Assembly: GCF_964355755.1 (NCBI RefSeq)
Contig: NC_092673.1
Location: forward strand, 4,097,001-4,161,000
DNA length: 64,000 nucleotides
Reading direction: 5' to 3'
DNA from: Antedon mediterranea
Taxonomy: Eukaryota > Echinodermata > Crinoidea > Comatulida > Antedonidae
Both the position numbers and the translations under genes were made by a program. The notes beneath the pieces were generated by a model. That model searched no databases. It saw nothing but the letters and a program-made list of their open reading frames with translations, and was not told the origin of the DNA. Positions 1 through 64,000 of this stretch are shown one piece after another (position 1 is the stretch's first letter; every line of letters begins with the position of its first letter).

Positions 1-2308
1 ATGTTATTATTATTAATAAATTATAACTGACATCAAGGAATAAGATTTATTTTTATGTGGCTTTTTAAGTTTTGCTTTATTTTATTCTGTTTGTTGGTTT
101 GTTACATTTATTTTCCACACATTCAACAAAAGAGAACAGATATTTATACTTTAAAGAAAAAATAGATACAAAGAAGACAATGTGTGAAAGGAGATCAAAA
201 TAAGTAATAATTACTATAAGCATTGACCATCTAAGCAGTTGTCGACATGACAAGGAAACTAAAAAGAAGATGTCTGTATACAATTATGGAACTGTCAATT
301 GATTCTATGTATTGTTTTACATTTTTTCTCTTGAAGTGGCAACCACTTGTGTTTCATTATCTGCATTTAAATATATGTAACTGTCTTCATTTGGTTATGT
401 AGAACCTGTCTATTGTATAAAATAAATAATTTTTTACACAAAATGCTTCAGAATAAAAGAATGAAATAAACAATTTAATTACGGTATTATATATACTGTA
501 GTACAGTATCAAAAATTGATACAATAAATTAAATGTAATATGAGTAGAAACCCCTCCTTTATTAAGGAGATATTTCTCAATAAAACAAGGGGAAATATAT
601 GTTTTAACACTACAGCCAATTCAATAGACACCTCTATTTAAGGGACACTTTTGTTGGAAGAACTTCCAAAAAGAAAGAGATGTGTATAGTATCTGGTAGG
701 ACTTTTTTATAGTAGTGAAGAGAATTACATTATAGTACAACCCATAATGTGCCTCATCTTAAATAATACTCCAAGGTGTTTATATTGACCCCAGCATGAC
801 CTTGATATGTACGCTACCTACCTACCGCAATCTAATAATAAACTACCACAAAACTGTAACCCAAACCAAATTTACATATATATTGTAGGTCGAAAAATTA
901 TTAACATTTTAAAACTAAATCAGAAGTTTGGTGTATTTAAAAAAAGTTTTTTACAATTTTTATGGTTTAATAAATTGTGTACGTACTTGACCTTAATTTT
1001 CTTTTGCATAAGATTTTTTTTAAAGATGATAAAAAAAAAGCTTCATTATATCACTTTACTGTTTGGTTGTGATGTTGGTGTTAGTTTCCATGGTGACAAT
1101 GTTATAACATGATATTTTGGTTTGGATTATAGCCAAATATTTTTTGGTGATATGATTTTATTGAATAGAGTTAAATTTATTAATATATTTGTTTACCCTC
1201 TATGTTACAGTTCATACTCTTATGTATAGCATGTGAATCCAATGAACCCACTGCTTAGTAAAACTATGTGACTGTTATGTAGATTTTATGCAAATCAAAA
1301 TTCTTGCATAATTAATTAGGTGTGGCTTTCAGTGTGTTGCTTCCTGTGAAAGGTATACACTTTACAACTATTTGTTGCATTTGGATGTCACATTACCCAA
1401 ACCACTTATACTAACATGCCCTTCCCCTCCCAAACAAAATTTGTAAATGCAAGCATTATTAAAGTTTAGCACTCCATTTTCAATTTCTAAACCCTGGTTC
1501 CCCTCCGTTCCCAAGCCCCCACCCCCACTTAAATCCCTGTATCCAACACTGCAATGACATATACAATGACACCATTTTGTTGTTAATATGACCTCTATCA
1601 ATAACACAAAATTAACATTTCCAGAAATATCTGCATGAAATCACAAATTTAATAGTAGTTTATCAATACCCTGACTCCAAGCCTTAGGATACTTCTGTAT
1701 TCATTTTCAGGGGAATAAAGATGGTCTACCTGCATTTCTTTAGTTACACAGTGCATGAACATTCTTATTGCTTGTATTATTCTCTAGTGTATCAGATTTA
1801 TCAAATAACACAAGCTTCAATAGATACCTTATCAACAACTTCAACAGATTGGAATGTGAGAAATCAACAACTTCATCTATTAAAACTATTTAGGCATTAT
1901 ATACTATATATTGTATATAATGCCTCAGAAGTCAAGTCGGTGACAAAAACCTTGTGATGAACAGATGAATATATTTTGTACTTACACTCAACAGTAGTGC
2001 GCAACATTTCCAGGGTAATAAGTAGACTGTTCTCAGAGAGTCGTGCAGAGTGGAGGGGTGGGGCTTTTCACTTGCAACGCCGCCTCATGCTTTGTGTAAA
2101 TTATGAACTACTTTTGACATTTATTTTTGACATACACTTTTGTTATAGCGCTCTTCTGTTAAAAAAATATTGGATCCTTTCCTGGTTGTCGTATCTCCTT
2201 TATATGGGTCTGTTGATATGTAAATATTAAATGTTCCCACAGAATAAGAACAGAATAATGCTTGAATTGTTTTGTAGTGACGCCAGAATTGTTGAATAAA
2301 ATTCTTAC
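1..2308 (-). other. Intron of the HSPA12-like gene running off the left edge
   Basis: No exon continuing the HSPA12 ATPase was recognised here. The stretch is AT-rich. It contains a copy of the GGGGACAC-type repeat near 547-680 and a C-rich patch near 1490-1530. Short open frames in it have no recognisable product. Confidence 0.5.
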
Positions 2309-2715
2309 CTGATTGGTGTGAAGTGGCATTTTAAAGTTATCAAAATACAACCATTTCTGAGCCTCTTTGTGTTCCATATCATGATAGAAATCCCTGGCAA
2401 CAAAACCAAACGAATGAAACTCTCCTTCAGGTGTCAGAAGTAAAGTTGATGGCATCTTCGTATTCCATACTCCAGGATCTCCGCCCTGCCACTTGCGCAT
2501 TACAAATATCTCTTCAGGATTTGTCGGAAAGCAGTATGCATACCCACTAAATGTTGAACCAAAGTCTATTGCAATCACCACTTTGTAGGTTGTGGTAAAC
2601 TGAATTGGTAAAATGCTTGGATCTTCTGGTAGTTCTGGTGCATTTTCTGGATCACATGCATTGCTGTTGTTGCGATGTACACTCTTGAGTGGTGTACTTG
2701 TTGACGGCCCATCTT
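2309..2715 (-). CDS. HSPA12A/B-like HSP70 ATPase exon
   Basis: In the frame inherited from the giant exon, this exon reads EDGPSTSTPLKSV, an acidic linker, then VVIAIDFGSTFSGYAYCF, which is the phosphate-1 loop of the actin/HSP70 ATPase fold. It continues with MRKWQGGDPGVWNTKMPST, LLTPEGEFHSFGFVARDFYHD and WLYFDNFKMPLHTNQ. These blocks match the N-terminal part of vertebrate HSPA12A (GGDPGV, FHSFG, ARDFYHD, FKMKLHT), clearly closer than canonical HSP70. The exon ends in phase 0 at CAG with donor GTAAGA. The remaining ATPase lobes should lie to the left of the window. HSPA12 proteins keep a divergent ATPase and lack the usual substrate-binding domain. Confidence 0.88.
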
Positions 2716-5700
2716 CTTTAAGGAAAAAAAGTAATACACAATATGTAAAATGGTATCAGTTTTTGAGAAGACAAAGGTGAGTTTCCCACATTTTAAAGAA
2801 ATTGAGCAATAATTGACGAAGATATTGATTGATATTGATATTGATAAGTATATTTATTGTCATTTGTAAATATATAACATTTACATTAAAATGAATTAAA
2901 CGGTTTCGGCTAACAACAAATAAATAGAACTTAAACTACATAGTGAAACAATCCCACGCCGGACACCATCCTGGTACTTCTAGAACTGGTTTCAAGGTTG
3001 GTAAACAACATACATTAGATTTAAATTGCTAGATTTTTAAAGTGCTGTACAGTAGTAAAAAAAATCTTCCAATCCAACCAATATTACTAAACTATTATTA
3101 AATGTTTTAAAACTTTTAATCATGGAAAATAATAGTGTTTTATGACACATTTTTAGTCTTTGACCTCCCCCCACCCCCTTTTAGCAATGTCAAACATCCT
3201 CACTCATCCTTGAATGCAATTACTTGATGGTCAGTGCCACTGCAATGAAGCATAAAGGTAACATTGATACAGTACATCAACATGTTTACAAAGTACAATT
3301 TCTAATATACCACCTTGTATTTATCTTAAGATTGACATTTACCACAAACAATAAACAAACATGATAAAGTTTTAAAACACTTGTAACAGTAACAATAAAC
3401 TGAGGCCAGATTACTCTTTCTAGCAAATAGCAAAGTGGTCAGTCAATACTGATATAGCTATGTTGACACTGTACATAATACTAACCCTACAACAACAAAC
3501 AATTGTAGTATCAATTCTGAAGTTTTTGTTTCTAGAATCACTCATGATATTAGTAAAACTCTTACTCATGATTTTATTACTACACTTACTTAGGATTTTA
3601 GTACTACTCTTACTCCTACTCATGATTTTAGTCAAACTCTTATGATTTTAGTATTGTTTTAGTAGTAGTACTACCCTTACTACACTGATAAATTTAATCT
3701 TCTATTAACTTCTTTTTATGTATCTCCGTAGAAATCATTTTCAGTATGGTAGATTGTCCAAGTATCATTTCCTATACTTGTAAATTGATACAGTTATCAG
3801 ATTATCAAGATTCAAATATTAAACTCTGCATTAATATTATCACCGTAACTAAATATTGTATTTACACTTTCCTTTTCAAGACCCTTAAGTTGGGTCGGCT
3901 TGGCACCATTAATTTAAAACCCACTGGTTTAATCAAAGAGGAATGATATTGATATTCTCAAGATATGATACTTGATGCATAGCATAGCATAGAATATTAA
4001 CGTATTTAAACTTCTATACACCAAGTTCCATTCATTCATATTATATTATATTCTAAATTTCAACGTACAGTAATTTAAAGCATGGATGTAATTGTTTTGG
4101 GGTGGAGATGTGCAAGACACCCGCCTTTAAAATATTAAGTCTTTCACCCTTCCTGATCTTATTTTAAAGCCTTCCACCCAGCCCAATTTAAAATTCTGGA
4201 TACTGTTGCATATCCCACCTACCCAAAGCATTTTGACACCTATCCCTAGACATCTCTAGCTACATCTCTGATAACAATATAAAATATGTACTTACCCAAA
4301 TTAAATGACACGTCTCCAGATAATTTTAGATGTTCATCTGTATCATCAAAAATAGATTCATCTTTCAGGTCTTTTCTCTTTTTCCCTTTACTCAATTTTG
4401 AAACCGAATCATCTGACGAAAGAGAATAGTTATGTGCTTTGACCGTTCCTGATGGAGAGACGACAGCTGGTAAGGTTTTACTCTTTCGTTTCCCAGAGAA
4501 ACTTATCTTAGGCAGTCTAAAACCTTTTCTTTTATTCTTTTCTACCAAAGAGTGACTGGAACTAGAACTTTTTATGTCTTCGTCAGCTTGACTAGAGCAA
4601 CTGGTCTCCATAGCAGAAACATCTGCTGATGGATCAACCTCTGCAGAAATTCCTGCATTTACTGAGAATTCTTCTGGGCATCCAAAACCTGGAAGGCTTA
4701 CTTCCCCTTCACCAACTCCTGAAGAAAGTCCAGAATCAGAGGCAGTAAATGCTGGACTTGGTAAATCCTTGTTGATATCTGTAATGCCACCACCAGTACT
4801 TGATATATTCAATTTTAAAGGTTCGTGTGAATCTTTAATAATTACATCAACTTGTTTATGTTCTGCCGTGTCAATCTTTATCATATCCAAATTGTTTCTT
4901 TCTTGACCCTCTATTTGAGGTCTTAATTCAATTGTATCGACAACATCTTCTACAGAAGTTGATATGTTTTCTCTGTCGGATGGTAATTCTAAGCCAGATG
5001 CATTCAGAGAGAGATCTGGATCTGAGGTATCTGCTTCTCCTTTTAATTTCACATCAGAAATGATAGGTTTTTGCATGTCAACTCCATCCAATTCATCTTT
5101 CAGATCAATTACTATTTTTTCTTTATACACTTTTTCCTTTTTACTTTTTGATAATTTGAAATTTAATGAAGGCATTTTGATTTTCTTTTTAGGTTTTGAA
5201 TTAATGACTTCATCCAATTGTCCTCCATCAATTTCACTTTCTAAGTTTTTAACCTGTAATGACTTGTCCACAGAAATATCTGGTAAACTCCTGGCAGGTT
5301 CAATATCAACTGATGAACTAGGAAGCAATGTTGAGTCCTCCTCTTCTATGGAAATAGGAAGTGATAATGACAATGGTCTTGGTTCAATCTTAAAATCTTC
5401 ATCGACACCATTGGTTGATGAAGGAAGAACTTCCATCGATTTTGGGCGTCTGAGATTTTCAGTATCCATATTTATTTTGTTGGTTTTATTTTTTCGGTTC
5501 CACAAATTAGGAAAGTTGAATGAAGGTAAAGTAAAACGTTTCTTCTTTTTCTTTAATTTTGGACTCGATAGCTCAGGTTCTGAACTTCCTTTCCGTAAAC
5601 GCATTTTCACACTTCCCTCGATGCTAATGCCACGACTGACCCTAGGCTTGAAGTCTAACTTGGTTTGAGGAAGAGTTGCGGATTTCTCAGATTGTTGAAT

Positions 5701-8700
5701 ATAATATTCTGTTTGTAATTTTTCAGTTGATGGTTGTTTGACAATTTGAATATCACTTTCTAGTTTGGTTTTGACAATCTCGTCTATGTCTGTTTTTAAG
5801 TTAACGCTTAAAGGTTGAGACTCTCCCAAATCATAAGAATCAACACCATTCTTTGTGGTTGGTTCACTCAATTTAATATTCGCATCTACTTCATTTTCAA
5901 ATAAGATAGGATTATCTACATTAACTTCTGAATCTTGAATGTCTTGTAAGGTTGGCCTACATGTATCCAATTTTGTTGCGTCCTCAAGATCTGTTTCAAT
6001 CCCTAGATTAATATTATAATTAGATATCTCTTTTGTTTCAGGTTGATCAATGTTTATTTCAGCTGAGGTATGAAGTTCTGGAGTTTCCCCTTCAGAAACT
6101 ATACTTGAGCTTTCTTTGTTTAGCAGAACATTACCAATATCGGGAACTGTTACATTGATGTTTTCTGTTTCATGTTTTGGTACGTTTTCCATCTCCAAAT
6201 TTTGTGTTGGTATATCGATATTCTCTCCCTTATTGTCCATATTTATGTTTATATGAAGTTGTGGATGCAATTTTATTTCATTCTCATCCACATCAATTTT
6301 AATTTCAGCATCCTCTGTTGGATAGTCCAAAACTTCAGGTAGTTGGCATTCAACCTCATTATTGGTTTCGACAACAGCATTTGTTCTTAATTTCTGACTC
6401 TGAACTCTTGCATCAACATCGGGCATACATACTTGTAATTCCTCTCTATCAAGATTTGATTCTGGTAATTCTGACACTACCAGATTGTTAGTATCAATAC
6501 GTTTATCATGTTCTGCCTTAATATCAACATCTGGTGAACATGTTGTTAAATCATCTATCAAATTATCCTTTTTCTTTTTATCCCCAATTCTTGGGATATG
6601 AATGCCTCCTAGCAGGCCTTTCTTTTTGTGGGGTTTAGATTTCTTGATTTCTTTTTCTTTATTTCCATTTCCGTCATCATAACCAGCACCTATTTCAACA
6701 TCACTGTTGATAGTAATTCCTTCATCAATAGTAGCTTTTAGGCTTAAATCTTCAATATCTGGGTTTTCCTCAATAGTATCCAATGCTAAAACATCCCTAT
6801 CTTCTAAATGTAACACACCTGGATCAATATCTGTCTTTAATACCTCAATATCAATATCTGCATCAATATCTGCTTCAATGCTAGTGTCCTTTTGAATTTC
6901 TATTGTGCCTTCTATGCCAGGTTTTTCTTCACTTAGTCCTACGCCACTTTGAACTTGATCGCTCACACCTGGTATTGGAGTTAAATCACAATCCACCACA
7001 CCTTTATTTCTCTTCCAAGAAAACGATGGTAGATGTATATTAATCCCACTAAAGAATCCTTTCTTCTTATTCTTAGCATTGTTGTCATCATTATGGTCAG
7101 TGATATCATCTGAACTGCTACTCCTACTTTTTGAAACGTTATCATTCTCCATAATACCTTCTTCTGGAATACATTCAAGCTCTTTTTGTTGAAAATCTGT
7201 TCCAAATTCTGGAGTTTCAAACTCTTCAAAGTTGTCTTCATTTAATTCAACATCCACATTCAAAGAGGTTGAAATTACAGAAATCTGTACTTCAGCATCA
7301 GCATCCTTTATTTCCTTTTCAATTGAGGATGTGGTATCATTAATTTGATTGGACTGAGGTATGTCTGTATCAACTTTTGACTCCTCAATTTCAATCATTT
7401 TATTCCGATGTTTTTTCCCTCCAAACTTGGGAAATTGTATGCCCTTTGCGAACAACCCTTTCTTTTTCTTTTCATGTTTAGAAGAAAGTTGAACTCCATC
7501 TTCTTTCAAATCTGAGGATTCTGTTGTACTTATATCAATGGGAAAGTCACCTGACACATCACCTTTCAATTCTGAAGTGCTATGATTTTTTACATCAATC
7601 TCCTCCTTTAGGTTTACATCAGTTGCCTGTGCAATTGCATCTATTTCACTTTCTTCTGGACACACAGAATCATTTAATTCTGGGTGCATAATATCTACAT
7701 CAATTCCATCATGTTGTGATAATTCAATTTCATTGTTTTTTCTTCCTCCAAAATGTGGAATATGAATGTTGAATCCACTGAATCGATTTTTCTCTCCTTG
7801 GTTATTAATTTCACAATTATCAGATATTGTTAAAATGTCTAGATTTGATTCATTTTCAATAAGACAACTTTCATCTACATCTTTGTCTAAATCTCGTATC
7901 TCGCCATTGCCTTCAAAATTTGAATCTTTTACAACTGTAAACTTTGGATCAACATTTATTGAGGTAGTATTTAAATCACAATCTAAATGTTGTGGTGTCT
8001 CGACTCCTATGTTACAATCGACATCCTTGCGTTCAATACCTGGAACATTAAAACTGATTTCAGGTGATACCTCAGTCTCTGCATCAATGTTTTCACTTGA
8101 ACTATCTGAAATGGCAGTGTCTTTCATATTCCATATCTTTCTGTTGTTACGCTCTTTTAAATTCATATCAAACACATGCTTATCTTCTTCTGAAGATTTG
8201 CTTGAAATTTCACAATCCACATCATCTACAGCTGGTCTGTATCTGTCTTCTGAAAATTCTTTATCATCATCTAGAATCGATACGCTTTTGATAAACGTTT
8301 CAGAATTACCTTTATCGTTATTAAGAACAATTCCTTTATTTGTATCTTGTATGTTAATGTCGATAGCTATATTACAATTATCAATACTTTCTTCCATATC
8401 AATACTGCCCTTTTTGTGCTTACTTCCGAAACCTGGCATGTGGAACCCGGAAAAGAACCCTTTTTTCTTTTTGTTCCTATGTTTATTTTCCGATTCTATT
8501 CCTTCCGATGTTTGTAAATCTTCCTTATCCACATCAATACGTAGATCTTCTGATTTGTTTGCCGTTTTATCACCATTATTATCATCAAATGTTACTGGTT
8601 TATGGTCACTACAGTTAGAAACTGCCCGAGCAAACTTTATGTGAACTATTTTATTTTCAGTATTACTCTCTTTTGAATCGGCCTCCATAGTTGTACCTAA

Positions 8701-11700
8701 GTCAAGTACTTTATGGTCTTCTTTCTTTACTGGCTTTATATTTTCTGCAGCTTCTATTCTATCCGTACCCAAAATAACTTGTGCTTTTTTAGGTATTTCT
8801 TGCCAAGCAATACACTCATTATCTCCTTCAATGTCTGGACTGATTGCTAAAGACTCTAAATCTGGCTTTTCCTTCTTTCCGCCAGATATCTGTCTAGCGA
8901 ACCCACTTCCAAAAATGCCTTTGTTTTTCTTTGTTTTTTTCTTAGTCTTTTTCTTTTTGCGTTTCTTCCCTTTTGACAACTTGAGCACTTCATCATCCGA
9001 ACTAGTAGATGATGAAGCAATATCTTTCCCTGTCCACTGTATTTCTAGGTTTTTATCTTCTATTGGTACACCCTCTGTAGCTTCTCCTTCAAATCCTGCA
9101 TCAACACCTATTTCTTGTGTTATACAGGAAGTCTGTGCATCATTTACAATATCAATCTTTTGACCATTTTCTAATACAAACTGATCCATATCGTTATTTC
9201 TTGTTACGCCTACATCAATGCCAACAGACCCCAAATTGCTCTCTTCCTCGATCTTACTGTCATATTTGTTACTTTTAAGTGCAATATCTTTTGAGATATC
9301 AACCCCTGCACAATTTTGAACTTCCAACTCCATAGGATATAGATCATCTTCACCTTGATTTCCAATATCAACTTTATTTCCTATGTTTAGTGAGATGTTG
9401 CGTTCGCTTTGACAAGTATTGTCGGTTTTAAAATTTGTCGTTGGTTGTGATACACCTCCACTTTCTAATAATTTTTCAGCATCAGACTTATTTGTATCCA
9501 TATCTAAATTCATGTTAACCCAAACATTAGCATCCTCAAATTTTGTTGAATCTTTTTCGAAAGATGAATTATTTTCTATGTTGTCTGTTTCCTCTACCAC
9601 CAGACCTGACATGTGAATTCCAACATTTGCCGAAATATCTTCATTTTTAGTTTCTTCTTTTCCTTCATTAACATCACTTTGTCCAGTGGCTGTTGTGTCT
9701 AATGGTTGACCAAGGTCCATCTGTAAATCAATGGTCTTCCGCCCTGTCGTTTCCACATCTTCCTGTAGCTCTAACTGTGTAATCTGCTCTTTGCTTATAG
9801 ATTCACCTGAATCGTCTGGCTTATCATTCAACTTAAAATCTTCCTGTTTGGAGTTATCACTCAAATTTAATTCAACATTCTCACTGTTTGAGATTTCCAG
9901 ACAGCCTTCAAATGTTGGAATGTTAAATTTTCCACCTGTTGCACTGGTATTATCTGTTTTAAGGTCCACTTCTGACGAACCTTTACATTCATCTGATCGG
10001 CCATCTTCTTTTACAGAAGACTGTATGGTTATCTCTGAATCACCTTCACCATTTACTATTTCGTTTGAAGCTCCTGGACATTCAATCAATGTTGTTGGTA
10101 CTGAATCAGATTCCATTAATTCAACTGTAACTTTACTGTTCTTTTTCTTTTTATTTCCAAATTTAGGAAAGTGAAAATTGAAGATTCTCCGTTTTCGTTT
10201 TTTCATTTTCTTAGTTGTAACTTCTTTATGTTCATCGTCTGAGCTTGAACTAGGCGACGATGATGCATCAGAGATCTTACACTCTCCTTTAATCTCTGCA
10301 TCATTATTTTCTATATTGTGGTTGTCTTCTATTACTGGTAAGTTGTCACATGCTAAGTCGTCATTTGCTAAATTTGTATTTATTTCTGTCTCCTCCTTAT
10401 TTAAAATATCTGAATTGTTCATGTCATTTTCCATATCAAGTTCAAAATGGACTGATTTTCCAGGCGATTCAACATTTCTTTCTTTTGTGGTACATATTTC
10501 AGAGTCCTCAAATTGTTGAATATCAAAAGTGTTTTGTTCAATTCTTTCAATGCTAACTACTTCTTCTATTGCTTGTGATGTGATTTCTATCTTGCTGTTA
10601 TTTGGATTTTCTTCTTGTAATTCTGAAAATGAATTAATTGTTTTTGATAATTCTTCTAGAAGTTGTGCTGTGTTGATGTCCCGGACATGTTCTTTGTCAC
10701 TAGAAGGTAGAATTATTTTAGTTTCAACTTCTTCCATCACTTCAGTATTTTCTTCTTGCATAAAGTTTAAATTGTGTGTATACGATCCATCCATTTTATC
10801 TTCAATCGTAATTTCATCTGGCGCATCAACTTGGCATGTAGTCGCTTCTTTTGACATCACATTATCCACTGTAAATAATAAATATTAGTTTCAATACACA
10901 ATACATATAAGTGTATATATATATATATCCAAAGGCAAATTAATGAAAAAATGACAATGAAGTGGCTGGATCTCAATTGAGATACAAGATAGATTTTAAA
11001 AAACGCTAAATCAAAACAGTAAAGTAAAACAGCCAGAAAATGTGCAGAGCTTTCGGGCAACACTAACTAGTATACCCACTAGCCCTAATATACTTTTTTC
11101 TTTTTGTCTGTATGAATGAAACGCTTTTATATATTGAACTATGAATAATAAATCAAAATGTCAAATTGTATTATTGTTGTGTTATAACAGAGAAAGAAAC
11201 AAGCGCCTCATTAAGAAGTTTTAACGAGCTGCTAATGATGACAAAAGACAGTTATTTTACTTCGATGAGATAATACGCGCTTGTTCATAGCTATTGAATT
11301 TGGCTGAGCAACAGTGTTGCGGTGTTGGGTTACTGCTTGCTGTAGGTGTCATGCTGTGGGAAGTGCTTTTTACAGCTATACGGGTAATTAGGTTTATGGT
11401 TTACAAAACAAGTCTTAAATCTTAAAATATTTGGACATGGTCCAACTCCAATATTACAAATTTAGCTATAAACATTATTAAAGTAATGTATTAACTTTAC
11501 AGTTATATATTTAAATATCTTGCTCATTTTTCAATCAAATTTTTCTATAAATCCAGTATAAATGTCACAAAAACACAATAATTTAAATGTCTTTCCGGCA
11601 ATTTGTCTTTATAAACATCTTATACGTTAATTCATAATGAGAGTTTCCCTTTATATAACATTTTTAAATTACTGTATAGTTAGCTAAGCCAACACTATAT

Positions 11701-14700
11701 ATTTATTTTAACATTTGTTTGCATAATAACATTCACAATCCTCCTAATTACAGTACTGTAGTTAATTTTTCAAGAAAGTTTCGAAAGCTTACATCTTATT
11801 TTTATTTTTATTTTATTCATTTCGGCAATAGACATGAAATAATCATTGATTTATAACTACAATATGGGCAGAAATATTTAATAGTGTGCCTTATTTGACA
11901 CTCTCTCCATTTTATAAAAGTATTTTGCCTAATTTCTTTTTTTTATTTTGTTGAGATTAACATAATTAGGGAGATCTCCCTGACATAATATATGATACTA
12001 CCTACTGTATAGAAAAGTAGTTTGTAGTTTGACCTCTATATCCAACAAGAAAATCTATTTACAACTACCATCACTATATTCTCAGCAAGACACTCCACCC
12101 AAGTTCATGATTCAGTCTCACTAGGGAAACTTGTATTTGGTAAATTGAATAAAAACAGTCGTCTTTCTTGTTATCAAGTACAAATCAGATCAACCTTCTA
12201 GTCATTTTTTAAGAGCTTGGGGATTCCAACAAATGTTTATGTTTCTGTGAAACAGTCATTTTTCAAAATGTTGTCTTTTCATATTTTTTTGTGAACAGCA
12301 GGAGTTAATATCCAGCTGGCTCAAAACTCCAGAGAATGGAATTTTACAGTAGTAGCATTATGAAACGTAATACTATAAGGGATTCAAGTATTGGAAATTA
12401 TGTGAAATGAAATCTTGAAATGATTTTGAGAGGTGCAGGATTGTTCCTTTTAAAGATTGCCTTACTGTGTACATTTATTTTCTATATCAATATTAAACTA
12501 TTTATCTTCTTTATTGGCCTAGCATTCTCCTGAAGATGGTTGTAGCATAACATCCGGAATCATACTTTTATTTTCTTATGATCCAATTTAATTATTCTTA
12601 AGCTCTGTCTACACTATCAAACTTTATGTGACAAAAAAATGTGTCCATATATGGAGATGATGACGTCATATCACTACCATATTTGGGCATATAACTACAT
12701 ATACATCACAGTTTTTTTTATCAAACTACTTATTACCTTAATTTCCATCATTAATTCAGATATGAGTGTTACAATCTCTTACTTACCACCACCATTAAAT
12801 TGTATAGATAGTGTAGACGAGCTTTAGAATGAAGCCAACAAGAAGGGATGTGCCATATATGGGCTTTATGTACTATATTTATGAACTCTATTTCTAGTTT
12901 CAGCCTACTACATCCCAGGGAAAAATTTCATTTTAAAATTTTGTTTAGCAATATTGCTAATCAAACTGATTTTTGAGTCAAGGAACATAGTTTTGTATTG
13001 TATTTTTTGCTATACAATTTTCAAAATGTGTAGCAATAAGGTTGTTTTGTATAGCTTTTTGCTATGCTACACTGGCGAAATTATTCCCTGCATCCATGTT
13101 GATCTTTCCATGTCATCTCTATTTAGAATTCCTGCTGTAACCCCCTAAAGAACTATGAAACCCGATTTAGTTTGAGCATTGGTGGTCCAATTAGTCTGAG
13201 CTTAATGGATGAAAGTAATATAATGTTTATAATAAACTTGTAAACAAATCACATACTCTTTATATAATTTCAATGTATATAAATATTTTTCAAGTGTCTG
13301 TTGTGCTGATTTGATGAAACAAATGTTCCACCATCTGCAAATCAAACTTTATCACATCAGGTGAATATATTTTTTAAGTCTCTTTTTTTTTAACATCTGT
13401 TTTATGATATTATATTATTTTTAATTCCTTTTACTATTTTTAATTCTTATTACTAATGTTTTACTCTTTTTATAAAATTATAATATTAATGATGCATTTG
13501 TATTTTATCCTTTTGTCATACTGTCAGTATTTTACCTCTGTTTATGATATTTTATCGTATGATTGATTTTAAATATATAATTTAATGATATTAACAAACT
13601 TGTTACTGTTTTATTGAAAAGATATTATTGATATCATATTATGCAAAAAAAGTTCCCAATCAAATATGACAAATGTTTTAGTTTAAGTTTTTCTAATAAG
13701 GACGAAACGAAAGTAGAATCAGTTTTGACGGTTTTCAGAATTAGGCTTACCATACTCTTTTTCTGTATTCACAATCTGTATGTGATTTATGCGAGGTTAC
13801 TTATCATCCAAGATGGAATTTGTGGTATTTTTATCAAAACTTGGCAACTAATCAGTGGTTTCCCAGCAGGTTAGGGCAAACAAGGCCACAATACAGATTA
13901 GCACTCTCACTGGGCCATCCTCAAATAAACAGGTTGGCCTATAAACACTTTTATCATCAATACCAAATGTTTCATATCTTTTTACACCAATTAAATTCTA
14001 CTTACTCTACTAACAAGTACCAGAATATTTTTTTTTGCTGCAGAAATAACTGCTTTCATGGATGGATGTACTGTAATTGTGCACTCAGCCTATGTTATAA
14101 AGACTACTGTATATTAATTATCAGGATTTCCACATCGCCTCACACCCAAGAATCTTCTAGATACTTAAAAGTATGGTTTTATTTTACTTTTTCCCACCCA
14201 CCAACCCTTATTTTAAGGCTATATTCCTGTTTTATTAAATTGTATACATTTATATGTCATTCCAAAAACGCAATACCGTATAAAATATTATAAATTAGGT
14301 TCTTCAGAATTTTCGGTATTTTTTTAAACTTGATGTTTCTTTCTTTTCAATCAACCTAGACTGATTGATATTTTAATCAAAATTATCCCATTGAGATATA
14401 ACTCATTGTATACATTATCTCTTCACTGGTTTTTACTCTGATAGGATTGAGCTGCTGGGTGTTAAATTTAATATAAGATTATTTTAACATTCCAGTATTT
14501 TAAAAATAACTGTTTTTAATCAGAACCATAATGCTGACTTTGATCTATTTAATTTATACAATTTTGTACAATTACTCATACACATTTGGCCCATATTTAA
14601 GTACACTGTGTCGCTTTTCTTTACGCCCTTTGCTTAAATGGGCTCCTTGTCTATACTACTTTTGTTTTTGATGTACACCCCCTTTCAAACATTAACAAAA

Positions 14701-15893
14701 TTTATGGCCCATTTTTTATCAATTGCTATATTGTTCAGGCCAAAAATGGAAAGTTTCGATATAACTCATAAATGTCTTTATGACACTTTCTTTACCACTC
14801 AAGTTGAAAAGATGACAATGACATTACAATGATCAAACACAAATGAAAAAAAGCTTGTTAAAATGGGTTTTAAAATGGAATAAAGTTTATACAATGACAC
14901 AATGTTGTACTGTTTAAAGAAAACGAGTGTGCCGTATTTATATCAAAGAAATAAATTATAGATCTCATAAAATAAAATGAATAGCCATTGGTAGTACTGT
15001 AGTATGTATAGTAGCATTATAAGTTACACATGGCATCACTGGTGGTACGAATTAAAACATTTGACATTTGTTAAATATAGTAAGTTGTAAATGGAGATAT
15101 TTGTATTTGTAATGAGTACAATATAATTTTTAAAAATTAATAAAAATTTTTTTTTTTTATAACTTATTATTTATTAAAGATGGTCCTCTCCTAGAAGTAG
15201 TAGCCGCCCTATTATGGATACCCAATGAGGTAGTTCTACTGGCCTCTAGTCTAACTAGGATGGTCCTTTGGTCCATGAAAAGATGTATAAAATGTTAAAT
15301 ACCACCATCTATTCTAAAATAATACATTTTGGACTTATTATTGAGTTTCTTTGTCGTGCCTTGACCAAATGATACTTTGTTGTTTCTTGATTGTATACAA
15401 ATGTTGATTTTGATCGAAATAAATGTTGAATTTAATTATTCTTACCTTCTTTACTGCATGTAGGCCTATCAATTTCAAGGTTAATTTCTGCTATTCGAGC
15501 TTCATCATTAAAAACACTGACTTGAGCTGTTTCACTAATTTTATTCAAAGCATCATCATTTTTCTTAGCTTTTTCAGAAGCAGACTTCTTACTTTTCCCC
15601 TTTGACTTTTTTTTCCCTTTTTTCTTGCTTGACTTTGAAGTATTTTCATTCACAGGTTGAATAAAATTTACAGATTTCTTCTTTCCACTCATTTTTGGTG
15701 GAGTGAAATCCATAGTTTTCTCAGATTTATCATTAGTTGTTTGAAATTCTACATCACAACCAATATTATCCATGTTAGCTCCAACTGCATCATCCTCAAG
15801 TGCTTTGTGGATTCCTGTCACACCCGTGTCATCATTGGCGTTTACTTCAAATTTAAGCGAGGCAGAGATTACTTCATCATTTTTGTTCGACAT
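2309..15893 (-). CDS. Giant AHNAK-like / HSPA12-type HSP70 fusion gene, 5' three coding exons (partial at left edge)
   Basis: Three coding exons read leftward: 15446-15893, 4296-10868 and 2309-2715. The joins use donor GTAAGA/acceptor TTTACAG and donor GTAAGT/acceptor TTAAAG. Both junctions are phase 1 and the frame stays open for 2,476 codons. The start ATG (15893) has an in-frame TAG three codons upstream. The first 2,340 residues are low-complexity, acidic and lysine-patterned; the HSP70 nucleotide-binding domain then begins near residue 2,386 with VIAIDFGSTFSGYAY. HSPA12 proteins are atypical HSP70s of about 675 residues with a short disordered N-terminus, so this extension is extraordinary. 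The HSPA12 exon has no in-frame Met before its phosphate-1 motif, so it needs an upstream coding exon, which supports the fusion. The third exon ends in phase 0 (donor GTAAGA at 2308); no continuation exon was found in 1-2308. Seen: frames, splice sites, motifs. Inferred: that all exons join in one mRNA. Confidence 0.72.
2712..2717 (-). promoter_or_regulatory. NAGNAG tandem 3' splice site of the HSPA12 exon
   Basis: On the minus strand the acceptor reads TTAAAGAAG, with two AGs three bases apart after a T-rich tract. Either choice keeps the frame, adding or removing one Glu/Asp-type residue (ED or D). Confidence 0.5.
2716..4295 (-). other. Intron between giant exon and HSPA12 exon
   Basis: A 1.58-kb intron with clear GTAAGT donor (4295-4294) and AAAG acceptor (2717-2716). 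It holds short GATATT runs near 2820-2850 and an irregular TTAGTA/CTCTTACTC-type simple repeat at about 3530-3680. No gene is seen. Confidence 0.6.
4296..10868 (-). CDS. Giant 6,573-nt exon encoding AHNAK-like acidic repeat region
   Basis: A single exon of exactly 2,191 codon-equivalents, phase 1 at both ends. The translation is rich in D, E, S, N, I and K. It carries about ten copies of a basic-aromatic motif, roughly K(K/R)KKGx(F/L)xxxFxxPxFGxKxKK. Approximate positions: 10138-10207, 8871-8960, 8410-8480, 7735-7795, 7405-7475, 7000-7075, 6570-6635, 5495-5560, 5130-5195 and 4480-4545. Typical cores are FHFPKFGNKKKK, FHMPGFGSKHKK, IQFPKFGGKKHR and IHIPRIGDKKKK. Several are preceded by casein-kinase-2-like clusters such as SSSSDDE. 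Linkers contain runs of alternating D/I/V (DIDADIDIEV). The general style recalls AHNAK/periaxin repeats; homology is not provable by eye. Lysine-plus-Phe clusters often bind acidic lipids or actin, so a membrane or cortical scaffold is a guess. Confidence 0.8.
10869..15445 (-). other. First coding intron of the fusion gene
   Basis: A 4.6-kb intron, donor GTAAGA and acceptor TTATTTACAG. It contains one AGCTCTGTCTACAC-type MITE (12601-12825) and otherwise AT-rich sequence. Short open frames within it have no recognisable protein. Confidence 0.6.
12601..12825. mobile_element. MITE family A, copy 1
   Basis: Left end AGCTCTGTCTACACTATCAA and right end ATAGTGTAGACGAGCT are inverted repeats. The middle holds the family's CCATATATGG and ATCACTACCATATTTGGGCA blocks, with an extra AT-rich insert near 12715-12800. 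Confidence 0.8.
15446..15893 (-). CDS. Exon 1 of the fusion gene: lysine/serine-rich N-terminus
   Basis: This exon encodes 149 codons plus one base, beginning MSNKNDEVISASLKFEV. Residues about 88-110 form a dense basic stretch of alternating K, S and G (SSKKKGKKKSKGKSKKSASE). That resembles the lysine-rich blocks of the next exon, so the two probably belong to one protein. It ends TCSKE plus G at donor GTAAGAAT. A likely 3' splice site (TTTCATTCAG) lies about 25 nt upstream of the ATG. A strong donor (GGA, GTAAGTAC) at 16109/16108 may end a 5' untranslated exon. No known domain is recognised. Confidence 0.7.
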
Positions 15894-16109
15894 TTTGCCC
15901 TACCCCAAAGGCTTTACAAATCTGAATGAAATTCCAAGTTAGATTACTCCTTTATTACATAATGAAAACCTACATAAAACTTGGCACACATTTAAAGGTC
16001 AAATACTGTACGTACTCTGCTAAGCAATATACAAAGTGATTCTCTGTTGAGAGCAAACTTTGTTTGATGAAAACTTTGACCATCTGCTGATATATCTTGT
16101 GTACTTACT

Positions 16110-18028
16110 CCACCTGTGCAGTTGTGGCGTTCAATGAGATTGGCCAAATCCTTTTATGACCTTGTTACATGAAATCCGAAACCCATGCATGTAGTGACTG
16201 GTAGAAGGTCATTGGATTACTGGGTTTACTAGGATGAACACCCATGAATAAAATTAAGTTATCAATTTATTTAAAAACTCCATTAATACACCTAAATAAT
16301 TATAGACCTTTTGATTTTAATGGATTCTTCATGTATGGTGATATGTATATTTTATACCTTTGGATTAAGGATTAAGTACATACATTTTTCAATGGATTGA
16401 TTGAAATGTTGATTGGAATATTGATTAGGATGAAAGTGATGTCATGCGTTATCATTATCTATTAATAGATAGATTAATATTTTTATGATATTCACATCCT
16501 CTCCATATAGAAATACTAAATTGAAATATAGTTACTTTAGTCCTAGAGGGCGCTACCACAAAAACTATGGCAGAGCCATATATATAAAGAGTTGCAACAT
16601 TGAAAATTAGAAGCCATTTTTGTGTCAAAGAATTCGCACGCTGAGGGCGCGCGCGTCTATTTCGTATAGCGTTTTCCTGTAGTTCATGCATTATTTTTAG
16701 ATTTTTTTGTCTATGAAATAACGCTTATATTCCGTTTTTATTTTAGTAATTGATTTTATTAATGGTATTAATTTGGTAACATATATATATTGTGTCTATA
16801 ATAACAAAAGAATAAATGCTAGGGCCTACATACAAGTCAGGATACATCAAGGCATGAACCAATACAAAAAACACACAAATTCACCCCTCTTTTTATACAG
16901 TATATGGCTCTCTGTGTGTTTTTGGCACAAACTTTCAGAGACTCGTTCATCATTTTATTTGTAATAATTTGCCTTTATTATTTTAATATTGTTCATACCT
17001 ATTCAATATATTAACAAATATATCCACGACACTTTATTATTTTATTTAGTCATCAAGCATGCATTATGAATTTAAAATGTTACATAATTGTTATTAACAG
17101 GACGTAGTTATGGGATGTTTCGTTCCAAAATCAATCAATCGAACTTTATAATGTACTAGCGCACGCGCGCGCAATATTCTTTGCCGCAAGTACTTCTTTA
17201 CGCTGTGCACATCGATATTTCACTGTAAAATGTGCAATTACATTTTTTTAAATATAAGAAAAAGTTTAAAGTATTTTCTTGCTCCTATTCTTTACATGCA
17301 TTAATGGAGACAAGTTTGACACAAATTGATCTGCATATCACGTGGCTATAATCCAATGTCGTAACTCTTTATATATATGGCTCTGAACTATGGTAATAAC
17401 ATGTTTTTCCTTTTTTCTTCAGTTGTCTATTTTTAAGCAAATACTTTAAATAGACTTATGTTTGTATCTTGTTTATCTTGCTTTCTTTTCTTCAATTAGT
17501 GTTGTGCCACAATTTGTTGGAAATATAATATAAAATACAAAACAAGACATTTATACAAAATATAACCAGCTACTGTTTATGTTATTTACAAATATCTAAT
17601 CTTTATTCACCAATAAAAGTGTGTGTGTACTTTATATTTTATTATTATATATTTATATTATATATATTATCTCATACGTTTGGTATAAAAATAAATAATT
17701 GTTATCAAGTAAATACAGAGGTTTTTAGTAGCAATAAGAATGATAGAATATTTTTATTTATTTCTTTTCTTCAAAGTTTTCCACTTTATATTACTGTATA
17801 CCCACCTGGCATTTTCTAAAATAGTTATAGCGCCCTCAATTTTATTGAACTTTTCATTTGTAATATTGTACTTCTATCTGCTTGTAAAATTAATTTTGTT
17901 GCAATGCTATAAAAAGTGGCACAAATGTACGTAATTACTGTACCACTCATTTGTATGCACTTTCTTTTTCTCTAACAAACAAGAAATGGCACAACGCTGT
18001 CATAAATTGTTCAAAACCTTTTCCCCGG
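16110..18028. other. Intergenic region between fusion gene and MIEAP-like gene
   Basis: Apart from the inverted-repeat element at 16553-17396, this stretch is AT-rich and shows no supportable gene. It contains the start region of the leftward fusion gene (about 16.1 kb) and the 3' flank of the leftward MIEAP-like gene. Confidence 0.5.
16553..17396. mobile_element. Non-autonomous inverted-repeat element, about 840 bp
   Basis: Left arm ACTATGGCAGAGCCATATAT, followed by ATAAAGAGTTGCAACATTG (about 16564-16605), is repeated inverted at about 17352-17392. Similarity continues inward to TTTGTGTCAAA, giving arms of roughly 65-70 bp. GC-alternating CGCGCGCG stretches lie inside both ends. No transposase frame is present. 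Confidence 0.6.
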
Positions 18029-18313
18029 TTACGTAATTACCACCCCTTTGTATGCAACTTTCTTCCTCATCCCTTCAAGTAACGTCGGCCATAAGTAAGT
18101 CAAAATATGCTGTGATGAACGATTGCTACCAGGTGCACGTTGATGGCGCCCTTTATCGAATGTGATGTTGTCGTATTCAATCGTGTAAGGTTGTGGTTGG
18201 ATTGACAATTGCCAGGCAATGCGTACACATTGTTGGATGTAGTTGGTGAGAGGGATGGAGGACTTCAGAGTAGGGTATTCTGGTAGGGTAGAAAATAGTT
18301 TAGTGCTCACAGT
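18029..18313 (-). CDS. Last exon with the MIEAP domain signature
   Basis: The acceptor TTCTCCACAG is in phase 0. The exon carries LTNYIQQCVRIAW, YTIEYDN, the SSQHILTYLWPTLLEG block and the terminal KGVVIT, then TAA. In SPATA18 the corresponding text is a YHVWPALMEN-type motif followed by KGEAVT, after which the vertebrate protein continues with an SR-rich tail. That tail is absent here. Confidence 0.8.
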   Translation of the reverse strand, partial: TVSTKLFSTLPEYPTLKSSIPLTNYIQQCVRIAWQLSIQPQPYTIEYDNITFDKGRHQRAPGSNRSSQHILTYLWPTLLEGMRKKVAYKGVVIT

Positions 18314-21300
18314 CTGTGGAGAAAATGAAAGTTGGAATTTTAGTGTATGTGCCTACATTTATATTAAACCTTTAATTTGATGGATGAAATTTGTCATTGT
18401 ATATTATCATGATTCACCAGTGGAAAATTAGATAATAAATATTGTACTGTCTGTATATCCACCAGCTTGGTTTTTGTGGATGGACTTGTACAAACATTTA
18501 GTTTTTCAGTGATTTTTTGCAGTAGTAATAATACCATACCTGTGACATGTGATTAATGTCCATGTTGTCGTTAATTGTCCTTAAGAACATGAATATATTA
18601 GAATCCAAGGTGCGTGAATCGTCGGTAACTCGTAAGATGCTTCGCATGTTCTTCTTCATTAGGTAGAGTGAACTTTCGGCAGCACGAAATGCGAGCTAAA
18701 AGTAAATAACACAACAGATATGAAACTAGTATGTTGATATTACCATTCATTTTATTATTAATAGCATGTTATCAAGCCTGATTACATTGCTTTATATTTC
18801 TTCTACAGAATAATAACTTTATTCTTAAAGTGCGTTATTTACTAAAACCTTTAAATTTAAATAAATATACTGGCTTTGTTAATGAATTCAGGTTGATTTA
18901 ACCAATACATTAGTTCAATAGAAATGTGACAATACCCGTTTAAATGTATATGCATTATTGTAGATTTCCATATCCCTTGTAATTTATATTGTATTGTGCT
19001 AAATATGTTAATCTTGACAGCTTACACACAATAACACAAGCTCTGTTCCACTTGTATTTCTTCCTGTATTTTGTGTTTTGTTCTACGATGCAATTTATTA
19101 TGTACAGTAATATTGACATATTTTTATTATGGAAGCCATATCAGCCTATAATGCTATGTAGTGTAGTAATTCAATTTTATTTCTTTCTACAACATACTAC
19201 TGTTTCCAAATAGCACAGTAAATCAATTTCATGAAGTGAATATATACCTGTGTCAAATTCAATACTATAATATTAATGTTGGCATTGGGATAAAATAAAA
19301 ATATCAAATATATAGGCCATACTTTTTTCTTATGATTCTGACTGCACACAGTTTTGGCAATTTTGTTAGAATATTAACCCTCCCCACAATCATGTAGCCC
19401 TCCCCCCACCACCTTCTAAACATTGACAGTGATACCAATCCACATTGTACTTTAGATTTACCATAAACTTATTTCTCCATGGATATACTTACCACAATAA
19501 CTGAAAACAGAAGTTTATCTCTCAAATCATCACTGTGTTCAAACTGGTTCATATCAGTCATAATGTTTAGAACGGTCCATGCGTCGGCTCTCACTTCTGT
19601 GTAGAGCTTGTCGTATTCATACACCAGATTGCCAATGTTGTCATCTGGTACTTTACTGTCAATCACTACTTTGGTCTCATACTCTTCGTTTTTCTGAGTT
19701 TCCTCAGTTAATCTAAATTAAAATATATCAATAAACCCTCATGTATTAGTAATTGCCTACATAACATAATAACACTATATAAGAATCCATTAACCAATGT
19801 AACATTAATCACTAACATAATAAAAATGTAACCACAAATGTTACAAACTTCATTTAAACCATTTTGATATTTTCTGTTTTCTCATTTTTTGAGATCCTAT
19901 AGTGTGTATTAACAATCATTCCATTCAGTTGAATTGAGTAGTGTTTGAGTTATCCATTACCAGTACATTATATTGTTTTAAAGCTCTATATACACTATCA
20001 AACTAGTTTGACAAAAGAAATGTGATGTGCCCAAATATGGTACTGATATACCTAAATATGGTAGTGATATGACACCATTATGTCCATATATGGGCACATC
20101 ACATTTTTTGTCACATAACATTTGATAGTGTAGACAGAGCTCACAGTATACTCACTTTCTTATCATCTCGCTTTCTCTCTGCCGAAGCATGGTGATGTCT
20201 TCCATCGCTTTACTTAGCTCTTTCTTCATTCCTTCCATCTCCATCCGCAGGACTCTTTCTTGTTGCTCAAGTTTGTCCTTTTCTTTTTCTAATTCATGCT
20301 GAAGACTTATTTGTTTTTTCAGCAACTTTTCTACGTCCTCATGGTGATTGTTGTTGGTCTGAAGTGAATTACTTGTTTTGCTTGTGGTTTTCTGGTCTGC
20401 TTGTTTGGTGCTGCTATTTCTCATGCTACCTCTTCCAATTTTCTCTTCTGTAATTAAATAATCAAAGTAATTTGATGAATTAATAGCAATTCTAAATAAA
20501 ACCTCTTTAAAATTCATAATTGTCTGCGCCATTATTGTTGTTCTCTCCTTCTTATCAGTAATACATTAGGTTCGTACTGTAGACTATGTATTCTAGATTT
20601 ATTCTAAAGTTGTGTCTGCACTATCAAACTATATGTGACAAAAAATGTGATGTGGCCATATATGGACATGATGCTGCCATATTTGGTAATATCACTACCA
20701 CATCACGATTTGTTGTCAAACTAGTTTGATAGTATAGACAGAGCTTAGGTGGCATATTAAAAGATAGACAAGAATAAGATATGTGTTTTTTAAACAATAT
20801 TATATTAAATATAGTAGTGATGAATATGTTAGAATATTAGAATGCAATTAAATAGGAAAATTGATTTTTTTACTCTACAGTATTTGACATATAGCCTTGA
20901 AGAAATAGTAGGCCTACACTTCTTTCTGGCTGTTTTTTGCTTATTTTAAGTTAATAATAATAATATGGATTTATATACGCAACAACAAGACAAGTTCCAT
21001 CCACAGCATTGTCATTTGTTCAGTTATTTGCCTTTGGATTTATATTATAAATAAATATGAATATTTTGTATGATCTAATTCACTGCATTCCCAATTTATA
21101 ATGTTAGTACTGTATCTAACAATACAACATTTCTAATTAGATTCTGACAGTTGATATTTCGCTATAAGAACACAACCTAAGTGAAGAGTAGGCTTTGAGT
21201 TGTCAATAAAATTAAGTGTCACTGTACTGAAAACAGCATTATTTGCGGTGGCCATCAATAAGCCATTATTTTGAAAACAATTACACTGCTTTCAAATTTA

Positions 21301-24300
21301 GTGAAGCTGAAATAATGTAGAAACAACACGCAAGGCCGCCACGAAGACACTGAGTAAATCGCTGTTTAGTGTACCAACATACTGATAGTCTTGTATATCA
21401 ACTAATCCTGATAGAATATCATGGCATTGACATAAGTGTAACAACCACCTGCACCCAATCAGAAATCATTTATTGAGAAATCCTGCACCCAATTAATCCT
21501 CATTTTTAGGCCTACATTGGTAGGAAATAATATATGATTCTCATAAAATTATAAAAAGACCTATTTTTCATCTTGTGACTTTTTCTGGAGAAATAATTCT
21601 ATTTTTATGTCACGAGAAACAAATGCATGGAGAAGAAACCTAGACTTTTTTTCGGTCTATTATTTCTTTTGTTGTCATTCTTTTTCTTGTTTTTCGTGTT
21701 TGTATCATTCTAAGTGTTGAGGGTCTCAGGCATGTCATCCTCAGTTATTATGAGTTATCCTCATGAAACAAAGTTTATAAAAACAAATGTATTATTGGAA
21801 ACACATGAAAAGGGACCATAATTTGCAACTTTTATTTATAATCTATAAAAAAATGAATAAAAAAAAATCTGTATCAGGTGATAAGGCTATACACATAATT
21901 AATTATGCTAAGTAAATGGATCATATTATGACAATATTATCCATTTCATTAGATAATTATAACTATCTGTTTCGTAATCAATCATGAAACTAGTTATTCA
22001 TCATCGTTGATTTAGACAAGAGAGTTATTACACCCATAACGCCACCTGCTTACAGTAACTTCCATTAGTGCATATTGATTTGTAAACGCATCCCGTAAAA
22101 CGCCCCAGCCAAATAATTTCACAATTTTATGTTGTTGTGGGCAATGCTAATGTACGGGATGCCTGAGATAATTAAAACATGTTTGATTTTGTTGGAAATT
22201 GATAAACAAAATAGTAGGGATTTTGTCGTATTTTTTCAGTAAAAAGAAGAGATATTCCCTTTGATCTTGGAAATTAAGGTTGATCATTTCATAACTTTCT
22301 TTTTATCTAGTTTTAATTATTTTTTTCAATTGTGATATTCCACCTACCATAGAATGGAACATTGAATAACATCAGTCAACAAATTTGATTACAGTTCAGT
22401 TATCTCATCTAGGCCTATCTTGTCTATTTGTATCAAAAATGCATTTCAGCTATATTTTTGCTCCCACAAGTAGATCAATGTATATAACATTTTTTCATCT
22501 CTATATTTAAATGGCTTTATTTTGTTTCAGCTAAAATTTGTACCACAATTTTTAATTTCACATAATCTTGCAGTGTTGTATAATATACTATTTGTCTGTT
22601 TGTCCAGGTAAGTGTACACATTATTAGTCAAGAAATCTTTAAAGATATATTTTACCCCGAAAAAAAAAAAATTGTTTATACATTTTTTTGTTGAATATAG
22701 GCCTAGTTATTCACTTTGACCAAAAACTGGATCGAAAAAGAAATGATTTACCTGTTTTGGGGTAAAATTATTATTTTTCTACAGAAGTGAATAACTTCAT
22801 TAAAACTGCAAAATAGCCTATTTAAAGTCTGATTTTATTAGTCTTCATTTCATGTTTTTGTGTGGGGGACAATACATCTTTAAAATAATCTCATTTAGGC
22901 CTACACTACTGTAATATCATCAAAAGTAGTAGTTTGAATATTAAAACAGATCCAGGGGTTTTATCTCTTTTCTCATTTATTGAAAAAACAGGAATCATAT
23001 TATTGATTCGTTTCATGAAATCTTTCCAGTCAACACAAAGGGCATCTGATTACCTATCCGCTGACATTCAGCGTAGAAAGCGTAAACATCTTGTCATCTA
23101 GTCGTAAAAAGACGGCAGATTATGAATCTGAATAAAATATGCTTTCTTGCTATGTAATGTTTATATCAAAAAATGTAAAGATATCGTTTTAAAATGTGGT
23201 TTTTTCTGAACGCGAACTATACTAGGGGACACATCTATTAAGTAAGGTATCCCCTGAACAGGAGTTCTTTTAAAAATAAGAATAGACCAATCACAACAAA
23301 TTTGTTGTTATTATGTTAAAACTGTATATATGAAGAAATGTTAGTTTCCAAAGAAAAAGCACCATAGAGTATTACATAGAAATATAGCATATAAACCCAT
23401 TTGTACTGTAGTCTTAGTATAGCTGTAGTTCATTTTTACCTATGAATTATAATGTCAACACGGCCTTGTAGAAAACAGCAAAAAAAAAAAAATGAAAAAA
23501 GATATCGTGTTTAAAGAAAGTTATAATAATAGTATTGCATAATAGAGCTGTAAACATCCAAGTAAAGAATTATTATCAAATTGTTAGTTTCCAAAAACAA
23601 CCATAGCATGTTTACATCTCACTCAAAAATAATTCTGTTTTTTTTTTACTTGGAAGAAATGAATGGATTTGATATGAAGAGAGACTAGAGCTTCTCCTGT
23701 GTTTTGCACCTGTGGAAATTCCTTTCTCCTCCAAAACTTTCCTCCCAACGGCTATTTAAATTCAAAGAACACATTTTAAATAATAATATTAAGCAGTCAA
23801 GTATCTGATGCAAGATGAATTTCATAGAAGTCGGATGCCAGGACGCATTCAACATTTTTTTTTCAGGCTCCGGTTCACTTTATTCTTGATTTTAAATTAT
23901 TTTAGTAGGTATATTTAGTGAGTATCATCGTTTCATTAACATTTATTTGAAACAATCGTACATTTACAATAAGTTAAATGGTAACAATAAATAGGTTTCA
24001 GGGATTGGAAAAAGAAGTAAAAGAGCTAATTGTCTTATACCAACCCCCAAACAGAAAAAAGAGAAATAAACAGCTGAATGACATATCATTTATAGTATGG
24101 TGTTGTATGTCACAGCCTTATGGTGTGGTGTTGACTCCCTCCCCCAAAACCACATGCCTATAGTTTATCACGCCCGGGATCACGCCTAGTACCCTCTTTT
24201 TTCCCACAGTAACACCTTGATCCAGGTATCAGAAATGTAATATCTACCTTTTGACATTGATGATACTTGGTTTATCCTTTTTATCATTGAATGCAACTCA

Positions 24301-27300
24301 TGGCTATCCTCAACACTGTCTAAACGAGGGCGTGATATTATGACATTGCTTCTGTCCAATGACCGAACCCTTGTCCTGTCCTTTGAACCCCCACGCGTAG
24401 TCCTCTTTCGATCTTTTGATCTGCTACGTCGTTTCGGAGGTACATCATTTTGTTGACTTACTTTTATTCTTACTATGGTAAGAAAAAAAAGATATTAGTT
24501 ATCAATGATCATAAATGACATCATTTTCTTTCTAATTTTCTTCTCTCAGTTTTAGATAAATGAGCTCAATTGAAAATAAGTGAAAACAATTACAGTTTGA
24601 AATAACTGACTATATAAACACTTTTTCAGTGCAATATAAAGCTCTGTCTACACTTTTATAACTAGTTTAACAAAGTGTGATGTTCCTAAATATAGTAGTG
24701 ACATGACATGCATCATTTCCATATATGGGCACATCACATTTTGTTGTCACATAAAGTTTTATAGTGCAGACAGAGCTTAAGAATGAATAAAGCTCTGTCT
24801 ACACTATCAAACTACTAAATGTGGTAGTGATATGCCCAAATATGGTAATGATATGACATTATCATGTTCATATATGGGTCATCATCATTTTTGCAACCAG
24901 TGACTCCTTCCTATGACCATGTTTCCTGTAATAGGCAATACAAATCAGAAGACAGTCAACAAAAGGTTTTTATATCTTTATTGAATGTATAAGGAAGTTC
25001 AATAAAGATGAATTTGGATGACCTCATTGAATAGGAATAACACAGTCTTTGCTTTAGGCTCTGTCTACACTATCAAATTTTATGTGACAAAAAAAATGTG
25101 ATGAGTCCAAATAGACATGATGATGTCATATCACTACCATTATTATGTAAGCATATCACTACTATATTTGAGCAGTCAAACTAGTTTATAAAAGTGTAGA
25201 CAGAGGGTTATATTGCACTGAAAGTCAAAACACTAAAAAGTGGTAAAAGTGTTCATGCTTAAAAATGGTAGCGATATGACATCGTCATGTCCATGGGCTC
25301 ATCACATTTTTCTGTCACATAAAGTTTGATAGTGTAGACAGAGCTGTATTCTCTTGCTTATTAAAAATAAAACCCTTGCTACACTCTCATTTTTTTTAAT
25401 GGTTAGGCAAATAGGATAAAGTAACGTACTGTATACCTTGACATTTTTAATTGTATTTGTGTATTCTTTGTGTGGAACAATTGTGCCTAGCACTATTTAT
25501 CTCCAAAAGTGAATACACTTGTTCATAGAATCTCATTGTAACTAAACAGGTGCTGTTAACAATAGCTTTTATTTTCGCTAAATCCAACAGATTATGACCC
25601 GTGTTTGCAGATTTCTTTGAAAAAAAATCTGAATAAAAAATCTTTTATCTGGTAAAGTTCATTATTTTGTACTGTCAAGGTACAAGAAACTTTGTTTGTC
25701 TTCATAAAAAACCAAAGAAATGTCGGTTTTCAGCAAATCCGATTATTAAAAAGATACATACAGGTATTTTATGTCATCGATCAGTCCAATTATTTCTATA
25801 TATTATAGCAATTCCATTTGATCTTTATTTTAATGCATAAACAGTTAATTAGAACTATGTATTTATCTATTGAGTTACCCTGGTAAAATGAACATAAAAA
25901 AGTTAATCTTGAAAGAAACAATTAAATGACGTATAAATTGACGTAAATGAAATGATCGACTACGTAAATTCAGAATGCTAATTTGAAGTTCTAAATACAA
26001 ATTGAGGTCACTGAGATATAATGACAATTTTTAATGATTATATTATATATTTGATTAAGTTGCGTAATTACCCTAGATAAATGATCATAGTGTAGTGATA
26101 TGTTGGGCTAGAAAGAGCATGCAGATTTGATATGGATGTATATGGTTTCAAAAGATAATGTAAATGGTATATACTAAAAAAAATTAACAGAGTGTGATAA
26201 ACGTTGAAATGCTTAATTAAGAAAAGGATTTTGAAACTGAGGGCTTTGATATAGTCTGCTTTATCTATTGGTTTTTTTAAAGTCTTTCGTATTGTTGATA
26301 CGGTTTCTTATCAAATTTGTAATTTCAGGGATATGTATCGGTTTATATAGAAATGACACCATTAGTGTTTCATGAATCAGATATGGTTAAAAAAAATTGT
26401 TTATAACATTTAATGAAAAAAACACATTAGAACAAAATGATAGTGTTGAAAACAAAAGCATAACACAGACAGATTAAATTCTAAAAAAGAGTTGTTGAAT
26501 TTTCCCACACTGTCAAACAATGCACATAAAAGGCCTCAGTGATCCAAGTACTTTTGAACAAACATAAAAGATATTTTTATTATGACATCATAGGTATACT
26601 TATAATGCCTCAATTACTACAACAAACAGTCTGTACAGTCGTTTAAAATCGGTTCTTTGCCGAATAGAATATCGTAAAATCAGGAACCTTATAATAAACA
26701 TTCCAAAAAGAAACAGGAAAAGTTAAAATCCCTGCAGCAGAATTAAAAAGCCAAAAAAAAAAGAGTTATTGATATATCTAAAAATACTATACAGGATATT
26801 TCTGAATTTGTCTAATAAATATCTATCATTAATATTATCAATTAAAGATATATTTTCCCCTGAAAAAAATAATTTGTTTAAATGTTTTTGTTGAATATGC
26901 CATTATAATATTTATTCACTTTGACCAAAAAAACAAAAAAAAAGTTAACTAAAAAACTATAATTTAAAGCAAAAAATAGTAAAATTGACTACAAGTCAAT
27001 GGGATTTTTCTATGGAAGTGAATAACTTTATTAAAACTGCGAAATGGCCTATTCAAAGTCTTTTTTTATTAATCTTCATTTTTTGGGGAAACTAAATCTT
27101 TAAAATATTGATTACCTCTTTTAGAATCTGCCTTTGTATCGCATTCCAATGGAATAAAATTTTCCTCGTCACTAAAGTAACCTTGCGTCGAATAAGAAGC
27201 GGATTCTGAAAACTGCTCATCCAACATATCCTTGAAGAAATCGACTACGATCTTGAGGCTCTGTGAGTACTTAGCAATTGTAGATGCAACTTGAGAATTT

Positions 27301-28265
27301 GCGGGAATCGTCGATATCTCCTTGCGAAGTTGAGTGAATGTCAGTAACGCACTTTTGTCAAACTCGATTCTATCCTGAAGTGTTCGTAACAACGATGGAA
27401 GCTGAGCGTTCATACTCGGTTCAATAGTGTTCAAAACTGTTTTATTTTTGAACAACCTATTTTGAATTTCGTCCTGGGTTAAGGTCATTAGTTTTTGGTG
27501 ATTTCCTGTGCTTGGGTTTTTGTTAACGTAAGAAGTAAGCGTTACTGGTTTCTGATGCGTGAGACTCATCTCAACAAGTTTTGCAAGCGCAGTCTTGTAC
27601 GCGTGCACAGAATGTTCAAATTCTACTTTCAATGCATCATGCAAATTCATAAGATCTCCGTCTATACTAACTAAGCTATGTTCTCCGATCCCTTTGAGGG
27701 CAGTATCCATGAGTTTCTTGCGACTGTATAGAATCTTTATCATATCCGGGTACACAAACATAACCATTCTGAGAATGTTCACAATCGCTTTCACAACGCT
27801 TTCATCGCTTTGTAACAACCCGTTCTCTTTCTTCAACAACGGGTCATCGCGTGAACTTAAATAATTAACAATATGAAAAACTGTATTCTCGACATCAAGT
27901 TTCGCTATTGGGAACTCGTCTGGATTAGCAATAAAAAATTTAGAATAAAAACTTTCAATAACGGTCAAAGATTGTGGAATATTTTCAACGATTGCTGTCA
28001 CTGGTAATTCAGGAAGTATAGTTTTCAACGTTACCATATTTAATTGATTTACAAGATGCGAAGCATCGTTAAATTTCTGTTTCTCAACCAAAAGTTGAAG
28101 TTTATGGAGCGCAAATCCTGGGCTGATGTCTTGTACATTTATCGGGCTGGCAGCATTTTGCGAGAAACTGTGTACCCATGAGGAATCCCTCCATGGTATA
28201 TCTGCCGTGGAGGTACGCTTTTGTCGCCCTCTTTGCTTGATTACTTTGGGTTTACCGTGACTCAT
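18029..28265 (-). CDS. SPATA18: MIEAP-domain (mitochondria-eating protein, SPATA18-like) gene
   Basis: Six coding exons on the minus strand: 27116-28265, 24248-24472, 20156-20447, 19493-19712, 18540-18695 and 18029-18313. Phases at the joins are 1, 1, 2, 0, 0 and agree throughout; the sum is 2,328 nt, giving 775 residues and a TAA stop. The ATG has an in-frame TGA two codons upstream. Residues 1-383 are a helical region with no recognised family. Residues 384-458 are Arg/Ser/Lys-rich (PPKRRSRSKDRKR). Residues about 475-555 are a coiled coil (ELEKEKDKLEQQERVLRMEM). Residues about 560-775 resemble the MIEAP C-terminal domain, with LTNYIQQCVRIAWQLSIQ, HILTYLWPTLLEG and the ending YKGVVIT. Human SPATA18 (538 residues) has a coiled coil, an SR-rich stretch and this domain in the same order and acts in mitochondrial quality control. 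The join of the first exon to the rest is the weakest link. Confidence 0.68.
19981..20141. mobile_element. MITE family A, copy 2
   Basis: Starts AAGCTCTATATACACTATCA and ends TTTGATAGTGTAGACAGAGC. It lies 14 bp downstream (minus strand) of the splice donor of the coiled-coil exon at 20156. Confidence 0.85.
20607..20747. mobile_element. MITE family A, copy 3
   Basis: Starts AAGTTGTGTCTGCACTATCA and ends TTTGATAGTATAGACAGAGC. The internal CCATATATGG block is present. Confidence 0.85.
20748..24247 (-). other. Large intron of the MIEAP-like gene, centre part
   Basis: AT-rich intronic DNA between the RS-like exon and the coiled-coil exon. It holds MITE B copy 1 and a short GGGGACACATCTATTAAG repeat piece near 23225-23275. 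No other exon or gene is supportable. Confidence 0.5.
22638..22886. mobile_element. MITE family B (TTTAAAGAT...CCCC ends), copy 1
   Basis: Left end TTTAAAGATATATTTTACCC and right end GGGGGACAATACATCTTTAAA are inverted repeats. The interior shares ATTCACTTTGACCAAAAA and AGTGAATAACTTCATTAAAA with the copy at 26841-27106. Confidence 0.75.
24639..24779. mobile_element. MITE family A, copy 4
   Basis: Left end AAGCTCTGTCTACACTTTTA and right end ATAGTGCAGACAGAGCTTA form terminal inverted repeats. Ten bases of spacer separate it from the next copy. Confidence 0.85.
24790..24894. mobile_element. MITE family A, copy 5 (right end missing)
   Basis: The left end AAGCTCTGTCTACACTATCA is intact. Homology stops after the CATATATGGGTCATCATC block, so the right terminal repeat is lost. 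Confidence 0.75.
25056..25207. mobile_element. MITE family A, copy 6
   Basis: Starts GGCTCTGTCTACACTATCAA and ends with an AAAGTGTAGACAGAG terminus. The interior carries ATATCACTACCAT blocks. Confidence 0.8.
25262..25345. mobile_element. MITE family A, copy 7 (left end missing)
   Basis: Only the right half is present: GGTAGCGATATGACATCGTC through to TTTGATAGTGTAGACAGAGC. Confidence 0.75.
26841..27106. mobile_element. MITE family B, copy 2, abutting a splice donor
   Basis: Left end ATTAAAGATATATTTTCCCC and right end GGGGAAACTAAATCTTTAAA are inverted repeats. The right end lies about 9 bp from the donor at 27115, just inside the intron. It contributes the stop codon that ends the unspliced 398-codon frame. 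Confidence 0.8.
27116..28265 (-). CDS. First coding exon of the MIEAP-like gene: novel helical N-terminal domain
   Basis: The frame is open from the ATG at 28265 to a stop at 27069 (398 codons). A good donor (AAAAGAG, GTAATC) at 27116/27115 leaves phase 1, exactly matching the next exon's acceptor at 24472. The final 15 codons before the stop run into an inverted-repeat element (26841-27106), which argues they are intronic. The protein segment is leucine-rich and helical (LHKLQLLVEKQKFNDASHLV; MNLHDALKVEFEHSVHAYK). I do not recognise a family. Otherwise it could be a separate single-exon gene. An acceptor (GCTGACAG) at 28323 and an upstream donor (ACAG, GTGAGT) at 28802 indicate a 5' untranslated exon. 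Confidence 0.7.
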
Positions 28266-28802
28266 GATTCACCTGGTTTGTCTGGATGTGATTCAAACAA
28301 TGACACAATTGGATATCATAACCTGTCAGCAAAAACAAGAAGATACAATTGTGATCTATATAAAAGGTTAATAACCATTGACATAGTTCACCAATAATAT
28401 ATGAATTTTTAAAAAAGAATTGAATGTGTTTAAGACCCTATTCAGAAATAAAAGAAAACATTATTTTTCAATAGCATCAACCACCAAATTTGGACAACAT
28501 TAATGATTATATCTATCAATAAATTATACGTATTCAATAATTTTCAATTCCTTATTTGTAATCCTTAATCCTCAAACAATTTGTATTTGTGCACTTGAAT
28601 AATTTTTTTCAAAGGCACTTGATACCTGTTCTTACCGTAACTAGTGTTCATAATATACAAATCCAAGAAATAATTGATGTAGGAACTCTGACTAATAAAA
28701 TCACCTCAGTATTAATTCTACTAAAACAACTTGTTAAAACATTAATAGTTGAAATCCACTAATTTATTAGATATTTAACAAAGAATATAACCTAAACTCA
28801 CC

Positions 28803-29525
28803 TGTATACTTAAATAAAATTTAGATAAATTAGACGTCGATGCGACTTGTTTCCTCGACTGACAATCTGTGAGGCAATATTTTGAGTCAACAATGAATTA
28901 GTTCCTGATGAATGACTTCACTCAGTATCTCTTCCTCTCACACATCATCAGGGCAGAGCAGAACATCATTAAAACATGTTTGTCCCCCTCTGTAGTTTGG
29001 AGAAAAAAATGTCAATAATATGGCAGAGATATTACTGAAGTTCTAAACACCACAAGATTTAAATAAATAGAACGTGTAAGTTTACACTTTAAACTTAACC
29101 TATCATACATAATATTCAAGCTAACCTTAGACAACTTATTAGTCTAGACTCTAGGCTAGTGCAGTGTGGTTCATTTTATTTATTAGCTAAGTCTAGGCCT
29201 CTAGAGTAGGCCTAGGCTAGTCCGTCATGGCAGGGCAGGGAATCCCTTGTTGTTGGTTGGCAGCAGAGAGGCCTATATGCCCAGGTCCTACCTCTTTATT
29301 AATTGATAGTATTCATATTACTGTGGCCTATGCTGTAGATATTCATTCATAGAACAGTAGTTTATATTATTACCCCTTCTTTACTTTACTTTTAAATAAA
29401 TAAATGAAAAAACCTGGCCTATGAATTATGATGATATTTTTCTTGATTAAATTATATCGTATCCATTTTTTTTTTTTCCAAAATGATTTAACAAAACAAT
29501 TTTTCTTGTTTGTAATGTATTGTAG
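28803..29525. promoter_or_regulatory. Shared divergent promoter region of MIEAP-like and SMIM19 genes
   Basis: The minus-strand gene's untranslated first exon begins somewhere right of 28802. The plus-strand SMIM19 coding exon starts after an acceptor (GTATTGTAG) at 29525, so both transcription starts must fall within about 700 bp. The region has AGGCCTAG-type palindromes (29140-29270) but no clear TATA box. The exact start sites cannot be read from sequence. Confidence 0.4.
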
Positions 29526-29548
29526 GATACCCATCAATTTCTATAAAT

Positions 29549-30109
29549 ATGGCGAGCGAAAACCACGGTCTACCACCAGAGGACCACATAGACCATTGGA
29601 ATGGAGCTACTAACATTTACATGATAGTCATTGTTGTTTCTATCTGGCTTGTAGTTTATCTTAAGAAGTAAATATATTTTAAGTGTTTACAGTGGTAGTA
29701 GGCCTATTTTAACAAATAATTGTTATCATCGATTTCATGATAAGCCCACTTAAATCTTGGCCATGGCAATTTAAATATACCCAGTTGCAATATTCATGAT
29801 TAACATTTGGGCTAAATAAAGAAAACACAAGTTTAAAAATAAAATGAATACACCACTCTTTGATAAATGTTATGGTTTTCTTTTAAAACTAGGAATAAGC
29901 GATGGATGGTAAAATTTCTAAAAATGAGAAAAAACCAAGAGACTGAAGAGGCAAAGAAGGAACGACTTGATAATGATGTAAAACAAGTACGGCTACGGCA
30001 ACAATTGGAATCATATTATAACAGTAAGGCAATACCGCATAGTAGAGTAGAACGCTATAAGGGGACACCTTTGGGACCCAGCAAAGTTTCCCTTAATATT
30101 ATTAATTAA
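29549..30109 (+). CDS. SMIM19: Small integral membrane protein 19 homologue
   Basis: Two coding exons, 29549-29667 and 29893-30109, joined in phase 2 (donor GTAAAT, acceptor AAAACTAG), giving 111 residues. The N-terminus MASENHGLPPEDH is followed by WNGATNIYMIVIVVSIWLVV, a single transmembrane helix at about residues 17-38, then YLKKNKRWMVKF and a charged tail with VRLRQQLESYYNSK. Human SMIM19 (107 residues) has WNEATNVYLIVILVS, KRNKRR and IRLRQQLEMY in the same order; its function is not established. Only the last 20 or so residues (from RYKGTPLGPSK) diverge. They lie in DNA resembling a repeat seen near 56.2 kb. Confidence 0.88.
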
Positions 30110-30150
30110 CCAATAGGGATTGGTTGTGGCGTTGCTAAAATTTTTTTTCT
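30055..30150 (+). repeat. GGGGACAC-type repeat overlapping the SMIM19 stop
   Basis: AAGGGGACACCTTTGGGACC at about 30058 matches AAGGGGACACTTTGGGACC near 56214 with one indel. A weaker match follows: TTGGTTGTGGCGTTG against TTGGCTGTAGTGTT. The repeat begins inside the last coding exon. Confidence 0.45.
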
Positions 30151-31150
30151 GTAGTCTGTTTTTTCTAATTTCGTCACACAGACTATTTTTACAGACATTG
30201 TTTAATGTTACTGTACCGGATTTAGACTTTTACCTTTGACCATCCGTTCAGAGAAACCAGAATGATCTTAAACTAACAAGTGCGTGTTTGTTTTTGTGTA
30301 TTTCAAGTAGTGTGGCCATAATGGTTTTATAAACTATGAATGAAACATATTTGTTCAAGTTCAAATCTGCTTCCTCTCGATTGTCTTATCTAACTATTGC
30401 TACCCTTGCAATCTGCTGACTCACACACTATCAAAGCTGGTAGTCACAGTGAGTCAATTTCTGTTTAACATTCAACCACTGAATCGACAAAAATGCCTTA
30501 AACACATGCTCTCTACGGGCTGTAGCCGCATAAAAAAAGGGGTACGGTTGCAAGAGAAGCAAGCAAGAATTGGGGAGGTTGGGTAAGGACATACATCGTC
30601 CAACCTTCACTATTAAATGATGATGATCAACAAGCTCTACATTAAATAAAATAATCACTGTATGTTTTTAAAAAGTGGTGAGATTGAAACCAGACCAATC
30701 ATATTGGTGACTACAGCCATATTTCTAAACTATTTTTATGAGTAGGTACTGTAAACAAGAGAAAAACCTGTGTATGCGAAAAATTGAATGCATCAGCAAA
30801 CATATTAACCACCAACCTGCAATACTATTTTAAAAAAACAATTTTATAATGGACCATTACTATCAGAGTGTGTTCTTATTGAATTGGAAATTTAAATTGG
30901 AATTGCTATTGATTAAAGTATTATATTTAAAGTGTAAATAATAGCATGCGTTGTATGTGTGATATATTTTTATCTTATCTTTTATTTATATAGCCAGGAA
31001 GTGGGAACAGAGTTATAGCCAAGATCACATGGTTAATATGGAATGACAATCGATGATCAGCAATAAATAGAATAAACCGACATTACTAAGAACTTCCAGG
31101 TCTTTGACTGAAATAAAACTGGGTGAAATCCCTACTAAAAAGAAAAGCAT

Positions 31151-31456
31151 TTCCAGGTCTTTGACAAAGAATGTACAGGTCTTTGACTAAGAATTTGCAG
31201 GTCTTTGACTAAGAACGTGTAGGTCTTTGACTTAGAATTTGCAGGTCTTTGACTAAGAGCGTGCAGGTCTTTGACTAAGAGCGTGCAGGTCTTTGACCAA
31301 GAACGTGCAGGTCTTTGACAAAGAATGTGCAGGTCTTTGACTAAGAACGTGCAGGTCTTTGACTAAGAGCATGCAGGTCTTTGACTAAGAACGTGCAGGT
31401 CTTTGACTAAGAACGTGCAGGTCTTTGACTAAGAACGTGCAGGTCTTTGACTAAAT
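31151..31456 (+). repeat. Minisatellite, 22-bp unit
   Basis: About 14 units of GCAGGTCTTTGACTAAGAACGT with small variants (AAGAGC, AAGAATTT). Degenerate units flank it at 31095 and 31460. Confidence 0.92.
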
Positions 31457-32727
31457 CTTTCATGTCTTCGACTAGGGAGGTCTTTGGAGCCGTTCTTGAG
31501 CACATGGTCTTTAGTGCTTGTAGTGACACTGGTCCTGGTTAGTACTTCTACGGAAGTAGTTCAAATCATGTATGATGTCATGATTTTGTGTATACCATGG
31601 ATTTTTTATTTGCCACTTATTTGGACAGTGATGTCACATGTGAATCACATATTATCCTGTATCACAGAAGTTACCTATAATACTGGAATATTTAGATACC
31701 GAGATTCAATTGGCTGACACAATATGATTCAGACACAAAAAGCAAAGGTTTGAATGAACAAAAAAATGTATGATTGAATCGATTATACCTATTATGTTTA
31801 AAATTCTCTAGGTCAGTTTGATTGTTTAATAATGTATATAGTATTTATATCTAATCATATTTTTCTACATTAATAATTGTTTAAATTGTTCAAATGTATC
31901 AAAAGCATGAAATAAATATATCGTGGTAATGGTAAATGTTATATTGTCTTTTTCTGGTAGGTTTGTATATTATAATATTATATTATAGCATAGGCCTATT
32001 ATGTATTATATTAAATTCAATTCAAGTAATATTTTATTTCACATAATAATTGTACATATTATAACAATTCATTATAACTGCTACAGTATTACAAAATTAG
32101 AAACATGAATTATGATAAGGCATACTTTACAATAAAAATTATTTGACAGTTAAATTTAGTGTCCAAGTTCAAAGCAATTATTACAATACTGGTAAATTTC
32201 CGTGACCTTTTTGGGAAAGTAATTAAAATCGTTTACGTCATACAACCCGAAGTTCACCAATGCCTTGGCTCACCACTGTACCATATTTGATATGCTAATT
32301 CATTCAACTTCGTCACGTGCTTATGTCACGTGAAAGTTTATGGTCAGCATGCTGTGAGTCATAATAAACACGCCTCTTAAATACTAGGCAGTACTACGAT
32401 TGGTTAATACTGCAGGCAATTCAAGGAAGTAGCCTATCAGCTTATTTGTTTTGAAAAAGTGCTTTACGCTGATTGGCCATCGACTATTGAATGAATAATG
32501 AATGAAAATATTGTAGTACAGTAGTAATAGGCGCGCGAACGAGATAAATAATGATCTGTTATAGGCTCTATTCTTTACAATATTGTATCAGATTATTACC
32601 TTACGTGTGTGTTGTATTATTCATGTTGATGGTGCCGTTAATTTCGTTAGTGTTCAGTTAATTCAATTAAAAAATAAACATTCTTGCGTACGTGATTTAA
32701 TCAAATTAGTAATACGTTCTTTCTTAC

Positions 32728-32913
32728 TTAAAGCGTGGTTCCCACTAGCGACGCAACACAAGGACGTAACGAAACGCAAGTGAATTGACCAATCACAAAC
32801 GATGGCTTATTCGCTTGTGATTGCTAACTGTCTATAACTTCGCTTGTCATTGGTTAAAACGCTTGCGTTGCGTTTACGTCCTTGCGTTACGTTCTAGTGG
32901 AAACCAAGCTTTA
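32728..32913. mobile_element. MITE family C, copy 1
   Basis: Left end TAAAGCGTGGTTCCCACTAG and right end CTAGTGGAAACCAAGCTTTA are inverted. Inner arms CGCAACACAAGGACGTAACG and TACGTCCTTGCGTTACGT also pair. CCAATCACAA and TTGTGATTG elements lie inside. Confidence 0.85.
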
Positions 32914-34221
32914 GCCTCCTACCGTACGTGTTAAAACAAAATGATATATGATGGGAGTTTCGCCTTTTTTCGACTGTTATGAATGTATGTTGGAAATAAT
33001 CTACACCCGTGTTCGATACTAAGAAATAAAAATGTGAATAAATAAATGTTTGTGACATCCCAAGGGTCCTGGATTTAAGAAATAAGTATCATACACAACC
33101 GCACGAGAGCGCCCCATATTCATACATAATGAAACTTGTTAGTTTGAAAAAGCATCCTGTTTTAATTGGCGATTTACCTGATGGAAATGGTTTAAATATT
33201 CGATAACGATTTTTTTTTCAATTATCGTATGATATTTTTCCCTTTCAACCTGGATGCGTTGGATTAGAATTATTACGGAAGTTGTTGAGCTTTTGTATCG
33301 GAACTCTCTAGTATATTTTCAGCTATATTCGGAAATGAAATCGCGTAAAGAATACCCGGATATGAAACCGCGCACTTTCCTTGATTAGTCTTTCTTGGTT
33401 TATCCAAATAAAGGCATTCTTATCCACCCATCCCATTCATCCTAAATCGCACTGTATCGGCGTAATAGCTCTTTTTTCGGAAAATGTTTGGTCTACCAGA
33501 TATAACATAAATACGAAAAAAAGTGAAACAAATAATTTTGGAAATAAAGGCGGAGCCCAGATTTATACGTCGCGTTTTTTAAAAATAAACTGAGCTATAT
33601 TTAGATAGATCGTAAGGTATATAGACCAATGTAAGAAAAAAGGGCCCCGGCCACTTGGACCTGAAGCATCAAGTACAATTCCCAGAAGGCTTATAACATG
33701 CTAATTGATTAAATTAATTGCGTCACATGGTGACATTTACTCACTGAAAATAAATAGGCCGCATGTATTTAATACACATGATGATGACTGGTCGATTTAG
33801 GTAAGGGATGAGTTATTATTTGTGCTTCAGTGGTTTGTTTTTGACATTCCAAGCTAATGGATTGTTGCATAGATGTGATATATCTTATTAATTATCTTTA
33901 TTATTTAATATTCAATTTAATACTTGTAATGTAACATTGCAGATAGGGTATGTGCTTCAATTCCCGAAAAGTATATACCAATACGTACGCGACGAATGAA
34001 CGTTAGATTGTATTTTGATTGGTTGATCGACCATTGATGACGTATACTCACACATTTTTCTATTTGGCGGAAACAAAAACGTAGGAAGGAAAAGACAACA
34101 AATGTGTGGTGTGACGGTGAAGTCACATGTAATGGCTTGGATTTTCAAAGAATATTCTATTTATTATTCCAGCACTTACTCTTTATGTTTAGGTTTACAG
34201 TAACATTGATATTATTTTACA

Positions 34222-34257
34222 ATGTTTTCATTGCGGAAGTGGTTACATCGACCGAAG
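34222..34257 (+). CDS. ZFYVE28: LST2 first coding exon (36 nt)
   Basis: It encodes the 12 residues [12 protein letters not shown], aligning with MMNRFRKWLYKPK of vertebrate ZFYVE28. It is followed by donor GTAAAT and a 2.2-kb intron. The very short coding part would be missed by most gene finders. A possible acceptor (TTTATGTTTAG) at about 34192 suggests further untranslated sequence upstream. Confidence 0.85.
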
Positions 34258-37200
34258 GTAAATTAAAAGTACAGTTATATGTTTGATGATGCTAGGCTAG
34301 GCCTTAAATTAGCTCGGTCTCTAGGCTTTAGCGAGCTGATGGCGGTCTGTGGAGAGCTTCATTGCTCTCCAACGTGTAGGAAAACGGTATCGCGTTACTC
34401 CCACACACTTTGCAAAGTTGCAGGCAGTGGAATGACAACGTTTTATACTCTTCCATGCTATATCTAAGCATATGTTTACCTTTTTTTAGTAACCTTTCTC
34501 CTCGCCAACCCTAGGACCGGTATCCTACTTAATTTATTATTATTATGATTTATCATTTAAATTGATAAAATAGATAATAAATTGGTGTCTTGATTAAATA
34601 ACCCGGTGATATCTTCTTCTTCCCATTTAGCCTAGTGCAAACTTCAGACTTGACTATGTGAAGCGAGTGAGTTAGTTTTTTCGTAAAGACCAATTTGCAC
34701 AGTGGCTGTGTGTGACAGTGGCTGTGTTTGTGTGGACTAGTACACCGGGGTAACCCCCTACTCGTCTCGAAAGATGTACTAGGTTCTTTAAAGTGCACAT
34801 GAGCTATGTGTACACTGGACCTACGGTTTATAGTCCTTATCCGAGAAGACTCGTTCTACCACCAGAACCATGGAGCGAGTGAGCCTCGAACCCTTGCCGA
34901 TGTTATGGCTACGTAATTACGGTTCCACTGTCTTAACCGCTCGGCCACTCACTCGCTCTAAGAATATTGCCTAGGCTAGGTGCCCTTCCCGGTGCCCTTA
35001 CTAAACTGTTGGACACATGTTGGGATTACACAATATATTCAGTGAACTATTTCCTGATATATTCAATGATAATGATATTGACTGTTGTATAATATTGTAC
35101 TACTGTATGGATAATAATCATATTACAGGTTCACAGAGGATTGACTACCGCATGTTTTCTAATGCAATTCACAATAAATATCAATGGTAGGATAAAGTCT
35201 AAGAGGTGCCTGGTATACGACGATTGATTATTAAATTATGATATTAAATATGAACAATTTGAAATGAGTTGATTTTGTTATTTCATTCTTTAACTAGGCC
35301 TAAAAGATGACTGTTTTCTTTAAGGAAACTAGATTTTTATTGCGGAAATTGCAGTTCAGAAATCTTTAAAATTTGGATTTTTTTTTTTCAAAATAGGAAG
35401 TTTTGGCCTAAAATTAGACCGAAGCATCCCTGCACCTCTAAACATTCCTCATTCAAAATAAGTTGATACTAAAAAGACATGAATGAATTGTGGAAGTTCA
35501 TTTTTATGTGACCACTTTTGTTAATGTTATTGTCTACAAGGAAACAGACTGCAGTTGTACTGAATATTAGATATATGAGAATGAAACCATAACATTTACT
35601 ATAAAAGTGAACAAAAGATTTAATTGCATTGTATGAAGCTATGCAGTGTTGAAAGCACAGTCAGGCATCTCAGGAATGCAAACGGCCTTTGTACATGGTA
35701 TACATTTTTTCACCTTAGAAAATTTTTCTGCTATTTTTGTCACAATTACCAATACCTTAAAACATTTCAGGTAAACTGAAACAAAAATTTAGGTGTGTAA
35801 TAATATTTAATTTTGTACCCTGTATCAAATGTATACGTTTACGTATCAAATGTATACGTTTACTGACACCACTTCATTCAATTCTTTGGCAATGTTTTTG
35901 AATATTTTTGCCATATTATAGAGGAAAGAGTGTTGTTTTATAAATTGTTATTATAGCAATTATTTGATATTTATTTTGAATTCAAATAATATATTCTACT
36001 CAGTATATGGATGGCAAACAAGGTATACATTATTGTGGTGTAAAATGCACACACTTATAATGATATGGTTAAATTCAAAGGTCATTATACCACCAAAATC
36101 GCTGCAAAGGTCAATGCTGTTCACACAGTAGAAACACTACAGTGGCTAAGGGGCCATTGCTTATTGAGCAAGAGAGTAAATTGATAGAATACTATGTGTA
36201 TCTGTTTATGGTATTTTCTTGCTAATTTAAAAAGATCCCCAAATCAGAAAATATCATTTTAGAGTAAAAATTATGAGCTACATACTGTTCTTTTTTGGAT
36301 TTTTCAAAAAGAAAATACAGACCCGAAGTAATCATATCACCATCATATTTAGGCACATCACACTTTTTTTGTCAAACTAGCTTTCTACAGTACTGTAGAC
36401 AGAGCAATGTGATATCTAGAGGAATCTAATACAGAATACAAAAAACATTCTCATGATTACTCTACTTTTTTTTTCCAGAAAACTGATACGCAGTTACTAG
36501 CCAAGCTGTATTATGCAGATGATGAACTGAATGCAATTTCTATGGAATTGGACAGTTTTGACGGCAGAGAAGATCCTGAAAGATGTACTATCTTGGTCAA
36601 TCAGTTACGAAACTCACAGGATAAAGTTCTAGGTAAGTCATTCATGGACTTATTGTGGAGGATCCAGGATTTTGAAATATGGTAGAGGGGCCCAGGGCCT
36701 AAAAGTAGTGAAATGAAATTATTTTTCATTAAACTATAAATTGGCAAATTTCAATTTAGAAAAATGATATAAACATTAGATTTTAAATTTTGTAATGAAA
36801 TACTGTATGTGAATCCAGATATTTTATTGATTGGCTTTAAAAAATATTCTACTGCAGCATTGGTATTTATGAATGAAAACATAGACTAGACTAGAGTTAA
36901 ATTGATTACTGAGCCATGACACAGATTGGTACGAGAAACATGTGACTACATTCGTTTATTTTTTTTGTTTCCTGACGTTAAAGGTTAAAATCTGTTACAA
37001 TTATCTATCCAGAAAAATTTAAATGACATTAAAAAGATCACTGAGGAATATGTACTGTAGGATACTATGAATAATGATGATAAAAACATCAAATTTGACT
37101 TGCACAGTGCAAACATGTTGAATTACTGTACAGTGTGTTATTTTGGAATAAATTGAGTGGGTGGCATACGGTATCATAATTACCTAAAACAGCCATCTCT

Positions 37201-40200
37201 ACAGTATGAGCATCTATAGTGTATGGAAGAGTACAATTTAAAACTTTTTACATTCCTTAAAAAAAATAATGCTTTTCTTGTATACATCAAAATAATTTAA
37301 TTTGCATTCAAAAGCAGAAAATAATTAAGGACCATTAGTATCAACATGAAGTTTTTTTTGCAACCATTTATTTTGCAGCCCTTCATTTCATCACTATATA
37401 AAAGAACTCGAAAATAAATGGTTGCTAAAAAATGGCTAAAAAAAAACCCTTCAAAATATAAATGGTTGCAAAATAAACAGCTGCAAAATAAATGGCTGCA
37501 AAATAAACGACTGCAAAATAAACGACTGCAAAATAAGACTGAAAAATAAACGACTGCAAAAATGACTGCAAAATAAACGACTACAAAATATTAAACGACT
37601 GCAAAATAAACGACTGCAAAATAAATGACTGCAAAATAAACGACTGCAAAATAAGACTGCAAAATAAACAACTGCAAAATATTTTATGACTGCAAAATAA
37701 ACGATTGCAAAATATTTTATGACTGCAAAATAAACGACTGCAAAATAAACGACTGCAAAAAATGACTGCAAAATAAACGACTGCTAAAAATGACTGCAAA
37801 ATAAACGACTGCAAAATAAACGACTGCAAAATAAACGACTGCAAAAAATGACTGCAAAATAAACGACTGCAAAATAAACGACTGCAAAAAAAACGACTGC
37901 AAAATAAATGGCTGCAAATAAAAACGGCTTCAAAATAAACAACGACGATGTTTTTATACTTGTCAGGAGCATAATGAGGCTCACTTTCTATAAAAAAAAT
38001 CTAAATGAATGATCATACTGTTTAGAATATCTGTTATTTTCAAGATGCTTGTTTTTTTAAGGACTACTTTATTACATTCAATCGATCTTGTCTTTTCACC
38101 TGCATTGATATGAATTAACATTAATCACTATTAATGTTGTTTTATACTCCTACGCCACAACATTACTTTGATGTATAGTACTGTGACTCTAATCAAAGTT
38201 GATTGATTGAATTTAAAAGTAGGGTGTTGGCTTGTTTATATTAAGTATACTTAAAATCTATGCCTCACAGAGGATAATTAAATTAACCTAATAAACTCAC
38301 AATATGAATATGATTTTTGTACAGTATATCTACCCTGTTTTATTTTTAAACATTTGTTGGTAATCTGTGACCTGACTGATGATATCCACCTGTTACAGTT
38401 GTTTCATTGACCTTTTGTGTTATCTTTAGGATTCCTATTAAATACATTTATTGTAATGTAATAATAGAATTAATTCTGATAATTAAATTTAATGTAAATA
38501 TTATGCAAATTATTAATAAATTTAAACAATGATAATTAAATTTAATGTAAATATTATGCAAATTATTAATAAATTTAAACAATGATGATGGAGGAATTTT
38601 ACAAAAAAAAAACAAAGGTACAGTTAAGGCGTCTGATATCTGTGAAATATAACAGATTGCTTTAAAGTGGAGCTACACTCAGACTTTCTCAGCTTATATT
38701 ATGTTTAAGTATGTTTAATTGAAAGTGATTACATTAAAAAAAACAGGAAAAATACGGAAATATTTTCCAAAAACTCATTTCTAAAATATCGGTCAGAAAA
38801 TAGTGTTTTTTAACAAATTACAGTTTTTCAGTAACTTAGGGGTTGTTAGTTTACAATACGTCGCGAAACGCGTTACACTTAGTGACTGACGCGTTTTAGT
38901 CGCCGGTTCAACGCATTGATGAAATGTCTCCCCTTTGGTAAATTATGTGTCGAAAAATGGGGAATAAATTTTATACACACAATTAATACGATTTGTTTAG
39001 GCCTAAGTAATATTTCCGATAAGAATGTCAGTATAATTTACATGTAACCTCATGATTTTCACTGTACAACAACAGCATAATAATCTTATCAGATTGCTTT
39101 TAACTTTAAGCTAGGGCTAGGCCTAGCTAAGCCGTATGCTCAGCCAAGCTAGCCTTAAATTTTTGTCTAGAGGCCTATGTATTCATAGGCATGGTCGTTT
39201 CGCCCCATTTATCGTTCTTGGGTTTTCTCGCACATTAAGAATTGTGAAACACAAAATCCTATACAGAACAAGAGTAGTAAAGAGTAGTAAAGCGATGTGC
39301 AAGCTTAGACCTGACTGAAAAGCAACTATTCAGGCACCCTATCATGGCCCATGGGTAGGCCAAGGTCGGGTGCCAGCAAAACAAACTTCACTGCTGTCAG
39401 CCTAGCCTAGCTAGAGGCCAAGCAGCAACGGTACATACCTACACTCTAGTAGGCCTAGGCCTAGCTTTATTGAATATATAGCCACGTCTTTCTCAAATCT
39501 CGTTAAATTTGACATTTTAGTAATAGTCTCATAATCACATTATTACACTGTGAAACATAATAGGGTCATATTCAGAATGTTTTAATATACTTTTCGCCCG
39601 TCAAAAATAACATCGCGACAAAATAACAGATCGCCAGCTGCAGTAGTGTGATTGTGAAAAATGTCACGTGATCGTACTCCCTAGCAAAATAAAAAACCCA
39701 ATTGGACCCGAACGGGGGAAAGTGTCTATTTACGCAAAATTGCGCAATGTATACGTGATAAAAATACCAGAAATAGAAAGATCTGGAAAAATTACATAAA
39801 TAGACATTTTACATTTTTTTTTGGTGAAGAAATGAATTTTTTAGGATTATTCCAATATACCCCCCTTTTGCATGTAAAAGAATAGGAAATTACAAGGTAT
39901 CCCCCCAAAACGCAAAAAGGCGTGATTTTCAAGAAAATCGTACTCATTTAAAAAAATTTCAAAAAAATATGAAGTATAAGGGATGATATTTTTAAATAAT
40001 AGTTGAAATGTATGAAAAATAGTAATTTTCTGGGTGGAGCTCCACTTTAACAGTTTTAAACTTTATATTTTATTTAACCATAAATTTAAATACTGTAATT
40101 ATTCAAATGTACGGATGCTATCAGTAGATATTATCATGCCATTTAAATTAAAATAATATTTTCAAGACTATAAAAGTGTTATCTCAAATTCATTGTTATC

Positions 40201-43200
40201 ATACTAAAGCTCTACACTATCTTTATATTATATTATTATTATATTATAATATCTTATATTATATTGTCTACACTATCAAACTAGTTTGACCAAACAAGTG
40301 TGATGATAGTGATATGTCATCATCATGTCCATATATGGGCATATCACATTTTTTGTCACAGTTTGATAGAGCTTTATACAAAAGTTAACAACCAGAGCAA
40401 CAGATTTCATTCTCCCCTTTTTCTCTAAACTCTAAATTCCCTAAATGTAATCATAATAATAATGCACAGCCTTGCTTACTATGAACTGCAACAATATGGT
40501 AGTATAACCGGATGATGTATTACATCATTAAATTGTCTATTAAATTGTCAGATATAGAAGGTCATGATTATGTCAAAAAATGAATAACTGTAAAAAAAAT
40601 GTTAATAATGTCATGGAACAGTAGGGCTTGATGTACAGGTTATACTTGTCTGGCATACTGCACATCTCTTCGTGTACATGAATTCTGTAATGTGATTGGT
40701 CACTATGTACGCGAGATAATTCCGTATTACAAATCAAATGGATCGCACTGGTAATACTGTGTGAGCCAGTACCTGTTTTGCCCTAAAAAAATAATTTTAA
40801 AACATTGTTTTGTTGAATAGGCCATTTTATTATAATATTTTTTTTGGTCAATATTTTAGATTTATTAGTTAAATGTCTTGTTTAAAAATATTAAGTTTCA
40901 TTTTCAGGGTTATTTTTGGAGCACTACTGTACAATAAATCTCATCTAAACTTTAAGAATAGTATCATATATCCTGTCTTATTGTCCGGATATTGTCACAT
41001 AAAACAATGCACTACATTCAATCTAAAGTTTGTACAAAAGGTTTCGTTTTATCTTTGTGAGATTTAATAGACTAGTTTTATAGCATTATTTTAAATGTAA
41101 GATTTTATGCATCCAACATACAGTACACAGAATACAGTACATAACAAAAGACTTACAATAAGTGTCTGCCGTTGCATCGATGATTGATCACGTATCTGCA
41201 TGAAATCTTGTTAATTATTACAATCCTTAATGTTGATGTTTTAAGACGTGATGTTCTATTATTCATTTGAAACGACTAATATAACTGTCATTCTTTATTT
41301 TATTCATATCAACAGTATATATAAAAGAGAATAACTACATACAGATATACAATGCCAAGAAGAGACAATAGCAATATTAAAAAGTAGGCAACCGGTAAGG
41401 TATCGTAACTGTTAATAAAACTTATTAATAATGATATTAATAAATTATTGTAATAATAAGTACTTGGAAACTAGTTTAAATGCAGAGAGCGACAGATAAC
41501 TATTTAATATTTTGGCCCTTATTGAAGATTTTAATATATTTGATAGGTTATAAACTATTTACTAAAAAATATAACTTTAAAAAGGTTGGACGTTATCACG
41601 GAAACAAACAAAAATACAAATTAAGTACGATTACTGTACTTGGTATTTTGCCAAGTATTCATTAAATATTCATAAATTATAGGGATAAACTTATACTTTA
41701 TCAAAACATCAATAACTTTAATATAATAAAATGGATTCTTTTTTTATAGAATTGGGGTTAAGACAACCTTAGCACAGAACTAAACAAATAATTGTGATTT
41801 ATGTTTTAAGCTCTGTCTACAGTATGAAACTAATTTAACAGTAGACAAAAAAAAGTGTGATGTGCCCAAATATGGTAGTGATATGCCAAAATTTGGTAGT
41901 GATATGACATCATGTCTATATTGGCACATTACATTTTTTTGTCACATAAAGTTTGATAGTGTGGAAAGAGCTTTAGGAATGACTCATGTTGCACTAAACT
42001 TTTACCCATTTCCACACCTTAACACTCAATGTGCCTAAATAATTTGCTGGCAGGCATGTGTCTTTGAATCATATAATAATTCTTACTGTGTATAGCGCAA
42101 ACGCAAGCTCTCAATGCGCTGCACATTATTAACCCAGTCATTTTTTGGATCATACACGTATGGAAACATACTCCCATAGATAATGCAGCTAGTAATCAGT
42201 GCAAAGATGATGGCGGAGAGAGGCAAATGTCACGATCAGTAATCAAACGTCCAACACGCTGTGCCACACTCCCTCACTATAATCATAATTTTCATAGTTC
42301 TATCTACTTGTTTATTAATATTAGTGTAGGTTACATTGTCATTAAGTTTGTATACTGTAGTTGTCTACTATTTTAGGCATTATAGTATTTTAAAGTAAAT
42401 AATGAATTCAATAATTATTCAAATTGTAGATAATTTATTCTAAACACTAAAACTCAACAATTCAAAATATTATAATATAAACAATAACAATAATTTAAAT
42501 CGTATATTATATTTTTGTTAAACTGTTAGTGTTGAAACTGATTGTTTAGGATTTTATTTTGTCTCTTTAAAAATTGATTTTAGTGCCACTGCCAGTAGTA
42601 ATAAAATATTCTTCGATTTTATTTAAATTTTATGCAATATGATTGATAATGAGTATGTAATCATATGCTATTATTAAAATGACACTTTAAACACAGATTT
42701 GTTGAGAATAATAATATTGTATAATTTTTGTATATACTGTAAAAATGTTACCTAAAACATTATTCACATTAATACAACATTCCTTGTTGTTTACAGTTAT
42801 CCATCGGCAATATAGTACCAACAAAAATGATGTTTAACCCCAAAAATAAGTAGTTACCAAAAACAATTTTTTTTAAACGAACATACCAACTTGTACACCA
42901 CATGATGCAATCAATTTTATGTTCAAAAAGGTTTGCTATGTTTTTTGAAGGTTTGCAGGGTTTTGCAATACCCTACAGTTACACCTCACATTAGGGCAGC
43001 AGACTAACAGGTATAAAATGTTTATAATATAATTTTATTTTATAGTCTGGAATTCATTAACTAATTATGATGTGTTTTTTTTCTACAATAGGTTTGATTG
43101 AAAATATAATGGAGTGTGCAATTCCAAATGATCGAGCGAATCGTGACTTTCGTGCTAAGTTTCCTGACGACGTACTCCAAGACAGTCTTGCCGGTCAACT

Positions 43201-46200
43201 GTGGTTTGGAGCTGAGGTAAGGGTCAAGAATAAAGTATAGTATGGTATATTAAAAACATAATTTTTATTGGTCACCCATGCCAAGGGGACTTGGAGCTAA
43301 AGTGGTCTAATCAAGGATCTGGTGGTACCTGTAAGATCGTATTTCTAGACCAGTTATTACAAATATTACAAATCAGAAGGAACGTCATTGCACAATGCAT
43401 GATGGGTTTGAAAGCAATAGCGCCACCGTATATTAAAAACTTTATATACTGGTGGTGGCGCTATTGCTCCCAATTCCGTCCCATCATGCATCGCTCACGC
43501 TATTTTCGATAAACCTTATTACTGCTGTATATTGTCCTACAGTAATACTGTATCTTGTCCTCTGATTTAAGATTATTTTGATAAAATCTCACGGTCAACA
43601 AATTTTGCACCAAATTTGCATAATTGTACTCAGACTTTACTAATGTTACTAGCATTTTGCCTTTCAAGTAGTAGAAATGGACTTGATATCGACCTGTTAA
43701 TAACTAGTGCGTTTTTATAATTTACAGTGTATAGTAAATTTGAAAAAAATGTAGGTCTATGGAACAGAAACTAGGACATTTAATGTTCAATTTATAGAAA
43801 ATTAAATAATGTATAATTAGTTTCAATGTAAAAATACATTTCAGTTTAATATACTGTATACTTTTTTTTTAAATCACTCAAGGTAATTGTCACATTTTCT
43901 TAAATTAAATAACATTTTTTTAAATAATTTGAAGGAAATTGGGTTATTAATGAATGCGTACATCTAGCATTGTTTATAATTAATGTATCTGAACGTTAGA
44001 CTACCTAGAAATAGACATGTATTCATTTTTCATTACTTTTCTATGTATATTTATCAAAACTGAAAGGAAATAGATAATCACATGTTGTCCATTGTCTAGC
44101 AGATATATTGCTACGTTGTACTATTGAAACTACACTGTACAATTATACAAAATGATTAATGATTTATGAAAACTGTACAAAATAAATTACATAATTTTTT
44201 CCAATGTCAATTTATGGAAACTAGCCAAAGTTTTATTAACAATTAATGATTTATGCAAGTGTACTATTTTTTTATGGTAAAACTATTATTAATGTTAGTA
44301 TAAGCAAAAAGTAATTTTTTTATTATTTATTTGATATTAAATTATTTTATAAACATACTACCAATTGATGCACTGATTATGTTTAAATAAATAAATAAAA
44401 CTGACTCCAAATAAAGAGAGGCAAGCCATGATTCAACCTTATTTTATGTGATTTATTTCTTTATTTGATCATCATCAAGAATGATGATCATGGGCGCGTG
44501 CCGTTACTGGGCTAGGCCTGCGCAAGCAGGGAAAGCCCGGACTAGCCCACGATGATTTTCTGATGATCAAATAAAGATTGAAATGTTAAATCATGGCTTG
44601 CCTCTCGTTATTTGGAGTCAGTTTTATACAATGTTATTTAAATATACTACATTAGCAGCAAATTAATGATTTATTAAACCTTCAACAAAGAGGCTTATAC
44701 TTGAAACCATACAGTAGATCAGTACCACTGTATAAAATGAACAATAAATTATTTTCAATTTCCTTGAGGATTAATGATACTTTGCGTTGATTCAATCCTA
44801 TAGATACTACTACACTAATGATATTAATACTACTTAAACAGATCACAGTAGAATAGCGGTTAACATACATTTATTTATGTCTTGATTCATCTTGTGCAGC
44901 TGCTGCTCAAACAAGATAGTGAGCTTGATTATTTAGATTCTCTTGCTAAAGTGGAATCGCTAGATACCGTAAACAAAGTGTCCCAAGAGCTGTCCTCGAA
45001 TAGGGTATTAAAACATAATATTAATATTATCAGATATTATTTAGTTTTCCAAGAACGTGTCCCCTTTAATAGATGCATCACAAAAGGGGTTTTACTGATA
45101 TAATATATTTCAGCATTATTGCCAGATTTCAGGATTGCTGGCAATCTGTCTAAAAGTTACCAATGCTACTGTATTGTAACCTATGAACATATTATTTGTG
45201 GTAGTAATCAATCACACAGAGTTGAAATGAGTCACTTGAAATCTAGCTATAAATACTTTATTGGGTTGTTCCAACATAACACAATATAAGTGATACTTCA
45301 ACCCACGAGGTCTCTCCATCTTCAACCCACAAGGTCTCTCCATCTTCAACCCACGAGGTCTCTCCATCTTCAACCCACAAGCTCTCTCCATCTTCAACCC
45401 ACGAGCTCTCTCCATCTTCAACCCACAAGGTCTCTCCATCTTAAACCCACGAGCTCTCTCCCTGAACCCCCTTTATAGAGTGACGTTAGACCCACTCATA
45501 CATTAGTAACAAAAAATGGAAAATAAATAAACAAAATGATAGTGTTAGTTTTTGTTCGTTTACGATTATATATTATTATAAATAAGTTAATTGGGCATTC
45601 ACTGAGATTTTTCTTAATTGGAAATAATAGCAAATTTAACTGCGTCCGTATGGAATATTTTATTTATTGATTAAATTTAAATAAAATCACCTTGATCTAT
45701 TAAAAAAAATAATCAGATCAGCCCTTAAAAGCTGTTTACAAATAAATGCTAGTAATATTGTCCAAATAGCCGTTAATAATTGATTCAGCGATGCGTCTAT
45801 TGCAATGAGAATAGCATTAAGCTGAATTAATTGAAAACAATCACATGCAGACGCTACTGCGCTTGATTCCTGTTACATTGGAAAGCTTTACTGTTAGACT
45901 TGGCATTAGTCAAAGAAAAATGCCGCTTTAAATTCACTACTTGAGTATTCACGTTCATTTGCCAGCTATTTTAAAATAGCACTTGAAATAATGTGCTTGC
46001 TGTGTTATGGTTCAAATCTGTAAGACTGCTATGTGTACTTATGTATTGTATGTAGTATTTACTGTGCTATTCTAGTATGCTTACCCTGGAATATAGAGTA
46101 ATTCCATCGTTTAATAATATTATTTTTGACCCGCTATACAAAATAAAATATTTAGGTTTGGGAGAGGTGGTTATACTAAGCCAGTACGATATTAATTAGA

Positions 46201-49200
46201 AGAGCGATTTCCTTGGTTAAAATTGGTTCCCACTAGAGACGTAACGCAAGGACGTAACATATTGTAAGTGATTTGACCAATCACAAGCAATGGATTATTC
46301 GAACAGACATTGGTCAACTCGCTTGCATTGCGTGTACGCCATTGTGTTCCGCCTCTAGTGTAAACCAAGATTTAGTAGAGACTCATTCTTGTTTGAAATG
46401 GAAAAAAATATTGATTATTATTGTTTAATATTTATTATTTATGACATATTTTTTTTTGTAGTGTCTTGCTGCTGGTTCAACTATTATGCAACGTGAAATC
46501 GAGAGTGCAGCTTTAAGGCCACTTGCGAGGGCGCTTATTGGAAGTTTAGATTCATTACGCAACATGCTCAAGGATCAGTGTCTAAAAAATATCAATAATT
46601 ATTCTGATAAGGTTTGTGCCGTTCACTCCTTAATTGTCTTAAAGCTCTGTTTACACTAACAAACAGTATGTGACAAAAAAATGTGATATATGGACAGGAT
46701 GGTGTCATCACTACCACATTTTGGCATATCACTACCATATTTGGGCACATCACACTTTTTTTATCACATAAAGTTTGATAGTGTAGACAGAGTTTTAGTG
46801 GATGTGTTTATTGTGATTAATTTTTAATAGTCTAGCCTATAAATCATGTAGGACATAATCACCCCTTTTTTATCCTTAAATACCCTATAAATTACATAGG
46901 GCGTAGTTTACCTCTTCTTCATCATAAGCTGCATTTTAATTTTAAATTCAACATTCCTGAGGTTGCGCTTCCCAGAAGGTTGTGGTTCCATCTAGATATT
47001 CTTTGTTCTTTTCTCCAATCAATGTTCTGTACCTGTAAGGCCAGCTACCTATTATTGCGTGTAATTGCTGCCTCAATGTGGTCAGCCTACTGGGCCAAAA
47101 GCTAATTGTTATCATTTGAAAGTAGAAAGATATGCTGCTATATGTTTAGAGATATGATGCAGCTAAATAATATGTAATGTTTCTTTTAAAGAAATGTTTA
47201 AATGTTTGAGGAATCCAAAAAAGTGAAATGGCCTTTATGACTTGGATTGGATTGTGGTTTTGTCTATATGCAGATGTTTCATGTAATAATAACATTTATT
47301 CAGCATGTTTTATCAAGAACAATGTTCCCAGGAGCAAGCAATAGGCGTAGGCCTGAATAGAATTAACTGCTCTTACTCCAACGTTCAGCAAATTAGTTAA
47401 ATGACATTAACAATACATAAACTAAATATAAAAATAATAAATGAGTTTCATGTGAGTTTAAATGTGGGAAAATGATATTACATAACATTATAAATATATT
47501 TTGCTCGTCTTATCTTTAGGTAAAATCAGCATTGAAACACTTTGATGTGATATCGTCAGAGTTTGAATTGAGCTATGTGAGTGCAATGGTACCGGTCAAG
47601 ACTGCCCTGGATTATGATACCCAACAGGACGTTATTATTTTATTCTGCGAAACAGTGGACAGGTGAGGTGTTAATATTAACTACCATACCTGTTGATTAA
47701 TTGACCTTGAATGTCATTCATTTCTAGGAAAAGACTTGGAAATCAATAGTTGCTGCGATAATCTTATTTTATGAATGAGTGCGTTTGTTGTAAACAAATA
47801 ATAGGAAAATAATGCTTAAAAAAAGAATGTCATTTCGACTTCATCATGGGGTTATTATCAAATAACAGAAGAATGATGTTTTGACTACATCATGGGGTCA
47901 TTATCAAGTCCAATGAAGAAATTCTAAAAAGCAACTAATTATATAACACACACCAAGTGTCAAAGTTTAAATAACAAAGACCTATTGTCTCATTCTGTCT
48001 GGTTTTAAACAAAGGTTGGTATCAGAAACCAGACTTCTGAAGGAAAATACTATTGCCCATGGATGTGATGTAATAAAATTGGGGGAAAAAAAGTTAAGGA
48101 TGGGTAGAACGATAAACAGTGAAAGATTATAAAAAGCTTCTTTGTAGGGGTAATATTGCTTGCATGCACTCCATTTAAAGACCATCTTTGTGACCAGGAA
48201 ACCAAGCTAGGAATGCAACCCAAATTCGCAAATCCCTCCCTGGGCATCCCTATTCAAAAGACACCCTTAATTAGACAACATCTTGTGTTGTGTTAATTTT
48301 TTTTTCCAATAAACAATTTAGAATATTCAAATTTTCACCTGAATACGGTATTTTTTTTGCCAACAACAAAAGACAAACATTGGATAAGAAGGTTTTAATT
48401 CCTATGCGTAAATTTTTTTTTTTTTTCAGTTTTAATGAAATGTTGCAATTACGATGGGTCAATGATTGACGATATTGTGACACCTAGCGAATTCTAATAT
48501 CCATTTTTTATTTAAATAAGAGACAGTTATGTTTTTTCAATAACGTAACAGTTTTTTCTCATCTTCTTAAATTTCATTAGAGCTGTGAAGGAGAAATTGC
48601 TGTCGCAGGAGATGATTGATGATTACGATGCGGCGCTTATGTTCACATTACCCAGGCTCGTTATAGTGTGGTATGTTTCAATATTCTATATGTATTAACT
48701 CTTAAGGGTGTTTCACACCTAAAAAATAATTGACCCTACTCAAATTCATCACCTCAGGTTTTTCATGAATATTTCTAAATGCTTATTCTCAATTCCGTTT
48801 AAGGCTCTATTCCTGCTTGCCAAACATTGATAATTATGATTACTACTATTACAGATACATTTGTGATTAATTCCCACAATAATACTAATTTAAAGTTAAT
48901 CAGTTTAAGTTATGTTATGATGTGCTATACTACTACATATATTATGTATCTGTACATAGTAATATATTCATTTATCCAGGCATACAAGTTATTTTGGCAT
49001 GCTGCCAACTTCAATTCTTTCCCATCATTAGAATGCAGTAATTGTCAAGAAGAATGCCTTTTATTATTCTGTCTAGGCCAAGCAGGAAACCATTACAATA
49101 CTAGAAATGTAAATAGATTTTTGTCTAGCATCAAATTGGCCGAGAGCCAATTTAGGCGAACAACATATTGACTATCAGCCTCTATAGTTGAGTGTGTCTT

Positions 49201-52200
49201 ACCATTTTACCATTGTAAAGAATAGGATTACTGGATTTGTTGATCTCTAGAGGGAGTTTATCTGTTAAGTTGTGTTTGATATCAAATGTTTGCAGTAGTA
49301 AGCCACTGTCAACTACTATAATATTCTGATTATATATTAAAATATGCATTATTCCCTTTAAATATTAATCATTACATTACACATCCTGAATTTGATTTAT
49401 CGAACATAGCAATGAATATTACTTTTTTTTTCAGCACTAATTTTATATTTTTATGAATGTGTTATCATATTATGTAAGCATTTTAAAGAATAAATATGAA
49501 ATAGCATTTTTTATTATTATTAATTTCTATTTCATGTTGTTTTATCTTGTTAGTGGTCTTGTTATCTTTCCTGATGGGCCTCTAAACGTTGACGTGCCAG
49601 CAAGTAAAATGTCGGAATTGTTTCGACCTTACCGAAATGTTCTGCGTAAAATTAGGTGAGTAAAATGTTATGAATATATCTTTTGTTCTTGGTATTCGAT
49701 ACATTGATTCCTTTGCAGCTCATAACAAAGCTATACTGGAATTGAGTAAAGGTAAAGTGTCAGAGCCAAAATGTGCAAAAAACCTTACTGGTTCTTGGTT
49801 TGATAATCCATTTTTACATCTCAAACTTTGTCTAAAGCCCGGCGCACACTAGAGCTTTCGGCTGAGCCAACTGGCACGAGTAACACTTGGCTCAGTAACA
49901 AATTTGCCGCAAACTATGTTCGCGTTCTATCGGACGCACACTAAACGCCTTCAGTACGCGATTTTCTGATTGGATAATTACTTACTACGCTATACAGCAC
50001 GCGCTGAAATATCATAATAAATCAGAACATGTCATGCGCAGTGGAATTTTTTAGTGAGCAGGAAGCTCACGTTCGGCGCACACTTGAGGAAAATGGCACG
50101 CGTGCCAAAAAATATTAAACACGATAGATATTTTCCTCAGCGGCACGCGTGGCCGATTCCTCACGAAATCCCCGGCGCACACTGTGAGGCAAGTGTTACT
50201 CGTGCCAGTTGGCTCAGCCGAAAGCTCTAGTGTGCGCCGGGCTTTAAGCTCTATCTATCAAAGTTTATGTGACAAAAAAAATGTGATGTGCCCATATATG
50301 GACATGATGATGTCATATCACTACTATATTTGGGCATATTTCTACCATATTTGGTCATACTAGTTTGATAGAGTGTGTAGACAGAGCTTATGGGTAAGAT
50401 GCTTTGACTGAGCTTTGTGGATAAAACAGGCACTAACTGCTGTCAAATCAAAATTTCTTCTTTTCTTTTTCCGACAGAGAATTATTGTGCACATTAACAA
50501 CTATTGAATTACATTTATTGGAAAAGGCCTTAAGTAGCAATGACCTGTCGTGGGAAGACATAGAGAAAGAACTCATCGCCCTCAATGGTACTACCGCCAG
50601 TAAAGCTATACCTATGCTACACGGACGCGCAAACAACCACATGCAATCGCCAATCAGAAGTCTTGGTCACAATGACATGTTTGGACAATCGCCAGCTAGT
50701 GTCAGTACACTAACGGAACGTTCCACACTATGCAGCAGCTTCCCATTGGATTGTGATCTGGAACAAATGGAACCAGCAAAATCCTGTGGGAATGACTTTT
50801 CTGATCAGATGTTGGAATACTTAGTGGCAGATTCTCTTCCTTTTTCAAGTAGTCATTTATCGGAGGACAACGTTCAAAAATTGAGAGATGCAAAAGAGAA
50901 TGTGAATAACACAAATGGACATTTCATTGATGATCTGCCTACTATACAAGTTAATAACACTACTGAAACCAATGGTGATGACATACGTCACAAGAGATGT
51001 CGAAGGTCAAGTGAAAGGAGGCGGTCAAGTGGTAGTTCGCGTAGAAGAAATTCCTCCCAGTGTAATGGAGATTTATCGTCATCTTCTGTTGGGAAAGATT
51101 CCGCACTAACGGAAGAAATAGATGTGCAATGTGATAGGCGTTTTAGCGAATCTACCAAAAAATCAAGCATGAAAGGGGACGATGATTCTGGTAACCCAGG
51201 ATCAGAGAGAGAAACATCTTCTAAACATACAGACAATAGAACAAATGGCTCGGGAGCAAGCTCGGAATTATCGGACAAAGAAGCGGTAAAGAAATACTAC
51301 CTTACGGCTAACGGGAAAGTTAGAAGCGGTGGGAACACGGAATGCAGTTCACGAGAGGGCAGCGACGATGCAGGAACTACTCTAGGCCGTAAAGGTAGCG
51401 AACCAGATGAAAATATACTCCAAGAATGCAAGGCTAGGATAACCAGTATGAATGCGCACCGCGAAGCACCGCGCACCGAAAATCATAAACCTGCAGCAGG
51501 GCTTAGCAAAAAATCAACTCTTGGTTTGGAAACGTGTACTGATTATACTATGACACGCTTTCTATCAGACCTCGAAAATGTTGAATATTACGATCACACG
51601 AACCAAGATGAGATGTTGCCAGATGAAGAAGATGGCGAAGGTGATGTTTTCTACCTGAGTAAGGTTCAAGCATCCGATAGCAATCATGATAGTAATAACG
51701 GAACAAAGTCGCATACAAGATCACCCAGTGTTGCCAGCACTGGTAGCTCGATGTCGTCGCTGTCGCAGAACCGTATCGTGGGGCATCATGCCGGGGCAGG
51801 GTTGAGATCAAAGTCAATGGATAACCATAGCAGATTTAGTGATGATGGTGAAGAGTATGATGATGAGGAGTATGACGATGAGTGTTCTACCTGTTCTTGT
51901 TCCACATGTGAACGCTTTGAGGCACAGAATGAAGACTTCAAATGGGAATCGGATGATAGGTACAGTAATTAACTAATTACTATAAAGCAAAACACTTTGC
52001 CAAGTATAGTATTTGCTTTGTTTGTTTGTTGGCATGATAGCACCTACTATTTTATTCTGAATTTTTCGGTGAAAATAGGTATATACTTACATAACATGTC
52101 TATTGAAATTCAAGAAAATCGGCTTATAAATAACTTCACAAAAAAAAAATTTGTATTCTTTTAACATGGGCCAAAATATCATCATGCAAAGTATCATGTC

Positions 52201-55200
52201 TTGCTTTGCATTCTTTTTAATTTCAAGGACCGGTAATTGAAAAATAGAGTTAAGATAATTGAAAACCCTCCTTTACGTGGTCCTGGAAATTAATTTAAAA
52301 AAACACTCGGATTCACTAGAAACTTTTTAAAAATGAAAGCCTGATGAAAATTTAATTAAAATACTTTGAAATAAAAATGTATTCTTAATTTAATTTCTTC
52401 TTGAGTAGGATGATTTTTAATACACCAAGGAATTGAATTATACAGTAGGTGAACAAGCTATTAATTAAAGTAACACAAATTTTAAAATAACACAACTTTA
52501 GCTTATTAAATGTACTGTATTTAATCAAATTTTGTGTATGACTATGTTGTGTATTTATTCGACTGCTTTTATTTACATATAAAAGCTAGAATGAACTGGT
52601 CTGGTTAATCTTAAAAAATTTAAATTTATTAAATGAAGAAACAAAATTAAATTCAAAAACAGTAACCTCTCATTTCAACTAATTACTTGGCAAAATAGAA
52701 TTTTGCTAATTTTAGTACCTGCTTTTTTTGTTAGCATGATAGCGCCTACAATTTTCAAGTTATCATTCTGAATTTTTTGGTGTAAATAGGTATACACTTA
52801 GAGAACAGTCAAGAAAATCTGCTTATTAATAACTTATGGTACTGATATGACATATGACATTGTCATACAGCTTGATAGTGTAGACAGAGCTTTAAAGTAA
52901 CTCTTTGTTGGTTCCCAAAGATGTTACCCTATTGGTTATACAGTATACAGTAGTTATATATTCCTGTACACTGTTATTTTGCTCTCGATAATTGATGGAT
53001 ATTTAATTCAGAAATTCTTTATTTTTTAGTGACAGTGATTCTACTTCCTACTTATCGGACAATCATGATGATCATGAGATCGCCATGGCGATCAAAGCAG
53101 CTGAGCAAGCAGCCAAAGAAGAGACGAGATCACGATTCAGTAGTACCAGTGATCTTGTACACCGTTTATTTGTTTGTGTGGCAGGTTAGTACTTTTTACG
53201 GTAATACAGACAACTCTCCCAATACCGGACACATTTGGACTGACCTAATATATCTGGTGTTCTGGAAAGTTCGGTAATCAGAATGTGTTTTTAATGGTAA
53301 AAATTTAATTTTAGACCTTTTGGACCTCAAGGAAAGTCTAGTTTTGAGAGAGTTTCCAGTTTTTAGAGAGTCTGGTATTGGGAGAGTTGACTGAAAACTG
53401 TTTAACCATAGTTGAGCAATGTTGAACCCATTAGAATGAAAGAATGCCTTTGAATATTGGGTGCTTTATTGACCCTTTGGAGAGTAAAATAGTGTAAAAT
53501 TGTCTTTGCAATATTGATTGTATGCTTAAGCTCTGTCTACACTATCAAACTTTATGTGAAAAACTAGTTTGATAGTGTAGACGGAGCTTAAGGGTAAGAT
53601 GATTTGTTCTCATTGCATTGGCCTTCAGATGGTTGGTTCCATGTATAGGCACAGTGCAATTTGAAAAAAGGAGTAAACAATTGTCTCCCAGTGTGTTGAA
53701 CTGGGTAGGCGCTGCACTGCTGGGTGTTGTGGGTGCGTAGAGGGCATAATCCTGTTTTTCCTGTATGAACCTGATTACAACTACAATTGTTTCTCAAGTT
53801 TTTCTTGTAGAGGGTGACAAGTATATCTGTAATTTGATTAATTATTATTTTCAGGTGTCGCAGATCAACTTCAGTCTAACTATGCCAGTGACTTGCGCAA
53901 CATTTTAAAAACTGTATTTGAGGTGAAATGCCTTGACCCCTTTGATATTAGTAACCTTGTTCAAACTCTACCGGAAAACCCGGAAGAAGAGACAGCTACA
54001 TTCCTAAACCACATCAATCCGTCTGCACAAGCAATGCCAGAGGTGTTTGAAGAACGACACCGTCATGGAAGTGGTCACAGCGGGGGCGGAATAAACGGAG
54101 AGGAACGATGTTTGAGGCACAACAGCGGGGATAGAAGAGCACGGCACAATAGCAATCATAGTGGGAGAGTCGGAGATGAAAAGCGGCGGCATAACAGTAC
54201 AAGGAGTAGAAATAAATCGGGTCAAAGGGTCGAAGGTTAGTACCATTTGTACATTTATTATATTTAGGCAAATTGCGAAGGATAACCGTAAGCAAATTCA
54301 TTCACTATCCTTCCTAAAGGTGGCAATCCCGTTCACAAGACAAACATATACACAAGATGCTCTAAAAAAAGTCTTATAAGTCTTTGAGGAGAGTGGAGTT
54401 GTAATTTGTCATTTGTTGAAAAAACATCCTGACATATGACAGAAATTGAGCCCAGGACCCCAGAGCCAAGCATCATAACCACCAAGCCGCAACTCCACTC
54501 ATTTTTCAATTGCAATTAAGATGTGTGTTCATTATTGTAGTTGTCTACTATACATTAATTTAATTCATACAGGGTATTTTTCTAATTTGACAGGCTTACC
54601 ATGTTGGCAGCCAGATGAACAGTGTACACATTGTTTCGGATGCAAATCACAGTTTACAGTTCTTAGACGAAAACATCACTGTAGGAACTGTGGCAAGGTA
54701 AGCATTCAGCTCTTTCTGCACTATCAAACTAGTTTGTGATGCGCCCAAATATGGTAGTGACATGCTTAAACATGGTAGTGAAATGACATGATCATGTCCA
54801 TATTTGAGCACATCACATTTTGTTGTCGCATAAAATTTGATAGTTTAGACAGAGCTTTAGACATTGCAATGTATGGGAATGCCCAATACTGTAGTATAAA
54901 AATGTGACTTTGTAGTACTACTTGGAAAGTATGCTTTACACTCATACCTCATCCTTCGGATTTTATGTTAAGCTGTTGGTTCTGTGTAATAAAGGGCAAA
55001 TAAATGTTACAATGAAAAGGGGTTCTTCAAGTCAGCCGACCATAGTAGACTCTACACCTGGTAAATGCAAGGGAAGACCTAATCTGGTGCCATGTACATC
55101 AACTTACTAATAATTTAATATTTCTTTTTCAAATGAGTTACTTGTACACCAGTCATAACATGTAAATAAAGTGTTTACATTCCATAGTGTGCCTACTGTA

Positions 55201-55361
55201 ATTCAATATCCAGTATTAAATATGTAATAATAAATTTCTTTCAGATTTTCTGTGCTAGATGTTCCGCGAATTCAGTTCCATTGCCGCGATACGGTCAACG
55301 GAAGGCAGTACGTGTGTGCAATCGTTGTTACATGTTCCATGTCACCCCATTCCAACAGTGA
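34222..55361 (+). CDS. ZFYVE28: Lateral signalling target 2 (LST2), FYVE-finger protein ZFYVE28
   Basis: Twelve coding exons: 34222-34257, 36479-36632, 43092-43216, 46462-46611, 47520-47662, 48581-48670, 49554-49655, 50478-51959, 53030-53184, 53855-54235, 54594-54697 and 55245-55361. All phases agree; 3,039 nt encode 1,012 residues (human about 890). An in-frame TGA lies five codons upstream of the ATG. Residues 1-266 are the conserved LST2 N-terminal region: [82 protein letters not shown]. Exon 8 is a long Ser-rich linker. [20 protein letters not shown] and [19 protein letters not shown] match the second conserved block. The FYVE finger starts near residue 940. In mammals LST2 binds phosphatidylinositol 3-phosphate on endosomes and restrains EGF-receptor signalling. 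Confidence 0.95.
34715..34958 (-). mobile_element. tRNA-derived SINE
   Basis: On the minus strand the head (34872-34958) reads GAGCGAGTGAGTGGCCGAGC..., with an A-box (TGGCCGAGCGG) and a B-box (GGTTCGAGGCT). Terminal GAGCGAG and CTCGCTC can pair like an acceptor stem. A body follows, with GATAAGGACTATAAACCGTA and CACTTTAAAGAACC. The downstream end is uncertain. It is intronic, antisense to LST2. Confidence 0.7.
36331..36405. mobile_element. MITE family A, copy 8 (partial)
   Basis: Right half only: ATATCACCATCATATTTAGG through to CTGTAGACAGAGC. It lies about 75 bp upstream of LST2 exon 2. Confidence 0.65.
37440..37944 (+). repeat. Minisatellite, 15-bp unit, in LST2 intron 2
   Basis: Roughly 30 imperfect units of GCAAAATAAACGACT, some shortened or joined to ATTTTATGA. 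Because the unit is a multiple of three, long reading frames appear on the minus strand in every frame. They are not genes. Confidence 0.93.
38478..38583 (+). repeat. Tandem duplication, 2 x 53 bp
   Basis: Two apparently identical 53-bp copies beginning GATAATTAAATTTAATGTAA follow directly on one another, so this is a recent duplication. Confidence 0.9.
38661..40050. mobile_element. Non-autonomous DNA transposon-like element, about 1.4 kb
   Basis: Short terminal inverted repeats: left TTTAAAGTGGAGCTACACTC, right (as read) GGTGGAGCTCCACTTTAA. The interior has palindromic CGCGAAACGCG and AGGCCTAG-type sequence but no transposase frame. Confidence 0.5.
40205..40376. mobile_element. MITE family A, copy 9
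   Basis: The left terminus AAAGCTCTACACTATC is interrupted by a TATTATATTA-rich stretch and then resumes as GTCTACACTATCAAACTAG. It ends CAGTTTGATAGAGCTTT. Confidence 0.75.
41808..41974. mobile_element. MITE family A, copy 10
   Basis: Starts AAGCTCTGTCTACAGTATGA and ends TTTGATAGTGTGGAAAGAGC. The internal GATGTGCCCAAATATGGTAG is present. Confidence 0.85.
43397..43489. mobile_element. Short palindromic element, 93 bp
   Basis: Arms GCATGATGGG and AAAGCAATAGCGCCACC are repeated inverted as GGTGGCGCTATTGCT and CCCATCATGC around a TATATA-containing centre. Confidence 0.65.
44397..44625. mobile_element. Palindromic MITE, 229 bp
   Basis: Left AAAACTGACTCCAAATAAAG and right TTATTTGGAGTCAGTTTT are inverted. 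Inner arms GAGGCAAGCCATGATT and AATCATGGCTTGCCTC also pair, as do TTTGATCATCATCA-type segments. A GC-rich loop lies near 44490-44550. Confidence 0.85.
45298..45463 (+). repeat. Minisatellite, 24-bp unit, in LST2 intron 3
   Basis: Seven units of CAACCCACGAGGTCTCTCCA plus TCTT, alternating CGAGGTC, CAAGGTC and CGAGCTC. Open frames on both strands follow from the unit length. Confidence 0.92.
46217..46375. mobile_element. MITE family C, copy 2
   Basis: Left TTGGTTCCCACTAGAGACGT and right GCCTCTAGTGTAAACCAAGA are inverted. Inner GACCAATCACAA is shared with the copies at 32.7 and 61.2 kb. Confidence 0.8.
46641..46797. mobile_element. MITE family A, copy 11
   Basis: Starts AAAGCTCTGTTTACACTAAC and ends TTTGATAGTGTAGACAGAGT. 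It lies 29 bp downstream of the LST2 exon 4 donor. Confidence 0.85.
49833..50245. mobile_element. Large palindromic MITE, about 410 bp
   Basis: Left TAAAGCCCGGCGCACACTAG and right CTAGTGTGCGCCGGGCTTTA are exact inverses. The arms run on through AGCTTTCGGCTGAGCCAACT for about 65 bp. CACGCGTGCC-type GC-rich palindromes lie inside. Its right end abuts MITE A copy 12. Confidence 0.9.
50246..50389. mobile_element. MITE family A, copy 12
   Basis: Starts AAGCTCTATCTATCAAAGTT and ends GAGTGTGTAGACAGAGCTT. It begins where the preceding element ends, 88 bp before LST2 exon 8. Confidence 0.85.
50478..51959 (+). CDS. ZFYVE28: LST2 long central exon (disordered linker)
   Basis: The exon is 1,482 nt (494 codons), entering and leaving in phase 2, so skipping it would keep the frame. 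It begins [19 protein letters not shown], finishing the N-terminal domain, and is then Ser/Asp/Asn/Arg-rich. It includes [16 protein letters not shown], acidic runs ([14 protein letters not shown]) and the motif [12 protein letters not shown]. It uses a donor at 51960; read-through would end at a TAA after six codons. Confidence 0.9.
52837..52894. mobile_element. MITE family A, copy 13 (partial)
   Basis: Only the right end remains: TGGTACTGATATGACATATG through to CTTGATAGTGTAGACAGAGC. Confidence 0.7.
53206..53394. mobile_element. Inverted-repeat element next to LST2 exon 9 donor
   Basis: CAGACAACTCTCCCAATACC (53207) is matched by the inverse GGTATTGGGAGAGTTGACTG (ending 53393). The element starts about 21 bp after the exon 9 donor. 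Confidence 0.7.
53527..53590. mobile_element. MITE family A, copy 14 (64-bp minimal hairpin)
   Basis: Nearly only the two termini: AAGCTCTGTCTACACTATCA, a short AAACTTTATGTGAAAAACTAG centre, then TTTGATAGTGTAGACGGAGC. The whole of the usual interior is missing. Confidence 0.85.
54382..54500 (-). mobile_element. SINE-like sequence (tRNA-type head)
   Basis: On the minus strand GTGGAGTTGCGGCTTGGTGG leads to GGTCCTGGGCTCAATTTC, resembling an A-box/B-box pair at tRNA-like spacing. GTGGAGTTG and CAACTCCAC occur at opposite ends. Degenerate, so tentative. Confidence 0.4.
54594..55361 (+). CDS. ZFYVE28: LST2 FYVE zinc finger (two exons)
   Basis: Exons 54594-54697 and 55245-55361 join in phase 0 after CGK. 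All FYVE hallmarks are present: WQPDE (the WxxD motif), [10 protein letters not shown] (basic RR/KHHCRxCG motif), eight zinc-binding Cys arranged as four CxxC pairs, and VRVCNRCY (RVC motif). The protein ends FHVTPFQQ and TGA. These residues bind two zinc ions and phosphatidylinositol 3-phosphate. Confidence 0.95.
54708..54858. mobile_element. MITE family A, copy 15
   Basis: Starts CAGCTCTTTCTGCACTATCA and ends TTTGATAGTTTAGACAGAGC. It begins 10 bp after the donor of LST2 exon 11, the first FYVE exon. Confidence 0.85.
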
Positions 55362-55773
55362 AGCTGAGTTCAATTCAATATTATGATCTTGTAATATATA
55401 CCTATAAAGTATTTATTTATATGCCTTATTGCGATATACTATACTCTGACATCACAGTTTTCAATGGTACCATACTCACATGAAGTGTATTTATTTTTTT
55501 TAATATATATTTATTGATATGTTAGAACTCATCAGAGCCTATCTGAATGTTGTAAGCATCCGGTCACTTATTAGTGCAAATTCCAGATGTTAATAATAAT
55601 AATGAGATATCGACTATCTCTCTATATTTATTTAAATGCAGGTTCCCTCCAAATATAGACCAGAGTTTTATTGGCCAGATTTATCATCTGGTTGATGGGT
55701 TAACTATCTCCATTTTTGGTTCTTATTTTATCCAATTTAAGGAGGTTGCTTATAGGCCTGTACATGTTAAATG

Positions 55774-55934
55774 GAAGCTCTGTCTACACTATCAAGGTTT
55801 ATGTGACAACAAAATGTAATATGCCCATATATGATGATGTCATATCACTACCATATTTGTGCATATCACTACCATATTTGTGCATATCACTACCATATTG
55901 GGAGCATAAAGTTTGATAATGTAGAAAGAGCTTA
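55774..55934. mobile_element. MITE family A, copy 16
   Basis: Starts AAGCTCTGTCTACACTATCA and ends TTTGATAATGTAGAAAGAGC. The internal ATCACTACCATATTTGTGCAT unit is amplified to three tandem copies. Confidence 0.85.
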
Positions 55935-56204
55935 AGATATGTAATGAAATATTTATTAACATAGATTCCAGGTGTATTTGTGCATAGAAAATGTGGCAAT
56001 TAGTTGCATATATTAATATATATCTTTGTTTTATTTATTATTGCCTTGTAATTATTACTATTTATGCCAAAAATTATAAATATTAATAATATAATAATAT
56101 TTATATATAAATTGGTCTTATAATAATGTATTTTGAATTACTGTAAGTTCTTATACCATGTGGAGACTAGAGAAACAGTTATTACCTGCAAGTATCCAGT
56201 AAAA

Positions 56205-56330
56205 CCCCTATTAAGGGGACACTTTGGGACCAAGCATTTAGGTTGGCTGTAGTGTTAAAATATATATTTCTCCTTGTTCAGGAAAGTGTCCCCTGAATAG
56301 ATGCTCCCCAAAGAAGAGGTTCTACCGAAG
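56205..56330. repeat. GGGGACAC-type inverted repeat
   Basis: AACCCCTATTAAGGGGACAC on the left and GTGTCCCCTGAATAGATGCT on the right are partly inverse. Relatives occur near 547-680, 23225-23275, 44985-45103 and the SMIM19 stop. Confidence 0.55.
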
Positions 56331-56338
56331 GTATATAA

Positions 56339-56441
56339 GTGATTTTGATAACTCCAGAGGGCGCCATATGGATGGATCATGGACAGTTTTGTCCCGATTT
56401 ACCTTGTAAATACGGCACCCTCTGGAGTTATCGAAGTCGCT
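56339..56441. mobile_element. Short palindromic element, about 103 bp
   Basis: GATAACTCCAGAGGGCGCC on the left is inverted as GGCACCCTCTGGAGTTATC on the right, so the element is a hairpin-forming MITE. Confidence 0.75.
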
Positions 56442-57744
56442 CATTATGCACCGTTTACACAGCTATTTAAATAAGATGACACAGGAATGCTGAATTTAAT
56501 GTAAACTGTATACACATTTACCAGGGTAAGAGAACTACCTGAGTAAGAATGAGTCAACCGCGACATACCCATAGTTTTCATTTTCTATAATGATATTTTG
56601 CAGTGTACAACTGTTACTTGATCCTACCACATATTGAGTTTCTGATACAAAGTATATAATTTTCAAAATTTTTTTAATGGCAATATTTTAAAATAAATAC
56701 AAGAGATATTATAATATTTATTATATATTGTTATATATTAATATATCAGTTTGAAGCAAAATAATCTATAGAATAGTATTATATTAAGAAAACATTTAAG
56801 TTTGTAAATGTACATATGTATTTATTGTTTTAACTTTTTAATTTTAGAACGCCTTTTATTTCTGTAGTTTGGTGCTGGCTACACATGTGAATATACCTTG
56901 TGGTCACTTGTACTTAACTCACTAAACACAGTGTTGCTCATCCTTAAAATACAGTTCTTTATTTTTGAAAATGTTTGATTCTCTGCACACAATTTTTTAA
57001 TGTTGTCTCAGAAGTTCTTAACAAAAGTAAATAAATTGAAATATGCAATATGTATGTTAAGGTTCCCAAATTATGTTCAGAGAACATTTATAAATTCATC
57101 TAAATAATCAAGGTGTACATATGCAGTTTTGTTTTAAACATACAGCGGCATTATGTGAGTAATAATTTTGGTTACAAAAGTATTGTAAACACTTCTCTAT
57201 AAACAAAAAAATATTCACTGTTGTGAAATTTACAGTAAAACAATGTATTATATATAAATAAATATAATATTTATTATTTTGGCATTATAAACTGTATATT
57301 CCCAGTATGTACATACAGTATGCATATAAAATGAATATATGTATATATAGCTATGTGTTTGATATGCATACTTATATATACTGTATAAAGTTTAAAACTG
57401 TAAATATTTTTTTATATAAGTACATACAAAATGCAAAGAATCTCATTAATATTGGTTATTTATGTATTTTCTTTGAATCTAGCATTCAATTCTGACCACA
57501 TTCGTCTTGGATGACCTAAATATCCTGTTTAGTATATTTATGTTTTAAATTCACTGTTATTTAAGTACCGTAATATTGGTAAATTTAAATTATACACAAC
57601 ATGCAAGTATATGTAGGTTTAATATATGGTGTTGTGGTGTGTCCTGGTGACATGGTACCCTGGTGGTATGCTACCATGGTATGGTGATATTATAATGCCC
57701 TAGTGATAATAGTACTCATTACTAATCCGTGTGTTGCCTTGGCG

Positions 57745-58295
57745 ACATGGTACCTTGGTGACATGTTGGTAACATGGTACCTTGGTGACGTTGGTAACAT
57801 GGTACCTTGCTGACATGTTGGTAACATGGTACCTTGGTGACATGTTGGTAACATTGTACCTTGGTGACATGTTGGTAACCTGCTACCTTGCTGACATGTT
57901 GGTAACAGGCTACCTTGCTGACATGTTGGTAACATGGTACCTTGGTGACATGTTGGTAACATGGTACCTTGGTGACATGTTGGTAACATGGTACCTTGGT
58001 GACATGTTGGCAACATCCTACCTTGGTGACATGTTGGTAACAGGCTACCTTGGTGACATGTTGGTAACATGCTACCTTGGTGACATGTTGGTAACATGCT
58101 ACCTTGCTGACATGTTGGTAACCGGCTACCTTGGTGACATGTTGGTAACATGCTACCTTGGTGACATGTTGGTCATGCTACCTTGGTGACATGTTGGTGA
58201 CATGTTGGTAACAGGCTACCTTGGTGACATGTTAGTAACATGCTACCTTGGTGACATGTTGGTAACATGCTACCTTGGTGACATGTTGGTAACAT
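57745..58295 (+). repeat. Minisatellite, 27-bp unit
   Basis: About 20 units of GACATGTTGGTAACATGGTA plus CCTTGGT, with CATGCTA, AGGCTA and TTGCTGA variants. The 27-bp unit keeps frames open on both strands (for example LPTCHQG repeats); these are not proteins. Confidence 0.94.
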
Positions 58296-58875
58296 GGTAA
58301 TGTATCTGATATCTTGGTGGTATGACACCAATATGGTATGCATGCTTCCATTCTGGTTACTAGGTATGATGGTATCATTTTTAACTGCTTTAAACTTGGG
58401 TATAGACCAGTTAATAGATGCCTTAAGCAATCTCCTTCAGTGTTATCCTAGTCAAGCTAAGAAGCTAACCCAGTCAAGGAAGCTATCAACAGTCGGACCC
58501 AGCATATATTTGGATTCTAAAGAAGACTGCCTCTTGGATGCGACTGGCATCAGTGGGAGAAACGAAACTGCACTGTACTGTACTTACAGCAACTATTGTG
58601 TAGTTAACTGTAAACCATTCCATGGTTGTTAAATTATTACATAGTGTCTTTATCATACCCATTCTTAATTGTTCCCATAGTGCCCTATTTCTCATGCGAC
58701 CTTATTCTTTTTTATCAACCGTGTCTTTCGGATAGGACTTTAGGCCATAGCCCATCATATATAATTAAGTAAATATACCTATGTTTAGGAAATGACAATT
58801 TAAGTAAATCTTGAATATTCATAGATTATCCTTGCTGGCACATAACAAGAAAACCCTATCCAATATCAAAATATT

Positions 58876-58992
58876 AAACTACGAACTAGTTGGTCAAAAA
58901 AAATGTGATGTGCCCAAATATGGTAGTGATATGATGTCATATGGGCACATCACATTTTTTTTGTCACATTAAGTTTGATAATATAGAGCTTT
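58876..58992. mobile_element. MITE family A, copy 17 (degraded left end)
   Basis: The interior TGTGATGTGCCCAAATATGG and right end AAGTTTGATAATATAGAGCT are recognisable. The left terminus is eroded. Confidence 0.7.
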
Positions 58993-60344
58993 ATAACTGA
59001 TATTGGGGGAAAATCTCCTATTTTTGCCTTACCTTATATCAAGGATTTGATACTACTATTGGACACATAACACTGAAATACAAATTAATAAATTTATATC
59101 ATGCCTTTAATGTAAAATACTTAATTGTAAAATGTATTGTATATGTTAACATGATGTCAGTGGTTTTCAACGTTCCATTGATATTAACTATTGTGCCAAA
59201 ATAGATTTTTTTTTTTCAAGATTTAAAATCTGACATTCAAATGTATTATTTTATTACATGGTTAATTCATTTTGATTAAGATTCACAAAGATATTTCGTC
59301 AATGTCAACAATAGTTTATACACAACTGAGCAGATAAACTAAGTTATTTTGTGTATATGATTTCACCTAGTTGTACTGTTGGCTTTCTACGAAAGTGATT
59401 AACTTTATGAAAATAACATACTCAACGTATGATTTAATTGATTTTCTATTTTTGAGGGGAAAATACATCTTTAAGGTGAATTTTGTTATTTTTGTGCAAA
59501 CTTTTTGTAGAAGTTAAACTAAAGTTCATGTATTATGAGAGTAAGGAGGTTTTCGTTTTAAAATAACATCAACACAAAATATATAGGTTATAGTTCATCC
59601 TAAATCGAAAGCGTCTTATCTTAAACTTTCTAGTTACGATTTTTGCCTTTTTATTCAATTTCTTAACATGCACTACTCAAATAATTGTTATAGATTTACC
59701 TATTGAGTAAATCCTTGCCTCTGTAATATCCACATTGTAAATAATGTTATGTTGTGGACAATTTTAAATATTTATGTTTTTTCAAACAATTCCTCTAAGT
59801 ATGTAATTAGTAAAATCAAAAGAAAATTATTATGTATTTTATTCAAGAGAGTAATTTAAAAGTTTTACTTGAAAGACATTTTTGTTTTTAATTGTTTCAA
59901 TGCAAGTCTTTATTAAGTAATTAAGATCAACAGAAGTTAGCTTTCTTTTTATGTTTTGTCTCAGAAAACGTTTTTCTTTTTACAAATTTATTTAAATTAT
60001 AACAGTTTGTAAATATTTAGCTGAAAGCTATGTTTAACGGCACACAATGATTTATTTTTTAAAATCTTGTTTGCACGTAGGTCGTAAATAAATTTGAGAC
60101 TTAAATGTTTTAAAACTAACATTTTATGTTTTGTGTAGGATTGGTCTTAAAGACACATGTTTAGAGAAGTTAATTTTAAACAATTCACACTTTTTCTTTA
60201 GTCAATGTACAAAATTATGCATTTTGTATTTATTGTGTGGATATTTATTTTCCCTAAGTGTGTTGAGATTGGTTTATGCACCTGGGAGTGTGGTAAGGTA
60301 TGGCAATGGGACATTGTTGGGACAGTGTTTAAGCAGGGTATTAC

Positions 60345-60855
60345 AACATCAGTGGGGAGGGTGTTTTAACAGTACTGTTAGCAGGATGTTATAACAGCAG
60401 TGGGCAGGGTGTTGAAACAGCAATGTGGGCAGGGTATTATAACAGCAGTGGGGAGGGTGTTATAACAGCACTATGGGCAGGGTGTTATAACATCAGTGGG
60501 CAGGGTGTTATAACAGTACTGTGGACAGGGTGTTATAAAAGCAGTGGGGAGGGTGTTATAACAGCACTGTGGGCAGGGTATTCGACCCATTATAACAGCA
60601 GTGGGGAGGGTGTTATAACAGCACTGTGGGCAGGGTGTTATAACAGCACTGTGGGCAGGGTGTTATAACAGCACTGTGGGCAGGGTGTTATAACAGCACT
60701 GTGGGCAGGGTGTTATAACAGCAGTGGGGAGGGTGTTTGTACTACTGTGAGGGTGATTTGGAACAGTCGTGGGGACAGTGTTTAAGCAGTGGGCAGGGTG
60801 TTATAACAGCAGTGTGGAGAGGGTGTTTGAAACGGGTGGGGGGGGGGGGAGGGTG
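60345..60855 (+). repeat. G-rich minisatellite, 24/25-bp unit
   Basis: About 18 units of GTGGGCAGGGTGTTATAACA plus GCACT, alternating with GTGGGGAGGGTGTTATAACA plus GCA. It ends in a run of ten or more G. Regular GGG spacing on the plus strand could form G-quadruplexes. Confidence 0.92.
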
Positions 60856-61108
60856 TTGAAAGAAGAGTATTAGAAATACTGTAGTAGTAAGATAAGGCTA
60901 GGCTTCCTTTATAAACGATTGCTTTCTTCACGCAATGAATGTATTGTTGTTGTATTTTAATATTTAAACACCGTTTGTTTATTTGATATTTGGGCGAAGA
61001 TAGTTTGTAATTAAAATAGTGCAATTTAGCCCAATTATTGTCTTGCATTTGTACTTTTTGTGTTTTATTTTCCGCGTGTACCAGGAATTTTTAATTTTGT
61101 AAAGAAGA

Positions 61109-61724
61109 ATGGATGATTCCATGGAACCACGTTTTAGGTAAGTATACAGTATTAAATATTTATTTTCTTACTATATTTTATATAAACACGCATGTTCCTG
61201 TTTATTTGATATATAAAGCGTGGTTCCCAGGACGTACGCGCAAAGCAAGCGGGTTGACCAAATGACAAGCAACTGTTCGAATAATCCATGGCTTGTGATT
61301 GGTCAAATTACTTGCGTTGCGTCGCTAGTGGGAACCAAGCTTAAAGAGTCGGTCAACTTACGCTATAGGCAGAGTGACAGATACAATTTTAAAATTGATT
61401 TTTACCATGTATCGTAGAAAACAATTATATTGTAATATTTCTAATTTTAATAACCTTTTGGTGGGTCTTAAGTGAAGTAACTCGATAATGCGTGCCTAAA
61501 GAGTATGATAGGTCAGGTGTGCAATTAAACAATGTCCTCATTCAATCGATAAATCTCCCTTTCGTGATACTGATAAATTCCACTAAACCAGGCTAAATCA
61601 CACATCTATAAACCGTTCAATTCATTCAGATATAGGAATATATTGCAAGAGGAAGCGTAAGGAAGGAGAACAACGTATAAAGATGCCGAAAACGTACTAT
61701 AACCCGAACTTGCATAAAGCTCAG
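61109..61724 (+). CDS. Possible first coding exons of an unidentified gene (partial)
   Basis: ATG at 61109 encodes MDDSMEPRF and then AG at donor GTAAGT (61138). A possible acceptor at 61651 would join in frame to RKRKEGEQRIKMPKTYYNPN and LHKAQ, ending in phase 0 at donor GTAAGA (61725). Alternatively, translation could start at the ATG at 61683 (MPKTYYNPNLHKAQ). The splice acceptor lacks a good pyrimidine tract. I recognise no family; the rest would lie beyond the right edge. Confidence 0.25.
61213..61345. mobile_element. MITE family C, copy 3
   Basis: Left TAAAGCGTGGTTCCCAGGAC and right GTCGCTAGTGGGAACCAAGC are inverted. TGTGATTGGTCAAATTACTT is shared with copies 1 and 2. Confidence 0.85.
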
Positions 61725-64000
61725 GTAAGACCATGATGACACAGCGTTAAAGTGTAGGTATTGTGTATAGTTTTTGTTATCCCACGATGTCTGAGCTGAA
61801 GTGTATGTATTGTATAGTTTTGTTTTTATCTGGCGGACAATGTCTGAGATGAAGTGTATGCATTGTATATTTAATTTAGTTGATGAAGTGTACACTTTTT
61901 CACGTTTTTATGATAAAAATCACAAAAAAAAACAGTCGGTCTCATTATACTGATAACAAACAATGAAACGTTGTTATCTCAACAAGAATCTGGAAGTCCG
62001 ATATTGAGTTTTAATGGAATATTGATTTAGATCAGAGTGAAATTTTAATCTCGTTTTTGTCATACTTTTTTAGATAATATAAAATAATTTTGGTACGCAC
62101 AAAAATCGGACAAAAAGACCGATTCAAACAGAGTATTGTAAGGTCAATCCCCATCTATCGCTATTACAATTATTTATTTATTTATTTTATTTCAGAAATA
62201 TTTATTTCTCTTTTCTGTTCTATGTACAGAGTCTGTGATAAATAAATTATAAATAAGGGCGGCGAAACCAACGATCCTGAACAACTTCCTATCAATTTAG
62301 GATCCGGTATTTTTGGTTCTTTAACATTAATGTCACCATCAGGATGATCAGAACGTAGGCTAAATTGTGTGAATAAAATCTAGATTTCTTTAATCCCTGG
62401 TTGTTTCAAATATTAATAATTTAAGCACCAAAAATAATCCAGGGATACATGTATGTCGTCACAAACGGACTTAATGATTAAAATTGATTATTACGAGTAT
62501 TGTTGATTTAAAATTGCGAGAGTGCTGACGATATTATTAATGCGAACTAATAATACTGTAAAGTAATTAAATAATTATTTCCTTTGGTTCCTTTTAAATT
62601 GTTAAGCATCAATTAAAAAATTCCATACCTATGGAAACCACAAAATCATTCAAGCTATGCCTTTAAAATCCCTATAGCTAGCTATGAATAGTTAGGCACG
62701 TCACTGATGGAACAAATGCGTTATTTCTTCAACAAATGGCGCCGTGATCCGTTAATAAACTTTTTAAGTAATCGTTATTTATTTAGGATAACGGTGATCA
62801 TTAATTCGACCAATATTTCGTGACTAATTCCTCTGTGACCCGATGCAGACGCTCATTGTATGCCTCAGCTGCCATGATTGAACCATTACGTCCTTATATT
62901 CAATTGGATGTAACTTTGAACTATACATGTGTCCAACAGTAATAGGATACTTGTATAATTATGTACTGTTTTATCCTCGATTGTTTAATTTGCAAAGTTT
63001 ATATGTGTAATTCCAGAAGAATTAGAGGTCATAATTGTATACGAATGGTCCAGGTGCGGGAGATATCCGATAATATATTGCAAACTATTTCTTATCAAAA
63101 TATTGAATCTAGGATACCTTGCCTATTTAGATCTAGTCATGCAAAATGAAAGAAAGTCGCAATATAATATTTGACTTTTTAAACTTTCGTTTTATTGCTA
63201 TGTCAACCGTAAATCGTCTCTTTAAAAAACTTTGTAAGTCTAAAGAGGGCGCTCTACCATTTAAAGTTGAGTCACCAACTTCTAATCGTACAATTGAACC
63301 TCATATTTCCAACTAAATATTTTGTTTAATATATTATAAAGAAGACTGGCATCATTAAATGTTTGCATGTAAGATGTTTTATTTATAATTTATACATATG
63401 TTAATGACTAAGCGCTGAAATATGTGTGTTTACCGGCTATTTGGTAGGTTAAGTAAGTGGACCTGTCCTTAAGTGTGGTAGGCCTGGTTTAGTACAGGTA
63501 AGAGAGTATTCTGACAGGTTGGCATAGGAGGAAATCGTTGAACTCAGTACCACTTGACACTGGCTCATACTGGCCTAGGAACCAACAGTAAATCAAGTAG
63601 GCTAGCACTAATTCTGAGAATTCTAACACTACTGTACTTTCGCAGCTCAATCTCTCTAGAGCTTTTTAACCAAATAAAAATAACATTCTCTGATACGTTG
63701 CGTAGATGATGGTTGGTGACCGTGCAAGTCTTCAATGCCCAGCATTTTTTTTAAAGTTAGTTCAAAAGCATTTGTAATGTTGCTGATCTAAGACAAGTCT
63801 TTCATCGATGAACCAAATGGCAACCCAAAAAAACTGAAACTATTAAAAAATTGTATCGTTTGAACACTTAGTTCACACGCTCATACCTCACTTTCACCAT
63901 CTGCTCTCACAGTTCTTATACTGTACAGTAGCACTCGTCATTGCAGTACTTATGATGATAAAACTATATAAGTCTCAGATTATTACAAGAATATATTGAT
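61725..64000. other. Right-edge region without a supportable gene
   Basis: AT-rich sequence. Short open frames such as the one at 62961 have no recognisable product, and no repeat family described above was clearly seen. Confidence 0.5.

Follow-up and report, generated by a model that had tools for sequence, protein, structure and literature searches.

A giant disordered exon and an HSPA12-type ATPase in one open frame: a likely fusion gene in the crinoid Antedon mediterranea

Does a giant, AHNAK-like exon in the genome of the crinoid Antedon mediterranea encode part of the same protein as the HSPA12-type ATPase exons that follow it? HSPA12 proteins are ATPases of the Hsp70 kind in which no substrate-binding domain can be recognised; their targets are poorly understood, and in vertebrates they carry a short disordered N-terminus. 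The window, a stretch of 64,000 nucleotides on contig 4 (C4:4097001-4161000), holds a locus that an initial annotation read as such a fusion. We favour, with a probability of about 0.6, a single gene for a 2,982-residue protein in which a disordered start of 149 residues, a 2,191-residue region from the giant exon and a complete HSPA12-type Hsp70-like ATPase follow one another, the giant region serving as a multivalent membrane tether that splicing can skip. The open frame, the splice borders, their phases and the ATPase motifs are read directly from the DNA; the mechanism, by which basic islands of the giant region would bind membrane lipids and so tether the ATPase, is a proposal that we rate at even odds.

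The gene is read from the minus strand of contig 4, which makes up 36 Mb of the 354-Mb assembly (18 contigs). Three coding exons, A, B and C, fall inside the window, and neither the window nor the further sequence L001 contains an N.

15446..15893, minus strand: exon A, the first coding exon, with its ATG at 15893; 448 nt, or 149 codons plus one base
Exon A donor: GTAAGAATAA, 10.5 bits, within the top 0.2% of GT sites
4296..10868, minus strand: exon B, the giant symmetric exon; 6,573 nt, or 3 x 2,191 codons, phases 1/1
4246..4295, minus strand: the B donor GTAAGTACAT and the 50 nt from it through the first stop codon reached in frame if B is left unspliced
2716..4295, minus strand: intron B-C, 1.58 kb
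2309..2715, minus strand: exon C, 407 nt, the first HSPA12 exon, which carries the ATPase P-loop
Exon C borders: acceptor CTTTTTTTCCTTAAAG, donor GTAAGAATTT

The claim that A, B and C join at phases 1/1 without a stop is borne out by the coordinates and the frame: both joins, A to B and B to C, have GT-AG borders, set phase 1 on phase 1 and are stop-free. To the left of the window, five further exons, D to H (C4:4094013-4091426), continue the frame with GT-AG borders and fitting phases to a TAA, the gene ending at this stop at C4:4091426. The complete frame spans eight coding exons and 2,982 residues, with an HSPA12 part of 642 residues preceded by up to 2,340 residues. The gene model is well formed and unites two known kinds of protein. 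At its 5′ end, an in-frame TAG begins 9 nt ahead of the exon A ATG, and the C-terminal domain of a MIEAP protein (18029-18352, minus strand, E 1.5e-24, over the cut-off) ends the next gene upstream; because that gene ends there and a stop stands just before the ATG, exon A appears to start a separate gene, as these two landmarks suggest. Exon A is Lys-rich, and its best Pfam match, CAP-ZIP_m, reaches 18.1 bits, under the cut-off of 28.2.

The giant frame of exon B is coding and not a product of chance. At the base composition of B, where 8.2% of random codons would be stops, a stop-free frame of this length has a log10 P of about -81, while each of the other five frames carries between 40 and 308 stops; G+C by codon position is 0.47, 0.32 and 0.25. 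The encoded region is rich in Glu, Asp, Ser, Lys and Ile, acidic overall and interrupted by basic-aromatic islands, and its charges are clustered, with a variance of net charge over 24 residues of 15.3 against a maximum of 10.4 in 500 shuffles. Charge-hydropathy places B (H 0.411; boundary 0.444) and A with disordered chains, and the HSPA12 part with folded ones. Comparison of B with itself by blastp at E 1 returned the trivial self match alone, so that no long tandem repeat appears by this test; a 166-residue piece used as query picks up one weak match elsewhere in B (E 0.09; 37% across some 80 residues). The suggestion that the protein forms a polymer found no support.

A profile search of the predicted protein, proposed with the initial annotation, succeeded at one end only: the HSPA12 part matches Pfam HSP70 (PF00012) at 33.8 bits, above the cut-off of 20.6, which identifies an Hsp70-type ATPase, but B matches no Pfam family even with E allowed up to 10. 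The alignment to HSP70 runs no further than residue 485 of the 642 and position 370 of the 599 in the profile, and the HSPA12 part, judged by this alignment, has no recognisable canonical C-terminal substrate-binding domain. It carries, in order, IDFGST, EPEAAS, VVDCGGGTVDITVH and IVGGFAES, in which we take the P-loop, the second phosphate motif and the adenosine motif of an Hsp70-type ATPase to be represented in their usual order. The closest solved chains, among the best 60 of 76, are of DnaK/Hsp70 types (best E 7.2e-5), and nine NCBIfam families match far under their cut-offs, the best being HscA at 42.7 bits of 708.55. None of the matches in these libraries is specific to HSPA12, and the assignment to HSPA12 is presumed from resemblance. 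The likeness to HSPA12A and HSPA12B thus comprises the Hsp70-type ATPase, the lack of a recognisable C-terminal substrate-binding domain and the ordered motifs, whereas the up to 2,340 residues ahead of the HSPA12 part set the crinoid protein apart.

One copy of this HSPA12 gene was found in the genome. An exon-by-exon scan with PF00012 gave 43 matches with none at the fusion locus, and single HSPA12 exons are therefore too divergent to score. Searched with the HSPA12 part itself at E up to 0.1, the genome returned six matches, exons C to H of the fusion locus. Whole exon B found itself alone (E up to 0.1), as did exon A (E up to 1). Such searches may overlook weak matches: the 166-residue piece of B has some on contig 10. 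No retrocopy with a spliced junction was seen within these E limits (0.1 for HSPA12, 0.1 for B and 1 for A). The single copy found here differs from the 73 and 57 HSPA12 copies given for two bivalves (PMC10969875).

What joins the HSPA12 exons to B? Within the HSPA12 part, the P-loop IDFGST sits at residue 50 and the first Met follows only at residue 73, which confirms that the HSPA12 exon has no in-frame start of its own. Since no Met lies ahead of the P-loop, the start must come from an upstream coding exon. In favour of the joins, the donors of A, B and C score 10.5, 9.2 and 11.6 bits, each within the top 0.6% of GT sites; the acceptors are ordinary, B at 4.2 bits (top 14% of AG sites) and C at 5.5 bits (top 7%). 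Two GT sites inside B score above the B donor (10.5 and 9.5 bits). Between 2716 and 18000, 16 combinations of an ATG with a phase-1 donor of at least 9 bits span less than 600 nt; B holds 12 of them, and the remaining four are exon A read from four of its ATGs.

A different source for the start would be an undetected short 5′ exon in the gap, in which case A and B would form an AHNAK-like gene with its own stop at 4248-4246, HSPA12 would be a second gene on the same strand and the apparent junction a by-product of close spacing. Weak donors count in such a search because the real donors of exons D to G score just 3.6-5.9 bits. In the 1,530 nt between the B stop and exon C, six ATG-to-phase-1-donor candidates reach at least 3.5 bits, the best at 7.8 bits with a 13-nt exon, and the gap also holds two AATAAA signals. 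At the same threshold intron A-B, 4,577 nt long, has three candidates, about one for every 1,530 nt and thus roughly a sixth of the density in the gap, and 15446-18028, where exon A's own donor region is included, has seven. AHNAK-like giant exons often lie near the 3′ end of their genes, which also counts towards two genes. Four of the six gap candidates, however, start from a single ATG at 3623, in what appears on inspection to be repeat-like sequence, and a two-gene arrangement needs the B donor, the sole GTAAGT of the 6.6-kb giant frame, to fall by chance within the last 50 nt of that frame and in a phase compatible with C. By eye, the residues read beyond the donor (KYIFYIVIRDVARDV) differ from those in the rest of B, and the codon score falls to -0.37 per codon over the 16 codons across it versus +0.36 over the 45 codons before, by a model weak enough that the HSPA12 exons score just 0.02. 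Scanned with that model, introns A-B, B-C and C-D yielded weak segments only; since even the genuine small exons C and D have scores close to zero or negative with it, short hidden exons could escape it. We judge two adjacent genes to be unlikely and the B-C junction to be quite probably used.

The in-frame fusion is likely, not proven: the splice sites, the phases, an HSPA12 frame that runs on complete downstream and the lack of a start codon in it favour the initial annotation's fusion model. Among papers on HSPA12 (with AHNAK, echinoderms or gene fusion) and on the evolution of AHNAK and periaxin, judged by titles and the openings of abstracts, no such fusion appeared, and the combination of a giant scaffold with HSPA12 was not found described.

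Whether every product of the gene would contain B is a separate matter. Because its length is a multiple of three and its phases are 1/1, exon B can be skipped in frame, and an A-to-C splice without it gives 791 residues. One gene with alternative products, a 791-residue A-C HSPA12 in most tissues and the giant A-B-C form in some, is compatible with the tethered fusion protein and about as probable as its opposite. AHNAK, whose locus also has a giant exon, gives rise to both large and small products (PMC10682155), which is a precedent for such a pair; a length divisible by three is, on the other side, a one-in-three coincidence for any exon.

The islands of B are the part of the sequence on which its proposed function turns. 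They combine Lys and Arg with Phe, Leu or Ile along the acidic chain, and the following stretches are representative.

10141..10212, minus strand: basic-aromatic island, B residues 220-243, KKMKKRKRRIFNFHFPKFGNKKKK, with SSSSDDE immediately before it
8410..8472, minus strand: basic-aromatic island, B residues 800-820, KKKKGFFSGFHMPGFGSKHKK, scored at 4.5 bits by the motif model from contig 10 described below
7399..7470, minus strand: basic-aromatic island, B residues 1134-1157, KKKKGLFAKGIQFPKFGGKKHRNK, 3.9 bits with that model
6982..7098, minus strand: B residues 1258-1296 around the island KKKGFFSGINIHLPSFSWKRNK, the top match to the contig-10 AHNAK-style motif, 13.0 bits
6568..6627, minus strand: basic-aromatic island, B residues 1415-1434, KKKGLLGGIHIPRIGDKKKK
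5131..5190, minus strand: basic-aromatic island, B residues 1894-1913, KKKIKMPSLNFKLSKSKKEK
4477..4533, minus strand: basic-aromatic island, B residues 2113-2131, KRKGFRLPKISFSGKRKSK

Alignment of ten hand-chosen islands gives the consensus KKKKGxFxxxFHxPxFGxKK. An island pattern, composed after the islands had been seen, matches B eight times, where 2000 shuffles average 0.8 matches and never exceed 5; one of the eight matches (1759-1778) lies outside the ten aligned rows. Three of six acidic Ser clusters directly precede an island. As an enrichment in their own right these clusters are not clearly beyond chance, since a stricter pattern occurs four times in B and 42 of 1000 shuffles reach 4.

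How far B is AHNAK-like can be gauged against a gene in the same genome. The 166-residue piece of B has, besides itself and its weak internal match, four weak matches (E 1 to 7) on contig 10, all in one open frame of 2,802 codons, which we take by resemblance to belong to an AHNAK-style repeat protein (PDVDLDADVKVKKPKAKGG...). This giant gene (C10:18170147-18186897, plus strand) has open frames of 1,085, 2,802, 392, 340 and 734 residues and repeat units such as KKPKAKGGFGFGFGGKKDHDHSDSDSDDDDKKKKRRSFGIKFPHFSGKSPK. A motif model built from ten windows of the contig-10 gene, with B left out, scores 13.0, 4.5 and 3.9 bits on B, compared with best shuffled scores of 4.8 (300 residue shuffles) and 8.2 (300 local shuffles); just the 13.0-bit stretch beats every shuffle singly, and the 4.5- and 3.9-bit stretches do not. 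Counted together, B has three stretches of at least 3 bits where any of the 600 shuffles has at most one. The whole-sequence score is negative (B -47.1, reversed B -46.8) and was left unused. The motif partly common to B and the contig-10 gene is a succession of acidic Ser, poly-Lys and aromatic residues, and P[DE][VIL] occurs 13 times in B (mean 3.7, maximum 10, in 1000 shuffles).

With its 6,573 nt in a single exon, B has the giant exon of the AHNAK family, and it resembles AHNAK, AHNAK2 and periaxin in being mostly disordered and in one clear and two weak motif stretches. The family's defining features are a PDZ domain and long repeats (PMC10682155). No PDZ domain was matched in A or B, where a small hidden exon is possible, and B differs from these proteins further in lacking long tandem units (about 128 or 165 residues) and in the ATPase downstream. 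The description as AHNAK-like therefore stands for the 13.0-bit stretch and the 13 P[DE][VIL] motifs and fails for the PDZ domain and the long tandem repeat: by sequence, B is AHNAK-like in motif and style, and by definition, having no detectable PDZ domain and no long repeats, it is not AHNAK.

Another parallel is AKAP12 (SSeCKS/Gravin), a disordered scaffold (PMC4214753; PMC7752083) whose three MARCKS-like domains, in which Phe and Lys are concentrated, bind PIP2/PIP3 (PMC4214753). B resembles it in being a large and disordered scaffold and in having several basic domains rich in Phe and Lys. AKAP12 is moreover cited as a direct partner of HSPA12B in yeast two-hybrid work (PMC4496407). The differences are that B has about ten islands against three in AKAP12, and that HSPA12 lies in cis here and in trans there. 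No AKAP, MARCKS or WSK family was matched in B by Pfam at E up to 10. Scanned for MARCKS, the genome gave nothing, a result of little weight as no control matched either; a scan for WSK also gave nothing, its controls matching only below the cut-off. HSPA12A is named within a list of exosome proteins (PMC11026673), and among the matches listed in a search for HSPA12A with phosphatidylserine none was on the subject by its title.

The Phe/Lys-rich basic islands are present in B, and phosphoinositide binding by them is a prediction; membrane binding by B is plausible. The tether proposal draws on the lipid-binding domains of AKAP12, on its cited binding of HSPA12B and on the presence of islands and ATPase in one frame. 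Some ten islands in which Lys or Arg stands with Phe, Leu or Ile, spaced out over an acidic and disordered chain, would bind acidic lipids of the inner membrane, as modelled on the Phe/Lys-rich MARCKS-like domains of AKAP12, and the chain of B would act as a multivalent tether that keeps the HSPA12 ATPase at the membrane or cortex. Phosphorylation of a MARCKS-type basic region is thought to end its membrane contact (PMC7752083), and phosphorylated acidic Ser clusters could weaken the tether in B. If B were skipped, a free 791-residue HSPA12 would result, so that splicing could set whether the ATPase is tethered or soluble.

RNA, actin, importins and calmodulin are further conceivable ligands of Lys-rich islands, and the giant region might carry HSPA12 with no part in membrane binding, acting for instance as a scaffold of the cytoskeleton, of condensates or for binding RNA. 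The disorder of B by charge-hydropathy would suit this, as would the single stretch that beats every shuffle with the contig-10 model. It has more difficulty with the islands themselves, in which Lys, Phe and a central Pro recur in a repeated order like that of the Phe/Lys-rich lipid-binding domains described for AKAP12 (PMC4214753), and with the fact that this order is partly common to the AHNAK-style gene on contig 10. We regard a scaffold without a membrane role as possible, at somewhat less than even odds, and retain the membrane tether as the preferred function. A bolder extension of the tether, which we consider doubtful, is that this animal's sole HSPA12 is part of a giant scaffold that binds membranes and whose 6.6-kb exon, by being kept or skipped, switches it between tethered and free forms, and that the locus is a 'Rosetta stone' pointing to AKAP12/AHNAK-type membrane scaffolds as natural partners of vertebrate HSPA12. 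If so, a natural fusion would name a class of partner (AKAP12/AHNAK) for HSPA12 that is testable in vertebrates, where the precedent is the one interaction cited from yeast two-hybrid work.

Several other features of the window were seen. In the upstream MIEAP gene region (18029-28268, minus strand), a second MIEAP match at 19469-19717 (minus strand) falls short of the cut-off. The gene may also include a coiled-coil-like exon (20152-20565) and an open frame of 399 codons (27069-28268), neither with a confident Pfam match. A FYVE zinc-finger exon lies at 54479-54739 (plus strand, E 2.1e-11) in a gene that is presumably ZFYVE28/LST2-like, and a 511-codon acidic frame at 50437-51972 (plus strand) may be part of the same gene. 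The tandem repeat at 57690-58436, which translates to TCHQGSMLP in one frame of the minus strand and to GDMLVT in one of the plus strand, is likely a minisatellite, and arrays of similar look occur at 37297-38000 and 60333-60668.
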